A program made the translations under genes and the position numbers. The notes below the pieces were generated by a model, which saw nothing but the letters and a program-made list of their open reading frames with translations, searched no databases and was not told the DNA's origin. A stretch of 64,000 nucleotides of DNA from Infirmifilum lucidum (GTDB lineage: Archaea; Thermoproteota; Thermoprotei; Thermofilales; Thermofilaceae): the NCBI RefSeq assembly GCF_014876775.1, contig NZ_CP062310.1, positions 744,001 through 808,000 on the forward strand, read 5' to 3'. Positions 1-64,000 of this stretch are shown here, piece by piece (the stretch's first letter is position 1; each line of letters begins with the position of its first letter).

Positions 1-941
1 TGCACGAACACGTCAACGTAGTGGAGGGCACTGTTTTCGTCCCCGTAGCCGAGGTTTGCTCTGAGTGCGTCGGAGAGCACTTTCACGGCTTTCCTCGTGG
101 TTGGGCTATGGAATGTCGTTATCGTCGGGAGGCCTGCGCGTCCGGGCTCGACTATGCTCCACACGTCTTCAGCCATAATCTCTCCAACCACGAGAACGTC
201 CGGCCTATAGTACCTCATAGCGAACCTCACGCCGTCCACGAGGTTCTCGCTCACTATCCATGAAAACCAGCCGTCTCTGAAAACGAGCTCCCTGTACTTC
301 TCGACGACGGCGATGTGCAGGAACGGGTACCTCACGGCGACCTCGCGGACAAGAGAGTTCAGCAGGGTTGACTTTCCGGCTCCCGGGGGGCCTAAGATAA
401 CAACAACCGACGGCCTTAATAGGAGCAGGAGGAGCCGGGCCGCGACCAGGGGATCCACGAGATCCGCGAGTGCAGGAACCTGGGCTAGCCGGGTGGCTAC
501 AACTTGTAAGCGCCCCCCTGTTGAGAGCTGTAGTGAGACACGCCACTCACCGAGATCTGCAACACCCCTCGGGTGCCGCATGTCAACTCTAACGCCTGTA
601 GCCGCGATAATCTTCACTACGATATTTTCGAGCTCCTCAGGCAAAGGTACTCCCTCGATGCTTACCCTGCCCACGCCCTTGATGCTAGCGATGGTCTTCC
701 CCTCGAAGAGCCACAACTCCTCGACTTCCTGTGCCATGAATAGAGGGGAGAGACTGCCCCAAACCTCGTGTTCTTTCAGCGGCACTAACTCTACATGACC
801 GTTAAAGCTCACCAGGAAGCCGCCCGGGTTCTTGAGCACTATCCTGGAGCCCTTGGGTATTAGTTCACTGACGCTTACGCCGTCTGCCCTGTCCTCCCCT
901 TTCTCCTTCCTAGACCTCGAAAAAACCTTAGGCAAGCGCAT
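1..941 (-). CDS. TadA/VirB11/GspE-class assembly ATPase, N-terminal part (runs off left edge)
   Basis: The first 313 residues are visible; the C-terminus lies beyond the window. The frame is open throughout. An N-terminal region of about 170 residues precedes a Walker A motif (GPPGAGKST, about residues 184-192), an aspartate-containing Walker B-like stretch (DVLVVGEIMAEDVW) and a His-box-like TITTFH. This order is typical of hexameric ATPases that power type IV pilus, Tad or type IV secretion machines at the cytoplasmic membrane. The start ATG shares one base with the stop of the upstream gene (TGATG), so translation is probably coupled. With the two upstream genes it forms a leftward operon facing a membrane-protein operon. 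The ATPase class is clear; whether it serves a pilus or DNA transfer is inference. Confidence 0.85.
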   Translation of the reverse strand, partial: MRLPKVFSRSRKEKGEDRADGVSVSELIPKGSRIVLKNPGGFLVSFNGHVELVPLKEHEVWGSLSPLFMAQEVEELWLFEGKTIASIKGVGRVSIEGVPLPEELENIVVKIIAATGVRVDMRHPRGVADLGEWRVSLQLSTGGRLQVVATRLAQVPALADLVDPLVAARLLLLLLRPSVVVILGPPGAGKSTLLNSLVREVAVRYPFLHIAVVEKYRELVFRDGWFSWIVSENLVDGVRFAMRYYRPDVLVVGEIMAEDVWSIVEPGRAGLPTITTFHSPTTRKAVKVLSDALRANLGYGDENSALHYVDVFV

Positions 942-1282
942 CAGTGCACACCGGAGAATGCTCTGATAACCGACAGTATTTTGTCCCTCTCCGTTAGGAG
1001 CCTGTTCTTCTCGCTCTCAAGCTTCGATATCTCCAGTTCTATCTTGTTTATCTCCCTGTCGATCTCCGATAGCCTCGAGCGCACTCTCTCAGCGAGAGAG
1101 CCGTCAAAGCCTATGCTTCTCAAGAGATCCTCGAGGTTCTTAATACCGCGCTCAATGTCCTCGAAGCCTCCCGCTTGTCTGCGAGGTTCGAGGGGCGGAG
1201 GGGGGAGCGGGAGCGAGGGTTTGTCCGGCTGTTCTGAGCTCCTCTGCTGGCCTACCTGTGCGAACGGCCTTTTCACGGACAC
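941..1282 (-). CDS. Short proline-rich/coiled-coil protein between TadZ-like and TadA-like ATPases
   Basis: This 113-residue protein starts at a GTG overlapping the stop of the ParA-like gene (TAGTG) and ends by overlapping the ATG of the TadA-like gene, so all three are probably translated together. Residues 1-45 are polar with a run of prolines. The C-terminal 65 residues form a charged heptad-like stretch (SEIDREINKIELEISKLE) expected to be a coiled coil. A longer reading of the same frame starts inside the ParA-like gene and is less likely because its extra sequence is low-quality shadow. I recognise no family. Its position suggests an adaptor between the two ATPases. Confidence 0.75.
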   Translation of the reverse strand: MSVKRPFAQVGQQRSSEQPDKPSLPLPPPPLEPRRQAGGFEDIERGIKNLEDLLRSIGFDGSLAERVRSRLSEIDREINKIELEISKLESEKNRLLTERDKILSVIRAFSGVH

Positions 1283-1998
1283 TAGCCTGTCACCTTTAGG
1301 AGAGGTTTTTCGACACGGTAGGCGAGGATGTCTAGCTCCTTCTTGACTCTCTGGCTTGAGAGGCTGTAGGCCTCCTCGACATCGCTCGTCGCAGCGTAGA
1401 GGAGGGCTGTGTCGAGTGGAAGCGTAAACACGGCCCCAAACTTTTCTTCTGCCCTTTCCCTCCACTCGCCCATCAGTACAAAGTACTTGTTCAATAGCGG
1501 GAGTACGAGTTTCCTCCTGAGTAGGCCCCTACCCCTGAGCCAGCCCTCGACTGCTTGGAAAGAGAGAGCGTCGGGGTTGAACACGGCTATTATTACCTCG
1601 GCGAGCTCTACTATGGGATCGTATAGCCTGCCGGGGTATGCTGGGAGGTCTATAATGACGTGGGAAACTGTTCCGGCAACTTGATCCAGCATGTATTCTA
1701 GGGCTGCGCTGTCCACAGGGCCTGTCTCACCGTGACTGGGGGCGACGTAGAGCCCTTCTGCGAAAGGGCTCTCGACGATGACTTCGCTCCATGAAGCATT
1801 CCCAAGGAAGTAGTCGTTCAGATAAGGAGGCCCAGGATCTTTCGCGAGAACCAGCTGCGTGCTGCTACCGAACTCGCCGAGATCCACGAGCAGAACTTGC
1901 TTACCGCTGAACTTCGCAAGGCGGTAAGCTAAGAGGCTTGCTGTTACAGTCTTCCCCGTTCCGCCCTTACTCCCGGAGGCGCAGACTAGAATAGCCAT
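1282..1998 (-). CDS. ParA/MinD-superfamily ATPase, TadZ/FlhG-like
   Basis: This 238-residue SIMIBI P-loop ATPase has the deviant Walker A KGGTGKT near its start (residues 11-17), the switch region VDLGEFGSST, and a Walker B-like HVIIDLPAYPG. ParA/MinD relatives dimerise on ATP and position DNA or membrane machines; TadZ members place Tad pili and sit beside TadA, as here. It is the first gene of a three-gene leftward operon with one-base overlaps. A TTTTTATTC box about 30 bases upstream of the ATG fits an archaeal promoter. A plasmid-partition role is less likely, as no centromere repeats or ParB gene are nearby. Confidence 0.85.
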   Translation of the reverse strand: MAILVCASGSKGGTGKTVTASLLAYRLAKFSGKQVLLVDLGEFGSSTQLVLAKDPGPPYLNDYFLGNASWSEVIVESPFAEGLYVAPSHGETGPVDSAALEYMLDQVAGTVSHVIIDLPAYPGRLYDPIVELAEVIIAVFNPDALSFQAVEGWLRGRGLLRRKLVLPLLNKYFVLMGEWRERAEEKFGAVFTLPLDTALLYAATSDVEEAYSLSSQRVKKELDILAYRVEKPLLKVTG

Positions 1999-2095
1999 AT
2001 ACGGCTCAATTCCCTAGTAGGCTGAGAATAAAAAGCGGCAAAGGCGGGAGTAGTCCCGTAGGCCTCAATAAATAGTATGGGAGAGTAATTGTGTG
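1999..2095. promoter_or_regulatory. Divergent promoter region between the two secretion operons
   Basis: About 95 bases separate the leftward ATPase operon from the rightward membrane operon. On the plus strand AATAAATAG at about 2066-2075 lies 25-30 bases before the ATG at 2096. On the minus strand TTTTTATTC at about 2036-2028 lies about 30 bases before the ATG at 1998. Both spacings fit leaderless or short-leader archaeal transcripts. The shared control region suggests joint regulation. Confidence 0.5.
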
Positions 2096-2590
2096 ATGGT
2101 CTTCGAGAAGAAGATAAAGCTGAAAGCCCTGCAGGTAGCTCTCGAGGCTTCGCTTAAGAGGGGGCTTAAGAAACTCAGGAGGGAAGACTTGCGCGCCATT
2201 GACGAGAGGCTAGCCGCTCTTGCACCCCTAGCACTCTCACAGCTGTTTTTAACCCCTGAAGAGGTTGCATCGAAGATCTTCCAGCCGTTCATCGACGCAG
2301 TAGCCCTCTTGGCCGCCATAACTTTCGGCATAGGTATTCTCGGCTTTGTCATCATAATTCTGGACGCAGTTCTCTCATGGGTTACGGGAGGTAGCTTCGG
2401 GAGAAGCCTGGCAGTATCGAAATTAATAAGAGCTGCTGAAACACTCGCAATTATTCCTATCTCCTTTTTCGTGGTCTACGTGCTCAACACACTCGGAATT
2501 CAAGAAATATCTTCGATCGCACAAGTTATGGACGCACTCTTGAGGCGTGGGTGGAACATAATTATTGGGATACTGACCAAGGGAGGCTAA
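2096..2590 (+). CDS. Two-helix membrane protein, VirB2/CedA1-like pilin candidate
   Basis: This 164-residue protein has a charged N-terminal half (KKIKLKALQVALEASLKRG and onward) and two long hydrophobic helices at about residues 68-98 and 112-135, separated by a short polar loop. Two helices with a short loop is the shape of VirB2/TrbC-type conjugative pilins and of archaeal CedA1/TedC proteins. The ATG at 2096 is preferred over the in-frame GTG three bases earlier because of its distance to the TATA-like box. It is first in a five-gene rightward operon, and its TAA overlaps the next ATG (TAATG). The pilin assignment rests on topology and context, not on a diagnostic motif. Confidence 0.75.
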   Translation: MVFEKKIKLKALQVALEASLKRGLKKLRREDLRAIDERLAALAPLALSQLFLTPEEVASKIFQPFIDAVALLAAITFGIGILGFVIIILDAVLSWVTGGSFGRSLAVSKLIRAAETLAIIPISFFVVYVLNTLGIQEISSIAQVMDALLRRGWNIIIGILTKGG

Positions 2591-3369
2591 TGATCTTAGT
2601 CGACCTGGTTGCCGCAAGCGGCTCTGCTGTGTACGTGTTGCTGGGGGCTGCAAAGTGGGTTCTAGGCAGGCGTGCCGACGCCCTCACCGACTTCGAGGCT
2701 AGCATCAACGTACTCCTTTACGTTATCCTACTTCAGATCACCTTCTCAACGGCAGACGCTATAGCTGGCTGGGTAGGCCTCTCTGTTAGCCTGAATAATA
2801 CAAGGCTGGTAAGCGCGCTCCTACAGGAGAGCAGTAGCGTCTTTGCCAACGCCAGCAGGCTGGCGATAGACACTATACTCTATGTGCAGACGGAGAGAGC
2901 AGCCCTAGCCGCAGCGCCCATTACTTCTCCTCTCGCAAGCGTCCTAGGAGCCGCTACGGGGTGGTCGGTCACGGAGCTCTCGGTAGTAGCAATAATCTAT
3001 ATGCACCTGAGCTTCGCCTCGAGGGCCTTCGCGCTCACGGCCCCCTTCCTCGCTACAGTAGGCGCGGTGCTACTGCCTATACCAAGGCTTAGGAGGTGGG
3101 GAGGAACCTTCCTCGCGATATACCTGTCCGTGAGCCTAGGCCTCCTCTACAGCGGCTCTGCGACAGCCAAGGCCCTTAGCAATATCCGCCGACCCTCTCC
3201 AATTAATCCGATCGACTGGATAAATATCGCTAGTATCGTGGGGGATATAGCGGTCGCTCTTGGGGAGGCTGCTACCATCACTGTTCTCGCCCTGTCTCTC
3301 GCAACGGTTGCGGGAGTTGGGCTGGCTGGGGTGTTCGACGGGATTTACGTCAACCTCTTGAGAGTCTGA
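2590..3369 (+). CDS. Polytopic membrane protein, VirB6/CedA-like
   Basis: This 259-residue protein has about six hydrophobic helices. The ATG overlaps the preceding stop by one base and gives MILVDLVAASG at the N-terminus; an earlier in-frame start lies inside the previous gene and is rejected. A helix pair around residues 150-200 carries a proline-basic turn (PIPRLRR). The same kind of turn (VPRLRK) occurs in the next protein, so the two appear to share a module. VirB6-type proteins form the inner-membrane channel of type IV secretion systems, and CedA does so in the Sulfolobus DNA importer. Assignment is by topology, operon order and the downstream HerA-like ATPase. Confidence 0.7.
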   Translation: MILVDLVAASGSAVYVLLGAAKWVLGRRADALTDFEASINVLLYVILLQITFSTADAIAGWVGLSVSLNNTRLVSALLQESSSVFANASRLAIDTILYVQTERAALAAAPITSPLASVLGAATGWSVTELSVVAIIYMHLSFASRAFALTAPFLATVGAVLLPIPRLRRWGGTFLAIYLSVSLGLLYSGSATAKALSNIRRPSPINPIDWINIASIVGDIAVALGEAATITVLALSLATVAGVGLAGVFDGIYVNLLRV

Positions 3370-3373
3370 GAAG

Positions 3374-5725
3374 ATGCTTGAGTGGGCCATTGGGGCCTCA
3401 CTGACCCTGATAGCATTCCTCTACAAGTGGTTCACCCTGCATAGGAAAGAGGCTCTGAGACTGCTCTCACGCGAGCTGGCTGAGACTCTCTTCCTAGCAT
3501 CTCTCATCCTGGTACTCCAGGGAACATACAGTGTACAAGGAGCGGGACTACATGAGACAACGGCCAGACTGCTGGAGGACAGCCTGGGGGTATTGAGAGA
3601 GTTACTCGACATGATTATCAAGCTCTCGAAGGCCATAGCTGTACTGGACATAACACTGGGAATTGTTTTCGCTGGCGCTGGGGGTGGCGAGGCACTAGCC
3701 ATACTCTCAAGTTACCAGACACTTTTCCACGCGAGCCTCGGGCCGCTCGAGGCACTAGCAGGCTTCGTTGGCACTGGAATCGTAGTAGCCAGAGCCCTTC
3801 TAGTAATTGTCAGGGAGTCGCGAGCTCTGTCCATGCTCGTCCCCATACTAGCGCCGCTACTACTGGTGCCAAGGCTCCGCAAGCTCGCCCTGCCTCTCTG
3901 GCTCTTTTCCCTCGCACTCGGCATCGCCCTACCCATAGCAGTTCAGAGCTACACTACAGATCTACACGTGATGAACATCAATGTCCCGGACATCCAGGGC
4001 ATGGGACTCGTCAAGCTTCGCGTAGTAGAGGCTTCCGGGACACCTATTTTCAAGCCGGACGTGCTTGTGGCTTTCCGTGATAGTGAAGGCAGCTTGTACG
4101 TGGCGCGTGTACGCGAAGGCTCGACTCTAGCACTACCCGTCGGGAATTACACCGCAGCCTGGGTCGTCCACTACTGGACGAACTTCACAATACCCGCCTG
4201 TTGCCTGTCCCCGAGCAACTACTCGAGTTGCAATTGCTACGTCTGGCCTGCCAGGCTTGAAGTCTCGAGCAACTCTACCCTGGAGGTCTTGGTCTGGCTC
4301 CCGGTGGATCTCATAGATCAGGGCGTAGGGCATTCCGGTCATGTCATAGCTTACGCCGGCGACACACCCCTGCACCCGGTAAAGGGAGAGGGTTACGTCT
4401 CCTACTCGTTTTCGCACAACAAGCTCAGGCGCGGTGTTACGGTTGCGGTTAGAGGGGGCGAGTATAGCCTCTCAAACCCCGGGAAGTGTTCTCTAAATGT
4501 TACCATTGACTACGTAAGGCCCCCAGGCAAGACTGTAAACTTCCAGTGGCTTAGCGAGGCGCGCAGATCTTATACCGAGTGGCTAAACCGCGTTATTAGG
4601 GGGGTTACTCTCCAACAGCTCATCCCCCTCCACTTGAGCCCTCTCCATGCACCAGGCTACAGAGAGTACTCGATTCACCTGAGGCTCATTGAATGTAACG
4701 CGACGGGTGAGGAAGAGGTTAGCCTGACGATACGGGGGCACGGCGAGTGGAACGCGAGCACGGCCCCTGCTTTCATTGAGCGCTGGCAGCCCGTGACCGC
4801 TCTTACGTCACTGTTGATAGGTAAGACCCTTGAGTACGTGAACCCAATTACCCAGCTTATGGGAGCAATCTTAGCGCTATTTTTTACGAGTGCCGCCCTC
4901 CTGGGCTTATCCGGTGTGAACATCCCGCTCATAAAGGGTTTTATAAAGTCTCTCCTTCCAAGGCCTAGAACTGCTCTGAAGATCCCACTCTTCAATACAC
5001 TCTACACCACCGTGGGAAAGAAGATTATTGCTAGGAGCCACCCACTCTCTGTGACGGGCCTGGAAGGGCCTCCTTGGCCCATTTCGAAGATCCAGCAGCC
5101 ACTTGAGCAGGTAAAGGAGGCCAAAAAGAGGAGGCCCGGCATTGCCCATACCCTGCTCTCAAGGGGATTAAGGGCATTTGAGGGGCCTCTAAGAGTTAAG
5201 CTGAAAAACGAGGCCCTAGAGGCGCCCCACAGGCTACACAAGGCAATTTACACGCTACTTGGCTACAAAAGCTTCGAGGGACGGCAACTCTGGTTCTATG
5301 CCGTTGACGGCTTTCTGGAGGCACACATGAAGTGGATCTACGAGAGGTTGCTTAGCGAGTACAAGGAGTTAGCAATTAACGACCTTAGAGACCACGGGAC
5401 AAAGCCAGATGTCACTTCTAGGTATAGTGATTTGATACTGAAAGCGCGTTCTCTAGAAGAGGTCGACACGTTACTCTTTGAGGCCATGCTCTTCGATTTC
5501 CCATGTGAGTCGGCCATACTCAAGAAGTACAAAATATACCAGGGCTCTCTCTTGGAGCCTGTCTGGAAGAGAGTGCTTCTGAACTACAGGCTAGTCGTGC
5601 TCGAGAAGCTTGCGAGGGAGTGTAGCGCGCCGGACGAGTGCCGGGAAATCTCCTTGGCACACAAGCTCTACCGCAAGCCGTGGAGGGTCGTGAATATTGA
5701 GAAGAAGATGAGGGAGGGGATATGA
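3374..5725 (+). CDS. Large membrane protein: CedA-like helices, external domain, cytoplasmic tail
   Basis: This 783-residue protein has three parts. Residues 1-195 contain several membrane helices and end with the PILAPLLLVPRLRK turn resembling the preceding protein. Residues about 196-490 form a soluble, probably extracytoplasmic domain with many N-x-S/T sequons and a Cys cluster (CCLSPSNYSSCNCY). A further helix near residues 495-520 is followed by about 260 charged residues, probably cytoplasmic. It begins four bases after the upstream stop and overlaps the next gene by ATGA. I recognise no named family for the whole protein. It may be a VirB6-like channel component that has gained an external domain. 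Confidence 0.8.
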   Translation: MLEWAIGASLTLIAFLYKWFTLHRKEALRLLSRELAETLFLASLILVLQGTYSVQGAGLHETTARLLEDSLGVLRELLDMIIKLSKAIAVLDITLGIVFAGAGGGEALAILSSYQTLFHASLGPLEALAGFVGTGIVVARALLVIVRESRALSMLVPILAPLLLVPRLRKLALPLWLFSLALGIALPIAVQSYTTDLHVMNINVPDIQGMGLVKLRVVEASGTPIFKPDVLVAFRDSEGSLYVARVREGSTLALPVGNYTAAWVVHYWTNFTIPACCLSPSNYSSCNCYVWPARLEVSSNSTLEVLVWLPVDLIDQGVGHSGHVIAYAGDTPLHPVKGEGYVSYSFSHNKLRRGVTVAVRGGEYSLSNPGKCSLNVTIDYVRPPGKTVNFQWLSEARRSYTEWLNRVIRGVTLQQLIPLHLSPLHAPGYREYSIHLRLIECNATGEEEVSLTIRGHGEWNASTAPAFIERWQPVTALTSLLIGKTLEYVNPITQLMGAILALFFTSAALLGLSGVNIPLIKGFIKSLLPRPRTALKIPLFNTLYTTVGKKIIARSHPLSVTGLEGPPWPISKIQQPLEQVKEAKKRRPGIAHTLLSRGLRAFEGPLRVKLKNEALEAPHRLHKAIYTLLGYKSFEGRQLWFYAVDGFLEAHMKWIYERLLSEYKELAINDLRDHGTKPDVTSRYSDLILKARSLEEVDTLLFEAMLFDFPCESAILKKYKIYQGSLLEPVWKRVLLNYRLVVLEKLARECSAPDECREISLAHKLYRKPWRVVNIEKKMREGI

Positions 5726-6792
5726 ACAGGCAGACACTCTCCATTCTCCTATTCCTGGCAGGGTTATTGCTCAACGGCTATAGTACGCTGCTGACGCACG
5801 CCCTTTTCACGGCCTCCCTGATTGTGTCAGCTCAGGATCTCTACAAGTGGGTAGTTTACCTGTTTTATGGGGGGTGCCCCTTGAGCCCCCTGAAGTGCCT
5901 GGAGAACGCATGTTACTCCGATGAGCAGGCGAGGCGTTGTGGCTATCTGGGCTTCGAAGTACTTGACTGCAGACACGGCTGCTACGATCTCGACGAGAGG
6001 GAGTATTGGGCTCGATCCCTGACCCTGATGAGCGTGGCCTTCACCTCGGGCGGCGAGTACATATTCGTCGTGAAACAGGGTAAGATGTTCATCATTGCCA
6101 AGAGGTGCGCCTCTAGCCATGGCGATGTTGTCAGCGAGCTCCTAAGAGCTCGTGAAGTACTGGAGAGAGGCCTTGAACTCGCAGGCTGCAGCGCGAGGAG
6201 GCTGAAAGCCGTCGAGGTAAAAAACATCCTTAGGCCAGACTTCTTGAAGACGGCGAAAGTGAACATGCTACGCGTCTTCGGCACTGTAGCCTTAACGGCG
6301 GCGCTGGCCACGCGCTTCCCGCCGCTGTACGTGCTCCTCGGCCTAGAACTCGTTGCTCTCTCAGACCTCAGGAGCGAGATCTATACCGTGAGCCAGGAGG
6401 GGAGAGAAAGAGTTTATGGTCTAAACGAGTCAACGGTGACCTTCACTTATCCGAGCCTTCGCGACGTGTTTACGAGAGCTCGCACCAACTACCTCATAGC
6501 CCAGTCGCTTAGCTACCTCGCGGTTAAACTCGAGCCTGCACCCTGGGACGTGGCAAGCGGGCTGGATGCTCAAGCCTATCGTAGCTACGAGTTCGGCACG
6601 GCTTTAGACAAATTAAGCATCATTCACAAAAGCCAGAAGTACTTCCTCGCGAGCAGGAGGAAGTGGGAGAGACGCGAGCCCGTATTCCTGGCCACGGGCC
6701 TCTTAATGGCTACCCCGGAGACTGCCCACGTGTACGAGAGAATGGGGTTACGTTTCAAACCCGATATCTTCGCCTTAAAAACTCTCGAATAA
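5722..6792 (+). CDS. Membrane-anchored protein before the HerA-like ATPase (possible CedB N-terminal half)
   Basis: This 356-residue protein starts with two adjacent hydrophobic helices (about residues 5-50), then a short Cys-rich segment (CPLSPLKC, CYSDEQARRC, CRHGC). Another hydrophobic pair lies near residues 187-215, followed by a soluble C-terminal third. The ATG overlaps the upstream TGA. It lies immediately before the HerA/VirB4-like ATPase. In Sulfolobus CedB, as I recall it, a membrane region and the HerA-like domain are in one polypeptide, so this gene and the next could be the two halves as separate proteins, or this could be a VirB3-like partner. No frameshift is evident, since each frame has clean ends. 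Confidence 0.7.
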   Translation: MNRQTLSILLFLAGLLLNGYSTLLTHALFTASLIVSAQDLYKWVVYLFYGGCPLSPLKCLENACYSDEQARRCGYLGFEVLDCRHGCYDLDEREYWARSLTLMSVAFTSGGEYIFVVKQGKMFIIAKRCASSHGDVVSELLRAREVLERGLELAGCSARRLKAVEVKNILRPDFLKTAKVNMLRVFGTVALTAALATRFPPLYVLLGLELVALSDLRSEIYTVSQEGRERVYGLNESTVTFTYPSLRDVFTRARTNYLIAQSLSYLAVKLEPAPWDVASGLDAQAYRSYEFGTALDKLSIIHKSQKYFLASRRKWERREPVFLATGLLMATPETAHVYERMGLRFKPDIFALKTLE

Positions 6793-6800
6793 GTACCATT

Positions 6801-7850
6801 GTGATGATGAAAGGGGTGAAGCGGGTACTTGAGGGCCGCAGGCTACTCGTGCTCGCTGGAGATGTCATGCCCTTGGTGTCCCCCCTGTCCGTGATCGCGC
6901 CAAGCGAGGACACGAGCGGGCTTTTCCTCGGCGAGGATGACAGAGGGAGGAGGATATTCTTGAACCCCGAAAGGCTCCCAAACATGCACGGAGTCATTGT
7001 AGGCAGTACCGGTGTTGGGAAGTCCACGCTCGCTCGGCATCTAATTCTCGAAGCTCGACAGCTAGGCATAAGGAGTTGGGTCATAGACCCACACGGTGAA
7101 GAGGCCTACGCACGCCTATTCCATAAGACTGTCGTGTTCACTAAAGACAAGGTGGACGTCCTCCACGCACCTGGATGGGACGCCCTAGAGTACGCAAGCG
7201 AGTTAGGGCGGTACGTTGAAAGGATCTACGGCTTCAGAGGGGCCAGGAACATGATCCGTAACGTCATAGCCAGCTGTATCCGCCACGGGGGCTTAGAGCC
7301 CCTCAGGGAGCTCTCAGACCTGGATCCTGACATAAAAAGATTATACGATGACTTAACAAGCATACATGGAGAGGGAGAGAAAATAGAGGAGCTGGCTAGA
7401 CGGAACGCTTACTTTACACTCCCACTGATGACTTCGAGGGAGCTTGCGGCCCTCGCCATACAGGTATTACTCCTTCTGCTACAGGGCTTTATGAGGAGCC
7501 AGGGGGCTAGACATAGGCTCGAGCTCCTCATTATACTGGAGGAGGCCCATGTACTCTCTCCCTACCTTCTCTCCCTCTTCAAGGAGGTAAGGAAGTGGGG
7601 CTATAGCATCGTCGCTGTAAGCCAGCTACCGCGGGAGTTCGACCCGAGGATCTTCCAGCTTGCGGGCTTTGTCTTAGCCCTCTCAGGCCCTGAGAGCTAC
7701 GTGAGGGATATTGAAGCTATCTTCTTCGTAACTGGCGACGAGCGCGACCACATCCTTTACTCGCCGAGAGGTACCGCATTATTCTTCCGCCAGGGGGATC
7801 CCAGGCCCAGGAAGATTTTCCTCAAGTTACGGGCTGAGGCATTCTCCTAG
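6801..7850 (+). CDS. HerA/VirB4-like ATPase (CedB-like)
   Basis: This P-loop ATPase of about 349 residues has Walker A GSTGVGKST, a following DPHGEE (HerA-type), Walker B LLIILEEAH and a sensor-like SQLPREFD. It matches the HerA-FtsK superfamily that pumps DNA or assembles type IV secretion machines. The start is uncertain: GTG at 6801 and ATGs at 6804 and 6807 are consecutive in-frame candidates, only 8-14 bases after the previous stop. Earlier in-frame starts lie inside the upstream gene. It has no NurA neighbour, which argues against a repair HerA and for a transfer or secretion role. Its 3' end overlaps a convergent gene by 29 bases. Confidence 0.85.
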   Translation: MMMKGVKRVLEGRRLLVLAGDVMPLVSPLSVIAPSEDTSGLFLGEDDRGRRIFLNPERLPNMHGVIVGSTGVGKSTLARHLILEARQLGIRSWVIDPHGEEAYARLFHKTVVFTKDKVDVLHAPGWDALEYASELGRYVERIYGFRGARNMIRNVIASCIRHGGLEPLRELSDLDPDIKRLYDDLTSIHGEGEKIEELARRNAYFTLPLMTSRELAALAIQVLLLLLQGFMRSQGARHRLELLIILEEAHVLSPYLLSLFKEVRKWGYSIVAVSQLPREFDPRIFQLAGFVLALSGPESYVRDIEAIFFVTGDERDHILYSPRGTALFFRQGDPRPRKIFLKLRAEAFS

Positions 7851-8235
7851 AGATGTAGTAAATCAATGGGATCATGAGAAGGGCCGTGTCGCGTCCTGTG
7901 TCCGTCAACTTGTAATTGACGCGCGCCCCACCTGCCTCACGCTTGACTAGCCCGTTTTTCTCAAGTTCCCTGAGGCGTATTGAGAGGCTTCTCTTGTTTA
8001 TCCCCGTAATTCTGTGTAAGCTGTTGAAAGAGGAGGATCCTGCTATGAGTAGCGTGTATAGGAGAGTCAGGGTCCATTTTCTCGATAACAGCTTAAAGCT
8101 TGGCTCGAGTTGGATGATTATGCCCCGGATATCGGATAACGTTATCTTCTCCTCTTGCATGAATTTCTCCAGAGTCTCTGAGATGCCCCTTAACACATGC
8201 TGAACCTTCTGCTCAACTTCCTCTTCGACTCTCAT
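7822..8235 (-). CDS. Winged-helix transcription regulator, HxlR/ArsR-like
   Basis: This 137-residue protein has an N-terminal amphipathic region and a winged-helix domain (LSRKWTLTLLYTLLIAG, then FNSLHRITGINKRSLSIRL and LEKNGLVKREAGG). The pattern of a tryptophan-containing first helix followed by a recognition helix and wing is typical of HxlR regulators. ATG at 8235 is chosen over a TTG at 8244 because a TATAAAAAC box lies about 22 bases upstream. It is divergently transcribed from a geranylgeranyl reductase-like gene across about 55 bases, so that gene is a probable target. No effector-sensing residues are evident. Confidence 0.8.
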   Translation of the reverse strand: MRVEEEVEQKVQHVLRGISETLEKFMQEEKITLSDIRGIIIQLEPSFKLLSRKWTLTLLYTLLIAGSSSFNSLHRITGINKRSLSIRLRELEKNGLVKREAGGARVNYKLTDTGRDTALLMIPLIYYISRRMPQPVT

Positions 8236-8289
8236 TAGCCTCAATGGTATAGTTTTTATACCTGGTATAAATTCTAAACCTTGATACCC
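8236..8289. promoter_or_regulatory. Divergent TATA boxes for the HxlR-like regulator and the lipid reductase
   Basis: The gap holds TATAAAAAC on the minus strand (about 8260-8252) and TATAAAT on the plus strand (about 8266-8272). Each is about 20-25 bases from the corresponding ATG, so both transcripts are probably leaderless. Overlapping control of the two genes by the regulator is likely but inferred. Confidence 0.55.
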
Positions 8290-9453
8290 ATGGGCTATGA
8301 CGCAATTGTTGTGGGTGCGGGGCCTGCGGGACTTATATTCTCTAGGAAGCTTGCCGAGAAGGGTTTCAGGGTTGCTCTAATTGAGAAAAACGAGACGCTG
8401 GCTGTCAAGCCGTGCGGGGAGGGAATAAGCGCCCGTGTTCTCCAGACAGCCGAGGTTTCCAGGAGCGACACCCAACGCTTCATCTCAAGGCCGATTAAGG
8501 GCGCCGCTGTTGTCGCCCCTAACGGCAGGCAGGTACTTATTACAGAGAAAGGGGAGATGGGCTACGTAATTGACAAGAAGAACTTCTTGCGCGTCTTGGG
8601 AGAGTATGCGGCGTCAAATGGAGTAGAAATTTACATGAGGGAGCCGGCTAAGGAGGCCGCGCTTACTAACGGGAGAGTTAAGGTTAGGACACGCACGCTG
8701 GTGCTTGAGGCACCGTTGCTTGTGGGGGCCGACGGCTACTTGTCGTTTGTCGCAAAAGCGTTTAACATGGAGAAAGCAGGCGAGAGGAAAGTTATACCTG
8801 CGGTACAGTACGTTATGACAAACGTTAGAGTCCAAGACCCGGAGCTCACCTACTTTTACCTCGGTAACAGCATCGCGCCAAAGGGGTATGTGTGGATCTT
8901 CCCGAAGGACGGGACTTTGGCAAACGTCGGGATTGGTGTACAGGGCGCTCCCCCGAAGCCCTATCTTGATGGCTTCATCAAAGCCCACCCCGAGATCTTC
9001 GAAAGGTCAAAGATCATAGAATTTAGGGGGGCTGCAGTTACCATAGGGGGCATGTTGAGCCAGATCGTACGGGATCATGTCATGCTTATCGGCGAGGCGG
9101 CAGGGCAAGTTATACCTCTAACTGGGGGCGGTATCCACACATCTATTGCTGGCGGTAAAATTGCCGCCGAAGTCGCGTCTAAAGCCCTAGAGAGCGGTGA
9201 CTTCTCTGCCAGGGTGCTCAGCGAGTATGTGAGCAAGTACAACGAGTACTGGGGCAAGAGGATAAAGGACAGTTTAAAGGCCCTGCATGCTATCGAGAAG
9301 CTAAGTGACGACGAGTTAAACCAGCTCGCGGAGATACTGTCCCCTGAGGACGTCGTCAACCTAGCAAACGGGGAGAACATCATGAGCGTCGCGGCGAAGC
9401 TCCTCAAGCACCCCATCTTTAGCATAAAACTCGCGAAGGCTCTTCTCTCCTAG
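8290..9453 (+). CDS. Geranylgeranyl reductase family FAD-dependent oxidoreductase
   Basis: This 387-residue flavoprotein has the dinucleotide-binding GAGPAGLIFSRKLAEKG near residue 10, the family's KPCGEGIS motif and a later flavin contact (LIGEAAGQVIPLTGGGIH). Archaeal members saturate the geranylgeranyl chains of membrane ether lipids. The cysteine in KPCGEG is kept, as in lipid reductases. ATG at 8290 is preferred over a TTG at 8281 because of TATA spacing. It is divergent from an HxlR-like regulator. The exact substrate cannot be read from sequence. Confidence 0.88.
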   Translation: MGYDAIVVGAGPAGLIFSRKLAEKGFRVALIEKNETLAVKPCGEGISARVLQTAEVSRSDTQRFISRPIKGAAVVAPNGRQVLITEKGEMGYVIDKKNFLRVLGEYAASNGVEIYMREPAKEAALTNGRVKVRTRTLVLEAPLLVGADGYLSFVAKAFNMEKAGERKVIPAVQYVMTNVRVQDPELTYFYLGNSIAPKGYVWIFPKDGTLANVGIGVQGAPPKPYLDGFIKAHPEIFERSKIIEFRGAAVTIGGMLSQIVRDHVMLIGEAAGQVIPLTGGGIHTSIAGGKIAAEVASKALESGDFSARVLSEYVSKYNEYWGKRIKDSLKALHAIEKLSDDELNQLAEILSPEDVVNLANGENIMSVAAKLLKHPIFSIKLAKALLS

Positions 9454-9461
9454 TTTAACGC

Positions 9462-9475
9462 AAATTTTTTATACG
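9462..9475 (+). promoter_or_regulatory. 5S rRNA promoter
   Basis: An AT-rich AAATTTTTTATACG stretch ends about 20 bases before the 5S rRNA gene and follows directly after the upstream stop codon, so 5S has its own promoter. Confidence 0.55.
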
Positions 9476-9492
9476 CCACAGTTATGTTGGGT

Positions 9493-9617
9493 AGTGGCCC
9501 CGGCCATAGCACCCCTGCCACGCCCGGTCTCATTCCGAACCCGGAAGCTAAGGGGGGTGCGCCGTCCTGAGTACTGGGGTCTGCGGCCCCGGGAAAAGGC
9601 GGTGCTGGGGCCATCCT
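9493..9617 (+). rRNA. 5S ribosomal RNA
   Basis: The 5' TGGCCCCGGC pairs over ten bases (one G-U) with the 3' GCTGGGGCCA to form helix I. The internal CCCGGTCTCATTCCGAACCC is the conserved loop B/C region of archaeal 5S rRNA, and the length of about 125 bases is normal. It stands alone, with protein genes on both sides and no 16S or 23S nearby. Exact ends are uncertain by a few bases. Confidence 0.95.
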
Positions 9618-9762
9618 ACTCGCCTGGAATCTTCTAGACTTTCCTTGCCAGTATTCTGGTCGCCTTTCCGAAAGGAGGTAATGGCTTCCGTGATCTAGGG
9701 CCAGGGTCGAAGCAATTTAGGCTAAAAAATAAGTTTAAGCTACTATTGTTTCGCCGAGGCTC

Positions 9763-10803
9763 ATGAGCCTTAACGTCGCTGTTATCGGGGTTGGAAGGTG
9801 GGGGCGCAATCACGTCAGGATAATCTCCTCCCTAAAAGGGAAGATTGTTAACAGACTCATAGTCGTCGACGTTGATGTCGAACGTGCCAGAGAAGTGTCG
9901 AGGACATACTCCGCCGACTCGTACTATAGCAGTGTTGAAGAACTGATCTCCCGCGAGAAAGACCTGGATGCCGCAATTGTTACTGTGCCCACGGTATATC
10001 ACTATCACGTTGTCAAGCCCCTGCTCCGAGAACACGATGTCTTCGTCGAAAAACCTTTAGCTGAGACTCCCGAGCAGGGACTCGAGCTAGTAAGGGTAGC
10101 CTACGAGAACGGTAGAGTGTTTACAGTTGGGCATATCGAGAGGTTTAACCCCATTGTAGGCGTTGCGGAGAGGCTTATTAAGAGAAAAGGTAGAGAGATC
10201 CTGGCGTTTGAGGCTAAAAGGCTTGGCCCAGGTCCTGCTGGAAACTACACGCTCAACTTGGGCGTAGGCCACGACCTCTTAGTGCACGACGTAGACATTG
10301 CTAACTTCTTCCTCAGGGAGAAGCCCATGAGAGTCTACGCAATAGCGTTTCACAACAGCACCTTCCCCTACGAAATAGAAGTCCAGGCATTATTTGAGTA
10401 CCCAGGTGGAAGAGCGGCTCACCTAACTGCAAGCTGGCGTACTTCTCCGGTATACAAGCACAGGAGCTTCTCCGTGAGGACAGAGGACTCGGTAATAACA
10501 GTGGATTACATACTGCGGCGTATCTCAATCGATAACGGCGTCGAAAGCTTCCAGCTCGACGACCTAAAAACATCAGTACACAGCGAGATGATAAACATGG
10601 AGATCTCATACCTCCAGGAGGAGCCCCTCAAGCTAGAGCTCCTGGACTTCCTCGAGGCGGTTAAGAACAGGCGCGAGCCGAGAGTATCTGCCGTAGATGG
10701 GTACATCGCCCTAAAATGCGTGTTTAAAGCACTGGAGTCGTCAAAGAAGATGACGCCGGTAGAGATCACGTGGGAAGAACTGGAAGGACTTAGCATGTTC
10801 TGA
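9763..10803 (+). CDS. Gfo/Idh/MocA-family NAD(P)-dependent oxidoreductase
   Basis: This 346-residue protein has an N-terminal Rossmann fold (VIGVGRWGRNH), the family signature EKPLAETPEQG around residue 95, and a C-terminal alpha/beta domain (GVGHDLLVHDVDIANFF with the catalytic-region histidine-aspartate pair). Relatives oxidise or reduce sugar, inositol or biliverdin substrates, often in nucleotide-sugar routes. A TTTAAG-type box lies about 30 bases before the ATG. The 3' end overlaps a convergent unknown gene by 14 bases. The substrate cannot be inferred from the neighbours. Confidence 0.88.
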   Translation: MSLNVAVIGVGRWGRNHVRIISSLKGKIVNRLIVVDVDVERAREVSRTYSADSYYSSVEELISREKDLDAAIVTVPTVYHYHVVKPLLREHDVFVEKPLAETPEQGLELVRVAYENGRVFTVGHIERFNPIVGVAERLIKRKGREILAFEAKRLGPGPAGNYTLNLGVGHDLLVHDVDIANFFLREKPMRVYAIAFHNSTFPYEIEVQALFEYPGGRAAHLTASWRTSPVYKHRSFSVRTEDSVITVDYILRRISIDNGVESFQLDDLKTSVHSEMINMEISYLQEEPLKLELLDFLEAVKNRREPRVSAVDGYIALKCVFKALESSKKMTPVEITWEELEGLSMF

Positions 10804-11782
10804 GCCAGGCTGCAAGGAGCAACTCCAGGTAGGTATCTTCAGAGAAGAGCGGGCTTTTCGAAGTGGCAAGGAGCTGCAAATTGTTTATGCTACAAAGGTT
10901 GGAGGTGTCTAGCAACGGGAGTACAGCTAACGAGAGTTTACTTCTATGAAGGACGCCGCTGACGCCGGTAACGCGCCTAGCCCTCTTGTTTATGTACAGC
11001 CTAAGCCACGTGCCGTTGTGCACCGTCGTCTTAACAGAGGCCTCATGCGTATGTTTTCCGAGTTCTAAGAGAACCTTATCACCGTACTCTATTAAAATGA
11101 CATTTTCCTGGGAGAGAGAGGCTCGTACCAGGTTTTCAACTCCGGAACTTGACGACAAGGCTAACCCGAGCAGTGAGGCGTAGTAATGGATCACTTCATC
11201 TGTAAAGGGATGAAGAGCGATCTTCAAGATTCCTTCTCTCGTTTCAATGCTAAGACATGCTTCCCGGCATATATCCGTCAACTCCGGGTGCGGAGCGCGC
11301 TCGGAGAAAATAGCAGGATCCAGTATGTCATGCATCCACGACTTTTCTCCTGTACTCCTTGAGACGAAAGCATTAATGCCATTCTCACGGAGGTAGAGGG
11401 CAAGCTGAATGCCGAGAAGACACCCTGGGAGAACTACTTCCCCGTCGAGAAAAGCCCGAAGCCCCTCAATGCCACTCTGGCTTGTTAGCGGGGAATTCAT
11501 GAGCCTAGGCTCCTCAATGCTGACGATGATGTCGTCTCTCCCAGGTGTAGGTGTGGGATCATGTTCAACCATGAGTACGCGTGAGAGGTAGCCTGCCGAG
11601 AAAGCAGGCTTGGCACCCTCCCTGAGAGCTCTCCTGAACCCCCGCACGCTGTAGACAGCGTGGAGAGGCTCCATGGAGACAACTCTTACTCGCGGCGAAA
11701 AGCGGCGAACCCAGTATGCTATAGCAGCACTAGCGAGGCTAAAATTCTTGAAAATCACGCGAGGCCACACTTTTTTAGGCAA
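10790..11782 (-). CDS. Uncharacterised 330-residue protein
   Basis: The frame starts at a TTG (11782) or possibly a GTG twelve bases later and stays open for 330 codons. It is hydrophilic overall, with a Rossmann-like start (VIFKNFSLASAAIAYWV), short hydrophobic strands and no obvious membrane helices, zinc site or P-loop. It is divergent from a methyltransferase with only 21 bases between, so the two may be regulated together. I do not recognise the family. The codon pattern looks like that of its neighbours, so it is probably real. Confidence 0.65.
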   Translation of the reverse strand: MPKKVWPRVIFKNFSLASAAIAYWVRRFSPRVRVVSMEPLHAVYSVRGFRRALREGAKPAFSAGYLSRVLMVEHDPTPTPGRDDIIVSIEEPRLMNSPLTSQSGIEGLRAFLDGEVVLPGCLLGIQLALYLRENGINAFVSRSTGEKSWMHDILDPAIFSERAPHPELTDICREACLSIETREGILKIALHPFTDEVIHYYASLLGLALSSSSGVENLVRASLSQENVILIEYGDKVLLELGKHTHEASVKTTVHNGTWLRLYINKRARRVTGVSGVLHRSKLSLAVLPLLDTSNLCSINNLQLLATSKSPLFSEDTYLELLLAAWLRTC

Positions 11783-11803
11783 CTCAACTCGTAGAAAAAC
11801 ATC

Positions 11804-12352
11804 GTGCTACCGTATGATAAGATAGCTGGAGTGTATGACAGCGTGTACGGTGTAGAGCAAACGCGGAAAAACATTGTGGCCGCAACGCTCCTTGACGGGG
11901 CCAGGAGTTTGGTAGACATTGGCTGTGGCACTGGTATCCTTGGAACCCTACTCCACGAGACAGAGTATTACGTCTGCCTAGACCTCTCGCTAGGCATGTT
12001 AAAAGTTTTCAGGAGAAAAGAGATGGCTTGTCCAAGTGACGCTGTCAGGGCTGATGCCGCACTTCTGCCCTTCCGGGATGGCTCCTTCGATGGCGTAGCA
12101 TGCATAACGGTTATCCACGAGGCCCCACGTGCGCTCTCGGAGATAACCAGAGTCGTGAAAAGCGGGGGTAAAGTCGTTCTCTCGTTGAAAAAACGGTTCA
12201 AAGTAAGCCTCAACCTAACCTGTCTGGAAGTCGAGAAAGTCTTGGAGAGTGGGGGAGATGAGATACTCCTGTTAAGAGCAGCTACACCTTCTGACGCCGA
12301 ACCCACTAGAATCAGGGGGCCAGAGGAACGGGAGCCCAACGAAGAACGGTAA
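11804..12352 (+). CDS. Class I SAM-dependent methyltransferase
   Basis: This 182-residue protein has motif I DIGCGTGILG at about residues 38-47, an acidic motif II end (CLDLSLGML), a motif III-like DAALLPFRDGSFDGV and a later GGKVVLSLK strand. The layout is that of a small-molecule or tRNA/protein methyltransferase of the UbiE/Methyltransf_11 type. The start is GTG 11804, giving MLPYDKIAGVYD, which resembles the usual start of this family. The last 20 residues are charged and probably disordered. The substrate is unknown; the divergent neighbour is also unknown. Confidence 0.85.
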   Translation: MLPYDKIAGVYDSVYGVEQTRKNIVAATLLDGARSLVDIGCGTGILGTLLHETEYYVCLDLSLGMLKVFRRKEMACPSDAVRADAALLPFRDGSFDGVACITVIHEAPRALSEITRVVKSGGKVVLSLKKRFKVSLNLTCLEVEKVLESGGDEILLLRAATPSDAEPTRIRGPEEREPNEER

Positions 12353-12371
12353 AAGGAACCAGAGGCGACAA

Positions 12372-12426
12372 GGGTCAAACAAATGCCTTCTCATCATGCA
12401 TCAGGTTAACTCTGACATTTCATCCC
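12372..12426 (-). ncRNA. C/D box sRNA candidate
   Basis: On the minus strand the order is GGG, degenerate C box ATGAAAT (12423-12417), 12-base guide, perfect D' box CTGA (12404-12401), 3-base spacer, perfect C' box ATGATGA (12397-12391), 12-base guide, D box TTGA (12378-12375), CCC. Two guides of exactly 12 bases and a 3-base spacer match archaeal dual-guide methylation sRNAs. A TTTAAA box at 12455-12450 lies about 25 bases before the GGG. The terminal boxes are weaker than the internal ones, which is unusual. Confidence 0.5.
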
Positions 12427-12516
12427 AAGTCTACATTAAGCCGGAGCAGTTTAAAGACTTTTCCTACCTGAGTTCCGAAAGAAAAGATAAATAACACTAT
12501 TTATCCCTTTAGGCCG

Positions 12517-12591
12517 GGGGCCGTAGTCTAGCCTGGCTAGGATGCCAGCCTGGGGCGCTGGTGGTCCCGGGTTCAAATCCCGGCGGCCCCA
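12517..12591 (+). tRNA. tRNA-Pro (GGG anticodon)
   Basis: Acceptor GGGGCCG (12517-12523) pairs with CGGCCCC (12584-12590), with discriminator A at 12591. The anticodon stem CCAGC/GCTGG encloses loop CTGGGGC with anticodon GGG at 12552-12554. The T arm holds GTTCAAATC. No intron is present and CCA is not encoded. Confidence 0.95.
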
Positions 12592-12608
12592 TATTTTTTC
12601 GTTTTTTG
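12592..12608 (+). terminator. Poly-T transcription terminator after tRNA-Pro
   Basis: Two runs of six T residues (TATTTTTTC and GTTTTTTG) directly follow the tRNA, the usual archaeal intrinsic stop signal. Confidence 0.6.
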
Positions 12609-12926
12609 TAAAAAGAACCCGTAGCCTGCCCGGCTAGCCCTATGTACCTGCTGAGAAGTAGCCTCCGCGCCCGTCACCATCACCTCACGACTCCGCTTCC
12701 CAGAGTTTCTCTCGCTTAAGGAGTTGCATAACAGAAAGCCTCACCGCCAGAGAACTCTTGAGGCCGGGATAGACAGCCGCCAGACTCCCTTTGTAAGAGG
12801 GGACGCAGACGTGGCCGAGAGTTGGGACTCAGAGACAGCCCTCATTAAGGGGATTTGGCATAGCATGCACTTTCAAGTGCCGTGAAAGGAAATATAAGGG
12901 TGGGCGTTAAAGGGTAATACATTCGT
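12609..12926. other. Gene-poor gap with a promoter at its right end
   Basis: I see no convincing open frame or RNA in this stretch. AAATATAAG at about 12890-12898 lies about 30 bases before the ATG at 12927 and is the likely promoter of the HTH gene. Several short inverted matches occur but none forms a clear stable structure. Confidence 0.4.
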
Positions 12927-13604
12927 ATGACTGTCGAGTTCGAGAAAATACTGTCTGAGCTTACGGATACAGAGCGGAGAATAGTTGAGTACTTCCTGAG
13001 AAATGGGGGCTCAGCTAAGGATATAGCTTCAGCGCTAAACGTCTCCGAGAGGACGGTCTATAAGGCACTGTACAAGTACCGTAAGCTTGCACGCGAGAAC
13101 GGCATAGATCCTAGCGCCTTTTACCTTAGAGGTACGTTACAGCCCGCGTCGCTCCCCCCTATACGCGAGCCCGTAGTTGCTCCGGATCACACGCGGCGAG
13201 ACTTGATAGACAGGATAAAGAAAGAGGTCTTGAAGGAGATAACAGAAGTCCTTGAGAGAAGCGTTAGAGAAGCCGTGTTAAGCGCATTTGAAGAACTATT
13301 TATAGCGTCTGAGCCAAACCTTAAGCCTGTTACTGCTCCCAAATATACTGCGGTCTTTGCAAATAGTGGCCCTAGCGTGGCATTATTCGAGAGGCTCGTC
13401 GAGAATCTTGAGCGTCTAAACTACAACTTCGAGAGCCTTTCAAAGAAGTTAGAGCTAATCCAGCGGGTAAACACCAGCTACGCGAGCCCACAGGAACCGG
13501 CGATTCGGGACAAGAGTCCGTCTCCGCTTGACAACGCGTTACCAAGCTTTGTAAAAGACAACCCCTGGATCGAGGTGCTCCAGAGAAAATACATGCCTCG
13601 CTGA
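12927..13604 (+). CDS. HTH DNA-binding protein with coiled middle and conserved-looking C-terminal tail
   Basis: This 225-residue protein begins with a helix-turn-helix (LSELTDTERRIVEYFLRNGG, then AKDIASALNVSERTVYKAL, about residues 8-50), of the sigma-70 region 4/LuxR-like type. A charged helical region (about 90-125) and a second coiled segment near 150-180 follow. A 50-residue flexible linker leads to a C-terminal DNPWIEVLQRKYMPR. A short aromatic-rich tail set apart by a linker often serves as a docking peptide. A TATA-like box lies about 30 bases upstream. I do not know the target; a nucleoid or regulatory role is possible. Confidence 0.8.
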   Translation: MTVEFEKILSELTDTERRIVEYFLRNGGSAKDIASALNVSERTVYKALYKYRKLARENGIDPSAFYLRGTLQPASLPPIREPVVAPDHTRRDLIDRIKKEVLKEITEVLERSVREAVLSAFEELFIASEPNLKPVTAPKYTAVFANSGPSVALFERLVENLERLNYNFESLSKKLELIQRVNTSYASPQEPAIRDKSPSPLDNALPSFVKDNPWIEVLQRKYMPR

Positions 13605-13850
13605 GCCTGTCGTATCCCTTGCACGAAGCTCCCACTCTTAGCTTCACGCCCGTACCTGCATTACAGTAGGCAACTCATGCCAAGAAGTATTACTGAGAGA
13701 AAAAGTCGCAGGCCGTCGCGTGGTGGCTGGAAGCAGTTTGAGGCTCCTCGGGTAATAATGATCTCGCCGGCGCCAAAGTTCCGCAGGGGAGATGAAGCCG
13801 TATATTTATTGTAAACTCAAAAAATCTAGACTTGGAGAGTCTAGGGGCTG

Positions 13851-14123
13851 TTACGAGACGCGAGTCACGCTTAGGACATCTACTTGGCTAACTCCAGGGA
13901 CACTTGAGAGAATGCTCTCTATCTCCTCTGTGCCGCCCTCAACGTCCTCGGGCATTAGTATTACCATGCGCAGAGCCTCTAGGCCGAATGCTATTGGCTC
14001 CGACTGGTACTGCGCCACCTGGTACTTCTCGGGTAATTTCTCTGCTATGCGCTTGTAGAGATCCTCTGGCCTCGTCTCCGCGTCCTCTGGTAAAATTCTA
14101 ACTAGGATAGCCACCTTCGCCAC
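13851..14123 (-). CDS. ef1b: Translation elongation factor 1-beta (aEF1B)
   Basis: This 90-residue protein matches archaeal EF-1 beta, the guanine-nucleotide exchange factor for aEF1A, in length and in the motifs VAILVRILPED, PIAFGLEALRMVILMPED and the ending SVPGVSQVDVLSVTR. The start is a GTG at 14123; a longer reading adds the end of the upstream Zn-ribbon frame and is unlikely. The 11-base gap to the upstream Zn-ribbon gene is part of a purine-rich GGTGGAGG run that can act as ribosome binding site. This gene pair is a known archaeal arrangement. Confidence 0.93.
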   Translation of the reverse strand: MAKVAILVRILPEDAETRPEDLYKRIAEKLPEKYQVAQYQSEPIAFGLEALRMVILMPEDVEGGTEEIESILSSVPGVSQVDVLSVTRVS

Positions 14124-14134
14124 ATCCTCCACCT

Positions 14135-14314
14135 CTACGGCCCTCTGAAACCACACCTAGGACAAACATACGGGTTGCCCTGCCTCCTACACCTTTCACA
14201 GCGCCAGATTATTACCTCCCCGCACTGGGGACAACGGAAGCTGGTGGCTTTCTCGAACGGAGGTATTGGTCTACCACAAGACGTACACTTCGGGAGGGCT
14301 AAAGCTCTAGCCAT
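14135..14314 (-). CDS. Small Zn-ribbon translation-associated protein (COG2888 type)
   Basis: This 59-residue protein carries four CxxC motifs: CTSC, CPQC, CERC and CPRC, enough for two zinc sites. It starts with [17 protein letters not shown] and ends RCGFRGP. Archaeal proteins of this size and spacing are predicted Zn-ribbon RNA-binding proteins linked to translation and commonly precede aEF1B, as here. A TTTAAAAAT box (14349-14341) lies about 27 bases upstream of the ATG, so the two-gene operon is probably leaderless. Confidence 0.9.
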
Positions 14315-14413
14315 ACGCGACAGTCTTACACAGAGACTGCATTTTTAAATTTTGCGGAGGCTGAGAACTAGCACCTACAAATAGCTGGTAATAAGAAATA
14401 GTGTGAAAAATCA

Positions 14414-14536
14414 CGGGCCCGCCGGGACTTGAACCCGGGACATCCGCCGAGCGGCGGCGAGACCTCTGGTAGCGGGTAGCGCCGCCACGTCTACGGCTCC
14501 GCAGGCCGCCACGCTTCCTAGCTACGCCACGGGCCC
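14414..14536 (-). tRNA. tRNA-Arg (GCG anticodon) with intron of about 49 bases
   Basis: Acceptor GGGCCCG (14536-14530) pairs with CGGGCCC (14421-14415), discriminator G at 14414. Anticodon stem GCGGC/GCCGT encloses loop CTGCGGA with anticodon GCG at 14502-14500. T arm CCGGG-TTCAAGT-CCCGG is at 14438-14422. Between the intact anticodon arm and the T arm are 54 bases where about 5 are expected, leaving about 49 extra bases that contain a strong GTGGCGGCG/CGCCGCCGC hairpin. The intron therefore seems to lie in the variable region rather than at the usual 37/38 site. I could not fix the exact splice points. Confidence 0.85.
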
Positions 14537-14662
14537 CTGCGTACCTATTCCACGTGATGTCTGATAAATCTTTCTCGTAGCAAACACACTCATCGCACTG
14601 TCCGAGAAGCTCCCTCCTGCGGGCAAATGCTTTAAAAATGAGTGAGGCCATTTCATTATCGC

Positions 14663-15145
14663 ATGGCTAAGTGTGAGCTTTGTGGTGCTGAGATTAGGGG
14701 AGTTGCATACAGGATAGTCCTTGATGGGGCTGAGATGATAGTCTGTTCGCGCTGTGCTAAGGGGAGAACCGTGCTGGGGACAGTTAGACTAAGTACTACG
14801 CCATCCGGACAACCCACGAAGCAAAAACTCTCACCGCGCTTGTCGCGAGAAGACGTGGAGGAGGTCATCGTTGAGGGATACGGCGAAATAATCAGACAGG
14901 CTCGCGAGAAAATGGGGCTTACACGCGAACTCCTAGCGCTCATGGTCGGCGAAAAAGAGTCCACTCTGAGGCGAATCGAGGCCGGGCAGCTTGAGCCCAC
15001 GATAGAGCTCGCTCGAAAGCTCGAAAAAATACTAAAGGTGAAGCTCATTGAACAGTACGTCGTCGGTGGGAGTGTGTACTCCGCAGACGGCGACTCCAGC
15101 GGCTACGACCTCACGCTTGGGGATGTAGCAGAGTTTAGAGATTAG
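14663..15145 (+). CDS. mbf1: Archaeal multiprotein bridging factor MBF1
   Basis: This 160-residue protein has an N-terminal zinc ribbon (CELCGAEI and CSRCAKG) and a C-terminal Cro/C1-type HTH (IIRQAREKMGLTRELLALMV, ESTLRRIEAGQLEPT, LARKLEKILKVKLIE), the standard layout of archaeal MBF1, a ribosome-associated/transcription bridging factor. ATG 14663 is chosen because a TTTAAAAAT box lies about 30 bases upstream and the zinc ribbon then starts at residue 4. It is followed after one base by HflX and then Trm56 and TFE, a compact information-processing operon. Confidence 0.93.
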   Translation: MAKCELCGAEIRGVAYRIVLDGAEMIVCSRCAKGRTVLGTVRLSTTPSGQPTKQKLSPRLSREDVEEVIVEGYGEIIRQAREKMGLTRELLALMVGEKESTLRRIEAGQLEPTIELARKLEKILKVKLIEQYVVGGSVYSADGDSSGYDLTLGDVAEFRD

Positions 15146-15146
15146 T

Positions 15147-16388
15147 ATGGCAAAGAGGGCAATACTCGTCTTCCGCTTCGACTATAAGGCTAACGATTCC
15201 AGCATAAGAGAGCTTGAGGAGCTCGCGTCTGCCGCAGGCTATGAAGTAGTGGGTACACTTATCCAGACCAGAGTTGAAGATCCCAAGTACAATATTGGCA
15301 GGGGTAAAGTTCATGAGCTAAGAGACATGGTGACTAGGGAGAAAGCTGACAAAGTGATATTTTTCAATACATTGAAACCGAGCCAGACGTATAATCTGAG
15401 AAAGGAGCTCGGCGTTGACGTGATCGACAGGTATGAGCTTATATTAGAGATTTTTGCCCAGAGGGCTGGAAGCCAGGAGGCTAAGTTGCAAATTGAGCTC
15501 GCGAGACTTAAGAGAGAAGTAAGCTTTGCCAGGGAGTACATCAACCTCTCCAAGCGAGGCGAGCTACACGGTTTCCTCGGAGGCGGAAAGTATGCCGTCG
15601 ACGCCTACTATACTTACCTCTCTAACCGCATAGCGTTAATTGAGAGAGTGCTCGAGAAGATAAGAGCTCAAAAGAATGCGAGGTGGGCTAGACGTAGCGA
15701 AGCCGGGCTGTATGCTGTATCTCTGGTGGGCTATACGGGTGCGGGGAAGTCTACTCTATTCCAGAGAATGACCCAGGAGAGTGTGTACATTGATGGCAAG
15801 CCCTTCGCTACTCTCTCAACTCTATCCAGGCGGACGAAAATATTAGGTTACCCGGTCATAGTAACCGATACCATAGGATTTATCGACAGCTTACCAGAAC
15901 AGTTAATAGATGCCTTCTACACTACACTTGGAGAAACATTGCTTGCGGACGTGGTCGTATTGGTAGTAGACGTTTCAGAAGATATAGGAGAGATCAAGAG
16001 AAAGTTTAACGCTAGCATAAGTGTTCTATCAGATCTTGGCGTTCCGCTTGGAAAGGTCGTCATTGCAGCTAATAAAATCGATTTGATGGAAGCGGAAGAC
16101 ATTAAGAGAAAAGCGGCTGTGCTACAGGCTAGCGGCCTGCCTGTTGTTCCTGTATCCGCTAAGCAAGGAGTAGGCTTGAAGAGATTGAGCGAGGTCATAG
16201 TGTCCAAGTTCCCAGACAAAGTTACAGAGACTCTTCTCATCCCCAGTGACGGCGGAATGCTTGAAGAGGTACTCACTAAGTGTAAAGTAGTGGACATTTC
16301 TGGAACTTGGGACGGAAAGATTAGGCTCGTTGTGGAGGGCAGGGCAAACATCATTGAAAAGCTAAAAGCAAGGTACCGGGAGCAATGA
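15147..16388 (+). CDS. hflX: HflX-type GTPase
   Basis: This 413-residue protein has the HflX N-terminal domain (NIGRGKVHELRDMV, VIFFNTLKPSQTYNLRKELG, VIDRYELILEIFAQRAGSQE), a helical linker with the glycine-rich HGFLGGGKYAVD, and a G domain with G1 GYTGAGKST, G3 DTIGFI and G4 NKID. HflX binds the 50S subunit and rescues or splits stalled ribosomes. The linker usually reads with more arginines and glycines in other species. The gene begins one base after mbf1 and overlaps trm56 by ATGA, indicating coupled translation. Confidence 0.95.
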   Translation: MAKRAILVFRFDYKANDSSIRELEELASAAGYEVVGTLIQTRVEDPKYNIGRGKVHELRDMVTREKADKVIFFNTLKPSQTYNLRKELGVDVIDRYELILEIFAQRAGSQEAKLQIELARLKREVSFAREYINLSKRGELHGFLGGGKYAVDAYYTYLSNRIALIERVLEKIRAQKNARWARRSEAGLYAVSLVGYTGAGKSTLFQRMTQESVYIDGKPFATLSTLSRRTKILGYPVIVTDTIGFIDSLPEQLIDAFYTTLGETLLADVVVLVVDVSEDIGEIKRKFNASISVLSDLGVPLGKVVIAANKIDLMEAEDIKRKAAVLQASGLPVVPVSAKQGVGLKRLSEVIVSKFPDKVTETLLIPSDGGMLEEVLTKCKVVDISGTWDGKIRLVVEGRANIIEKLKARYREQ

Positions 16389-16927
16389 GCACAGTAGAAG
16401 TCTATGTCCTTAGAATCGGGCACAGACCTGTGCGGGATCACCGTGTCACTACACACGTGGGCCTTGTTGCGCGCGCCTTCGGAGCGCGCGGACTGTATCT
16501 CGAGAAAAGCGTTGAGAAATCCGTTATCGATACTATAGCTAGAGTGTGCAAGACTTGGGGAGGTGAGTTCAGAGTAGAAGTCGTGGACGATCCCTTAAGA
16601 TTCTTGAGAGAATGGAGGCAGATGGGGGTAGTCGTCCACCTTACAATGTATGGCCTCAATATTGCCGAGGAGGGCGTGTTAGACTTAATAAGGAGTATTA
16701 GGGGTAAATTACTGGTTGTCGTGGGGGGAGAGAAAGTTCCTAGAGAGGTCTACGAGATTGCAGACTATAACATAGCTATAGGCAACCAGCCTCACAGCGA
16801 AGTCGCCGCCCTGGCGATCTTCCTCGATAGATTGTTTAGCGGAAAAGAACTCCTGCAGGAGTTCCCACGGGCAAGGCTCAAGATAATTCCGTCAAATAGA
16901 GGTAAGAGAGTAGTTAGGGTGGGCTGA
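16385..16927 (+). CDS. tRNA (cytidine-56 2'-O)-methyltransferase Trm56
   Basis: This 180-residue SPOUT-fold enzyme methylates C56 in the T loop of archaeal tRNAs. Family hallmarks are VYVLRIGHRPVRDHRVTTHV at the start, LTMYGLNI in the middle and the knot residues VVVGGEKVPREVYE and NIAIGNQPHSEVAALA. Many Pyrobaculum-type relatives lack this protein and use a guide RNA instead, so its presence speaks against that genus. It overlaps hflX (ATGA) and tfe (one base). Confidence 0.93.
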   Translation: MSTVEVYVLRIGHRPVRDHRVTTHVGLVARAFGARGLYLEKSVEKSVIDTIARVCKTWGGEFRVEVVDDPLRFLREWRQMGVVVHLTMYGLNIAEEGVLDLIRSIRGKLLVVVGGEKVPREVYEIADYNIAIGNQPHSEVAALAIFLDRLFSGKELLQEFPRARLKIIPSNRGKRVVRVG

Positions 16928-17430
16928 TGTCTAATGAGGCTATTATCGCACTTGCAAGAAAAATACATGGAGAGAGAGCTGAGATAATCATACGGCTTCT
17001 CGCTGAAAAGATCGAAGTGTCGGATGAGGATATAGCCAGAGAGCTTAAACTCGACCCAGCAGAGGTTCGGAGAATCCTCAACGAGTTGTTCGAGTCCAGG
17101 CTTGTTAAATACCGCAGAGCCAGAGACGAGGTGATAGGCTGGTACAAGTATTACTGGAGGATAACAGATGAGCCTGTTGCCAGAATACTGGAGGACAGGA
17201 AGCGTCTGACGTTAAGCCTTTTAGAGAAAGTTCTCGAATATGAAAGGAGCGACGAGTTCTTTGTCTGTCCAAAGTGTGGTAAGAGGTTTTCGTCCGCGGA
17301 AGCCGACGAGAATGGCTACATGTGTGATGAGTGCAGAGAAGTCCTTGAACCGTACGACAACACGGAGGTCATCCGCAAGCTTGAGCAAGCCATTAAGAAA
17401 TTGAGAGAGTATAACCCTGAGGCTCTTTGA
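16927..17430 (+). CDS. tfe: Transcription initiation factor TFE alpha subunit
   Basis: This 167-residue protein has an extended winged helix (residues about 1-85, with DEDIARELKLDPAEVRRIL and LFESRLVKYRRARD) and a C-terminal zinc ribbon (CPKCGKRFSS, CDECREVL), the archaeal TFE-alpha/TFIIE-alpha layout. TFE helps open promoters with TBP, TFB and RNA polymerase. The ATG overlaps the stop of trm56, so it is the last gene of the mbf1-hflX-trm56 run. Confidence 0.95.
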   Translation: MSNEAIIALARKIHGERAEIIIRLLAEKIEVSDEDIARELKLDPAEVRRILNELFESRLVKYRRARDEVIGWYKYYWRITDEPVARILEDRKRLTLSLLEKVLEYERSDEFFVCPKCGKRFSSAEADENGYMCDECREVLEPYDNTEVIRKLEQAIKKLREYNPEAL

Positions 17431-17575
17431 AGCCTCCGGAGTATTCGGTACCTCTCTTCTAACCCCCTTAATGCATCCCGGTAGGTGGTGGATTTAGGGG
17501 GTCATGGTGGTACGGATGATCCTCAGCTAAAAAAATACAAAAATAGTTTTAAGGCTAGAATAGCCTTCTCTTGTT

Positions 17576-18043
17576 GTGGGAGAAGTATTAAGTGCATTCG
17601 AGCTACGGGCTTTAGAAGCTGTTATACTGTACCAACTCGGCGTAGAAGTCCGGCTAGAGGGTGCATCCTTGAATGTGAGAGGAGTTAGATCCCGTAGAAC
17701 TAGTAGGTTAAAACAGATCCTGCTTGATGGCAAGCCCGTAATCACTATAAGAGCTAATGACGGTTTTGTCGTACCAAAAAGAGACGGCTGGGAATTTCTT
17801 GCGAGGCACTCGGACGACAAGAGACTCCCCTGCGTCATAGTTCCCGGCGACGTTGCCAGGTTCGTGGCTGAAGGCAGAACTCTCTTCTCAAAGCACGTCA
17901 TCAAGGCAGAGGGAGAAATCTATCCCGGAGACGAGATCTGCATAAAGTCCGATAACGGGGAAATTGTGGGCTCGGGTAAGGCTTTGTTGCCTGGCTGGGA
18001 GATGGGAAGGATAAAAAGGGGAAAAGCCGTAAGAACCAGATAA
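17576..18043 (+). CDS. PUA-domain RNA-binding protein
   Basis: This 155-residue protein ends in a PUA domain: LPCVIVPGDVARFVAEGRTLFS, then IYPGDEICIKSDNGEIVGSGKALLPG. The N-terminal 75 residues have a basic turn (RGVRSRRTSRLKQIL) preceding a strand-rich segment. Similar stand-alone proteins are found near translation genes or correspond to the C-terminal part of split archaeosine transglycosylases. The start is a GTG; no Shine-Dalgarno stretch is clear, and a TTTTAAG box lies about 25 bases upstream. Target RNA unknown. Confidence 0.85.
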   Translation: MGEVLSAFELRALEAVILYQLGVEVRLEGASLNVRGVRSRRTSRLKQILLDGKPVITIRANDGFVVPKRDGWEFLARHSDDKRLPCVIVPGDVARFVAEGRTLFSKHVIKAEGEIYPGDEICIKSDNGEIVGSGKALLPGWEMGRIKRGKAVRTR

Positions 18044-18057
18044 AAATATTTTGTTTT

Positions 18058-18378
18058 CTATCTATTCTTGTAGAGTACAACGTATCTAAACTGCCTGCGG
18101 TTTTCTATTTTTGCATTGAACTTCTCCCGAAGGATACTTTCGATCTCCCTGTAGTAATACTGGTTTGTGAGCCATGCAGGGGGCCTAACGCGGGGCACTA
18201 GGCCACGTATGACGTTGATGTCTGTTGTCCGCTTGACATAGGAGACATAAGCGTATCGAAGTAGTGTTCGCAACTTGATAGATATCTGCGAGGACTTCGT
18301 GGAAGACATGAGTTGATTCACAATAATCTCGAGCTGCCTGAGAAGTTTTTCCTTTTCCTCACGGATTCGGTCTTCCAT
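18058..18378 (-). CDS. Uncharacterised small basic protein
   Basis: This 106-residue protein has a charged N-terminal helix (MEDRIREEKEKLLRQLEIIV), a second helical stretch, then a segment with VPRVRPPAWLTNQYYYREIE. It contains no cysteines or membrane helices and is strongly basic, so nucleic-acid contact is possible. ATG 18378 is preferred over GTG 18387 because TTTAAAA at about 18403-18397 gives normal leaderless spacing. I do not recognise the family. Confidence 0.65.
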   Translation of the reverse strand: MEDRIREEKEKLLRQLEIIVNQLMSSTKSSQISIKLRTLLRYAYVSYVKRTTDINVIRGLVPRVRPPAWLTNQYYYREIESILREKFNAKIENRRQFRYVVLYKNR

Positions 18379-18480
18379 AGGAACCACAGGTTAGGTTTTA
18401 AACTTAATCCTAGTTCGCGAGAAAAGTATATATATTTTACCTTCATAAACATTTTTTAATAGACAATTAACGAATCAGAA

Positions 18481-18963
18481 TTAATACAGAATTATCCCGG
18501 CTTTTGCGATTTCTTGTTCTAGAGCTTTCTTGTCCATTCCTAGAATATCTGCAATGTACCTAACTCTATCACGCGAAGATTCTTTCACGTAGCTATTGTC
18601 TGAATACCTTACGGCGATGCCTGCTTCTTCTACTTGAAAAATTTCAAACAAAATAACTGATGTTGTGCTTTGTTTGTCTACTTTCTGGATAACTCTAAGG
18701 TACGTACTTCCCGGAGTAACACTGTACTCGTGTGTTTTTACCTCGTAAACGCCGTGTAAAAGGTCGTTGATAGAAACACCAATTAGCGGAGCTACTATGG
18801 AGTCGAACTCCACGTAGTCTTCCTCTTCGAAGTCTCTAGTATTCTCTGGAAGAACTAAGGAAGGCTTCCCGTTACGTAACTCGAAGAGGAAGCTCTTCAC
18901 CTCGATGTTCAGTGGTTTCGGATCACCTGATTGGAGGTAGAAGCTGAATAACTTGTACTTCAT
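18481..18963 (-). CDS. Uncharacterised partner protein downstream of the Tes-like radical SAM gene
   Basis: This 160-residue acidic protein has alternating strands and helices and a C-terminal helical segment (RVRYIADILGMDKKALEQEI). It has no cysteines and no membrane helices. It begins 10 bases after the radical SAM gene and is surely co-transcribed with it, which suggests an accessory role. The lower GC of this gene matches the surrounding AT-rich patch. I recognise no family. Confidence 0.7.
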   Translation of the reverse strand: MKYKLFSFYLQSGDPKPLNIEVKSFLFELRNGKPSLVLPENTRDFEEEDYVEFDSIVAPLIGVSINDLLHGVYEVKTHEYSVTPGSTYLRVIQKVDKQSTTSVILFEIFQVEEAGIAVRYSDNSYVKESSRDRVRYIADILGMDKKALEQEIAKAGIILY

Positions 18964-18973
18964 AAGCCTATCC

Positions 18974-20815
18974 TTACTCCTCTATAACCGGTATACCGAA
19001 TTTCTTGGAGGCCAGTACGTGTTGCTCGTAGGGTATGGAGTCGATATCAATTATGCCCCGGTAGTGTCTCCTGTAGGGCTCTCCCGAGATTAGTTTCCTA
19101 ATGTTCCTCTTGTACGCGGTATCCTTGAGAGACTTCCCACTTATCCTCTCCCAGTCACTTACAGAGTACGAGAAAGCCTTCTGCGCCCGGTCGCGATAGA
19201 GGTCTGAGATGACGTTAAAGGAGCAGAAGGGCACTTGTCTCCCGTCTGGCATTACGTAGTGTATGTCGCATCTCATGACTCTTGCAACATCGTGGTTGTA
19301 GAGGTCTTGGAAGTGCATCAGCCCTAAGAACAAGGTGTTATAGTGGAACTCTCCGAGGCTCTCGTAGTCATGTTTGACGAAAACATTGTAGAGTATCTTG
19401 AGTATCCTGTTGCCTTCTCTTAACCGTTTAGGAGCTTTTTCGAGATCCACGAACTTCCTCAGCTTCCATACTACTTCGAGCATTACAATGTATTTGTTCC
19501 TACCCCTCTCGAGTTCGTCTGCCTTTTTATCGAGGAATGCCAGGAACTCGTCGACGTTTACAAACCTAGTTATCGGTATTATCTCGCCGTCGTCCTGCCA
19601 CACGTAGGTAGCGGCTCCACAGGCAAAGTGCGTCGTAAACGCTATCTGAGGCTTACCTGTAACCGCTTCAACAAAACGGGAAATGGGGGCGACGCTTGGA
19701 ACAGGGTACCAATCCTCGACTCTTATTTGACCATTTGTTTGTTCCTCTATAGCCTTTAGAACATCAGGGATAGTTACGCGCTCCTTTTCGCGCTCCTTCC
19801 TGGGCATGCGCCCAGTAATGGATACCGGCTGGAAGTTTACGCCCCTAACTATGTCGTTGTGCTTTAACCCGAACTGGATTATTTTACCAACTTCACTTAA
19901 ATTGTAGCTCTTTATAACTGTTGGGACAAGTACTGCTCCGAGGCCCGCCTTCCTGAGATTGTCTAGAGCGTAGGGAACCTCCCAGTGATTCTTTGGGTTT
20001 GTGAGTGGCGACACTCCGTCAAAGCTCAGGTACACGACGTTTGTACCGGCTTTCCTCACCTTCTCCGCGAGGCTAGGGTCGAAGGCCAGCCGTATCCCAT
20101 TAGTGTTTAATTGGATGTGTGTAAAGCCCTCCTCCCTAGCCATCTTTATAATCTCTACTAGGTCGTCGCGCAACGTAGGCTCTCCTCCTGTTAGCTGGAT
20201 AGCGGGGGGCTTGACCGGCTCAGATAACCTAGCCTGCCTGAGCATGTACCTGATGTGTTCCAGAGACGGCTCGTAGACGTAACCGGCACGCGAGGCATAG
20301 AAGAAGCAATAGAAGCAACTTAAGTCGCACCTGTTCGTAAGAACGAGGTTTATTAAAGCGGCGTTAGATTTGTGCCTAGGGCACACTCCACAATTGTATG
20401 GGCATAGGGCAGTGAGCGGAACATGTGTTACAGTGTTGCCTTTCCCGTCTCTCTGAAAACTCCTGAACTTCTCGTATACTCTGGCGTCTCCAAAGTAAAG
20501 CTCTTCGAACTCGCCGTGTTCAGGGCAGACCTTCCGTATCCAGACTTTTCCGTCCCTCTTGAATATTACAGCTGTCAGAAGAGAATAGCACTCGGGACAC
20601 GCCGACTGAGTGTAGGTGATGAGTTCTTCTCCGTCGCGTAGCTGTGGCCTTTTTCCAAGGTAGACCCTGTAGTCCACGCCAGGCTTTGGCATGAGAAGCG
20701 GCCGTAGTTTCTCAGCAACCTCCTTAATCTCTGAGAAACTTGCACTTGAAAGAAGCTTGTAGTCAACACGCGGCTCCCCTAGTCTTTGAGAAAGCTCTAC
20801 CTTAAGATCTGTCAT
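18974..20815 (-). CDS. Radical SAM enzyme, COG1964 type (tetraether lipid synthase Tes/MJ0619-like)
   Basis: This 613-residue protein has an N-terminal zinc-type set (CPEC at 73-76, CPEH at 97-100), a second cluster motif CPYNCGVCPRHK (138-149) and the radical SAM CDLSCFYC (163-170). It then has LTGGEPTLRDDL, NTNGIR and YLSFDG as in SPASM-type radical SAM folds. This order is that of the family containing the tetraether synthase Tes, which couples lipid chains to make membrane-spanning tetraethers, and MJ0619, a pterin methylase relative. Tes is favoured because hyperthermophilic Thermoproteota make tetraethers and the CPYNCG-CPRHK cluster is kept, but the two cannot be told apart here with certainty. 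Confidence 0.75.
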   Translation of the reverse strand: MTDLKVELSQRLGEPRVDYKLLSSASFSEIKEVAEKLRPLLMPKPGVDYRVYLGKRPQLRDGEELITYTQSACPECYSLLTAVIFKRDGKVWIRKVCPEHGEFEELYFGDARVYEKFRSFQRDGKGNTVTHVPLTALCPYNCGVCPRHKSNAALINLVLTNRCDLSCFYCFFYASRAGYVYEPSLEHIRYMLRQARLSEPVKPPAIQLTGGEPTLRDDLVEIIKMAREEGFTHIQLNTNGIRLAFDPSLAEKVRKAGTNVVYLSFDGVSPLTNPKNHWEVPYALDNLRKAGLGAVLVPTVIKSYNLSEVGKIIQFGLKHNDIVRGVNFQPVSITGRMPRKEREKERVTIPDVLKAIEEQTNGQIRVEDWYPVPSVAPISRFVEAVTGKPQIAFTTHFACGAATYVWQDDGEIIPITRFVNVDEFLAFLDKKADELERGRNKYIVMLEVVWKLRKFVDLEKAPKRLREGNRILKILYNVFVKHDYESLGEFHYNTLFLGLMHFQDLYNHDVARVMRCDIHYVMPDGRQVPFCSFNVISDLYRDRAQKAFSYSVSDWERISGKSLKDTAYKRNIRKLISGEPYRRHYRGIIDIDSIPYEQHVLASKKFGIPVIEE

Positions 20816-20902
20816 AGAGGCACCTACCCTTAGGTGTGAATAACTAATCTCTCAGATTTTTATAAAGCTTGCGGTTATGTCACCGTCATTCTGTGAGTTT
20901 TT

Positions 20903-21484
20903 CTATACTGATGTATTGAAAATATACTTCAACTTCTCGAGAGGTATTACTGGAAAGCTACTCTTTAGGACGTCGAGCACGTAGAGAAGCTTTTTCTCGT
21001 CATCCCTGGAAATGTGTACACCTTCCCGTTGCACCAAGTAGTTCAGGGTATCTAGGAGCGTATATGCCTCGAGCTTTAGCAGAAGCCTCTTGCGCTCTAG
21101 CCGCTTCCTTTCCTCCATATATTCTTCATAGGAGATTTCCTTTGATACCAGGTGGCGTTCCCCCAGAACTAGTAGGTCGTTCTTCAACCTTCTGAGCTCC
21201 TCGGCTATTTCCCACAACCTCTCAAGCGTGGCTACAGCGCCCTCATGTACATAATCTACTAGGACTATCTTCTTCCCAACTATCCTGAGTTTATCGGGTG
21301 TAACCTCTAGAAGCTCGCCGTCGACTCGTCTTATCACGACCTTTAATGGCTGTTTTGTCTTCTTCGCAATGTAAATTTTCCAGATACTCCCTATTTTCGA
21401 GTCATTGGAACCGTAAACTTCTCTCTTTACGATTTTCTCCAGAAGTTTTTTGTCATTTATCTCGCTCAGAACAATCCCACGCAT
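20903..21484 (-). CDS. PRC-barrel plus coiled-coil protein (CdvA-like layout)
   Basis: The first 80 residues form a small beta-barrel-like segment (IGSIWKIYIAKKTKQPLKVV, LLEVTPDKLRIVGKKIVLVD), as in PRC-barrel proteins. Residues 85-150 are a strongly charged coiled coil (RLWEIAEELRRLKNDLLVLG, EYMEERKRLERKRLLLKLEA) and a C-terminal helical tail follows. This barrel/coil/tail order resembles CdvA, the membrane-binding protein of archaeal ESCRT division, but no ESCRT-III or Vps4 gene is adjacent. A TTAAATAC box near 21527 gives a short leader before the ATG. Function unknown. Confidence 0.75.
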   Translation of the reverse strand: MRGIVLSEINDKKLLEKIVKREVYGSNDSKIGSIWKIYIAKKTKQPLKVVIRRVDGELLEVTPDKLRIVGKKIVLVDYVHEGAVATLERLWEIAEELRRLKNDLLVLGERHLVSKEISYEEYMEERKRLERKRLLLKLEAYTLLDTLNYLVQREGVHISRDDEKKLLYVLDVLKSSFPVIPLEKLKYIFNTSV

Positions 21485-21756
21485 ATTTCATCTACGTTCT
21501 CATCATCCCCTACTGGAGTATTTAATGCAAAGACGACAATATGCCGTGTAGAAAAGGCTCCCTACAGCAGTATTACTGCCGTAGCCTCCTTCACTCCCTC
21601 TTGACCACTGGGTCAAACATTGAGAGGTAACCCTTGCAGTACAGTCCAGGACGCGTATGCAGGGTGTCCCTCGTTCCTTTCCGCCAAAGAGAAGAAAGTG
21701 TTACAAATGTTTTTAAATACTCATACAACCTTCATGTTAGCCTCTGGGTGTATGTG

Positions 21757-22845
21757 ATGGATGGCGACACCTACAACTTGATCCTCTGGCTAATCATACT
21801 TACATTCTTCTCTTTTTTCACTCAAGAGATGCAGATCCTCAGAGCGATTAGCGAGGTTGAAAATTACCTCCTCGTGTTCAGATCTGCAAGAGATAAGTCT
21901 CTAAGCTTCTTGGCGAGCCAGCTCAAGCGCTACAGCGGCATACACGATGACAGGCTACTAGAAAACAAGGTAAACGAACTCGTTGAGACATACGTCATAC
22001 TCCCGGTCGATATAGACCCCTACGGGATTGTGAAGAAAATTAAACATATACTCCGCACAAGTGAAAGAGGCTTGGAGGAGCGGATAGCCCAGATTGCCCC
22101 TAAAGCCACACGAGTCGACGTGCAGAACTTATCCAATATCGTAGAGCTCGCGCGAGCACTAAACATCATCTACAAGGTTTTGAATCATTACTACCTGATT
22201 GCCAGGAAATTTAGGAGCCTATGGCTTCTCATGCAGCTCAGCGCTCAAATGCCATTTGTCATGGAGGAAGTTAAAGCTATTGAGGGGGCTCTCGAGGCGT
22301 TCAGACATAACGTACCCATAGGCGACTCAGCCGGACCCCTAGTGGCAAGCTACCTTGCTAGAAAGTATGCTGCAGGCCAGACATTTCTCGAACCCGTTGA
22401 CAACACAATCGTGTATTCCTTGAACCTCGAGGAGAGAAAAGTCTACGTTATTAAAGCTAAGGGGCCCGGGGGGTCTGTTGGGCGAGTAGACGAGGCATTA
22501 CAGTGGGTACTAGAACGGGAGAGGCCGACACACATAGTGACCATCGACGCTGCTCTAAGATATGAGGGCGAGGAGTCCGGCACGCTCGCCTATGGGTATG
22601 GCGTAGCGATGGGAGGCATCGGGGCTGAACGTTTTACAATCGAAGAGTTAGCGACGAAGAATAACATTCCACTGTATGCTGTTCTCATCAAAGTGTCAGA
22701 GGCAGAGGCACTATCCGTGATGACGGAGGATATTTACAGAGGGGTTAAGAGGGCCGTAGACGTCGTAGAGAATTTTGTTAAATCGCAACCGCCAGGCTCG
22801 GTAATAGTCGTTATAGGTGTTGGGAACACGGTGGGAGTTCCATGA
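21757..22845 (+). CDS. DUF1512-like membrane-anchored protein
   Basis: This 362-residue protein has one N-terminal membrane helix (YNLILWLIILTFFSFFTQ), a long helical middle part and a conserved-looking C-terminal alpha/beta domain with GDSAGPLVASYLARK, GPGGSVGRVDEALQW and VTIDAALRYEGEESG. These recall archaeal proteins of unknown function in the DUF1512 family. ATG 21757 is chosen over much earlier in-frame starts because TTTTTAAATAC lies at about 21708-21718. The next gene overlaps its stop (ATGA), so the two are coupled. The soluble domain probably faces the cytoplasm. Confidence 0.8.
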   Translation: MDGDTYNLILWLIILTFFSFFTQEMQILRAISEVENYLLVFRSARDKSLSFLASQLKRYSGIHDDRLLENKVNELVETYVILPVDIDPYGIVKKIKHILRTSERGLEERIAQIAPKATRVDVQNLSNIVELARALNIIYKVLNHYYLIARKFRSLWLLMQLSAQMPFVMEEVKAIEGALEAFRHNVPIGDSAGPLVASYLARKYAAGQTFLEPVDNTIVYSLNLEERKVYVIKAKGPGGSVGRVDEALQWVLERERPTHIVTIDAALRYEGEESGTLAYGYGVAMGGIGAERFTIEELATKNNIPLYAVLIKVSEAEALSVMTEDIYRGVKRAVDVVENFVKSQPPGSVIVVIGVGNTVGVP

Positions 22846-23234
22846 GCGTAGACGTTGTTGCCCAAGTAAAGAGACGATGGCTACCGGTCTATGCCCTGCT
22901 CTTGGCCGGAGGATTCCTGTTAATGGTCGCACTGCTGTATTTCTACTTTAGGACTAAATCAGAGAGCTACCTCTCGGGCCTCATATTGCTTACAATGATT
23001 GAAGGTTACATAGGGTGGTCCCTTTACAAGCTCCTCTCTGTAAAGCCCGAGGCTAGAACACTAGTAACGCTCCTACGCTGCGAAAACTGCGGACATGAGG
23101 TTGAGCGGGAATATAGGGATGGTGATTCCCTGTTTAGTAAGGCTGGAAAATGTCCTAAGTGTGGAAATGACACAGTAATTGTTGAGGCCATTTTCCTCAG
23201 AACATATAAGCATTGGGGGACTGAAAAAATATAA
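22842..23234 (+). CDS. Two-helix membrane protein with C-terminal zinc ribbon
   Basis: This 130-residue protein has two membrane helices (about residues 13-37 and 44-66) and a cytoplasmic C-terminal zinc ribbon (CENCGHE and CPKCGND). Its ATG overlaps the stop of the DUF1512-like gene, so it is probably its partner. Membrane-bound zinc ribbons often recruit other proteins or nucleic acid to the membrane. I recognise no named family. Confidence 0.78.
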   Translation: MSVDVVAQVKRRWLPVYALLLAGGFLLMVALLYFYFRTKSESYLSGLILLTMIEGYIGWSLYKLLSVKPEARTLVTLLRCENCGHEVEREYRDGDSLFSKAGKCPKCGNDTVIVEAIFLRTYKHWGTEKI

Positions 23235-23272
23235 ATTGTAATGCTATGTTGGACGGCAGGGTGCGCTAGAGT

Positions 23273-23452
23273 ATGGCCTACGTCCCGAGGACGCTCCTCC
23301 TAGGCAGGTGCGTGAGGTGTGGGAAGAAGATATACAAGGGCGACGAGTATTACCTATGTGAAAAATGCGGTGTCTCTTACTGTCCAACGTGCGCAAGGAA
23401 GACGTTCGGCAAATGCCAGATATGCGGTCAACCACTTGTGAAGAAACCTTGA
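23273..23452 (+). CDS. Small treble-clef/zinc-binding protein
   Basis: This 59-residue frame has four CxxC motifs (CVRC, CEKC, CPTC, CQIC) plus basic residues. The spacing gives two interleaved zinc sites, like small FYVE/LIM-type or double zinc-ribbon folds. It follows the DUF1512-like pair in the same direction after 38 bases and ends 25 bases inside the 3' end of the convergent PAPS-reductase-like gene. The regular cysteine spacing makes it very likely real despite its size. Confidence 0.78.
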   Translation: MAYVPRTLLLGRCVRCGKKIYKGDEYYLCEKCGVSYCPTCARKTFGKCQICGQPLVKKP

Positions 23453-25269
23453 AACTTTAATGTGTACTCTGCTATAGGGCACTTCTGCTGGCATGTGCCA
23501 CAACGTATACACCTACCTTCGTCTATAACAATACCTCCCTCACTGCCCAAGCTTATGGCCCCTGTGGGACACCAATTGGCGCATTCAAGGCACCCTACAC
23601 AGTAAAAAGCGCGTATCACGGCTCGCACAACCTCCTTTTCAACTTCAGGAGACACGCCTCTAGTCTCAAGAACTAGTTGTCCTTCCTCGACTCTTATTCC
23701 CTCAATGTGAGCGTCTGCCTTCTTCGATGTAAGGAGTATGTTTCTGAGCCTTGTAGACTCAGGTTTCATCATGGTTTTTTCGAGCTCGAACACCAGCTTG
23801 TTACCCTCATAGTGCCACGTTACACGGGCGCCCCTTACGGGGTTTAAAACGTCTTGCTCCTTGAGGTCAATAGTGTTTAGAATATCTTTAGGTGGGCGCA
23901 CCCACCTCCACAGCCCATAGCGCACCCAGGACTCGCTGACAGAGTTCTCCCTAGCATACTCGAACAAGTATTCGCTCCACTTCGAGTATAGCGACCCGTG
24001 AACCGCTTTGGCTAGCTCGAACTCGCCCATCTCCGTGGCGGGGCATAGCCAGCACCCAAGCCGGTCTAGGCCGAGATAGTAGAGGGGATTCGGCAGTAGC
24101 CTCTCCCTGAAGATGTAGAGCCACACATCGAGGGCAGACCAGTCCTGTATTGGCGTGGCTGCTACAACGTTCGGCAACCAGGCATTTCTCCATACTCGCG
24201 GGGAAAGTGCCCGCTGAGCAGACTCGTACCTCCTCTGGCCTACAAGACTCAATGCACCGCCTGGGAATAACCTCCTCAGTACACGGGCGATTGGCGCGAA
24301 TTTCGTAACCTTACAGCACCACCTGAGGTCTCGTGCAGGCGGCCCCATGACAGAGACGCCGCGCCAGAACGCGTCGCCCGCGTCTGCCACTATTAGCTCT
24401 ACACCCATACGTTCGCAGACCCTGTACACGTATTCCACGGTCTCCGGGAACTCAAGTCCAGTGTTGTTAAACAGGACTTTCACCCTCTCTGGGCCTAGTG
24501 CCTTCAAGGCGAGGTAGAGCGTTACAAGGCTGTCCTTACCGCCCGAGAACGAGACAACTACAGGTAGCTTGTACTTCTCATAGACCTCTCTTATAAAAGA
24601 CGTTGCCTCGCGCTCTTTCTCACTCAGATACCTGTCGTGAAGCCTTACGATATCCCACCAGCTCGGGTCGCCCTCGAGCAAGCTATAGGGCTTCCGGAGC
24701 CAGCTCTTCAAGACATAGATCCTACCGTTCCTTAGGACGACCCCGACGCCGAGATAACTCATATTCCGCGATGCGACTGCTACGTACTCGTCCTCTCTCG
24801 GCAGTACAAACTTTTCGAGGTGACTTTGCTTTACCACGTACCCCCTGGCCAGTTTGTCGAGCCTTGTCTTCGCGTAAAAGCCCACCTCGCTCTCGACCAT
24901 TCTTAGGACTGTTCCGTAGAGTGGGCGGAACCGCCATGCCCTCCCTCTTATATCGTATATGAAGTGCCCTACTACCTGGGCATCCGTTACGAGCTCGACC
25001 GCGAAGTCTGGGTACATTACCTTGTTTGCTAACATAGCCTTCCTCCTGGGAATTACTTCTTCTGCCCGGCTCCCGGCCTTGGTGAAGTAACTATCTATGG
25101 TGTCCCACACAAGCCTATAGAGGCGGCCCACTGCGGGGTAGGCGTCTCCAGGCGGCGTCAAGCGAAGCCTGGCTGTAAGCCCGTCGCGACTATACGCTAG
25201 AGGGGCATTAAGCCTAAGATCCCAGTACACCCTTGCAGAGACTTTCTTCAGGATCGATGCGCTCTCCAT
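23428..25269 (-). CDS. PAPS-reductase-like adenine nucleotide hydrolase fused to ferredoxin
   Basis: This 613-residue protein has an N-terminal region, a PUA-like segment (about residues 155-220), an ATP-pyrophosphatase domain with the PP-motif SFSGGKDS, CCKVTKF and a CWLCP motif, and a C-terminal 2x[4Fe-4S] ferredoxin (CVGCLECANWCP and CIRCGTCQQKCP). Proteins of this layout are annotated as phosphoadenosine phosphosulfate reductases but probably thiolate RNA or use sulfur otherwise. ATG 25269 is preferred because GGGGAG lies just upstream; an earlier in-frame ATG adds 69 residues of poor sequence. The N-terminal W-C-x-x-C-N-x-P-L zinc motif I recall for relatives reads WDLRLNAPL here, so its cysteines are lost. 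Confidence 0.8.
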   Translation of the reverse strand: MESASILKKVSARVYWDLRLNAPLAYSRDGLTARLRLTPPGDAYPAVGRLYRLVWDTIDSYFTKAGSRAEEVIPRRKAMLANKVMYPDFAVELVTDAQVVGHFIYDIRGRAWRFRPLYGTVLRMVESEVGFYAKTRLDKLARGYVVKQSHLEKFVLPREDEYVAVASRNMSYLGVGVVLRNGRIYVLKSWLRKPYSLLEGDPSWWDIVRLHDRYLSEKEREATSFIREVYEKYKLPVVVSFSGGKDSLVTLYLALKALGPERVKVLFNNTGLEFPETVEYVYRVCERMGVELIVADAGDAFWRGVSVMGPPARDLRWCCKVTKFAPIARVLRRLFPGGALSLVGQRRYESAQRALSPRVWRNAWLPNVVAATPIQDWSALDVWLYIFRERLLPNPLYYLGLDRLGCWLCPATEMGEFELAKAVHGSLYSKWSEYLFEYARENSVSESWVRYGLWRWVRPPKDILNTIDLKEQDVLNPVRGARVTWHYEGNKLVFELEKTMMKPESTRLRNILLTSKKADAHIEGIRVEEGQLVLETRGVSPEVEKEVVRAVIRAFYCVGCLECANWCPTGAISLGSEGGIVIDEGRCIRCGTCQQKCPIAEYTLKFQGFFTSG

Positions 25270-25441
25270 GAGCTCCCCACAGCCTCGCTTACTGTGATTC
25301 TGAACCCGTATTTCTATCCTTTCACTAGGCCTCTCCCCGGCCTCCGCCACTAGACCTTCTTCCCGGACTGGGCACGCTTGAAGGCGGGAGACGAAACAGC
25401 AAACAATAGCTTTATGACTGGGCCTGTAATCTCGTTGTAGT

Positions 25442-25564
25442 ATGAGTGTAATACTACTCGTGGCTTTGCTCATCATTGCCGGACTTAGCCGTATTGTAAC
25501 AAGTAGACGCTTTGTAAATAGAAGGAGGAGAGTAAGACTTTACGGCCCCCGCGTAATAATTTAA
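25442..25564 (+). CDS. Possible 40-residue single-pass membrane protein
   Basis: ATG to TAA encodes one membrane helix (MSVILLVALLIIAGLSRIV) followed by a strongly basic tail (RRFVNRRRRVRLYG). This inside-positive layout is typical of small membrane proteins. It lies 86 bases before top6B and is divergent from the PAPS-like gene. Short length makes it uncertain, and it overlaps the weaker upstream start of that gene. Confidence 0.4.
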   Translation: MSVILLVALLIIAGLSRIVTSRRFVNRRRRVRLYGPRVII

Positions 25565-25650
25565 ACTTTTTAGAAACTACTGGACTAAGGCTGAAGTTTG
25601 TTAAAAGCAAGTTTATCTGGCATTTCTTTTAAGGCAGATGGGGAGCATAA

Positions 25651-27189
25651 GTGGAGAAATATCGCGGACTTTCGCCGGCGCAGTTCTTTCACAGGAACAA
25701 GGAGATAGCTGGCTTTTCCAATCCAGCTAGGGCTCTATACCAGACTGTACGCGAACTCGTTGAAAATTCACTGGACGCTACCGAGACACACGGCCTTCTA
25801 CCGGACATAAGCGTCGAGATATCTCTAGACTCTAACAACCCAGATAGAGTGACTGTAAAAGTTGCAGACAATGGGATAGGGATTCCTATACACGAGGTAC
25901 CCAATGTCTTTGGCCGCGTATTCTACGGATCGAAGTACGTAGTTAGGCAGACAAGGGGTGTGTTTGGGCTCGGTGTAAAGATGGCTGTCCTCTACGCCCA
26001 GATGACAACTGCCCAGCCGATCTACGTGAAGAGTGCTCCAATCAATTCTGACTTTATCGGGGAGTACCTCTTGTACATAGATATTGACAAGAACATCCCA
26101 CATGTCCTTAAGATGAGAATAAGGAAGAAAGAAAATCCTAAGCTTCACGGCACGGTTGTAAAACTGACACTAGAAGGTTCGTGGGTGCAGGCAAAGAAAA
26201 GAATAGAGGAGTATATCAGACGTACGGCGCTGATAGCTCCATACGCAACGATAAGGTACAAGACCCCGGAGGAAGAACTTGTGTTCAAGAGAGTTTCCAA
26301 GAAACTCCCCGAGCCGCCTCAGGTGGGCCGGTACCACCCTAAAGGTGTAGACGTGGAGGTACTTAAGGAGATCATAAAGACCGTGCGGGATCCCGATACA
26401 ACGCTAATGGATTTCCTAGTCAAGAGCTTCGACGGCGTTGGCGAGAAGACCGCGCAGGATTTCCTGCATTGGGCCGGATTCGATCCTTCGATAAAGGTAA
26501 AGGAGCTAAGGCTCCATGATCTTGAGGCCCTAGCGTCGAAAATGAAGTCATTCAATAAGTGGCGACGCCCCCGTCCCACAACTCTCTCGCCTATAGGAGA
26601 AGAGCTCCTAAAAGAGGGGGTAAAGAATATTCTTAGGCCGAGCTTTGTTAAAGCTGTCACTAGGCCCCCATCCTCTTACAGCGGGCACCCGTTCATAGTC
26701 GAGGTTGCAGTGGCCTACGGTGGCGAGATTCCACCGCAGGATCAGCCCATTGTTCTCCGTTTCGCAAATAAAATGCCGCTTCTATACGATGAGGGTGTAG
26801 ACGTTTCCAGAAAAGTCGTCGACGAGATAGACTGGAGCGTATATAAGGTGAAGTTCCCAGCGCCGCTAGCAGTGATAACGCACCTGTGTTCTACGAAGAT
26901 ACCGTTCAAGGGTGTTGGGAAAGAAGCTATAGCAGATGTCCCTGAGGTCGAGCACGAGCTGGAGATAGCAATCAGGGAAGCTTCGAGGAGGTTAAGAGCG
27001 TACATAACGAGAATGGAGAGGCTTCATGAGATCCAGAGAAAGGAGGCCATAATTAGGCGTTATATGCCAGAGGTTATTTCCGCCATATCCGAGGTGGCTT
27101 CACTCGATCCTTCGATTCTCGAGAAGAAGCTAGAAGAAATCCTTAAGAGAGAACTTGGGAAGAAGGGGGTAGAACAATATGTCAAGTAA
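25651..27189 (+). CDS. top6B: DNA topoisomerase VI subunit B
   Basis: This 512-residue ATPase subunit has the GHKL Bergerat fold: N box LVENSLDATE, G1 DNGIGI, and the G2 loop GVFGLGVKMAVLY. A helix-two-turn-helix-like region (SFDGVGEKTAQDFLHWAG) and the transducer domain follow. Topo VI relaxes and decatenates DNA by passing a duplex through a double-strand break. The GTG at 25651 is preceded by GGGGAG, a good Shine-Dalgarno sequence, and gives the usual start. It overlaps top6A by 11 bases. Confidence 0.97.
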   Translation: MEKYRGLSPAQFFHRNKEIAGFSNPARALYQTVRELVENSLDATETHGLLPDISVEISLDSNNPDRVTVKVADNGIGIPIHEVPNVFGRVFYGSKYVVRQTRGVFGLGVKMAVLYAQMTTAQPIYVKSAPINSDFIGEYLLYIDIDKNIPHVLKMRIRKKENPKLHGTVVKLTLEGSWVQAKKRIEEYIRRTALIAPYATIRYKTPEEELVFKRVSKKLPEPPQVGRYHPKGVDVEVLKEIIKTVRDPDTTLMDFLVKSFDGVGEKTAQDFLHWAGFDPSIKVKELRLHDLEALASKMKSFNKWRRPRPTTLSPIGEELLKEGVKNILRPSFVKAVTRPPSSYSGHPFIVEVAVAYGGEIPPQDQPIVLRFANKMPLLYDEGVDVSRKVVDEIDWSVYKVKFPAPLAVITHLCSTKIPFKGVGKEAIADVPEVEHELEIAIREASRRLRAYITRMERLHEIQRKEAIIRRYMPEVISAISEVASLDPSILEKKLEEILKRELGKKGVEQYVK

Positions 27190-28309
27190 ACGGGGAGGTG
27201 TACAGGCTCCACCGGAAGAAGAGGTTGTCAAGAGGCTCGAGAGCCTTGGGAAACAGATTGCCGAGCAGATCATGAGGGGGGAACCGCCTTACCTCGAAAT
27301 ACCGGTAAGAACGCTCGCCAACACTATATGGGATAGAAAAAGGAAAATGCTGTTGCTCGGCCCAAAGACTGCCCGGAGGGAATTCTTTGATGTTGGAGAA
27401 TCGAAAAGATTCATGCAGACTGTACTGATGCTTAAGCTTATCCTCGAAGCCAGAAGACAGGGCGCGCACCCTACCATACGCGACCTCTACTACCGCGGGA
27501 AGCATACGCTTACTGATAAATATGGGAAGCAGTTAAACGAGAATACGTGGGACGATCAGAGAGAGAGTAATGCTGTAATCCAGGACATAGAAGTTGCAAC
27601 GGGTCTTCTACGCGAGCACATGGGGCTCATGCACGATGCAAAAGGGAGAATCGTTGGACAAATGATGATTAGGAGCAAGGGAGATATTATAGACCTCTCC
27701 AGGCTTGGCAGCGGTGCCTATGCCATCCCTTCAAATGTAGATAGTCTAGAAATACTCGAGGTGAAGGCGGACTATGTACTCGTTGTGGAGAAAGGAGCCA
27801 TATTCGAGCAGCTCAACGAGGACGAGTTCTGGAGGAAGAACAACTGCATCCTCATTACAGGTAAAGGCCAACCAGACAGGAGCACCAGGAGGATGGTTCG
27901 GAGACTATGGGAAGAGTTTGACCTCCCGGTCTATGTGTTAACGGACGGTGACAGCTACGGGTTTTACATCTACAGCGTATATAGAAGTGGCTCCATCACG
28001 CTGAGCTACGAGAGTGAGAGGCTCGCGACTCCAGAGGCCCGTTTCCTCGGTGTAGCGATAACTGATATTGAAAAGTATAAGATTCCGAAGAACTTCATAA
28101 TAAAGGCCACCGAAAGGGACATCAAGCGCGCGAAAGAGCTCCTCAACTACCCGTGGTTCAAGGAGTCAAAGAGGTGGCTTGAAGAGCTTAACCTTTTCAT
28201 AGAGAGAGGGCAAAAGGTAGAGATCGAGGCTTTAAGCGGGCACGGATTCAGATTTCTGTCAGACACGTATCTCCCTGAGAAGATAAACAAGGAAGAATGG
28301 ATAATCTAG
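27179..28309 (+). CDS. top6A: DNA topoisomerase VI subunit A
   Basis: This 376-residue subunit is Spo11-like. The catalytic tyrosine lies in IRDLYYRGKHTL. The TOPRIM domain has the glutamate in LVVEKGAIFEQL and the acidic DGDSYGFYIY, where many relatives read DPD or DAD before the glycine. It starts 11 bases inside top6B and the two are co-transcribed. The length is normal. Confidence 0.97.
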   Translation: MSSKRGGVQAPPEEEVVKRLESLGKQIAEQIMRGEPPYLEIPVRTLANTIWDRKRKMLLLGPKTARREFFDVGESKRFMQTVLMLKLILEARRQGAHPTIRDLYYRGKHTLTDKYGKQLNENTWDDQRESNAVIQDIEVATGLLREHMGLMHDAKGRIVGQMMIRSKGDIIDLSRLGSGAYAIPSNVDSLEILEVKADYVLVVEKGAIFEQLNEDEFWRKNNCILITGKGQPDRSTRRMVRRLWEEFDLPVYVLTDGDSYGFYIYSVYRSGSITLSYESERLATPEARFLGVAITDIEKYKIPKNFIIKATERDIKRAKELLNYPWFKESKRWLEELNLFIERGQKVEIEALSGHGFRFLSDTYLPEKINKEEWII

Positions 28310-28339
28310 CAACCTGAGCCCTATTCACAAGATTTCAGG

Positions 28340-28573
28340 TTAAGCCGTCTCTTGAGATACGAGGGTAGCTGTCTGCTCTATGCTCTTAATGCTCCTGATA
28401 GCCGAAATAACCTTGTCCAAGTCTGAGAGCGATGGGGCTTCAACCTTAACTACGATGTCCCATAGCCCGTAGGTCACGTCTACGTCGCTTACGAATTGTA
28501 TTTTCATTATCTCGCTCGCGACCTCGTACTCCTTCCCAGGTTTCGTCGTGACCAGTATGTATCCCTTAATCAT
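28340..28573 (-). CDS. Stand-alone Lrp/AsnC ligand-binding (RAM) domain protein
   Basis: This 77-residue protein is only the alpha-beta effector domain of Lrp/AsnC regulators (IKGYILVTTKPGKEYEVASE, VTYGLWDIVVKVEAPSLSDL, IRSIKSIEQTATLV), without the DNA-binding HTH. Such SraM-type proteins bind small molecules such as amino acids and may modulate full-length regulators. A TTTATAT box lies about 40 bases upstream. It converges with top6A. Confidence 0.85.
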   Translation of the reverse strand: MIKGYILVTTKPGKEYEVASEIMKIQFVSDVDVTYGLWDIVVKVEAPSLSDLDKVISAIRSIKSIEQTATLVSQETA

Positions 28574-28658
28574 CCCGGGCTCTCTCGCACTGAGGATAGG
28601 CGAGCCATATAAATTGTTTGCTCTGCCCCGCTATAAAAATTTTACAATTTTATCCAAT

Positions 28659-28799
28659 TTAACCGCTTAAAAATATTAGAGAGCCATTGTTGGATATGCA
28701 TACAGTCTTTACAGAAAGATGTACATGAGTCGGGTTCATCGCTGCCAACAAGAGCAACGCCGCGAGCAATATTATTATTGCGTAGAGCGCCTTAGACAT
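28659..28799 (-). CDS. 46-residue single-pass membrane protein after TadC-like gene
   Basis: The frame starts at an ATG overlapping the last codons of the TadC-like gene and encodes a strongly hydrophobic N-terminal helix (YAIIILLAALLLLAA), then a short external tail with one cysteine. The overlap and topology suggest it belongs to the leftward TadC/pilin operon, perhaps as a minor pilin-like or accessory subunit. Small size keeps confidence moderate. Confidence 0.5.
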   Translation of the reverse strand: MSKALYAIIILLAALLLLAAMNPTHVHLSVKTVCISNNGSLIFLSG

Positions 28800-29892
28800 G
28801 CACACCACCGAGCAGGCTGTTGCCTAAAAGCCCCCCCACCAGGACAACGAGTGAAGCAACGGGGAGCCATAGTGCGGTGAAAGCAGCAGAGCCTGTTGAT
28901 AGAACGCTTAGTCCAGAAGAGTAGATTACTACTGCTCCAGCGAGATAGAGGTCTACCAGGAGGTTGATTGCACGGGGGTCGCTAATTGTAATCCACTGGT
29001 TAATGCTTTCCAGAGGTATACTGGCGTAGATGCCCTTGATGACGGAGGAGGCGAAGCCGAGGAGAAAGAGTGTTACCAAGTTCATCGTAGCATTAGTGAA
29101 CCCCTTCCTCATCAGCTTCCTGTGGAAATTGTAAAGCTTTTCGTACGTTAACAGCAGAAGACTCGGATCCTCGATCCCCCATATCGAAGAGAGGTATACT
29201 GTCAGGCGCAGGCTCCTGCTTAGCCCGAGCATGGTATCTGAGAGGAGGGATTCAGGGGAAACAGCGCGGAAGATGTGTCCTGGTGATTGGAGCGCCTTGA
29301 CCAGGATTTCTTTATTCTCATTTAGTTCGGCTTCAACACTCCTAATTTTCCTAACCGTGAGAAGTGACAAGGGAAAGCTGACAACAGTCTGGAATATCAG
29401 AGAGTATTCAAGGCCTGCATGCATGAGTAAGGCTGACGAAAGCGCGAATATGACTAATAGTGCGAGAAACAACTTGTAGCCTGCCGAGGACACCAGCACC
29501 TTTGGGTGCAGATCCCTATACAAGAACACGAGGATAGTATTCAGGAGTAGCAACAACGGTAGGGCCTTCTCCAGCACGTAAGGCTGAAGTAAGCCGACAG
29601 AGTAGAGCATCACTGGGGCAACGAGGAGCGTTATGTTGAAGACTTCGCTTAGCGTGTCCACGCGAGCCGAGAACGCATCGAGCCTGTACTCGAATCCTCT
29701 CACAGCCTCTTCGAGCGCTGTCCTGATGCCGGCCCTTGACCCAGCCCTCTCGTCCTCCGAGATTATTCTTTTCAAGTTGTCGCCTATCCTGTACTCTATC
29801 CCCCGGTTCGCGAGCCACGTCAGAACATAGCTCGGCGGGGCGTCCGTGAAGGAGAGGAGAAAAAGAACTTCTAATTCCCCCAGGGTAGACAT
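28792..29892 (-). CDS. TadC/GspF-like polytopic membrane protein
   Basis: This 366-residue protein has an N-terminal cytoplasmic region of about 80 residues. It then has two helix clusters (about 85-170 and 265-360) separated by a cytoplasmic domain with SVEAELNENKEILVKALQSP and SLLSDTMLGLSRSLRLT. That repeated helix/cytoplasmic/helix arrangement is the platform protein of type IV pili, Tad and archaella (GspF/TadC/FlaJ). It lies just downstream of a pilin-like gene. No assembly ATPase is adjacent; a TadA-like ATPase does lie at the left edge of the window. Assignment is by topology and context. Confidence 0.65.
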   Translation of the reverse strand: MSTLGELEVLFLLSFTDAPPSYVLTWLANRGIEYRIGDNLKRIISEDERAGSRAGIRTALEEAVRGFEYRLDAFSARVDTLSEVFNITLLVAPVMLYSVGLLQPYVLEKALPLLLLLNTILVFLYRDLHPKVLVSSAGYKLFLALLVIFALSSALLMHAGLEYSLIFQTVVSFPLSLLTVRKIRSVEAELNENKEILVKALQSPGHIFRAVSPESLLSDTMLGLSRSLRLTVYLSSIWGIEDPSLLLLTYEKLYNFHRKLMRKGFTNATMNLVTLFLLGFASSVIKGIYASIPLESINQWITISDPRAINLLVDLYLAGAVVIYSSGLSVLSTGSAAFTALWLPVASLVVLVGGLLGNSLLGGVHV

Positions 29893-29896
29893 CTAG

Positions 29897-30304
29897 CTAT
29901 CCTCGTATTATTGAAACCTTGTAAATACCGTACTTTGTCACGATATACCCGGTCACAGCACTTGTAATCTGTAGAGTCGAGGGGAGCGTTGCCGTGCATG
30001 TGCTTGTGGCTCCTGAAGAGAGAGTGCTCGGGTTGCACAGGAGCCTTGTAGTAATGCCGTAGTTGGTGATCGTGAGGTTCGCGTTCAACAGGTCTGCGGA
30101 AGACGTTCCTATGTTTTGTAGCCAAACTGTGACAGTATAGCCTCCGGCGGCTGGCGTCAGTATCGCGTCGCCTGCCTGCACGATTACCGGGCGGCTGGTG
30201 GTGGCCGAGGCTACTGTGTATATGAAGTAGCCTATTACAGAGACTACTGCTAGAGTTATTATGACCATGATGCTCCTCCCGACCTCCTCGCTCGTTGTTC
30301 CCAC
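29897..30304 (-). CDS. Archaeal pilin/archaellin-like secreted protein
   Basis: This 135-residue protein begins with a short polar leader (MGTTSEEVGRS) followed by a hydrophobic helix (IMVIITLAVVSVIGYFIYT) and a threonine/serine-rich beta-type domain with two cysteines. The leader and helix resemble type IV pilins processed by PibD/FlaK-type peptidases, and the body resembles FlaG/FlaF-like or pilin domains. The start is GTG; a TTTTAAAC box about 25 bases upstream fits a leaderless transcript. It precedes the TadC-like gene by 4 bases, as expected for a subunit and its assembly platform. Confidence 0.65.
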   Translation of the reverse strand: MGTTSEEVGRSIMVIITLAVVSVIGYFIYTVASATTSRPVIVQAGDAILTPAAGGYTVTVWLQNIGTSSADLLNANLTITNYGITTRLLCNPSTLSSGATSTCTATLPSTLQITSAVTGYIVTKYGIYKVSIIRG

Positions 30305-30393
30305 CCAAGGAACTAGTACATGCAGTTTAAAAGGCGGGTATCTCGAGGCATCTCCCGGAAATCGGTTAATATGTCTTGGTCGGAATTGAGGTG

Positions 30394-31758
30394 ATGTCTA
30401 GGAATGCATCCAAAGGCATAAAGAAAGCCCTGTTTCTCATCTTAGCCCTGCTAATACCGATAATGCTCCTAGCATCGCTGCACCAGCCTTCCCTAACCAC
30501 CGATAAACCGCGAGCCGAGAAAATAGATATGGCGCATCGATCCAGAGAGGAAGTATACTTCCTTGTCATCTATGCTGACGTACCAAATGCATCGGCTCTT
30601 ATAAACAGGACTCTTTACGTCCTCCCTGTAAGCATAGCAGTGAAGAGTAACTCTAGGGTCGTCATTGAGCCTCAGCCAGCTGGGCCATATGAGCCGTCGA
30701 ATGGTACCGTTGTATTAACAGTCTTAGGCAACACTACGGTGAGGCTGGCGTACAGGAGGGCCTACGCCGTCGTCGAGGTGGAGGCTGTCGCGCCGGTCAT
30801 CGTGAACGGCTCGCCGGTTAAGGGCACCGTGACGCTGAAAGCCAGGCTGAACTCCACCCTGTCCTTCAACTCCACCCTAGTAGACCTGGGCAACGGGACT
30901 GCCCTGCGCGGCGTTGCAGTGAGGGTCGAGCGTGGCAGCGTGGTGGAGGAGTTCCCCCTCAACGTGACAGTCGTGGTGCAGGGTGACTCGAGGGTAACGA
31001 TAAAGGCCAGAAGGCTCTACCTCCTGCGCTTCACCGTGCCCCTGAACGTAACCGTGGCCGTCAACGGCACTGCCCGTAGAGGCGAGTTTGCCCTGTGGTG
31101 GCCGTCCGGCGCGGTCGTGGAGCTGTCCGGGGGCTGCGTGGAGTACAACGACACACACAACGCCTGCGTAGCGGGCTGGTTCGGCACTGGCCTCAGGCCG
31201 GACTTCGAGGGCAACGCGCCCTCTATAGCCTTCAGGGTCGCCGGGCCCGGCAACTACACTGCCAGGGTCGTCTTCGCGAAGAAGAAGTTTCCCGTTGTAA
31301 CGGGGATGGCGTACTATGGCGGGAGGCTCGTGGAGGTGAAGGTGTACCCGGCGAGGAGCATTGCCCCAAACTGGAGGGCCGCGATGGCCGGAACGTACGA
31401 GTACGTGGGCGACGGATGGTGGCACGTCGTGCCAACGGGGGCCTTCGTAGCAGTGGACATAAAGCCGCCAGAAGTCAACTGGTCCCGGGTAATCGTCTAC
31501 ATAAGGGCGACGAAGGGCTGGTCCGACCACTACATCGAGCTTAACCTCGAGGACAGGGCCGAGGGCTGGTGGTTCAAAGAAGGAGAGTTCGTATTCGAGT
31601 TCGTGAGGGGCAAGGGGAGGGGGCAAGTGCTCAAGTCCCCCGGCCCCTACACGTGCGACGTGTGGACCCACCTCGCTCCAGTGGCAGAGCTGGGCTGGAT
31701 ATCCATGGACGTATTTGGGGGTGGTGAGGTGTGGCTGAAGCTAGAGTACTACCCGTAG
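30394..31758 (+). CDS. Large secreted/surface protein A
   Basis: This 454-residue protein has an N-terminal signal-anchor helix (KALFLILALLIPIMLLAS) and then a beta-rich body with more than ten N-x-S/T sequons, suggesting a glycosylated exterior protein. ATG 30394 is preceded by GAGGTG, which fits a ribosome binding site; a longer reading begins 18 bases earlier. From about 30,740 the coding DNA becomes markedly GC-rich (one 60-base line at 31021 is 65% GC, against 47% at 30421), while the frame stays open. I recognise no domain. It overlaps the next gene by 28 bases. Confidence 0.75.
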   Translation: MSRNASKGIKKALFLILALLIPIMLLASLHQPSLTTDKPRAEKIDMAHRSREEVYFLVIYADVPNASALINRTLYVLPVSIAVKSNSRVVIEPQPAGPYEPSNGTVVLTVLGNTTVRLAYRRAYAVVEVEAVAPVIVNGSPVKGTVTLKARLNSTLSFNSTLVDLGNGTALRGVAVRVERGSVVEEFPLNVTVVVQGDSRVTIKARRLYLLRFTVPLNVTVAVNGTARRGEFALWWPSGAVVELSGGCVEYNDTHNACVAGWFGTGLRPDFEGNAPSIAFRVAGPGNYTARVVFAKKKFPVVTGMAYYGGRLVEVKVYPARSIAPNWRAAMAGTYEYVGDGWWHVVPTGAFVAVDIKPPEVNWSRVIVYIRATKGWSDHYIELNLEDRAEGWWFKEGEFVFEFVRGKGRGQVLKSPGPYTCDVWTHLAPVAELGWISMDVFGGGEVWLKLEYYP

Positions 31759-33887
31759 CCATGCTACTGGCAGTACTCCTACTCACAACTGTCGCCCCAG
31801 CACACAAGCCGGCGGACAGGCACGCAGAACCTCTCTCCACGACCTACGCGGACATGAGGGAGGCACGCGCCTGGGATCAGAAAACAAACACTCGCAACAC
31901 ACCCACGAGCACTAAGCTCGAGGGCTCCGACTCCAAGTCCTATAGCCTCTGCATAGTTGGCGTGTGGGAGCTGACGGCTGGGTGGACGGCGGTCGCACAG
32001 CCTGCTGGCGGGGAAGCCACTCTGCTCGGCGGCACAGGACACAGGGGGTTGTTGCTCGGTTCCGCGTACTCGAAGAACGTGGATGTTAATGCGGTAGTCG
32101 GCTACTGGCCGTACAGCCCCATCGAGTTTGCAGGCGGCGCTCTGCAGTCCCCGGCGGCCACTACAGTAGACCTCGCCGTCTCCTTCAGCGTCAACGCCAC
32201 ACTACGAGGGGGCACGACCGTGCGGTTCGAGGCGATCACAAGACTCGAGTACAACTCCTCAACGGCCTGCTACTCCAGCCCGCCCCCACCACCGCCCCGA
32301 CCCTCCTACATGCTCTCCGTTAAGGCGTGGGTGGCGAGCGCCACTGGCGTAAGCGGTAGCCTGCAGGTGAGCGGAACCGTGTCGGGGACACTAGCATTCC
32401 CGCCCAACCCAACAGGCCCGCTACAGAAAAGCCTGCAGTCCGGCTCGGGCTACAGCGTGACAGCGCCTCAGAGCTTCCCCGTTAAGCTCGACTGGAGCGC
32501 GCTTGCAGTGAGCTGTAGCTGGGGCTACACGCAGGGCGACGGATGGGTCTCGAGGACGTGCACGAGCCAGCAGATCTATACCGGCACGTACAACTTGACA
32601 GTGGAGTACTCCTTCACCGGGGGGACGAGGTTCTACTTCGAAGTAGACGCGGTCGGCCCCCGGGGCACACGCACGCTGTACTTCAGCCAAGTGCCGTCCT
32701 GGGGGACTATAACACTCAGGAACATCGCCCTCAACGGCGAGAAGGTGAGCGTGACGGCGTACGCAAACGTCTACTTCGACAGAGTGAACTACGTGAGGGC
32801 CACGCTCTCGAACTCGACGCCCGTTACGGCATACTTCCAGTACTGGCAGGCGCCCTGGGGCAGGGTGTACAGCACGACTGTCACAGGCACGCTTAGCTCG
32901 AACACGGAGCTTGTGGCCGTGTACTTATTGAGTAATCGCGTCCAGGAACCTCTACTCCTGCCTGGCATGGACTTTCAGCCGTCCAATGGGACGCATTTTA
33001 TCCCGATTGCACCAGGAATCTATGCCGTTGAGACTAATGCCACGGTGATCCTCCTGGATTTGAACAGAACCAGGCTTCACGCAGTTAGAGGTATCAAGGC
33101 CACGATGAGAGTATATTCGCCTTACGGCGAACTCGCAAAGGTTGGGTCGAGGTGTAGAGAAGTTAGGGGGGCTTCGCAGAGCCTCCCGGTGGTCGTATTG
33201 GATAATAAAGAATACTACCTGTTCTCGCTAGTGGCCCCTGATCAAGCAAATGTAACAGTGTATCTGAAACTCAACGACACGACGCTCTTTTACAGGGTCA
33301 TAAGCCCGAGAGTGGAAGTTAGGAGGATTGAGTATACAGAAGACGGGGCCAGGATCATCTTTTATGCGTGGCCTTTGTGGGATAATTACAACGTGTCTGT
33401 TGTCTTAGGGGGGAGGCTACTGTCCTCGTCCAAGGCTAGTAGCGGGATTCTAGAAGTCAAATATGAGAAGCTCCAGGACGTTATGTATCCTGTAGAGGTC
33501 GAGCTTAGAGCATCGTGGGGTGGCCAGTTAAGGGCTCTCGGGAAAACAATAAAGCTATTGGTAGTCCCCGTAGCTCTCAGGCTCGACTTCCATGCTGGAG
33601 AAAGATCTATAATTCTCTCAGCTTCGGAGCCGCTTGTACTCGGCGAAAACGCCTCACTGTGGCAGAAACTAGCCATGCTTAACGAGACATATACCCCGGG
33701 TTGGCTCTGCTTGAGAGTAGCCAGCAATGGCTTAGCCTTGTGGAAGGCTTGTTCAACCTACCCTTACCACTTAGAGATACCCTACTGTAGTGCTGGAGTT
33801 TGCACGCTCGAGGCAATTTACGTGCCTACAGCCACGCAAGGGGTGATAGTAATACCATGGATCGAGAAGCTATCGGTGAGCTCTTGA
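31731..33887 (+). CDS. Large secreted/surface protein B
   Basis: This 718-residue protein has a signal peptide (VAMLLAVLLLTTVAPAHK), a proline run (PPPPPP) near residue 185, and long threonine/serine-rich beta segments with many sequons. The first 1.2 kb continue the GC-rich block begun in the previous gene. From about 32,930 the composition returns to the local level (a line at 33001 is 52% GC). The last third also looks beta-rich, without a clear C-terminal membrane anchor. Start is a GTG inside the previous gene's end. No family recognised; an adhesin or S-layer-associated protein is possible. Confidence 0.75.
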   Translation: MAEARVLPVAMLLAVLLLTTVAPAHKPADRHAEPLSTTYADMREARAWDQKTNTRNTPTSTKLEGSDSKSYSLCIVGVWELTAGWTAVAQPAGGEATLLGGTGHRGLLLGSAYSKNVDVNAVVGYWPYSPIEFAGGALQSPAATTVDLAVSFSVNATLRGGTTVRFEAITRLEYNSSTACYSSPPPPPPRPSYMLSVKAWVASATGVSGSLQVSGTVSGTLAFPPNPTGPLQKSLQSGSGYSVTAPQSFPVKLDWSALAVSCSWGYTQGDGWVSRTCTSQQIYTGTYNLTVEYSFTGGTRFYFEVDAVGPRGTRTLYFSQVPSWGTITLRNIALNGEKVSVTAYANVYFDRVNYVRATLSNSTPVTAYFQYWQAPWGRVYSTTVTGTLSSNTELVAVYLLSNRVQEPLLLPGMDFQPSNGTHFIPIAPGIYAVETNATVILLDLNRTRLHAVRGIKATMRVYSPYGELAKVGSRCREVRGASQSLPVVVLDNKEYYLFSLVAPDQANVTVYLKLNDTTLFYRVISPRVEVRRIEYTEDGARIIFYAWPLWDNYNVSVVLGGRLLSSSKASSGILEVKYEKLQDVMYPVEVELRASWGGQLRALGKTIKLLVVPVALRLDFHAGERSIILSASEPLVLGENASLWQKLAMLNETYTPGWLCLRVASNGLALWKACSTYPYHLEIPYCSAGVCTLEAIYVPTATQGVIVIPWIEKLSVSS

Positions 33888-34390
33888 AAGAAGCTTTGTT
33901 AACACTTATTGCCGTAGCAGTGCTAGCAACAACTCTACTGCTAGTACAAGGAGCGCGACCAAGCCTGCTGCTAGACCGCCACGGCGCGAAAACACTGCCT
34001 CAATCAGATTTCGTCGACCTCAACTATAGAATTTATTTAAACGGTACTGCTTGCCCCTTCGAGATTAACGGGCTCCCGGTGTCGAAAATAAGGGAGCCTG
34101 TCCTTACGGTTCCTAACTGCGCCACGACCCCCTTAAACTCCACGTGGGTGAAGCTTCTCAGGAGAGCTGGCGACTGCGTGCTTTTCCTAGACCCGGTCTT
34201 TGTCCCCCAGAACTCGACGCTAATACTGTTTGACACAGTAGACACGGGTTGGACCGACAGGATCTGCTACTTTAGGACGATCGAGGAGTTTAAGGTCTAC
34301 AGTCCAAGTGTAAGGGTATGCGCTTCACGCTATAACCTCAGCGGCGCCATTATACTCAGAATCGTCCACATGAGGGTGAGCAGGTGTTGA
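33857..34390 (+). CDS. Single-pass, Cys-rich pseudopilin-like protein 1
   Basis: This 177-residue protein has a short charged start (MDREAIGELLKEA), one hydrophobic helix (LLTLIAVAVLATTLLLVQG) and an external domain with about six cysteines (ACPFE, NCATT, DCVLF, ICYFR, VCASR, RC), probably disulfide-linked. The ATG lies 30 bases inside the end of the large surface gene and GGGTGATAG precedes it. It is the first of five short genes with overlapping ends. The leader-plus-helix form resembles pseudopilins but no diagnostic cleavage site is certain. Confidence 0.7.
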   Translation: MDREAIGELLKEALLTLIAVAVLATTLLLVQGARPSLLLDRHGAKTLPQSDFVDLNYRIYLNGTACPFEINGLPVSKIREPVLTVPNCATTPLNSTWVKLLRRAGDCVLFLDPVFVPQNSTLILFDTVDTGWTDRICYFRTIEEFKVYSPSVRVCASRYNLSGAIILRIVHMRVSRC

Positions 34391-34632
34391 AGGGTCTCGA
34401 AGAGTCTATTATGACGATATTCGAGGTAGTTTTACTCGTAGGCGTTCTCGCATTTGCGCAGAAACTCTCCAGCATGAATGTGGACGATGTCTCGTACATA
34501 CAAGACCTGCTACCTCCGGGCGCCTGCGTGGAGGTATACTCTTCGAGGCCGCTGAGCTTCAACGGGACAATCCACGGGACGGCGCTGGTAGTGTGCCGTA
34601 ACAGCTCGGGCGTCGTGGTGATGCCTCCATGA
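34384..34632 (+). CDS. Single-pass small protein 2 of the surface operon
   Basis: This 82-residue protein has a GTG start 7 bases inside the previous gene, a charged leader (KGLEES), a hydrophobic helix (IMTIFEVVLLVGVLAFAQ) and a short external part with two cysteines. The glutamate inside the helix near its start resembles the Glu5 of type IV pilins, though this may be chance. It overlaps the following ATG (ATGA). Confidence 0.65.
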   Translation: MLKGLEESIMTIFEVVLLVGVLAFAQKLSSMNVDDVSYIQDLLPPGACVEVYSSRPLSFNGTIHGTALVVCRNSSGVVVMPP

Positions 34633-34907
34633 GAGAGATCACCGCGGCGGTCATTGCGCTAATCGTGCTTTTGACGCTGGCTAGGGTGTCTTCGCACAGG
34701 ATCTACCCCCTCTCGCTTCAGATTAAGAACGAGAGAAACGTTGCCACAGTCGCTGCATATGTGATGATTAATGTAAACTGTACAGACGTCAGAACTTACT
34801 TGAGAGAGGTGAACGCTACAGACCCCCTTCCGGACTCCGCGACTGGATACGTTGCTGTGTGGTGCGGTGAAGAGCTAAGAGTCTACGCATTCTCATGGAG
34901 GGGGTGA
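34629..34907 (+). CDS. Single-pass small protein 3 of the surface operon
   Basis: This 92-residue protein starts with MREITAAVIALIVLLTLARV, a hydrophobic helix with an early glutamate, then a beta-type external domain with two cysteines and two sequons. It overlaps both neighbours, so translation is coupled. No family recognised; role inferred only from operon and topology. Confidence 0.65.
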   Translation: MREITAAVIALIVLLTLARVSSHRIYPLSLQIKNERNVATVAAYVMINVNCTDVRTYLREVNATDPLPDSATGYVAVWCGEELRVYAFSWRG

Positions 34908-35479
34908 GCGTGCACAGGCGCGCCGCTGCTTCGTTGGTGGCAGTTATCGTCTTGAGCATACTTGTTCTCAACTTTGTCCAGCACACGCACCGCGCACGCT
35001 ACATTGGCGAGGACGTACACGCCCTTATGCTAATCACCGTGCGTGAGGCGTGCAAATCTCCGGAGAAGGCACCTACTCTGTTTGCCCGCGTCCAGGGGCT
35101 TTTAAGGTACGTGGCAGTTAAATCCCTCAGTATTTCAGTGCCAGAGAATCGCTCCGAGTACTCTAAGGGATCACTGGTCTGTATTGGACGTGTCGTCACC
35201 AACCTTGGCGAAGACGTCTTCGCCCTAAACTACACGTACAGCCTAACTGGCTTCTTTGTTGAGCCATTAACTGGGAGGATATTCAGGCTATATCGCGTGG
35301 AGGGCTACCAATTCTTTAAGATTCCCCCCTACAACTACACCATTAGACTGCGCGTAGGGCTTACTCCAATCTGCCCCCACGATCACGTCAATAATAGCAG
35401 TATACTTGCGATAAGGGGCACAGACCCATGCGTCCTCTCCGACAAGTGGGGTATAAAGCTGGTGATCCCTGGTGGATGA
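34895..35479 (+). CDS. Single-pass small protein 4 of the surface operon
   Basis: This 194-residue protein has a basic leader (RRAAAS), one membrane helix (LVAVIVLSILVLNFVQH) and a long external domain with four cysteines and several sequons. ATG 34895 overlaps the previous gene by 13 bases; in-frame GTGs at 34904 and 34910 are alternatives and would make the leader shorter. It overlaps the next gene by 8 bases. No family recognised. Confidence 0.65.
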   Translation: MEGVSVHRRAAASLVAVIVLSILVLNFVQHTHRARYIGEDVHALMLITVREACKSPEKAPTLFARVQGLLRYVAVKSLSISVPENRSEYSKGSLVCIGRVVTNLGEDVFALNYTYSLTGFFVEPLTGRIFRLYRVEGYQFFKIPPYNYTIRLRVGLTPICPHDHVNNSSILAIRGTDPCVLSDKWGIKLVIPGG

Positions 35480-35834
35480 GGCGGTACTATCTCTCCTCAA
35501 CCTCCTTGTCTCGAGCCTCCTCCTAGCATACTGGCTCACCGTGTACAATTACCAGAGCCCACAGAACAGTGAGCTCGTACGCGATATCTGCTACCTCATG
35601 GCTTCTCCGAACGGAACAAGCATAAGTGGCGACTATCACCTCAACGTATGCATAGTGAATGGCACACTGGCCTCGAGGACTCCAATAGACAAGATGTGCC
35701 TGGTGAGAGTGAACACCACGGCAGTTACGGGATTCCTGTACGCAGAGGATGGGGATAAGTGTTTCGAGGGGAAAGTTCGCTTGAGGCTTACGAAAGTCGG
35801 CGGAAAAGTCGCCGTTGGCTTTGACCGTAGTTAA
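35472..35834 (+). CDS. Single-pass small protein 5, last of the surface operon
   Basis: This 120-residue protein has an N-terminal helix (VLSLLNLLVSSLLLAYWLTV) with an early glutamate, and an external domain with four cysteines (DICYL, NVCIV, KMCLV, DKCFE) and sequons. Start is a GTG overlapping the previous gene. It ends 34 bases before the TGS GTPase gene, so the operon probably ends here. Confidence 0.65.
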   Translation: MDEAVLSLLNLLVSSLLLAYWLTVYNYQSPQNSELVRDICYLMASPNGTSISGDYHLNVCIVNGTLASRTPIDKMCLVRVNTTAVTGFLYAEDGDKCFEGKVRLRLTKVGGKVAVGFDRS

Positions 35835-35868
35835 CTAATATAGCGACCCTTTTCCTTTTGAGTGTGGG

Positions 35869-36990
35869 ATGCCTGCAAACCTGCCGGCTGAAGCAAAGAG
35901 TAAGTGGAGAAGAGTGATGGAGGCCAGGACACCGGAGGAGAAACTGGAGGCTCTTCAGGAGTTCCTGTCAGCAGTCCCCAAGCACAAAGGAACCGAGAGG
36001 CTGAGGATGCAGGTCACACGGCAAATAGCGGCCTTGAGGAGAGAAATAGAGCTAAGGAGAAGGAAGAGAACAGGCGGTGGAGAACAGTTCTTTGTTGAGA
36101 AAGAAGGAGACATACAGGTTGTCCTTCTTGGATTACCCATGTCCGGGAAAACGTCGCTGTTTAAGTGCCTGACTGGGGTCGACCCTGCAGACACTAGGAA
36201 GCCGGTTCCTGGCATGAAGGTTTGGGAGGGAGTGTACTTTCAACTTGTAGACGCACCCCCATTCCTTGGAGACGCGGCGACGCAGGCGCGTCTCACAGCG
36301 CTGGCCAGGAACGCCGACGCGCTCATGCTCGTGGTCGACGCGACCGCTGATGTCGAGTACCAGGTAACTACGCTTTTAAATTCCCTAGAGGATGCACGAA
36401 TAACGGTTAAGAGACCTAGAGCTCAAGTTGAGATCGAGAAGAGGGCTACTGGAGGAGTTGTTGTCGTTGGAGACCTTGAGGGGGCCACTCTACAGGATGT
36501 TATCTCGCTCCTGCGGGAGTACGGCATTTACCACGCAGCCGTGCGGATACAGGGCCGCGCAACTCTCGATGATGTCGAGGAGGCTGTCTTCGGGGGGCTG
36601 TCCTATAAGCCTTCAGTTATCGTGACGACGAAAACTGGCACTCTGGGGGAGAGAGCAAAATCCTACCTGACGGCAGTTGGAGTCCCAGTGTTTCTATTCA
36701 GTAAATGCGAGGAATTCGAGTTTGGTGGAGTCGCTGAGTACTTCTTCAAAGAGCTAGACTTGATCAGGGTGTATACGCGTAACCCAAAGACAGGCGAGGT
36801 TGAAGAGAGGCCTGTTGTGACAAAGAGAGGGGCAAGAGTTTTAGATGTCGCCAAGATGATTCACACTCAGCTATACGAGAATTTCAAGTATGCCTTGGTG
36901 TGGAGCAATCGATTCACTTTCAATCCACGTCGCGTAGGGAAAGACTTTATACTCGAGGACGGGGACATTATCCAAATCGTTGGAGGCTAA
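35869..36990 (+). CDS. DRG/Obg-related TGS-domain GTPase with degenerate G motifs
   Basis: This 373-residue protein has an N-terminal helical arm, a G domain and a C-terminal TGS domain (about residues 295-373, LIRVYTRNPKTGEVEERPVV, LEDGDIIQIVGG), the layout of DRG GTPases. The G1 motif is GLPMSGKTS, where DRG normally has a GxPSVGKST-like motif. G3 reads DAPPF instead of DTPG, and no NKxD is seen at the expected G4 position (VIVTTKTGT). Nucleotide binding may be changed or lost. Archaeal DRGs act on ribosomes. A CCCTTTTCC stretch and start ATG follow the surface operon by 34 bases. Confidence 0.8.
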   Translation: MPANLPAEAKSKWRRVMEARTPEEKLEALQEFLSAVPKHKGTERLRMQVTRQIAALRREIELRRRKRTGGGEQFFVEKEGDIQVVLLGLPMSGKTSLFKCLTGVDPADTRKPVPGMKVWEGVYFQLVDAPPFLGDAATQARLTALARNADALMLVVDATADVEYQVTTLLNSLEDARITVKRPRAQVEIEKRATGGVVVVGDLEGATLQDVISLLREYGIYHAAVRIQGRATLDDVEEAVFGGLSYKPSVIVTTKTGTLGERAKSYLTAVGVPVFLFSKCEEFEFGGVAEYFFKELDLIRVYTRNPKTGEVEERPVVTKRGARVLDVAKMIHTQLYENFKYALVWSNRFTFNPRRVGKDFILEDGDIIQIVGG

Positions 36991-38504
36991 GACAAGAGCC
37001 GCAACAGCAGGCCAATGCCTATTCCTGCTACGACCATGATGTTAAAGTCCCTAAGAGAAGTACTCCCGAGGAAAGCTACAATTTTTAAAACCATGGAGGC
37101 TGTCAAGAACAAGAAAAGATAGAGCAGTGTGCTTTGTGGCAGTAACGAGTGTAGAGACGAGGCGAGAACTAGGCCTAGTGGATGCAGTACAGTAATTGAT
37201 GCCGGCACAAACAACCTAGACCCTTTATTGAGCAAGAACCCCGATAAATATCGCTGAAGCAGCGTGACGGCAGCCGCAATTACGAGCACCACTACTTCAG
37301 GGAGGAACAGTGTAGCCTGCACGCGTGGTTGGGGGTACGTTATTGTGACAGTGCTGGCAGATAGAAGAACCATAGAGAGAGGCAGGGCTGCCAGCGATAT
37401 AGCAATCACAGCATTGTAAGAGCACTCCTCGTCGTGTGGCCTAAGAAGGTTGCTATAGAGGCCTGCTAGAATGCCTGGAATCGAGGTGACAAGCAGGGGG
37501 GCTAGGGGGTAGCTTATCTGGCGCAACTCCGTGATAGCTGGGTATAATGCAGAAATGAGTACGTAGGACGCTACAAATGGGCTCGTGGCAAACCCTCTAC
37601 CTTCACTGTGAACAACAAGTACGGCCGCTAATACAATATAGACCGTGAATACAGCCATGTATACGGGGAATAGCATACCGAAGAGGACGAAGAACACCAG
37701 AATTAAGAGGAGTGAGGACACTGCGACCGCTAGTAGGGTGGAGCCGATCTCGCCCCTACCTCTATCCGATCCTGCACCCACCGCTAATGTGTAGACGAGC
37801 AAAGTTAAGAGCGCCTCAAAAACCCCCACGGTTACTCCTAGATGATAAGCCAGGAACCAGTAGAATACCAGAGAGGCCTGTACGGGCAAGGGGGCTAGAA
37901 ATATGAAGACCAGTAGAGGTGCCAGTATATAGGCATCTACAGAGCCTCCGGGTGCCAATAGCACTGCTAGGACTCCCACCAGTATGCCGAAGACAGACCA
38001 GGATCTTATGTTTGCGGATTCACTGAGCAGAGACACTGGGTTTGACACACCCTCCGCCTTCAGGCTCCGCAGTAGTCTTCTTGCAAGAACATTTCCTAGA
38101 AGAAGTGCCGACAAAAAAACCATAAAGGTCAGCGCATGAATGGCCACAGATGCTAGCTTCCCGCCTTTAATTACCAAGTCATTCACGAAGGGGGAGGATA
38201 TTCTCCCACTCCTAATATAGTCTTCAAGCATGAATACAGAGAGGTAGATGTACGGTGAGGCTAGTACTGCAACAAGCGATGAAGCTAGCAAAGCAGCCTG
38301 CCCGTTAAAGCCACGTTTACCCGCGATTGCGAAAAGAGCACATGTTAGGGGGAAGAGTAATATTAGAAGGGGAGCCTCTAGGTTTAGTCCGTTCCACAGA
38401 TAGAGCCTTGTTGCTAGGCCTGTAACCAGTAGAGATAAACCCAGAATGAAGACGTAATCAACCTTCCTTAAACAGGACACTAGGAGCACCCTTCTTGAAG
38501 TCAT
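36987..38504 (-). CDS. Polytopic membrane protein of unknown family
   Basis: This 505-residue protein has about twelve to fourteen hydrophobic helices with short loops, little charge and no recognised substrate-binding motif. A loop near residue 355-365 holds HDEECSYN. It converges with the TGS GTPase with a 4-base overlap. Its 5' end overlaps the Cys-rich gene by 47 bases; GTGs at 38490 and 38481 would shorten the overlap. A transporter or a membrane enzyme is possible. Confidence 0.75.
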   Translation of the reverse strand: MTSRRVLLVSCLRKVDYVFILGLSLLVTGLATRLYLWNGLNLEAPLLILLFPLTCALFAIAGKRGFNGQAALLASSLVAVLASPYIYLSVFMLEDYIRSGRISSPFVNDLVIKGGKLASVAIHALTFMVFLSALLLGNVLARRLLRSLKAEGVSNPVSLLSESANIRSWSVFGILVGVLAVLLAPGGSVDAYILAPLLVFIFLAPLPVQASLVFYWFLAYHLGVTVGVFEALLTLLVYTLAVGAGSDRGRGEIGSTLLAVAVSSLLLILVFFVLFGMLFPVYMAVFTVYIVLAAVLVVHSEGRGFATSPFVASYVLISALYPAITELRQISYPLAPLLVTSIPGILAGLYSNLLRPHDEECSYNAVIAISLAALPLSMVLLSASTVTITYPQPRVQATLFLPEVVVLVIAAAVTLLQRYLSGFLLNKGSRLFVPASITVLHPLGLVLASSLHSLLPQSTLLYLFLFLTASMVLKIVAFLGSTSLRDFNIMVVAGIGIGLLLRLLS

Positions 38505-38679
38505 TCCACCTGGACATTTTTGCGCTCAGTGAGGCGAGTACTGGACAACGTGAGCCCCCCGACTTACAGTACTGCAAGTATTTCTCGCCTGAGGCCCTCC
38601 ACTCAACTACCCCAATAAAGACACATCTAAATCCCCTGGCTGTTTGGTGAAAGTATTTGCAGGTGTGTTCTCCCTCCAT
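38458..38679 (-). CDS. Small Cys-rich protein
   Basis: This 73-residue protein has four or five cysteines in HTCKYFHQTARGFRC, YLQYCKSGG and SRCPVL, a likely zinc site. The pattern C, A[RK]G, F, C, then C and CP is shared with the N-terminus of the coiled-coil protein at 39044 on the other strand. It is upstream of, and overlaps, the polytopic membrane gene. Function unknown. Confidence 0.65.
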   Translation of the reverse strand: MEGEHTCKYFHQTARGFRCVFIGVVEWRASGEKYLQYCKSGGSRCPVLASLSAKMSRWNDFKKGAPSVLFKEG

Positions 38680-39043
38680 AGCCAGCGAGTAACTAGCTAG
38701 CCGCCAATAAATACATGTTTTTTAAGCAACACTGCTATGCGCCGCAGATAGGCACTGGACGAATGCACGACTATGTGACGCCCGATGACGACCTCTGCGA
38801 GCCGTCCTCCCTTGTTGAGTAAAAGGCGCTTTCCCTCTCTTTGTTGCGCCGGCTATGTTCCGCACTATCTTGGCCACGCAAAGAACCTAGGCCTATCAGG
38901 CTGGGCAGTTGATAGTTCCTCTCAAGTAACCAATGAGACAGCACCATGAAACCATCAAGGACTAGGGAGACCGGGAAAGGGGGTTCAACACTAAATAACA
39001 CTAATATATTCATGTTAAATGTAAAAAATAGCTAGTGATTTGA
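38680..39043. other. Intergenic stretch of 364 bases between divergent Cys-rich genes
   Basis: No convincing gene or RNA was found. The left end has AATAAATACATG (about 38706-38717), a likely promoter for the leftward Cys-rich gene. The right end is AT-rich (AATATATTC at about 39002-39010) and is the likely promoter of the gene at 39044. A minus-strand open frame at 38771-39013 has poor codon quality. Confidence 0.4.
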
Positions 39044-39832
39044 ATGTCTTCGGGTGGAGTATGTCCGGGCCTCTACAGGGATGCCAAGGGAAAGTTCTAT
39101 TGCAAGTATGCTGGAGGGACAGAGGTTGACCCAGCCTTCATGCCGTGCCTAATGGAGTATTGGGAGTGCCCCTACTACATAGGGTGGCGGAAGAAAGCAG
39201 GTACAAAGGAAGAAAGCGTTACACCTCCACTAGAGGCGGGTGAGAAAACAACAGCGCCTGCACCCCAGCCTGTCGCTATAGCCGAACATGTTACTGGAAC
39301 GAAGCTTCTGGAAGAGGCCTCAAGCGAGCTAGACAGCTTAATCAACCGTGCCACAGAGCTCTCGAAAATTTGGGAAGAATATGAGAAAGCCGCGCGCGAA
39401 GTCATTGGGAGCTGGGAGGAGATAAGGGACAGGCTGGAGAAGGAGCTTCTCAGCATCGAAAGCTCCCTCGATGCCTACGTTGCCGAGCTGGAGCGCATTG
39501 AGCTTAAGCACAAGCTGGGAGTTCTGGACGACACCCAGTACGAGGGGCTTAAGTCTGAACTGGATAGGAGGATTGCTGAGAAAACCTCGGAGAAGGAGGA
39601 TATTCAGAGGAAGTTAGATGAGCTCGACAGGCTAATAATACCTCACTACAAACGCGTAAAAGCCGCCGAGGTAAAGCCGGAGATTGCTAAGCTCCGGCTG
39701 GCTTTAAACAAGCTCGAACAGAAGTTCAAGGAGGGCGGTATAACTGAAGAGGCTTACAGGCGTGTGAAAGCAGAGATAGAGGCCAGGCTGAAAAGGCTCG
39801 AGAGAATACGCGAAGAGGTGGAGGAGCAATGA
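39044..39832 (+). CDS. Cys-domain plus long coiled-coil protein
   Basis: This 262-residue protein has an N-terminal Cys domain (VCPGLYRDAKGKFYC, PCLMEYWECP; residues about 7-45), a Pro/Ala-rich linker (46-85) and a long charged coiled coil (about 95-260). The segment LSKIWEEYEKAAREVIGSWE is clearly related to the start of the next protein (DKIWEEYSVTVKRSLLEWE), and LKHKLGVLDD to its VELGLIDEE. The stop overlaps the next gene (ATGA), so they are made together and may form a heteromer. No family recognised. Confidence 0.75.
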   Translation: MSSGGVCPGLYRDAKGKFYCKYAGGTEVDPAFMPCLMEYWECPYYIGWRKKAGTKEESVTPPLEAGEKTTAPAPQPVAIAEHVTGTKLLEEASSELDSLINRATELSKIWEEYEKAAREVIGSWEEIRDRLEKELLSIESSLDAYVAELERIELKHKLGVLDDTQYEGLKSELDRRIAEKTSEKEDIQRKLDELDRLIIPHYKRVKAAEVKPEIAKLRLALNKLEQKFKEGGITEEAYRRVKAEIEARLKRLERIREEVEEQ

Positions 39833-40326
39833 CCTCTATGAGCTACGGAGATTTAGAGAACATCTTTGACAGCGCCGATAAGATCTGGGAAGAATACAGC
39901 GTAACTGTAAAACGTAGCCTACTTGAGTGGGAAAGGCTTAGGCCCGCTCTGACGGAGAGAATAGCTGTGCTGAAGACCAGGATAAGTACCAACTTAAAAG
40001 AGATGGAAGAGCTGAAAATCAAAGTGGAACTCGGTCTTATAGACGAAGAGAAAGCCCAGAGAAAGATCGACATACTTTCTAAGGAAAATGTCGAGATGAT
40101 ACGCGAGCTTGAAGCGACGTGGCTAGTCTTCGAGAAGAACATGTTGAAGAGCATTCTTCACGCAAAGAGGTTAAGCCTCCCGCTAGATATCACTCCAGAA
40201 GAGGTAGAAGGGAAAATAGAGGAATTAGAGAGCTGTTACAGGCGAGGGGTGATAAATTCAAGTGAGACCTACGATGAACTTAAAAAACTCTTAAACGAGC
40301 AACTTAGCTTGATTGCGAGCCATTAG
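39829..40326 (+). CDS. Coiled-coil protein, paralogue of the upstream gene without the Cys domain
   Basis: This 165-residue all-helical protein has the KIWEEY motif at about residues 18-23 and LGLIDEEKAQRKID near 67-80, matching the upstream protein in order and spacing. A C-terminal helical part carries EEVEGKIEELESCYRRG. ESCRT-III proteins are also helical and charged, but no MIM motif or basic N-terminal helix is evident. Its 3' end overlaps the convergent gene by 4 bases. Confidence 0.75.
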   Translation: MTSMSYGDLENIFDSADKIWEEYSVTVKRSLLEWERLRPALTERIAVLKTRISTNLKEMEELKIKVELGLIDEEKAQRKIDILSKENVEMIRELEATWLVFEKNMLKSILHAKRLSLPLDITPEEVEGKIEELESCYRRGVINSSETYDELKKLLNEQLSLIASH

Positions 40327-40568
40327 TGGTCACTAGAGCGTTTTTTGGTTCGTTTGATAGTAAATCTCACCTTATCGTTACTTACCCGTTCTACTTTCAA
40401 ACTTCTCAGAGATACAGCCCCCCTACGCTCAGCTGCTCTGCTCATCCTCGCAACGAGTTGTGTGAAATGCGGCCTACATAGGTATATGAGGTTCTCACCT
40501 ACCTCTAAGACAAGCTCTGCCTGCCGTGTACACTCCTCAATCATACAGTTCTGAGGATCATCAGCCAT
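40323..40568 (-). CDS. Small protein with possible zinc-binding CxxxC/CxxH
   Basis: This 81-residue protein starts at ATG 40568, preceded by GGAGGGG, a strong Shine-Dalgarno sequence; a longer reading with 15 more residues is less likely. It holds CMIEECTRQAELVL and LCRPHFTQL, a likely C-C-C-H zinc site, then a basic strand-rich end. A similar arrangement occurs in small archaeal nucleic-acid-binding proteins. Function unknown. Confidence 0.7.
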   Translation of the reverse strand: MADDPQNCMIEECTRQAELVLEVGENLIYLCRPHFTQLVARMSRAAERRGAVSLRSLKVERVSNDKVRFTIKRTKKRSSDH

Positions 40569-41017
40569 ACTAGCCCCTCCAAACAATATACTAATAGTTA
40601 TATTTTTGCTCAAATAATAAGTTCAGAATAAGGCTTACAACGAGCTTAAAAACTCTTGAGTAAACAACTCAGTCTGAGGGTGCTAGAGAAAAAGTAGTCT
40701 TTGCTTTAGATCACCCGCAGAGAAAAAGTAGCTCTTCAGAGTACTTCACTTTTACTCTCTCCGCGTCCTCGACGCTAATGACGCTCCCCACTGCGACGCC
40801 CAGCATGTGACCCGCCACGATGCCGCCGATCCCCGGGGTCGTAGGTAGCAACACAAGCAAAGCAGTGGAAGTATGCGCCAGCACTGCAGCCCTCCGGAGA
40901 TGATCACGCTATAGCCCCATGAGAACGCTCCTGTGAGGCCCGAGGCGCGGGACAGGAAAGGGGGCTCTGTGTAAGCACGAGAAAAGCTTTTCAATATGCC
41001 GTGGAATTTTTACCTCG
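40569..41017. other. Gene-poor gap of about 450 bases
   Basis: It contains a possible short frame on the minus strand (40711-40884), a 13-base direct repeat AGAGAAAAAGTAG (about 40686 and 40720), and a promoter-like TTTTTACC just before the gene at 41018. A TTATATTTTTG stretch at its left end is probably the promoter of the leftward small zinc protein. Confidence 0.4.
40711..40884 (-). pseudogene. Possible gene remnant or 57-residue hydrophobic protein
   Basis: From a GTG at 40884 the minus strand encodes a hydrophobic N-terminal part (TALLVLLPTTPGIGGIVAG) and a charged end (EDAERVKVKYSEELLFLCG). The sequence looks more protein-like than random, but a stop closes the frame directly upstream of the GTG, so it may be the C-terminal remnant of a lost membrane protein. 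Low confidence. Confidence 0.25.
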
Positions 41018-41515
41018 ATGGAGACACCTATTAGAATACACGTTGTAGAAATGATTTTGCCGGAGAAGTCCAACATAATTATAGGTCAGACCCATTTTAT
41101 CAAGAGCGTCGAAGACATCGCCGAGACCGTGGTTACCAGCGTTCCAGGTGCAAAGTTCGGGCTCGCATTCAACGAGGCGAGCGGGGACAGGCTTGTAAGG
41201 TGGGACGGCAACGACAGAGAACTTGTAGATGCTGCCATCGAAAATGCACGCCGTATAGGCGCTGGCCACGTCTTTGTGTTGCTCATCAGGGATGCATGGC
41301 CCATAAATATCCTTAACCAGTTGAAGATGGTTCAAGAAGTTGCTAGGATATTCTGTGCCACTGCGAATCCTGTACAGGTTATTGTAGCCGAGACGGGCCA
41401 GGGCAGGGGGGTTCTGGGAGTTGTTGACGGCTACACAGTCATAGGCGTCGAAAGCGAGGAGGACAAGCGCAGGCGCATTGAGTTTCTGAGGAAAATTGGC
41501 TATAAGCGGGCGTGA
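41018..41515 (+). CDS. Adenosine-specific kinase family protein (PF04008/COG1839 type)
   Basis: This 165-residue protein contains NIIIGQTHFIKSVEDIAE, KFGLAFNEASGDRLVRWDGN, HVFVLLIRDAWPINILN and FCATANPVQVIVAETGQG, the characteristic blocks of the archaeal adenosine-specific kinase family. A TTTTTACC box about 15 bases before the ATG and an AATTTTT stretch are the likely promoter. It could phosphorylate adenosine released by AdoHcy hydrolase. Pth2 follows after 15 bases and may be co-transcribed. Confidence 0.9.
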   Translation: METPIRIHVVEMILPEKSNIIIGQTHFIKSVEDIAETVVTSVPGAKFGLAFNEASGDRLVRWDGNDRELVDAAIENARRIGAGHVFVLLIRDAWPINILNQLKMVQEVARIFCATANPVQVIVAETGQGRGVLGVVDGYTVIGVESEEDKRRRIEFLRKIGYKRA

Positions 41516-41530
41516 AACCGTGAAAACCTG

Positions 41531-41887
41531 ATGGAGGAGATAAAGCAGGTCATCGTTATTAGACGGGATCTTGAAATGGGAAGAGGTAAGATGGTTGCAC
41601 AAGGCGCGCATGCCTCCCTGAGTGCCTTCCTTGAGGCAGAGAAAAGTAACCCGGAGTGGGTTCGCAGGTGGCTGGAGTCAGGCCAGAAGAAAATAGTAGT
41701 CCGGGTGGATAGCCTAGAAGAGCTAATTCGGGTGTACAATGAGGCAAGGAATGCAGGACTACCAGTAGCATTGGTTACAGATATGGGCCTCACGCAACTA
41801 GAGCCCGGAACAGTAACAGCCGTTGGAATAGGCCCCGCTCCTTCCAGTTTGATCGACCCCATTACGCGTCATCTAAAGCTACTCTAG
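41531..41887 (+). CDS. pth2: Peptidyl-tRNA hydrolase, archaeal/eukaryal type (Pth2)
   Basis: This 118-residue enzyme frees stalled peptidyl-tRNA. Family motifs are IKQVIVIRRDLEMGRGKMVA, QGAHASLSAF, and the C-terminal TDMGLTQLEPGTVTAVGIGP. Length and start match other archaeal members. It follows the adenosine-specific kinase gene by 15 bases in the same direction. Confidence 0.96.
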   Translation: MEEIKQVIVIRRDLEMGRGKMVAQGAHASLSAFLEAEKSNPEWVRRWLESGQKKIVVRVDSLEELIRVYNEARNAGLPVALVTDMGLTQLEPGTVTAVGIGPAPSSLIDPITRHLKLL

Positions 41888-42144
41888 TCGCGGCGTAGAG
41901 AATTCTGCTATCGACGGTGAAGTAGACTACGAGCTTCTACCCGGTTGCGGCCACGTGAAGAATATGAACCTCTGAATCCCCAGGTGGCCTACGACACTGC
42001 TAGAGTTGCGGGCCGTCAGTCACCCTGGCTACAGGAAAAACAATGAGTGGGCCCGCTGGGGACAGTAAGAGTAGGGAAAAGGGATAGGTGACGGGACATA
42101 GACTTCTTAATTAATCTTACGTGCCTTTTGGAAGACGGGTACGT

Positions 42145-43479
42145 ATGGTGCGCCAGTCCAGTGTGGAGCTGGATAAAATCTTGGAGATGAGGTACTACGG
42201 TTTGAGCGGAGACGGCATAGGAGGGTATATTAGACGCATGTTTGAGGACTTTATAGTATACGAGATAAGCATAGATGGGACTCTTGCCACCCCGAATTGC
42301 CGCGAAATACCTCAAGGCGCGGGAGAATACACGTGGGTTGTAGTTGAGAAGAGAGGCGTTGATTCCGTGACAGCTGTGAGGAAGATCCGGAAGTTCCTAG
42401 GTCTTCAGGGGACAGATATCGATATTGCCGGTTTGAAGGACACCACTGCGGTTACATTTCAATTTGCGTCAATAAAAGGCGAAGTCCCAGCAGAAGCCAT
42501 AGAGAAGTTTAACTCCTTGAACACACGCGTGAAAATACACTGCCCAGTGAGGAGACCATTCCATTTGAGACCCGGACTCCTCTTCGGCAATCGCTTCACC
42601 ATAAGAGTTAGGGACTGTAACACCAGCCGCCTACACGAGTTGCTGGACGAACTCAGGAGGCTGGGTGGTGTCCCGAATTACTTCGGGTACCAGAGGTTTG
42701 GGAGTATCCGCCCAGTAACTCATGTAGTCGGTAAGCGTATCATAGAGGGCAGGTTTAAAGAGGCAGTGGAAGAACTCTTATTGAGAATTTTCCCCCATGA
42801 ATCACAAAGGGCAAAAAATGCTAGAGAATATCTAGCTTCAACGGGCGATTTCAGGGGAACGCTGGAAATTTTTCCCAAAACTATGAAGAGCGAGCGCGCA
42901 ATAATCGCTTATCTAGCTGAAAGGCCTAGAGATTATGTAGGTGCTCTTCGTCACGTATCGGGGTATATAAGGAAGCTCTTTGTTGGAGCATATCAGGCGT
43001 ATTTGTTCAACAAGGTGCTCAGCAAAAGGATCGAGCGGGGGCTTTCCTGGGTCTATGCTTCTCCAGGAGACTACGTAGGTGTTGCTCCTGGATCAGCAGG
43101 CTCTGGACATATGCCAGTGCTCATGGCAAACGACACCAACCTAGATAAGGTCAACAAACTTATTCACGATGGGAGGGCTTTCCTATTACTTCCCATTTTC
43201 GGCTATAACACACACCTTTCGCAAGGAGAAGAGGGCGAAATCGAGAAAGAAGTCCTGAGGGAGGAAAACATAGATGTTCGTAGCTTCTATGTGAAGAGCC
43301 TCCCAGAGGCCTCATCAGCTGGGAGTTACCGCCCTTCAAACCTCTCGCCTCTGGACTTAGACGTTAAAGTAGACTCTGAAGGCGTTGTATTCTCATTCGC
43401 TCTCAAAAAGGGGATGTATGCAACGACGCTTCTACGCGAGATTGTAAAACCGTCCCACCCTGTGGAGCAGGGGTTTTAG
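42145..43479 (+). CDS. truD: tRNA pseudouridine(13) synthase TruD
   Basis: This 444-residue enzyme makes pseudouridine at tRNA position 13. The catalytic aspartate lies in GLKDTTAVTFQ (about residue 98). FEDFIVYEIS near the N-terminus, NYFGYQRFGSIRPVTHVVG and the TRUD insertion domain follow. ATG 42145 is chosen over GTG 42121 because TTAATTAATC at 42109-42118 gives better spacing. The usual length is 400-450 residues. Confidence 0.95.
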   Translation: MVRQSSVELDKILEMRYYGLSGDGIGGYIRRMFEDFIVYEISIDGTLATPNCREIPQGAGEYTWVVVEKRGVDSVTAVRKIRKFLGLQGTDIDIAGLKDTTAVTFQFASIKGEVPAEAIEKFNSLNTRVKIHCPVRRPFHLRPGLLFGNRFTIRVRDCNTSRLHELLDELRRLGGVPNYFGYQRFGSIRPVTHVVGKRIIEGRFKEAVEELLLRIFPHESQRAKNAREYLASTGDFRGTLEIFPKTMKSERAIIAYLAERPRDYVGALRHVSGYIRKLFVGAYQAYLFNKVLSKRIERGLSWVYASPGDYVGVAPGSAGSGHMPVLMANDTNLDKVNKLIHDGRAFLLLPIFGYNTHLSQGEEGEIEKEVLREENIDVRSFYVKSLPEASSAGSYRPSNLSPLDLDVKVDSEGVVFSFALKKGMYATTLLREIVKPSHPVEQGF

Positions 43480-43526
43480 GCCTTGACTTTTATATTATTG
43501 ACCCGGATTCGTAAAGGGGGATTCTT

Positions 43527-45920
43527 ATGCCTCTGGTACCGCAAGAGCACTTAGATGAAGTGCGCGAAGAGCTAGTTAGAGCTAGGCGAGCCGGACACAG
43601 GCGACTGTTAGTAGTTTATAGTGACGATGATTCAAGACTCGTCACCGTGGCTCTGGACATTCTCTATGAAATACGCGACCTTGTCAGAGGAGGCGAGATC
43701 CTCTACGCCTACCACTCTTTCTATTCTGACGGGGCTATGCGGCGGGAGCTTTTCGCCAAAGGCGCGCCGAAAGACATAGATATTGAATATATCTCTTTCC
43801 AGAACCTTGATACGATTCTCGGCAGAACCTACAATGGTTGTATTATAGACTTAATAAACAATCTGGAGCCCAATGACCTCGGCAAGCTTATGGGTGTAGT
43901 TCGAGGAGGTGGACTCTACCTTCTACTGACGCCTACACCCCAGAGAATGCTGGAAAGCGTGACGAGGTTCCAAAGTAACCTTATAGTCCCCGGCTACACG
44001 GCGAGTAGCTTGAAGAAATTTTTCGTCAGAAGGTTTCTCAATAAACTCTCCGAGCACGACGGGATTGCAATCTACGACGCCGACTCGAAGTTTTTTGTGA
44101 AGAAATTCCCGAGGCAAACCGTCGAGCCGCAGGCCGAGAGAAAAATAGTGTACCCCGAGAAGACAAAGATACCCTTAAAAGTATTCAAGCTTGCTCTAAC
44201 ACAGGATCAAGTCGAAGTCATTAAGAACTTCGAGGTACTATATACAAAGTCCGAGAAAAAGAAAGTTTTCGTCCTTACAGCTGATCGCGGTAGGGGCAAA
44301 TCCTCCGCGGTAGGGATTGGTTTAGGATGGCTTGTTCACAAGTTGCGCAGAGCAAAGGGCAGGTGTAGAGTAGTACTTACAGCGCCGAACGAAACTAACG
44401 TCCAGGAGGTTTTCCGATTTGCAGGGAAAGTTCTCGAAATGTACAAGCACCCCCTAGAGATTCGTACAGAAAGTGATTACATAGTCAGCATTGAATCAAA
44501 GGGTATTGAGCTTGTGTACCTACCACCATTAGAGGCCATGAAGACCAGGGCTGATGTTCTTGTGGTCGACGAGGCCGCTGCCATACCAGTTCCTCTTCTT
44601 TTTAAACTCCTAGACAGGTACGACAAGCTGATTTTCTCCTCAACTATACATGGTTACGAGGGCGCAGGTCGGGGGTTCTCAGTACGGTTTTTGAAGAGGC
44701 TGCGGTCGCGTGAGGATATAGACATAATAGAGTATGAAATGGAGGAGCCAGTACGTTACGCTTCGCAAGACCCCATCGAGGCATGGATTTTCGATACACT
44801 ACTTCTTGATGCTGAGCCAGCTACGCTCACCGATGAGGACTTAAAGGCTGTAAGGAACAAGGAGGTTATCTACTACGCCCCGGACGAGGCTACCTTGTTC
44901 TTAAAGAACGAGAAGGAGCTGCGCGAGTTCTTTGGCATTTACATTATGGCGCACTACCGCAATAATCCAAACGATCTAGGCATAATGATGGAGGCGCCCC
45001 ACCATTTCATCCGCATGGTTAAAACGTCTACAGGTAAAGTCGTAGTGTCCCTAGAGCTAGCAGTTGAAGGATCCCTGGGACCTGAGCTGTCACGCGAGTC
45101 AGCCAAGGGTGCGTGGTTGATGGGTAACATAATACCTGATAGGATGATAAAACACTACAAGATACTCGATTTCGGGGATTTAAAGGGAGTCAGGATCGTC
45201 CGAATAGCAACACATCCACACGTAATGAATCAAGGCCTTGGGAGCTTTGCCTTGGCAAAACTCGAGGAAGAGGCTCGTGCCAACGGGTATGACTGGATAG
45301 GAGCTGGCTTCGGAGCAACAGAAGAGCTTCTGAGATTTTGGGTAAGGAACGGCTATATGCCTGTTCACTTAAGCCCCGAAAAGAATCCCGTGAGCGGGGA
45401 GTACACGGTCATAGTAATAAAGCCTCTGAGCGAGAGAGCGGGAAGGATAGTCAGCATTATAGCTCGTGAATTCAAAGATAAACTTCTAGACTCACTACCA
45501 TCTCCTTACTACGACCTCGAGCCCGAGGTCGCACTGCTATTGCTAGAGGCAACGCCCCGTTTCCAGACACCATTCAGTATTCCGCTACTGAAGAAAGCGA
45601 GGTTCCTGATGTATGCATGGAGTGACATGACTATAGAGAACTGTATGGACGTAATGAGTGCCCTCGCCAAGTACTACTTCAAGGCGCCTAATCCTCCAGA
45701 GTTGACGCGCCTGCAGAAACTCTGTCTAGTGACGAAAGTCCTGCAGGCCAAGAGTTGGCATGCTACACTAGAGGATCTTAAGATATCAATGCCACAAGTC
45801 ACCTCTGAGCTAAAGGAAATAGCGAAGATATTTTCCAAGGCATTCCTAAATGTTTACAGCCCAGAGGAGGCGCTAAAATACTTCTTCTTGACACTGAAAG
45901 ACTTAGAGGAGAATATCTAG
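43527..45920 (+). CDS. tmcA: tRNA(Met) cytidine acetyltransferase TmcA (Kre33/NAT10 family)
   Basis: This 797-residue protein has an N-terminal domain, a RecA-like ATPase with Walker A TADRGRGKSSA (about 252-262) and Walker B-like VLVVDEAAAIPVPLL, and a GNAT acetyltransferase domain (RIVRIATHPHVMNQGLGSFA). It makes N4-acetylcytidine in tRNA and, in hyperthermophilic archaea, widely in rRNA. Its ATG is preceded by AAAGGGGGATT, a clear ribosome binding site. It follows truD by 47 bases, making an RNA-modification pair. Confidence 0.96.
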   Translation: MPLVPQEHLDEVREELVRARRAGHRRLLVVYSDDDSRLVTVALDILYEIRDLVRGGEILYAYHSFYSDGAMRRELFAKGAPKDIDIEYISFQNLDTILGRTYNGCIIDLINNLEPNDLGKLMGVVRGGGLYLLLTPTPQRMLESVTRFQSNLIVPGYTASSLKKFFVRRFLNKLSEHDGIAIYDADSKFFVKKFPRQTVEPQAERKIVYPEKTKIPLKVFKLALTQDQVEVIKNFEVLYTKSEKKKVFVLTADRGRGKSSAVGIGLGWLVHKLRRAKGRCRVVLTAPNETNVQEVFRFAGKVLEMYKHPLEIRTESDYIVSIESKGIELVYLPPLEAMKTRADVLVVDEAAAIPVPLLFKLLDRYDKLIFSSTIHGYEGAGRGFSVRFLKRLRSREDIDIIEYEMEEPVRYASQDPIEAWIFDTLLLDAEPATLTDEDLKAVRNKEVIYYAPDEATLFLKNEKELREFFGIYIMAHYRNNPNDLGIMMEAPHHFIRMVKTSTGKVVVSLELAVEGSLGPELSRESAKGAWLMGNIIPDRMIKHYKILDFGDLKGVRIVRIATHPHVMNQGLGSFALAKLEEEARANGYDWIGAGFGATEELLRFWVRNGYMPVHLSPEKNPVSGEYTVIVIKPLSERAGRIVSIIAREFKDKLLDSLPSPYYDLEPEVALLLLEATPRFQTPFSIPLLKKARFLMYAWSDMTIENCMDVMSALAKYYFKAPNPPELTRLQKLCLVTKVLQAKSWHATLEDLKISMPQVTSELKEIAKIFSKAFLNVYSPEEALKYFFLTLKDLEENI

Positions 45921-45923
45921 GAG

Positions 45924-46970
45924 TTACTCCGGACTAATCACAGCTACAAATCGTGCACTTCTACAGCAGGAGAGGCATAACCCGCATCTATCACAGTTTT
46001 CGGACGCAACGAGTATTTCGCTCGTAGCCTCTGGAGCAAACCCACTAGGACTAAACGCTTTGAATGGACAAACCTTGATGCAGTGAGGTTCTTCTCTTGT
46101 ATTGACAGCAGGCCTTAGTCTTTCAGGTATTTTAACCCATTTTACGAGGAACTCGTCGTCGAACTTGTTTATCTGTGGAAGATCCACGACATGCCTGAGA
46201 AGCGCCGTATCGTAGAGGAGAATATCGAATGACCTCTCAACGGTAAAATCGCTCAACGTGTCCTCGGGGACGTCGCTTATGTACGCAGATGGGATATCAC
46301 TGGTAGCTATAAGCTTGGCCCATATCAATGCATAGATTTTTGATAAATAGGTCGAGTGAACCCTGAAGAACTCATTTCCCACGGAGTAAATGACATGCGG
46401 TGAGAACACAAGGGCTGTTATGCCAATCGACTTAAGCTGACGTATGAATTCTTGCGACAAAGGGGCTATCGGGTTCAGCTTTACCATAACTGGTTTTGAT
46501 GAGCTCGAGATGAACTCCTCCAATATGTCAATAGCATATGCTTCAAACCCGCGGCGCCCTCCAGCCAGAAGGTACAGCAAACCGAGATCAACTTCGAAAC
46601 CATCAACCTTGTCAGCGAGGCGCCCGGCTAGCATCTTGAGCGATGAGAGGCGATGCGAGGCTATAGACGCTATGAGTTTATAGTTACCTTTTTGTTTTAG
46701 CTTTAGGGCTATTTCTTCGACTTCATCCACTGAAAAAGATAGAGGCCTTGACATGATTACGTAGTCGCTCCATGACGCGAAGTGGTGTATCCATATTCTA
46801 GTCTTTCCCCTATCTTCAACTTTCTGGTCAGAGACTGTCGGCAGGAAGAAGACGCCAACTCCTTCAGGAAAATTGGGGAGTAATTCCAGGAGCCTATAAA
46901 GTATTACATCATCGCTACTTAACCCCCTATCCCCCTCCAGTTGCAAGCCTGCGAAGTAGAGCCTAGCCAC
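45924..46970 (-). CDS. PyrD-like TIM-barrel protein with C-terminal iron-sulfur motif
   Basis: This 348-residue protein has a beta/alpha-barrel body (YKLIASIASHRLSSLKMLAG, VDGFEVDLGLLYLLAGG, KPVMVKLNPIAPLS) resembling dihydroorotate/dihydropyrimidine dehydrogenases, including the VKLNP strand that binds FMN phosphate in that family. The C-terminus has CIKVCPFKAF and CDRCGLCLSCC, a ferredoxin-like set that may hold one cluster. No obvious catalytic Cys/Ser loop could be placed. It converges with tmcA after 3 bases. Confidence 0.7.
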   Translation of the reverse strand: MARLYFAGLQLEGDRGLSSDDVILYRLLELLPNFPEGVGVFFLPTVSDQKVEDRGKTRIWIHHFASWSDYVIMSRPLSFSVDEVEEIALKLKQKGNYKLIASIASHRLSSLKMLAGRLADKVDGFEVDLGLLYLLAGGRRGFEAYAIDILEEFISSSSKPVMVKLNPIAPLSQEFIRQLKSIGITALVFSPHVIYSVGNEFFRVHSTYLSKIYALIWAKLIATSDIPSAYISDVPEDTLSDFTVERSFDILLYDTALLRHVVDLPQINKFDDEFLVKWVKIPERLRPAVNTREEPHCIKVCPFKAFSPSGFAPEATSEILVASENCDRCGLCLSCCRSARFVAVISPE

Positions 46971-47012
46971 AGGTGCTCAAAAAATATAACAAGGCTTTAT
47001 TCTAATAAACTT

Positions 47013-47070
47013 GGCAGATGATGAGGAGTACCAAAGATGAGAGATGAGTTGAGAACTCTCGGCTGAGAAT
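47013..47070 (+). ncRNA. C/D box sRNA candidate
   Basis: C box ATGATGA (47018-47024), 12-base guide, D' box ATGA (47037-47040), 3-base spacer, C' box ATGAGTT (47044-47050), 12-base guide, D box CTGA (47063-47066). This is the exact dual-guide geometry of archaeal methylation sRNAs. An AAAATATAAC box at 46981-46990 lies about 30 bases upstream. It occupies the 102-base gap between two leftward protein genes and is on the opposite strand. A terminal stem is not strong. Confidence 0.6.
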
Positions 47071-47072
47071 TT

Positions 47073-49256
<2,184 letters not shown>

Positions 49257-49364
49257 TTATTAATAGCCTTTGTGGACTGTTCTCGAGAAACGTATACAGT
49301 GGCGTGTAAGCTGCTGAAGGAAAAACCGTTTTATATCCGGGATTACTGAAAAATAGGGCTTAAA

Positions 49365-49697
49365 ATGTTCATAAAACGGGAGGATGCCATTAAGCGTGCG
49401 TCGAGTGCTCTCACGAAAGCCTTGCTTATTAACACAATAGTCACGCTGATGCCTCCAATATACATTTTCTTTTCAGGCTCCATAGGATTACACACTTACA
49501 TTGCCCTAGCATTCCTAGCGGTCTCTGTTGCTTCACTGCTATTAGTGTACTACATGCGCCGCGCAGTAGACGACTACTCGATTGGCTCGGCCAGGGCTGT
49601 GCTTCCAATAGCACTCCCCCTGAGTTTCATAGGGGGGTTGGTCATCGTGGGTCTGCTCGTTAACAAGGCTAGAAAGCATATAGCCCTACTCCAGTGA
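49365..49697 (+). CDS. Small membrane protein with three to four helices
   Basis: This 110-residue protein has hydrophobic helices at about residues 18-38, 42-62 and 82-102 and a basic N-terminus (KREDAIKRASSALTKA), the inside-positive pattern. GTTTTATATCC at 49328-49338 lies about 28 bases before the ATG, so the message is probably leaderless. It lies upstream of L13e in the same direction with 46 bases between. No family recognised. Confidence 0.7.
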   Translation: MFIKREDAIKRASSALTKALLINTIVTLMPPIYIFFSGSIGLHTYIALAFLAVSVASLLLVYYMRRAVDDYSIGSARAVLPIALPLSFIGGLVIVGLLVNKARKHIALLQ

Positions 49698-49743
49698 GAA
49701 ATATTTTTATCTCATTTTTGAATTGAAATCTTTCCGAGTTGCT

Positions 49744-50220
49744 ATGTCTGGAGAAATGCCACTACCACCAGTACCACAACCCCACGTAAACTCGGTACCA
49801 TTGAGGAGGTACGGTGGAGTGCTCCCGAGGCCAATTAGAGATGGGAAAGGCTTCAGCTTGGGCGAAATAAAGGCATTGAACCTGACAGAGCACGAAGCCA
49901 GACTCCTGGGAGTATACGTTGATCTCCGCAGGAAAACAGTCCACGAGGAGAACATCCGCATACTGAAGGAGTATTTAATCAACTTAAGGAGAGCACTTGA
50001 GTCCGGGGCCCCATTGCCTGATCCCACGCTCCCGAAAGAGATTGTCGTAAAGAGAGACGTTTCAAAGGTGTTTAAGGGAAAGACTGCCGCTGGCAGGAGA
50101 GGACGGGGTCTACAGTCTGTCAAATATAGATATACACACCACTATAAGTGGAAGAAAAAGAAGAGGGAGAGGCTGCTCAAAAAGCGCCACGAGGCTACCA
50201 GACATAAGGGTGGCGACTAG
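49744..50220 (+). CDS. rpl13e: Large-subunit ribosomal protein L13e
   Basis: The N-terminal 90 residues match L13e: YGGVLPRPIRDGKGFSLGEI, NLTEHEARLLGVYVDLRRKT and HEENIRILKEYL. The protein is 158 residues, longer than the roughly 80-residue versions I know from Sulfolobus, with an added strongly basic tail (KWKKKKRERLLKKRHEATR). ATG 49744 follows an ATATTTTTATCTC promoter-like stretch. The tail probably reaches into rRNA. Confidence 0.9.
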   Translation: MSGEMPLPPVPQPHVNSVPLRRYGGVLPRPIRDGKGFSLGEIKALNLTEHEARLLGVYVDLRRKTVHEENIRILKEYLINLRRALESGAPLPDPTLPKEIVVKRDVSKVFKGKTAAGRRGRGLQSVKYRYTHHYKWKKKKRERLLKKRHEATRHKGGD

Positions 50221-50393
50221 CCCAAATACTTTCTCTCGTAACTCTCCACGATCTTTCTAGAATGCTCCAGTACTATTTTCATTCCGCACTTTGCACAGTA
50301 GTATTCCCCATTTATCTTAGCGATGACGTCCTCGCTTCCACATACTTTACACCTGGGCCGATCCCCTCTAGAGGTTTGTGATTGGCTGTACAT
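50217..50393 (-). CDS. Small zinc-ribbon protein (TFIIB-ribbon-like)
   Basis: This 58-residue protein has one zinc ribbon (CKVCGSEDVIAKINGEYYC, then AKCG) followed by a helix (EHSRKIVESYERKYLG). It resembles stand-alone ribbons related to TFB/TFIIB N-termini or RNA polymerase accessory ribbons. The start is ATG 50393; GTG 50414 is an alternative. TATAAATATC on the minus strand (about 50437-50428) is the promoter. It converges with L13e by 4 bases and is divergent from the Sm gene. Confidence 0.78.
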   Translation of the reverse strand: MYSQSQTSRGDRPRCKVCGSEDVIAKINGEYYCAKCGMKIVLEHSRKIVESYERKYLG

Positions 50394-50455
50394 ACTCTCA
50401 AGCCTACAGTCCACTCTGATAAAGATATTTATAGGGTTGCTACATGGGCTAGAAC
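50394..50455. promoter_or_regulatory. Divergent promoter for zinc-ribbon and Sm-like genes
   Basis: GATATTTATAG (50424-50434) reads as a TATA box in both directions (TATAAATATC on the minus strand). It lies about 25 bases from the GTG at 50456 and about 40 bases from the ATG at 50393. Transcription both ways from one near-palindromic box is likely. Confidence 0.5.
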
Positions 50456-50791
50456 GTGACCCAGACTACCAAAACTCAATCGAGAACAATGCTCCCAATA
50501 GATTACCTGCGGAGTTACAGTGGAAAAAATGTCTTTATAAAGCTCAAGGACGGCTCAGAGTATCTCGGAAAACTAAAGATTATCGACCCATCGATGAACA
50601 TTGTCCTGTCAGAAGCTAAGGAGGTAACGGACACTAATAAAGTTCTAGCAATCCTAGGAGATATATTCATACGAGGGAGCAATCTCCTCTTCATTTCGAT
50701 AGAACCCGATAAAGTCACATTCTTTGAGCCAGAGCAGCCCAAACAACCTGAAACGCTTCAGGGACAGAACGCACCGACCGATGATGAGTAG
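50456..50791 (+). CDS. Sm-like (LSm/SmAP) RNA-binding protein
   Basis: This 111-residue protein has Sm1 (GKNVFIKLKDGSEYLGKLKI and the DPSMNIVLSEA stretch) and Sm2 (GDIFIRGSNLLFIS) motifs. The last 30 residues are a polar, acidic tail (EPEQPKQPETLQGQ) not usual in short SmAPs. It forms rings that bind U-rich RNA. GTG 50456 fits leaderless spacing from the TATA box; ATG 50489 is possible. Confidence 0.92.
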   Translation: MTQTTKTQSRTMLPIDYLRSYSGKNVFIKLKDGSEYLGKLKIIDPSMNIVLSEAKEVTDTNKVLAILGDIFIRGSNLLFISIEPDKVTFFEPEQPKQPETLQGQNAPTDDE

Positions 50792-50856
50792 TCATAATTA
50801 CTGCCAGTAATTATCGAAAAACCATATAAACAATCAGACAACCTCCACAACCTTTG

Positions 50857-52080
50857 ATGGCGCAGAAAAATGTGGTAGTTGAAAAGTCGACGTACGTGCC
50901 GCCAGACCTCCTGCCTGTTGAGATTGTAGAGAGAAAGGGTACAGGACATCCCGACTACATCGCTGACTCTATTTCGGAGGCGGCAAGCAGGGAGTTGTCG
51001 AGATACTACCTAGAGAGGTTTGGACGTATTCTACACCATAACCTCGATAAAGTGCTTGTTGTGGGAGGGCAGTCTGCACCTAGATTCGGAGGCGGGGAAG
51101 TACTCCAGCCCATATACATACTCGTATCCGGGAGGGCCACAACAGAGGTCGTGGAACATGATGGCTCGAGGGTACCCATACCTGTCGGCCCCCTGATACT
51201 CAAGGCAACCCGTAACTGGATTAAAGCAAGCCTCCGCTACCTAGACCCAGATCATCACGTAATAATCGACTACAGGATAGGGAAAGGATCTATAGACCTA
51301 GTAGACATATACCAGCGGGCACAGACTTACCCAGGAGCCAACGATACTTCAATGGGTATTGGGTACGCCCCCCTCTCTGAAACCGAGAGATTAGTACTTG
51401 AAACGGAACGCCTGCTGAACTCCCAAAAGATCAAAAAGGAGCTCCCAGCTGTGGGCGAGGATATAAAGGTTATGGGTGTGAGAAAAGGCGATACCATACA
51501 CCTTACTGTGGCTGCTGCAATAGTGTCCAGGCACGTCACCTCAACAGAAGAGTACCTAGAGGTAAAGAAAGAAATAAGAAAACTCATCCTCGAGAAAGCA
51601 GCAGAAATAACAAACAGAAAAGTAGAAGTCTACGTGAATACGGGAGACGACCCGAGCAAGGGAGATAAAGGCGGCTTGTACCTTGTCGTAACCGGTACTT
51701 CAGCTGAACATGGAGATGACGGAGCGACAGGCAGAGGGAACAGAGCAAACGGTCTCATCACGCCCTTCAGGCCCATGTCTTTGGAGGCTACAGCAGGCAA
51801 GAACCCCATAAGCCATATAGGTAAACTGTACAACGTCGTGGCTTTCAACGCTTCCCAGGAAATAGCTCAATTAGACAACATAAAGGAAGTCTATATAAAG
51901 TTGATAAGCCAAATAGGGAAGCCGATAAACGAGCCCCTCCTAGCGTACATTGCGATAAACGCCGACGAGAACACGATATCCCGCGTAAGGCACCAGGCCG
52001 AGGAAATCCTAGCTAAACACCTCGATGGGCTTAATAGGCTATGGGAGAAAGTTCTAAGAGGAGAGGTGGCCCTGTTCTAG
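50857..52080 (+). CDS. mat: Archaeal-type S-adenosylmethionine synthetase
   Basis: This 407-residue enzyme makes SAM from methionine and ATP. Archaeal-type motifs are [60 protein letters not shown] and the glycine-rich [21 protein letters not shown] 50857 is favoured by CCATATAAAC at 50822-50831. It converges with the DUF460 gene with a 4-base overlap. Product feeds the methyltransferases and radical SAM enzyme in this window. Confidence 0.97.
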
Positions 52081-54044
52081 TCCCTCTTTAGCGACTTCAC
52101 TCTTTCTCTCCTGTACTCCTCGAGAATATCTCTAATTCTGGAAGCATTGCTTGAATACCTTGACTTAACGGCCTCCACGAGCCTCCTACTCTCCAAGACT
52201 AGTATTGGGCCTACGTCAACATAGTCCACAACGTCTTCAAGAGAAGTTAAATAGAACTCCGGTGGTGTGACCTTGTAAAAGGTCTCCAATTCTCCTCTAC
52301 CCCTCACAATAATAATGCCACGACCAGAGGAGCTCGCCAACTTCTCAACAATCGCCTTCATCGTATCCAGCGGGTAATGCCTGTCCACGAATATCACAGG
52401 GTCAACAATGCTCTGAAGCACGCCCTCGTCTTCCCTAATTCTCTCGAGGAGCCACGAGAGCTTTAAAGCAAGCCTGTAGCGTCCCGTCACGAGGCCTACG
52501 AGGATGCCCTCCAGCTTCTCGAGCCGCCCGCTATACTCCTGCAACTGATCCCTCAGTTCTACAAGCTCCCCCTGCAACTGTTCAACCTTCGCCTCAAGTT
52601 TTGCCTTATCAATGTCCGTGCCGAGAGTCCTCTTGACATGAAGGATCCTCCTAAGCGTGTCCTCTAACTCGAAGACTCTACTCTTCACCTCTCGCATTTC
52701 GAGCTGGAGAGCCTTATTCTCGAGGAGCAGTCTTTCGGTCATCCTCCGGTAGAACTTCAATTGATCCTCGATGCTTCCTCGAGACACCTCCTGTAATATG
52801 AGCTCCTCCTTGGTCGTCAGTTGAAGGTATTCCCTCACCGCCTCCCTTACAGCAAGCGAAACGGGAACCCCCCTGACAACCCGGAACTTCGCAGCGTCCA
52901 GAGGTACCGTAAAGCCGTACCTGCCCGCCTCTCTCTCGACAGCCTCGAACTTGTCGCGGTACTCATGGAACGCCTTAAGAGCTGCAGCCAACGCATCTCT
53001 TTGGTGAGCATTCTCCACTTGTGCGTGCGCGGACACTAACATTCTCTTCTCCTCTACACTTAGGCTATGTTGGGGGGAGAATAGCACTGCCCCGATCTCC
53101 GAGGCCAACTTCTTTACATAAGATGGGGGAGGAGTCACGTCGGTGGCAACTATAGCTGGCCGTCCGAGCTCTAACAGTAATCTGATAAGCTGTCCCCTGC
53201 CTAGCAGTTTCCTCGAAAAGACACTAACTACACTTCCACTGAAATCGAGAACTGCTACTCCTGTCGTCATTCCAGGGTCTACGCCTACGATTAAGTAGCG
53301 CTCGCTCCTCATGACCCGTTTCTCTGCCCTGCTGAGGGGCCTATACTCGATGCCGTCACGCCTAACAGGCGTGACCTCAACGAAGAGGTCGTGTCCAGAC
53401 TCCGACTTTATTATCCCGTTTAGCCTATCACGAGGAGCGTAGACTATGAAGGTTGCCCCGACAATGCCCCAGCCGCTCTTCCTCATAAAGAGGTCGTAGT
53501 CTAGTCCTGCCCTTTCCAGCTTCTCACGAATCTCATATACCTTTCTCTTGACGAGCTGCTCTATGTTACGCTTGAAGCGCTCTCGACTCATACCCCCCTG
53601 GCCGGGGACTCTCCCGCGTCCCACATGTATTCTCGTCTCCTCCTCGAATACCAGGACTTCTGACCCCAAGCCCTTACTGGCAAGTAACGCCAAGATCTCC
53701 GCCGTTCTCAGTGGATCTAGCTTCCCGTGACACATTCCCGTCAGAGCACAGAGAGCTTCGACGCTTACTACCCTGTCTCCGAGGCGGGTAACCTCTATGA
53801 GCTTTGGAATCTTGCCTGGGACTCGTTTTAAGACTTCTGCTAAGCCTCGGAGGTCTCTGGCCAACTCGTAGACGTTGTCTACTGCGATAGCCTCAACATT
53901 TTTTTCACAGACAAGCGCTAGGACTTCGCTAAGAGTAGCGCTTTCAACCCTTAAAACAACACGTTCACCGTCCACTAGAACAGCCGCGAAAGAGGGCTCA
54001 CCTGCTTGAGGCGAAGACCCCGGCAGTATGTCTAGGCCTAGCAC
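52077..54044 (-). CDS. DUF460 (COG2433) RNase H-fold nuclease-like protein
   Basis: This 655-residue protein has an N-terminal RNase H-like domain starting at residue 1 and a second RuvC/RNase H-like core (YLIVGVDPGMTTGVAVLDFS, ending with HQRDALAAALKAFHEY). A long coiled coil follows (about residues 415-530), then a C-terminal alpha/beta domain (SSSGRGIIIVRGRGELE). This is the archaeal DUF460/COG2433 layout. The acidic residues expected for metal binding are kept (D in GVDPG, D in QRDALAAA). Suggested roles are in nucleic-acid processing; none is firmly established to my knowledge. Confidence 0.88.
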   Translation of the reverse strand: MLGLDILPGSSPQAGEPSFAAVLVDGERVVLRVESATLSEVLALVCEKNVEAIAVDNVYELARDLRGLAEVLKRVPGKIPKLIEVTRLGDRVVSVEALCALTGMCHGKLDPLRTAEILALLASKGLGSEVLVFEEETRIHVGRGRVPGQGGMSRERFKRNIEQLVKRKVYEIREKLERAGLDYDLFMRKSGWGIVGATFIVYAPRDRLNGIIKSESGHDLFVEVTPVRRDGIEYRPLSRAEKRVMRSERYLIVGVDPGMTTGVAVLDFSGSVVSVFSRKLLGRGQLIRLLLELGRPAIVATDVTPPPSYVKKLASEIGAVLFSPQHSLSVEEKRMLVSAHAQVENAHQRDALAAALKAFHEYRDKFEAVEREAGRYGFTVPLDAAKFRVVRGVPVSLAVREAVREYLQLTTKEELILQEVSRGSIEDQLKFYRRMTERLLLENKALQLEMREVKSRVFELEDTLRRILHVKRTLGTDIDKAKLEAKVEQLQGELVELRDQLQEYSGRLEKLEGILVGLVTGRYRLALKLSWLLERIREDEGVLQSIVDPVIFVDRHYPLDTMKAIVEKLASSSGRGIIIVRGRGELETFYKVTPPEFYLTSLEDVVDYVDVGPILVLESRRLVEAVKSRYSSNASRIRDILEEYRRERVKSLKRD

Positions 54045-54156
54045 TCGACGGAATATCGAGACCCCCGTTTCTGTTACGAAAAATGGGGTATTAATTCTTT
54101 GACAACAGGACTGCGTCGCCAGGTCTTACCTAGCATCCTCCCTGCTTTCCTGCTAC

Positions 54157-55095
54157 TCACCCCCCCTCCTCGGGGCCGTCTGCGTAGAGTGTAGAGGTGG
54201 GGTATGAACTTATTCTCTCAAAGAGCTCGCTAAGGTACTGTTCCTTGTTGATAGCTATTCTATATTTTCTCTCAAAGAAGTTCACGATGTTCTCGACGTC
54301 TCTTCTCAAATAGGATGTGGCATTCGGGTGAGAAGATGAGACCCATTGAGGCCAGTCCAGTAACCTGATGCCTCCTTCTTCAGTCAAAATCACGTTGAAC
54401 TCGTTTAAATCTCCGTGAACCACACCAGCCTTATACGCCTTCTCGACTTCGCTTAGAATCTTCTCTAGGATAGCTCTGGGGTCATCAAGAGGAGGAACTT
54501 CGGAGAGCTCAACCCCTTCGACATACTCTGTGACTACAATGTGGCGATTCCAGTCAATGGGCTCTGGGACAGCTACACGCTCACGCCATAAAATCTTTAG
54601 CGCGTGGTATTCATTCCGGGCTGCCAGCCTCGAGAGGTATAACCAAGAAAAATGTCTTTTGTCGGCGACATAGCGTCTAACCCTCTTCACACTCCTGAAG
54701 CTCGTCCTGCCTACCCTGTGAACCTTAACGGCTACTATTCTCTCACCTGGAGTCTTTCCGAGATAGACTTCCGATTCCTTACCTTCACCTACAGGGGTCT
54801 CCGAGACAGCGATAAGAGTACCTCTCTTGACGAGAGTGTTGAGGGCTAAGCAGTCATAACCACGGCTCGTTAAAATGTAGCCCGTAAAACTCCCTCGATG
54901 CCTCTGAACAAGACCAAGTCTATTGAGTTTTTTGAGAATGGACTCTACATAGCCCCTCTCATACCCCGAGATCGAGATTATTAGCTCTATATTGACGTAC
55001 TCATGATTGATCATGCCTCTCTCTACGGACGCTAATATTCTCAGGTCGCCGCTAGTAAGCTCCTTGAGACTCCATGCAGAGAATCGAATACTCAC
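54157..55095 (-). CDS. rio2: Serine/threonine protein kinase Rio2
   Basis: This 312-residue protein has the Rio2 winged-helix N-domain (about residues 1-90), the ATP-contact VGEGKESEVYLGK, the catalytic VVHGDLNEFNVIL and the metal motif IRLLDWPQW. Rio2 is needed for small ribosomal subunit maturation. The length matches archaeal members. It lies upstream of the DUF460 gene by about 110 bases on the same strand. Confidence 0.95.
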   Translation of the reverse strand: MSIRFSAWSLKELTSGDLRILASVERGMINHEYVNIELIISISGYERGYVESILKKLNRLGLVQRHRGSFTGYILTSRGYDCLALNTLVKRGTLIAVSETPVGEGKESEVYLGKTPGERIVAVKVHRVGRTSFRSVKRVRRYVADKRHFSWLYLSRLAARNEYHALKILWRERVAVPEPIDWNRHIVVTEYVEGVELSEVPPLDDPRAILEKILSEVEKAYKAGVVHGDLNEFNVILTEEGGIRLLDWPQWVSSSHPNATSYLRRDVENIVNFFERKYRIAINKEQYLSELFERISSYPTSTLYADGPEEGG

Positions 55096-55197
55096 ATGTT
55101 TATTACGTACTCGAGGCCTTTTAATTTACCCTCTCCCCCCTTGGGCCGCCTGGACATGGAGGAGGGAAAGCTTTTTCGGCACGGGGTTAGTAAGCTA

Positions 55198-55256
55198 TGG
55201 TGATGATGATACAGCTCGCGGTTGAAGCGGTGAAAGCACCTTCGATTTCTGAAAAA
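55198..55256 (+). ncRNA. C/D box sRNA candidate
   Basis: C box ATGATGA (55203-55209), 12-base guide, D' box TTGA (55222-55225), 4-base spacer, C' box GTGAAAG (55230-55236), 12-base guide, D box CTGA (55249-55252). TATGG before C can pair with CCATA after D, with small internal bulges. It lies in the 168-base gap between two leftward genes. Geometry is the standard archaeal dual-guide form. rRNA or tRNA targets were not identified. Confidence 0.6.
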
Positions 55257-55263
55257 CCATACC

Positions 55264-55974
55264 CTATAAAAAGCCCAGTAATCCTCTAGGTTTTATCTCG
55301 ATCATCTTAACCTCTCCTACCGCCGGTAATGCCACATTATAGATGGGGGTTGAACCGATGAAGTCTGTGTGAATCTTGCTCTCGTGCAAGTGCCCATGTA
55401 CTACTACATCTACTGGAAACCTTCGGAGTATATTCGCGAGCTTCTTGCTCGACATCTCCTCCCAGAATCTCTCGTTCTCCCCAGTTAATGTCCGGCACAT
55501 CGGGGGGTAATGAGTTAGGAGCACCGTTCTCTTGTTACCACTAAACGCTGCCAGTAATTCCTGAAGCTTTCTTAGCCTCTTCTCGTAGATCTCGTGGATG
55601 TTTGGTACGTTCTCTCTCTGCCACCGGGTGGGTTTGTCAAGTAGGCCTGTAGTACCTATAACGACGAGCTCGTCTTCAAGTGCAAGCCTGACGTAGGAGT
55701 CGTCGAGCCAGATTACCTCCGGACACTCCTCTTTGAGCCTATCGTGGACTTCTAGGTAGTCCTCGTTCCCGAAGACAGAGACTGCTGGTGTACCCGGCAG
55801 GCTTTTAATCAGGGCGTCTTGTACGGGCTTGCACATCCTGTAGTCCCCTTTCTTCACCACGTCGCCTGCAATCAGGACAGCCGAGACGCCTCCTCGAGGA
55901 ACTGTTCTCAGAGAAGACAGGAGCAACGGTAGGTACTCAGGTGAGTGGACGTCAGCAAAGGCTAGAACTCTCAC
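55264..55974 (-). CDS. Calcineurin-like metallophosphoesterase
   Basis: This 236-residue protein has phosphoesterase motifs DVHSPEY, AGDVVKKGDY, FGNEDY (usual GNHD), LLTHYPP and VVHGHLHESK. Asparagine is kept in GNED but histidine is replaced by glutamate at the usual proton-donor site. It overlaps the ECF transporter T gene by 4 bases and is last in that operon. Substrate unknown; cyclic nucleotides, phosphoproteins or coenzymes are possible. Confidence 0.88.
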   Translation of the reverse strand: MRVLAFADVHSPEYLPLLLSSLRTVPRGGVSAVLIAGDVVKKGDYRMCKPVQDALIKSLPGTPAVSVFGNEDYLEVHDRLKEECPEVIWLDDSYVRLALEDELVVIGTTGLLDKPTRWQRENVPNIHEIYEKRLRKLQELLAAFSGNKRTVLLTHYPPMCRTLTGENERFWEEMSSKKLANILRRFPVDVVVHGHLHESKIHTDFIGSTPIYNVALPAVGEVKMIEIKPRGLLGFL

Positions 55975-56708
55975 GGCAAGCGTCCCCTCAATGAAGCCAG
56001 GAATACGATGGCAAATAGAAGTGTTAGGAGGAGCATAAAGGCGTCTCTTTTCGTAAACGAGAGCTTTTTGACCCTTGTCGGCTTCACGCGGGCACCGAAG
56101 CCTCTCGATTCTAGGGCTTCGGCAATCATCAGGCTACGCCTCACCTCAAATATTACTAGAGGCACCATAAGGTACACATAGTTCTTAATGCGGGTAGTGA
56201 GGCTACCTTTTTCGAGTTCAAAACCCCGACTTCTAAGAGCGTCCAATACTATCTGGACGTCCTGCGCGAGCGTCGGGACAAACCGGAAGGACATTGTCAC
56301 CAGTAACGAGTAGTCTCGAGGCAAGCGCATTTCCTCAAGTGCTAATGCCAGTTCATCGGGGGGTGTTGTGAGGAAGAATATGGAAAACGCTGTAGTAAGT
56401 ACGAGGAAACGCAGCGTCATTGCTAGAGGCAGTAGTAGTCCTTCATTTATAGCTGTGAGCCAGTTCAGCAGGAATATCATTCCAGCAAGGGGTAAAACCC
56501 CCTTTACTCCCTTCGCCAGCATGGTCAGTCTCTTCGCCGTGAGAGCGGCGAGCAAAATAACCCCTAGTAGGACAAACTGGTGATGAATACTTAGTGTGAG
56601 TAGAGATAGTGCTGCTACTGTGACAGAAAACACAAACCTGGTACGGGGATCCAGTCTATCAAAAAAAGACTCCCTCCTGGTAAATCTAAATGCCCTCAAT
56701 GCCTCCAT
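55971..56708 (-). CDS. ecfT: ECF transporter transmembrane component EcfT
   Basis: This 245-residue protein has about five to six helices and the two coupling motifs (ALRSRGFELEKG and ALESRGFGARVK) that bind the ATPases, typical of EcfT/CbiQ. ATG 56708 gives a cytoplasmic start FRFTRRESFFDRLDPRTRF, normal for the family. It overlaps ecfA by 23 bases. ECF transporters take up vitamins, cobalt or nickel using an S component that is not found in this window. Confidence 0.93.
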   Translation of the reverse strand: MEALRAFRFTRRESFFDRLDPRTRFVFSVTVAALSLLTLSIHHQFVLLGVILLAALTAKRLTMLAKGVKGVLPLAGMIFLLNWLTAINEGLLLPLAMTLRFLVLTTAFSIFFLTTPPDELALALEEMRLPRDYSLLVTMSFRFVPTLAQDVQIVLDALRSRGFELEKGSLTTRIKNYVYLMVPLVIFEVRRSLMIAEALESRGFGARVKPTRVKKLSFTKRDAFMLLLTLLFAIVFLASLRGRLP

Positions 56709-57543
56709 GCCTCCCCCCGAAGAGAGCATCCAGTAATCCGTCTAGATCATATATATCGTACTCCGCAAAACGCTCGCCGAACAGGACTCTAGCAAGTCTC
56801 ACGGGTTGAGGTGGCAGGAGGTGGGCACGCCTCAGAAGGGCTTGCTGCGTGAAGAGCTCTCTAGGGGGTGCAGAGGCAATAATCCTCCCCTCCGACATCA
56901 GGTATACTCTATCCACGTGCTCCATTACAAACTCGATATCATGCGTGACGATAACCACAGTTTTCCCCATTGTTCTCAGCAGATTTAGAATCTCCGATAT
57001 CTTCTCCTTTTGCACGTAGTCTTGCCCTGCTGTAGGCTCATCGAGAACAATGATCTCAGGGTCATAGGCTAGGACGGCGGCAATAGCTAGGCGTTTACGC
57101 TCACCCACGCTTAGGCTGTAAGGAGACCTGTCCTTGTATCGGTACAGCTCCATCATCTTCAAAGCCCATTCTACTCTGCGCTCAATAACTTCCATTGGAA
57201 AGTTAAAGTTTCTGAGTGCGAAAGCCACTTCGTCGTATACTGTCTCCCCGAAGAGTTGATGGTCTGGGTTCTGGAAGACTAGACCCACTATCCTCGAGAG
57301 CCCTGCGACCGAGTGCTCACGTGTATCCCTACCTTTTATTAAAACTCTCCCCCTAGTCGGCTTTAGTACACCGTTAAAGTGCTTTATCAACGTTGTTTTA
57401 CCCGCGCCATTTTCACCCATTATCGCCACGAATTCCCCGCTCGAGACAGTCATGCTTACGCCTCTCAACGCTTCAACACCATCGGGGTACTCGTAGTAGA
57501 CGTCTTCAACCCTAATTACGTGCTCCGTCCCCTCGCCTGCCAT
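56686..57543 (-). CDS. ECF transporter ATP-binding protein 2
   Basis: This 285-residue ABC ATPase has Walker A GENGAGKTT, Q-loop LVFQNPDHQLFGETV, a degenerate signature LSVGERKR, Walker B IIVLDEPTAGQD and H-loop VTHDIE. The QNPDHQ loop is typical of energy-coupling factor ATPases. It overlaps ecfT and the first ATPase gene (32 bases), so all are co-expressed. It pairs with the other ATPase as a heterodimer. Confidence 0.93.
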   Translation of the reverse strand: MAGEGTEHVIRVEDVYYEYPDGVEALRGVSMTVSSGEFVAIMGENGAGKTTLIKHFNGVLKPTRGRVLIKGRDTREHSVAGLSRIVGLVFQNPDHQLFGETVYDEVAFALRNFNFPMEVIERRVEWALKMMELYRYKDRSPYSLSVGERKRLAIAAVLAYDPEIIVLDEPTAGQDYVQKEKISEILNLLRTMGKTVVIVTHDIEFVMEHVDRVYLMSEGRIIASAPPRELFTQQALLRRAHLLPPQPVRLARVLFGERFAEYDIYDLDGLLDALFGGRHGGIEGI

Positions 57544-58381
57544 TACACAACTCCCTCAATTTTTTCAAAGCCTCAATAGCGACATGCTCCGGAGATAGAG
57601 TCTTCGTATTCAGGCGCACCCCAAGGTCTTCGAGCCTCTCAATAAACTTTACAATAAATGGCTTCCCCGTTATGTGCCCGTACTTCCTCACCCCCTCTAG
57701 GGGTTCTCCATCAAAGACTATCTCCCCATCTGACATGATGACAACCCTGTCCGCGAATGGCATAGCTACTTCGAGCCTGTGTTCAATGACGAGTGCTAAG
57801 ACACGTTGTTTTAAAGTCGTCCTTCTAACTATGCCTAATACTTTCAATGCCGTCAGCGGGTCAAGGTTGGCTGTGGGCTCGTCCAGGACAAGAATCTCTG
57901 GTTCCAAGACCATTACAGAAGCAAGGGCCACTTTTTGTTGTTGCCCTCCGCTCAGCTCGAAAGGGGACTTGTCTCTCAACTCCCATAACCCGTACTCTCT
58001 GAGAGCATTCTCTACTCTCTTATGTATCTCTTCTGGAGAATAACCCGCGTTTTCCAGGCCAAACGCTATCTCCCTTTCGACTGACGTGAAAAACAGCTGG
58101 TTTTCGGGGTTTTGGAAGACAAAGCCGACATGCCCTGCTAGCACGTGAGTCGGCGTCCTCCTGGGGTCTAGGCCTTTCACGCTAACATGTCCTTTAAGCT
58201 CTCCGCCGTAGAAGTTCGGTATCAGTCCATTTATTATTCGAGCGAGAGTACTTTTCCCGCATCCACTGGGGCCTAGCAATAATATGAATTCACCTCTATC
58301 TGCTACGAGATTTATGTTCTTTAAGACCCAGTCCTCGCTATCAGGGTACCTATAATAGACGTTTCCCAGTTCTAAGAGCAA
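57512..58381 (-). CDS. ECF transporter ATP-binding protein 1
   Basis: This 289-residue ABC ATPase has Walker A GPSGCGKST, Q-loop VFQNPENQLFFTSV, signature LSGGQQQK, Walker B ILVLDEPTANLD and the switch region VIEHR. Start is a TTG at 58381, 12 bases after the upstream YchF gene. A C-terminal tail of about 60 residues follows the ATPase core, as in many CbiO proteins. Confidence 0.93.
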   Translation of the reverse strand: MLLELGNVYYRYPDSEDWVLKNINLVADRGEFILLLGPSGCGKSTLARIINGLIPNFYGGELKGHVSVKGLDPRRTPTHVLAGHVGFVFQNPENQLFFTSVEREIAFGLENAGYSPEEIHKRVENALREYGLWELRDKSPFELSGGQQQKVALASVMVLEPEILVLDEPTANLDPLTALKVLGIVRRTTLKQRVLALVIEHRLEVAMPFADRVVIMSDGEIVFDGEPLEGVRKYGHITGKPFIVKFIERLEDLGVRLNTKTLSPEHVAIEALKKLRELCNGRRGDGARN

Positions 58382-58393
58382 AGAGCGACACCC

Positions 58394-59593
58394 CTAGGCC
58401 CTGGCTACTATCTTGATTACCATGCGGTGTGAGAGCCTCTCATCCGCACCCACCCGCTTCCCGCTTCTGGCATCAATCGCCGAGACAAAATTCTCGCCTA
58501 GGTCTGTGTGAACAATATAGGCGAGTCCCCTAGCCGTAGTGTCCCCAGGCACGATTAACACGTCTGGCAACACATTGCCTTGATGGTCAGTAAATTTTTT
58601 CTCATTTTCAACCGGGAAGACAGCGATCATGCCGAGTACATCGAAGACAGCTGTGTCTATTGCGTTTTGCACGCCTGTGCTACCCCAGCGCTTGAACACT
58701 TTCTCTCTAATGTACTCCAGCGCCCTCTCCTGTTCGGGCTTGAGCCCTCCAATGATCTTGAAGTCGCTCTCCCCAGGAATATACTCTATTAGTCCCGCTT
58801 TAGCCGCCTTCTTTAGAGCGAGCTCTGCCTCCGCGCTCGTCGGTATCACCTTGTACCTAGACCCTAGCTCTTTAATCATCCTCTTAATATTATCCTCTGC
58901 CGGGTCGAGATCAGCCTTGTTTGCGACTATGATAATCGGTTTATACCTTTCCCGAACCGCTGTCACTAATTGTAAGACGTCTTCCTTCGACCAGGAGGTC
59001 GCCCTCTTGTTCTGAAGCCCTAACTCGTCAATGACCCTCTGTACAAGTTCAGGCTTTATCCCAAGCCCGCTGAAGCGCGCATATAATTCGTCATACTTTC
59101 TCTGCAAGTCAATGAGCTTTGATACCCTCTCCCAGTCTTTATAAACTATCTGGTACATCCACATCGCTATTTCTCTCTCTAGAAAAACAACGTCCTCCAT
59201 AGGGTCATGACTACCAGGCTTTATGGGACGCCCCTCCTCGTCTGTAGCACCAGCCGCATCGACAACATGTAGGAGAGCCGGTGCCCGCCGTAGATGGTCT
59301 AGGAACATGTTGCCAAGTCCCCTGCCTTCCCAAGCCCCGGGGACAAGCCCGGCAACATCTATTAGTTCAATGGGCGCAAACCGCCAGCCATTGATACATA
59401 TTGAGTTGCGAGGATTATCCTTGACACCAAGCTCCTTGCATACACACTTGAGTCTGACGTATCCCACACCTATGTTGGGATTTATCGTTGTGAAGGGGTA
59501 AGGTGCTCTCTTGACGTCGATGAGAGTAGCAGCGGCAAAGAAGGTCGACTTCCCTGTATTGGGCTTCCCGACTACACCAAGCTGGACAGGCAC
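58394..59593 (-). CDS. ychF: YchF/OLA1-related GTPase (archaeal type)
   Basis: This 399-residue protein has G1 GKPNTGKST, G3-like DVAGLVPGA and G4 NKAD, and a C-terminal TGS-like domain (FPVENEKKFTDHQGNVLPDV, ARGLAYIVHTDLG). Cysteines in a KCVCKELG region are usual in the archaeal form. It is thought to act on ribosomes and may prefer ATP as OLA1 does. It lies upstream of the ECF genes on the same strand by 12 bases. Confidence 0.92.
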   Translation of the reverse strand: MPVQLGVVGKPNTGKSTFFAAATLIDVKRAPYPFTTINPNIGVGYVRLKCVCKELGVKDNPRNSICINGWRFAPIELIDVAGLVPGAWEGRGLGNMFLDHLRRAPALLHVVDAAGATDEEGRPIKPGSHDPMEDVVFLEREIAMWMYQIVYKDWERVSKLIDLQRKYDELYARFSGLGIKPELVQRVIDELGLQNKRATSWSKEDVLQLVTAVRERYKPIIIVANKADLDPAEDNIKRMIKELGSRYKVIPTSAEAELALKKAAKAGLIEYIPGESDFKIIGGLKPEQERALEYIREKVFKRWGSTGVQNAIDTAVFDVLGMIAVFPVENEKKFTDHQGNVLPDVLIVPGDTTARGLAYIVHTDLGENFVSAIDARSGKRVGADERLSHRMVIKIVARA

Positions 59594-59685
59594 GCGATAA
59601 GAACATCTAACGCGGATATTAAGTTTAAAGTTAAACGAGTTAAGCCTCCGCCTCGGGCGCTCATAGCGCCAGCTCTTGTTTTATA

Positions 59686-60255
59686 CTACATGAACCACTT
59701 AAAAACAAAGTATCTTATTTTGCCGTCTATCGGATCTCTATAGGCCAGTATAAACTTCTTCTTCACAGAGTGGGAGAGCCTGCCTGCCCGGATGATCTCT
59801 AGGGGATCCAGTTTACTGTCATAGTTGAGAACATGTACCAAGAACGGGGCATGGTCAATCCCAGGCCCGAGCTTGTAGACGGCAAAAGTCGAGCCGAACT
59901 TCATGCCAGACTTGACTACATAGCCCCGGCCTCTCAGATCCTTGTAGACAGCATATGCGTCGTCAAAATTCTCATAAACCCTTCTGGCAAGCTGTTTAAG
60001 AGCGTCTATACTTACTGCTTCACCACTTTCATTTAAAACCTCCAGGCACCCACGCTCTGCCAGGTATACAGCGTCGAACAGTGAGAGCTCGAGTTCCTTC
60101 TTTACATCAGGAGTCTTTGGCTTCGGGACAGTAAAAAAACGCCCGAAGAACCCTCCTCTAAAATATAGGGCATTTGCCTTCTCGCGGTCAAAAATAACTA
60201 CGCGCCCCCCGAGGAGCACGCCCCTAATCTTCTCACACTGCTCCACGCGAATCAC
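59686..60255 (-). CDS. endA: tRNA-intron splicing endonuclease EndA, catalytic subunit
   Basis: This 189-residue enzyme cuts bulge-helix-bulge sites in tRNA introns. The C-terminal catalytic domain has RGYVVKSGMKFGSTFAVYK (Tyr), GPGIDHAPFLVHVL (His) and the Lys-containing SVKKKFILAYRD, so the full triad is present. Crenarchaeal enzymes usually pair with a second, degenerate subunit, which is not seen here. GTG 60255 is a best guess; TTG 60264 is also possible, and earlier starts run into the divergent gene. The tRNA-Arg in this window is a likely substrate. Confidence 0.9.
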   Translation of the reverse strand: MIRVEQCEKIRGVLLGGRVVIFDREKANALYFRGGFFGRFFTVPKPKTPDVKKELELSLFDAVYLAERGCLEVLNESGEAVSIDALKQLARRVYENFDDAYAVYKDLRGRGYVVKSGMKFGSTFAVYKLGPGIDHAPFLVHVLNYDSKLDPLEIIRAGRLSHSVKKKFILAYRDPIDGKIRYFVFKWFM

Positions 60256-60298
60256 CCTGCACAAAGGATTTTTATGAATAAAATTACTTAAAAATAAC
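60256..60298. promoter_or_regulatory. Divergent promoter between endA and the phosphoribosyltransferase
   Basis: The AT-rich gap holds TTTTTAAG on the minus strand (60294-60287) and TTTATGAAT on the plus strand (about 60271-60279). Each is about 25 bases from the nearest start codon, which suggests leaderless transcription both ways. Confidence 0.4.
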
Positions 60299-60973
60299 GT
60301 GCCCCGCATCAACACCAAGCTCGTGAGCTGGGAGGAGATAGTTAACTGGACGTACGAGCTCGCTAGAAAAATAGAGGAGAGTGGCTGGAAGCCAGACATA
60401 GCTGTCTCGATTGCGCGCGGGGGATACGTCCCAGCACGCCTACTCTGTGACTTCCTGGACATAAACGACTTGGTAAGTGTCCAGGTTCTCCACTGGGGTA
60501 GAGCAGCCGAGATAACCTCCGTGGCGCACGTCAAGTACGGATTTCAGGCTGACCTTAGAGGTAAAAGGGTGCTTCTTGTCGACGACATATGCGACACGGG
60601 GGATTCAATAGTCGTGGCACGCGAATATATCGAGAGAAACTACTCGCCGGCCGAGATAAGGGTTGCAGTGATGCAGTGGATTAGCAGCGTGGCGAAAATC
60701 AGGCCAGACTATTACGTCGACGAAGTTAAAGAATGGGTGTGGTACCAATATCCCTGGACAAGAGCGGAAGACACTACTAATTTCCTTGAGAAAATAATCG
60801 GTGAGGGGTTCAAATCTGGAAAGACTGAGTGGACTTACGATGAGCTCATAGGAGCCTTTAAAGAGTGGTATGGTATAGACGTGGGAGATCAGTACTATAG
60901 GCTTGCACTAAAGAGAATTGTCAAGAGCGGTAGGATCGCTCTGGAAGGCGACAAGATAAAGGTCGTCTCATGA
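60299..60973 (+). CDS. Phosphoribosyltransferase (hypoxanthine/xanthine type, COG2236-like)
   Basis: This 224-residue protein has the PRPP-binding motif VLLVDDICDTGDS (about 88-100), the early ARGGYVPARLLCDFL and DYYVDEVKEWVWYQYPW typical of archaeal xanthine/hypoxanthine phosphoribosyltransferases. A 70-residue C-terminal helical extension follows. Start is GTG 60299, leaderless. It overlaps the beta-lactamase-fold gene by 4 bases, and MTA phosphorylase follows, so purine salvage is a reasonable role. Confidence 0.9.
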   Translation: MPRINTKLVSWEEIVNWTYELARKIEESGWKPDIAVSIARGGYVPARLLCDFLDINDLVSVQVLHWGRAAEITSVAHVKYGFQADLRGKRVLLVDDICDTGDSIVVAREYIERNYSPAEIRVAVMQWISSVAKIRPDYYVDEVKEWVWYQYPWTRAEDTTNFLEKIIGEGFKSGKTEWTYDELIGAFKEWYGIDVGDQYYRLALKRIVKSGRIALEGDKIKVVS

Positions 60974-61923
60974 TGGACATCAGGCTGCTCGTAAGTAGGG
61001 GCGTTTTCCTCGAGACTGGATCGACAAGAATTGCCCTTGACCCTCTTGTCCTTCCCCGTGCAAAACCACAAGCCACATTTATCTCACATGCCCACCAGGA
61101 TCATTACTCCACGAAAGTTCTGAGAAAACTTTCGAATATCGTGATGAGCAGAGTTACAAGGAAGATCATAGACCCCAAAAGGAGGCTGAAAAACGTGATC
61201 GAAGTAAATCCGGGAGAGACCATCGAGATTGACGGCTTAGTAGTAGAGGCATTTCATTCTGGCCACATCATAGGTAGCTTACAGTTCAGAATCACGCTAA
61301 GAGACGCTGCGATCGTGTACACCGGTGACTTTAACCTGGAGAAGAGAGTGGTGCTTCAACCCGCAACCCCATTGCGTGGAGACTTGATCCTAATTGATGG
61401 AACATACGGACACCCTGCCTATGTCTTCCCGAAAAGGAGGGAGATATATGAGAGAATAATATCGCGTGTCAAAGAGGTAGCAGGAAGTGGGGAGATTGTG
61501 CTTAAGTCACGAAAACTCGGGGTCGCCCAGGAGCTTACTGCATTAATAAGTATGTCGACGAGTCTGCCAGTCATTGTTGAGCCGGAGATTGCTAGGTATA
61601 ACGAGATATACGAGGAGTATGGGGAGATCCTAGGGAGGTATGCTGTTAGTGAGGAGCCCAGACGTGGTGCGCCACTAATAACTAGGCTGTCGCGGAGGCT
61701 CCCTAGAAATATTCCTGCCATACCCGTCACAGGCTGGGCCCTAAAGACCGGCATTCCGCTAAGTAGCCACGCTGACTTCAGCCAACTTGTAGAATACGTG
61801 AAGAGGAGCAAGGCGCAGGTTGTTGTTCCAGTGTGCGGTTTCAGAGAAGAGTTCTCGAGATACATACGGGAAAACCTAGGTGTGGACTCGTACTCCGGTA
61901 AGGACATTAGCATAAGGTTGTAA
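60970..61923 (+). CDS. Metallo-beta-lactamase fold protein (SNM1/CPSF-like exonuclease family)
   Basis: This 317-residue protein has the metal motif SHAHQDHY, AFHSGHIIGS, the acidic YTGDFNL, and a C-terminal LSSHADF. Those features match beta-CASP-related nucleases such as mRNA 3'-end exonuclease-like proteins, though the beta-CASP insert is short. ATG 60970 overlaps the upstream stop; 60973 is equally possible. Substrate is probably nucleic acid. Confidence 0.85.
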   Translation: MMDIRLLVSRGVFLETGSTRIALDPLVLPRAKPQATFISHAHQDHYSTKVLRKLSNIVMSRVTRKIIDPKRRLKNVIEVNPGETIEIDGLVVEAFHSGHIIGSLQFRITLRDAAIVYTGDFNLEKRVVLQPATPLRGDLILIDGTYGHPAYVFPKRREIYERIISRVKEVAGSGEIVLKSRKLGVAQELTALISMSTSLPVIVEPEIARYNEIYEEYGEILGRYAVSEEPRRGAPLITRLSRRLPRNIPAIPVTGWALKTGIPLSSHADFSQLVEYVKRSKAQVVVPVCGFREEFSRYIRENLGVDSYSGKDISIRL

Positions 61924-61966
61924 ATGAGAGAAAAATGTTTAAAGAAGCTCGGGTAATAGATCACAC

Positions 61967-62767
61967 GTGAGCCAGACACCCCCTAGGGTTAAAATCGGCA
62001 TTATAGGAGGCTCGGGCCTATATTCTCCAGATTTTCTCGAAAAAGTCCAGGAGTATAAGATCTACACGCCTTATGGGGCTCCATCATCAGACATAATGAT
62101 CGGCGAGATAAAAGGAGTTAAAGTGGCCTTCCTCCCCCGACACGGCAAGAGGCACAGCATACCCCCACATATGATTAATTACCGTGCCAACATCTGGGCT
62201 CTGAAAGAGATTGGAGTCGAAAGGCTCATCTCGGTCTCGGCAGTGGGCAGCCTGCGCGAGGACTATAAGCCCGGAGACTTCGTGTGCACAGATCAGTTCA
62301 TCGACATGACAAAGAGACGCGAATTGACCTTCTACGACGGGCCTGTTGTTGCCCATGTTTCAATGGCTGACCCCTTCTGCCCAGAGTTACGCACACTCTG
62401 CATTGCGTCCGCCAAGAGCCTAGGAATAACCGTGCATGAAAAGGGGACTTACATATGTATTGAGGGGCCTCGGTTCAGCACGCGTGCAGAGTCGAGACTC
62501 TGGAGAAGCTTCGGGGCGGATATTATAGGGATGACTCTTATCCCAGAAGTTAACTTGGCGCGCGAGGCGCGCATGTGCTTCCTCAATATAGCCATGGTAA
62601 CCGACTATGACGTGTGGGCTGAGAAGCCTGTTACTGCGCACGAAGTAGCCCGGGTTATGGCCGAGAACACCGAGAAAGTCAGAAGGCTTCTTGTGGAGCT
62701 TATTCCGAAGATACCTGAGAAGAGGGGCTGCCAGTGCGCCCGGTATCTGGACGAGGCCCTTCTCTAA
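61967..62767 (+). CDS. mtnP: S-methyl-5'-thioadenosine phosphorylase
   Basis: This 266-residue purine nucleoside phosphorylase-fold enzyme splits MTA to adenine and methylthioribose phosphate. Motifs are [69 protein letters not shown] and MVTDYDVW. Start GTG 61967. Cys near the end (CQCAR) resembles disulfide-stabilised crenarchaeal MTAP. SahH follows by about 50 bases. Confidence 0.96.
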
Positions 62768-62815
62768 AAACACTATCTTATTTATAAGTGACTCGTTTTT
62801 CCTCTATGGTGAAAA

Positions 62816-64000
62816 ATGGTTGAGTACAAAATAAAGGATTTGTCGCTGGCAGATAGAGGTAAGCTAGCCATAGAGTGGGCCGAAAGACAGATGCCCGTTC
62901 TGAGACTCATTAGGGAAAGCTTGTTGCGCAGGAAGCCTCTTAGCGGTATCAAGATAGCCGCCTGTATGCACGTCACTAAGGAGACGGCTGTCCTCATGCT
63001 AGCCTTACGCGATGGAGGGGCGGAGATTGCTCTCTCGGCTTCGAATCCTCTGTCGACGCAGGATCACGTTGCAGCCTACCTCGTAGAAGAGGGTATTCAC
63101 GTGTATGCTTGGAGGGGTATGACGGAGAGAGAGTATTTTGAGGCCATTGCTTCTGCTGCATCGATAGGCCCCGACATAACTATGGACGATGGGGGCGATT
63201 TGACAGTGATGCTCCACAAAGTCGCTCTTGGAGAAAGGTCGGGGCTAGACTATGAGATAGGGTCGAGCATTTTAAGCCCAGAAATGGCTAAGAAGATCCG
63301 AGGGGGCACCGAGGAGACGACGACAGGTGTTATAAGACTCAAAGCATTGCAGAGGCAGGGTAAGCTGCTCTACCCGGTGATCGCTGTTAACGATTCTCTT
63401 ACGAAGTTTATGTTTGACAACAGATTCGGCACAGGCCAGTCGTCGATCGATGGCATCCTCAGAGCCACGAACATCCTATTAGCCGGCAAGAACGTCGTCG
63501 TGGCTGGGTACGGGTGGGTTGGCAGGGGTATTGCCTGGAGAGCCAGAGGAATGGGGGCCAGAGTGATTGTCGTGGAGGCAGACCCTATCCGCGCACTAGA
63601 GGCATACTACGAGGGCTTTTATGTAACAGATATGAGCTCAGCCGCTGAGCTCGGGGACGTATTCATAACAGCAACTGGGAATACCGACGTTATACGTAAT
63701 GAGCATTTCCTGCGTATGAAAGACGGTGCCCTGCTCGCTAACGCCGGACACTTTAATGTTGAAATCTCTGTACGTGACCTCGAAAAAATGTCGACGAGTG
63801 TAAGGAACATAAACGAGTACGTCAAGGAGTACACTCTTCCAAATGGTAAGAGGCTGTACCTATTAGCCGAGGGCAGGCTCGTAAACCTTGCCGCTGCAGA
63901 GGGACATCCTAGCGAGGTTATGGACTTGTCGTTTGGCAACCAGGCGCTAGCCGTGAAACTACTCGTAGAGAGAGGTGCATTGCTGGATAGGAAAGTTTAC
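62816..64000 (+). CDS. ahcY: Adenosylhomocysteinase (SahH), truncated by right window edge
   Basis: The frame is open from ATG 62816 to the end of the window (395 residues visible). Motifs are [29 protein letters not shown], the DDGGDLT active site, [16 protein letters not shown]-like [15 protein letters not shown], and the NAD fold [13 protein letters not shown]. It splits AdoHcy to adenosine and homocysteine, relieving product inhibition of methyltransferases. A TTTATAAG box lies about 32 bases upstream. The last C-terminal residues are missing. Confidence 0.96.

Follow-up and report, generated by a model that had tools for sequence, protein, structure and literature searches.

A Divergent Archaeal Type IV Pilus Locus and Its Linkage to Ted-Like Genes across the Thermofilales

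In the heat-loving, Thermofilum-type archaeon Infirmifilum lucidum, genes for a pilin-like protein, a TadC-like platform, two large secreted proteins, and several small membrane proteins lie together with no assembly ATPase beside them, which raises the question of what machine they build, which ATPase serves it, and what it is for. Here, we report an analysis of the window, i.e., the whole 64,000-nucleotide stretch analyzed (contig NZ_CP062310.1, assembly GCF_014876775.1, positions 744,001 to 808,000, forward strand), centered on positions 28659-35834 of that stretch. With a probability of roughly two in three, we read the locus as a divergent type IV pilus (T4P) that serves a Ted-like machine in the way that Ups pili serve Ced.

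Pilus block

The block is arranged as follows (window coordinates):

28659..28799, minus strand: 46-aa single-pass membrane protein, after TadC (second ATG of open reading frame [ORF] 28659-28808; kept in all four congeners)
28792..29892, minus strand: TadC/UpsF-like platform (366 aa, multi-TM; NCBIfam UpsF, 2.4e-7)
29897..30304, minus strand: major type IV pilin (135 aa, one TM; class III-like signal, R-S preceding the hydrophobic helix)
30305..30393, no strand: divergent promoter region (TATA-like TTTAAAA near 30326-30332, from sequence)
30394..31758, plus strand: g460, first large secreted sequon-rich protein (relatives in many loci beyond the genus)
31731..33887, plus strand: g718, second large secreted sequon-rich protein, candidate adhesin (sequons and identities below)
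33857..34390, plus strand: s1, minor pilin-like (position conserved)
34384..34632, plus strand: s2, minor pilin-like (position conserved; relatives in the loci of other genera)
34629..34907, plus strand: s3, minor pilin-like (kept within the genus)
34910..35479, plus strand: s4, minor pilin, order-wide signature gene (class III-like signal; in relatives, [KR]RG precedes Q)
35472..35834, plus strand: s5, minor pilin-like (counterpart immediately upstream of TedC-TedA in other genera)

The original prediction had the pilin, the platform, and the 46-residue protein facing two large and five small proteins, and this layout was confirmed for 10 of 10 ORFs, most of which overlap their neighbors by a few bases. 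The same gene order is kept in four congeners (genomes of the same genus) at a conserved site, between topoVIB/topoVIA/asnC and a TGS GTPase gene, and the ORFs are therefore taken as real genes; the co-conservation of the two operons, on which the prediction had staked itself, thus held. The sole exception within the genus is g460 (a 460-aa protein), undetected in G021. Several other genera carry a one-TM protein of 100-120 aa in the place of the 46-aa protein. A Pfam search with all ten block proteins gave no significant match, and the Sulfolobus-type UV motif ANTTTC was not common to the divergent promoters.

The family profile of the pilin matched solved archaeal pilins and flagellins (8fk7, 8q30, 6w8u, 8tib, 6nav, and 6w8x; E values of 1.9e-9 to 1.8e-4), and its class III signal reads R-[RK]-G-G-V-P-P in relatives and is reduced to a degenerate R-S in this genus. 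Both place it with archaeal T4P pilins, which are defined by such a signal, an N-terminal helix, and a beta domain. The platform family, present in 25/81 genomes of the class, is moderately supported as a homolog: 3 of 17 members match NCBIfam UpsF (best, 1.2e-9), far below the curated cutoff (for the platform, 30 bits versus 400), one member matches T2SSF weakly (0.054), and hhalign of the family with the genome's two canonical TadC loci lent no support. Since both profile and gene set differ, membership of the Ups system was rejected, as had been predicted; the prediction of a pilus or surface machine drew support from the pilin matches and, in part, from UpsF.

Among the minor pilin-like proteins, s4 occurs in 14/14 high-quality genomes of the order, and its structure model (from two sequences, pLDDT 68) has a long N-terminal helix followed by a beta sheet, as in pseudopilins, with no Foldseek match. 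Each of s1-s5 contains 2-6 Cys residues, as first described; the charged leader ascribed to every one of them fits s4 and s3 best and s2 and s5 poorly. A prepilin peptidase, as expected for a T4P, is encoded elsewhere in the genome, at 605 kb (PF01478, above cutoff).

Left-edge module and Ted-like operon

There is no assembly ATPase within 28659-35834, as the original prediction noted, and a divergent T2SSE ATPase lies at the left edge of the window, next to an operon running the other way:

1..941, minus strand: N-terminal part of a divergent T2SSE/TadA-VirB11-like assembly ATPase (387 aa; PF00437 above cutoff)
941..1290 (start approximate), minus strand: small cytoplasmic coiled-coil protein (between ParA and the ATPase in most loci of the order)
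1282..1998, minus strand: ParA/MinD-family ATPase of the pilus module (TIGR01969 and PF13614 matches)
2093..2590, plus strand: TedC/VirB2-like small hydrophobic protein, candidate conjugative pilin (upstream of TedA)
2551..3369, plus strand: TedA/VirB6-like multi-TM protein (its profile detects a ParA-adjacent gene in a different family of the class)
3374..5725, plus strand: large multi-TM protein, partly extracellular, encoded third in the Ted-like operon (gene order conserved)
5722..6792, plus strand: 356-aa membrane protein of the Ted-like operon (kept in the genus, same order)
6663..7850 (true start probably near 6800), plus strand: HerA/VirB4/CedD-like ATPase (PF01935, CedD, CedB)

The assembly ATPase gene (genome positions 743784-744947) extends ~220 bases left of the window, and a profile specific to its family matched most genomes of the order. 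In other genera, these parts are encoded together: the genes for ParA, coiled coil, ATPase, pilin, and platform are adjacent in most of them, and in G013, G004, G012, and others the same cluster also contains the large-protein and minor-pilin genes. Because of these joint clusters, we regard the left-edge ATPase and ParA as the partner of the pilus block, a pairing that had been proposed for a TadA/TadZ-like pair, and the split in this genus looks secondary. The orphan pilin locus is thereby assigned an ATPase, and the T2SSE-family assembly ATPase that a T4P should have in the same system is present (PF00437; joint clusters elsewhere). Homology is well supported for both pilin and ATPase, as are the co-conservation, the physical unity of the parts in relatives, and the identification of the block as a divergent archaeal T4P.

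The Ted-like genes (window 2093-7850) beside the left-edge pair, and their order-wide linkage to the pilus, had been missed in the original prediction. The HerA/VirB4/CedD-like ATPase matched PF01935 (HerA central domain; 1.4e-9, above cutoff), NCBIfam CedD (3.8e-9, far below cutoff), and CedB (4e-4). By hhalign, the TedA-like protein matched a gene beside ParA in family f13 (E, 2.6e-5; 75% probability), and the TedC-like protein matched a gene beside TedA and ParA in that family (E, 6e-4; 29% probability), with which it has an S-[FW]-G-R-S motif in common. Neither the TedC-like nor the TedA-like protein had a PDB match or a relevant Pfam or NCBIfam match; the TedC-like structure model (single sequence, pLDDT 59) has helices only, and Foldseek with it returned nothing informative. 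Judged by gene order, topology, and weak profile matches, window 2093-7850 looks like a conjugation-type DNA-transfer machine. Three sets of candidates were set aside: CedBD-type matches beside the pilus in G005/G006, which look like generic HerA-type proteins; the neighboring 7-TM proteins there, which are not TedA; and a TedA match in the f14 genome G065, an apparent degenerate fragment that was excluded from the analysis.

In another assignment, the left side of the window encodes a single DNA-transfer machine, with the left-edge ATPase as the VirB11 and ParA as the VirC1 of Ted, and the pilin block belongs to a separate pilus that draws on another ATPase of the genome, which also has two canonical T4P ATPases. 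TrbB and VirB11 are indeed the nearest curated models for the window ATPase, ParA is found close to TedA in further families of this class, and in G025 it stays with Ted without the ATPase. We consider this assignment improbable, however: members of this ATPase family sit next to or near pilin and TadC genes in G001, G004-G008, G010, G013, G017, G018, G020, and others, also where TedA was undetected, and for the G004 relative the best match is archaellum FlaI. A dual role of the ATPase, in pilus and transfer apparatus, is possible.

Linkage of pilus and Ted-like genes

Pilus and Ted-like genes occur together across the order, twice in some genomes. Besides the left-edge module, which here abuts Ted/Ced-like genes, s4-s5 lead directly, with no change of strand, into the genes for TedC-like, TedA, and the large TM protein in eight loci (G008, G012, G014, G017, G018, G019, G020, and the second copy of G026), ParA-coiled coil-ATPase is divergent from TedC-TedA in G000, G021, G022, G023, and G026, and other close arrangements are found in G004, G011, and the second copy in G022. 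Of the TedA loci examined in the order, 18/20 adjoin a pilus-module gene (G024 and G025 only via ParA), against an estimated chance adjacency by random placement of roughly 1-2% per TedA locus. Pilus genes, near Ted or elsewhere, are carried by 16/17 TedA-bearing genomes, and the ParA/MinD gene was found with the T4P ATPase and/or TedA at nearly all loci. The coupling is not obligatory, since TedA was undetected in eight pilus-bearing genomes (G001, G005-G007, G010, G013, G015, and G016, several of them incomplete) and Ted lies away from the pilus ATPase in G025.

Archaeal T4P are mostly adhesive, and this one could be an ordinary pilus for surface attachment or aggregation that takes no part in DNA transfer, its Ted-like neighborhood being inherited synteny. 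Full pilus clusters without detectable TedA (G013 and G005-G007) fit that reading. It is nevertheless unlikely in our judgment: passive synteny would not lead one to expect adjacency in more than one layout, and several pilus-Ted layouts occur over genera and families, with a second pilus module again beside Ted-type genes in two genomes (G022 contig 18 and the second copy of G026).

The two large proteins were predicted to be glycoprotein-like, and N-glycosylation sequons are enriched in both (g460, 15 versus a shuffled mean of 2.0 [maximum 8, 300 shuffles]; g718, 12 versus 4.5 [maximum 10]). Identity within the genus is 32-34% for g460, 30-45% for g718, and 19-44% for s1, against 50-76% for the pilin and 75-91% for topoVIA. 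The adhesin candidates are thus the fastest-evolving genes of the set, the pattern expected of partner recognition, although adhesins of a purely adhesive pilus likewise evolve fast.

The T4P of bacterial competence includes several minor pilins, and Helicobacter pylori takes up DNA through a T4SS-type machine. By analogy, the pilus could capture free DNA and pass it to the Ted-like channel, with no part in cell-cell contact. We find this very improbable, as large, fast-evolving, sequon-rich proteins resemble parts for cell-surface recognition, and the nearest studied relatives, Sulfolobales, swap DNA between aggregated cells (PMC7064770, PMC11868833).

Proposed model

The linkage suggests that the pilus may bring cells together for DNA exchange, working beside the Ted-like machine, a role that we infer. 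Positions 28659-35834 would encode the extracellular half of the T4P, and the genes for the cytoplasmic half (ATPase, coiled coil, and ParA) would be those 28 kb away. The TadC-like protein would be the membrane platform, with the ATPase assembling the 135-aa pilin there once its class III signal has been cleaved; the five small proteins would be minor pilins that start or cap the fiber, and g460 and g718 envelope-spanning or tip adhesins. The pilus would attach to a conspecific partner cell, as do Ups in Sulfolobales and the thin T4P of IncI plasmids in broth mating, whereupon the Ted-like machine (TedC pilus, TedA channel, and CedD/VirB4-like ATPase) would move DNA between the bound cells.

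More tentatively, and with considerable doubt, pilus and Ted-like apparatus could be one composite archaeal conjugation machine, in which a T4P with dedicated adhesins recognizes the partner and the T4P ATPase doubles as the VirB11 of the transfer apparatus. DNA exchange in Sulfolobales depends on a pair of machines: Ups pili make the contact, and Ced performs the transfer. If the proposal is true, the composite machine would be the missing Ups equivalent of Ted-bearing archaea. Because the order-wide coupling names a concrete candidate (pilin, platform, ATPase, and adhesin genes), the question is directly testable.

Comparison with known systems

Among the closest described systems are the Thermoproteales T4P of Makarova 2016 (clades 4G and 4E and a Thermofilum-specific ATPase clade; PMC4858521). 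According to the relevant sections of that census, these fast-evolving loci share with ours a diverged ATPase and TadC, a MinD/FleN-family ATPase, small helical proteins of the cytoplasm, a pair of large secreted proteins, and many small Cys-containing (Cys-rich) minor pilins, and the Thermofilum-specific ATPase clade is tentatively tied to them; the organization here, with its MinD gene, its two large proteins, and its minor pilins rich in Cys, agrees with the text description of clade 4G. As a test for clade 4G, homology to the f13 ParA-linked T4P (L164 and L170) was examined and found no support: in the ATPase tree the window family did not join them, the ATPase falling with other T4P, and the platform did not match. 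"Undescribed," as the locus was first called, therefore holds in part: similar Thermoproteales/Thermofilum loci are in the census, the relevant sections of which do not report linkage of T4P to DNA-transfer genes, and no paper joining Thermofilum T4P loci with Ted was found in the literature.

Ted, described in Thermoproteales as TedA, TedB, and TedC with ParA and HerA genes nearby (PMC9905601), likewise combines a small hydrophobic candidate pilin, a downstream multi-TM channel, a HerA/VirB4-class ATPase, and a nearby ParA; in contrast, the two systems have barely detectable sequence similarity, CedD is nearest to the ATPase here, and the cluster here includes a T4P, while the description of Ted reported no such partner. 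The Ups and Ced systems of Sulfolobales also pair a T4P with a conjugation-like DNA-transfer apparatus, and UpsF is the best match of the platform; however, Ups is a simple operon (upsXEFAB) outside the Ced genes, whereas the pilus genes here include those for ParA, a coiled-coil protein, the two large secreted proteins, and the five minor pilins and adjoin a Ted-like operon. In IncI1/IncI2 plasmids, T4P and T4SS are encoded together, and the thin T4P (PilS/PilV) gives mating-pair stabilization and, via a variable adhesin, recipient specificity (PMC9045228). The likeness is at the level of the T4P superfamily, and the IncI pilus, unlike the one here, is bacterial, plasmid borne, and equipped with a shufflon; the locus would be a chromosomal parallel, in another domain of life, to the T4P-T4SS pairing of IncI plasmids.

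All ten genes claimed in the original prediction were found at positions 28659 to 35834, as two divergent, close-packed strings either side of an 89-bp gap; the Infirmifilum lucidum genome is a single contig (1.63 Mb).

Features of the window
28659-35834, minus strand: 46-aa membrane protein, 366-aa platform, 135-aa pilin
28659-35834, plus strand: large secreted proteins of 460 aa (g460) and 718 aa (g718), small single-pass minor pilin-like proteins s1 to s5
2093-7850, directly divergent from ParA: Ted-like operon (small hydrophobic, multi-TM, 783-aa multi-TM, 356-aa membrane protein, HerA-type ATPase)
18974-20815: radical SAM protein with HMPTM zinc ribbon
23428-25476: PAPS-reductase-domain protein with ferredoxin domains

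The block occupied the same site in congeners, with topoVIB-topoVIA-asnC on one side and a TGS GTPase on the other (match not listed for G022, Thermofilum sp. NZ13); in G021 it had nine genes, the 460-aa protein not being detected there. Identity among congeners was 75 to 91% for topoVIA, 50 to 76% for the pilin, 36 to 62% for the platform, 41 to 61% for s4, 30 to 45% for g718, 32 to 34% for g460, and 19 to 44% for s1. The two large proteins are enriched in N-glycosylation sequons (15 versus 2.0 and 12 versus 4.5 in a shuffling control).

The family profile of the 135-aa protein (17 relatives) matched solved archaeal pilins/flagellins (8fk7, 1.9e-9; 8q30, 1.7e-7; 6w8u, 1.2e-6). Textbook class III signals (R-[RK]-G-G-V-P-P) were present in its relatives, and the signal within this genus was a degenerate R-S. 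The 366-aa gene, which adjoins the pilin gene in nearly all loci, gave a partial UpsF match (2.4e-7; 3/17 family members match, best 1.2e-9) and would, as a TadC, be strongly diverged. Protein s4 was present in 14/14 high-quality genomes of the order. Most of its relatives bear a signal of the R-[GA] type, and its predicted structure (pLDDT 68) has a 48-residue helix and then a beta sheet. The locus encodes a type IV pilus.

Three genes lie at the left edge, for a T2SSE-family ATPase (PF00437, above cut-off), a coiled-coil protein, and ParA. The ATPase/ParA pair had been proposed as a possible partner of the pilus, which was borne out: most other genera of the order have the trio together with the pilin and platform genes. 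In G013 and G004 this cluster also takes in the large protein and minor pilins. The distance between pilin block and ATPase here (~28 kb; 57 kb in G021) therefore appears to result from a secondary split. The ATPase family scored E < 1e-114, versus 1e-35 at best for canonical type IV pilus ATPases of the same genomes, and lay on one side of a branch from them (support weak).

The layout of 2093-7850 resembles that of the Ted system (PMC9905601). Its HerA-type ATPase best matched CedD (3.8e-9, under cut-off), its multi-TM (TedA-like) protein is distantly related (hhalign, E 2.6e-5) to a gene at L163, a locus in another family (f13) of the class, and the small hydrophobic proteins of both share an S-[FW]-G-R-S motif. 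This putative Ted identity, by weak homology, is one of two main weaknesses of the DNA-transfer reading. L163 (G061, contig 1, 661 to 665 kb; TedA-like gene, S-W-G-R-S small hydrophobic protein, ParA, small protein) is probably a published-type Ted locus. The third Ted-like gene (3374-5725) and its relatives (L146, L148, L172 to L175) encode proteins of ~780 to 1400 aa (up to 1403 aa) that have several TM helices and a sizeable extracellular portion; Pfam/NCBIfam profile searches matched 3374-5725 to no known family.

TedA loci lay beside the pilus module in 18/20 examined in the order, counting G024 and G025, which adjoin ParA only; the remaining two (G003; second TedA of G011) were at contig ends. 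We estimate chance adjacency at ~1 to 2% per locus (random placement, ~20-kb target, 1.6 Mb). In G008, G012, G014, G017 to G020, and the G026 second copy, s4-s5 runs into TedC-like, TedA, and large TM protein genes on the same strand; in G004, Ted-type genes flank the pilus cluster at both ends; G011 and the G022 second copy have still other arrangements. Since these differ, one fixed gene order by descent does not account for all of them. That the pilus parts form one type IV pilus, coupled genetically to a Ted-like operon, is well supported.

Second, divergent pilus module copies occur in two congeners, G026 (L120/L146, 1.378 to 1.410 Mb) and G022 (contig 18, L121), with TedA-type genes alongside. 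Outside the order, in genus g24 of f13 (L139, L140), a lone TedA-type gene and a pilin gene belonging to the present pilin family are divergently oriented; no further Ted or pilus genes were recognised in the surroundings. A W4-AARRCGG element (TATA-like run, then CGG) stands at 2028-2038 (ParA/TedC promoter) and 30327-30337 (pilin/g460 promoter), two of five sites in the window on both strands, and a similar element at the pilin promoter of G022, G023, and G026. Spotted post hoc, it is possibly a shared promoter signal.

The pilus may bring cells into species-specific contact through the sequon-rich proteins, which evolve fast and would serve in recognition; DNA would then pass by way of the Ted-like apparatus. 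The other main weakness of this DNA-exchange model is eight genomes with the pilus and no recognisable TedA.

Type IV pili of very similar organisation are described from Thermoproteales, in clades 4E/4G, by PMC4858521, which also draws a tentative link between Thermofilum loci, plausibly including the present one, and a Thermofilum-specific ATPase clade. CedD and VirB4 have been noted in Thermofilales (PMC11868833). A search of the open literature found no paper that connects this kind of pilus with such DNA-transfer genes. The proposal is modelled on the Ups/Ced pair of Sulfolobales, to which it may be analogous: ups operon deletion abolishes import and export of DNA (PMC11868833), and pilin regions set species specificity in Ups pili (PMC7064770). 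The IncI type IV pilus is a bacterial parallel of the proposed pairing (PMC9045228).
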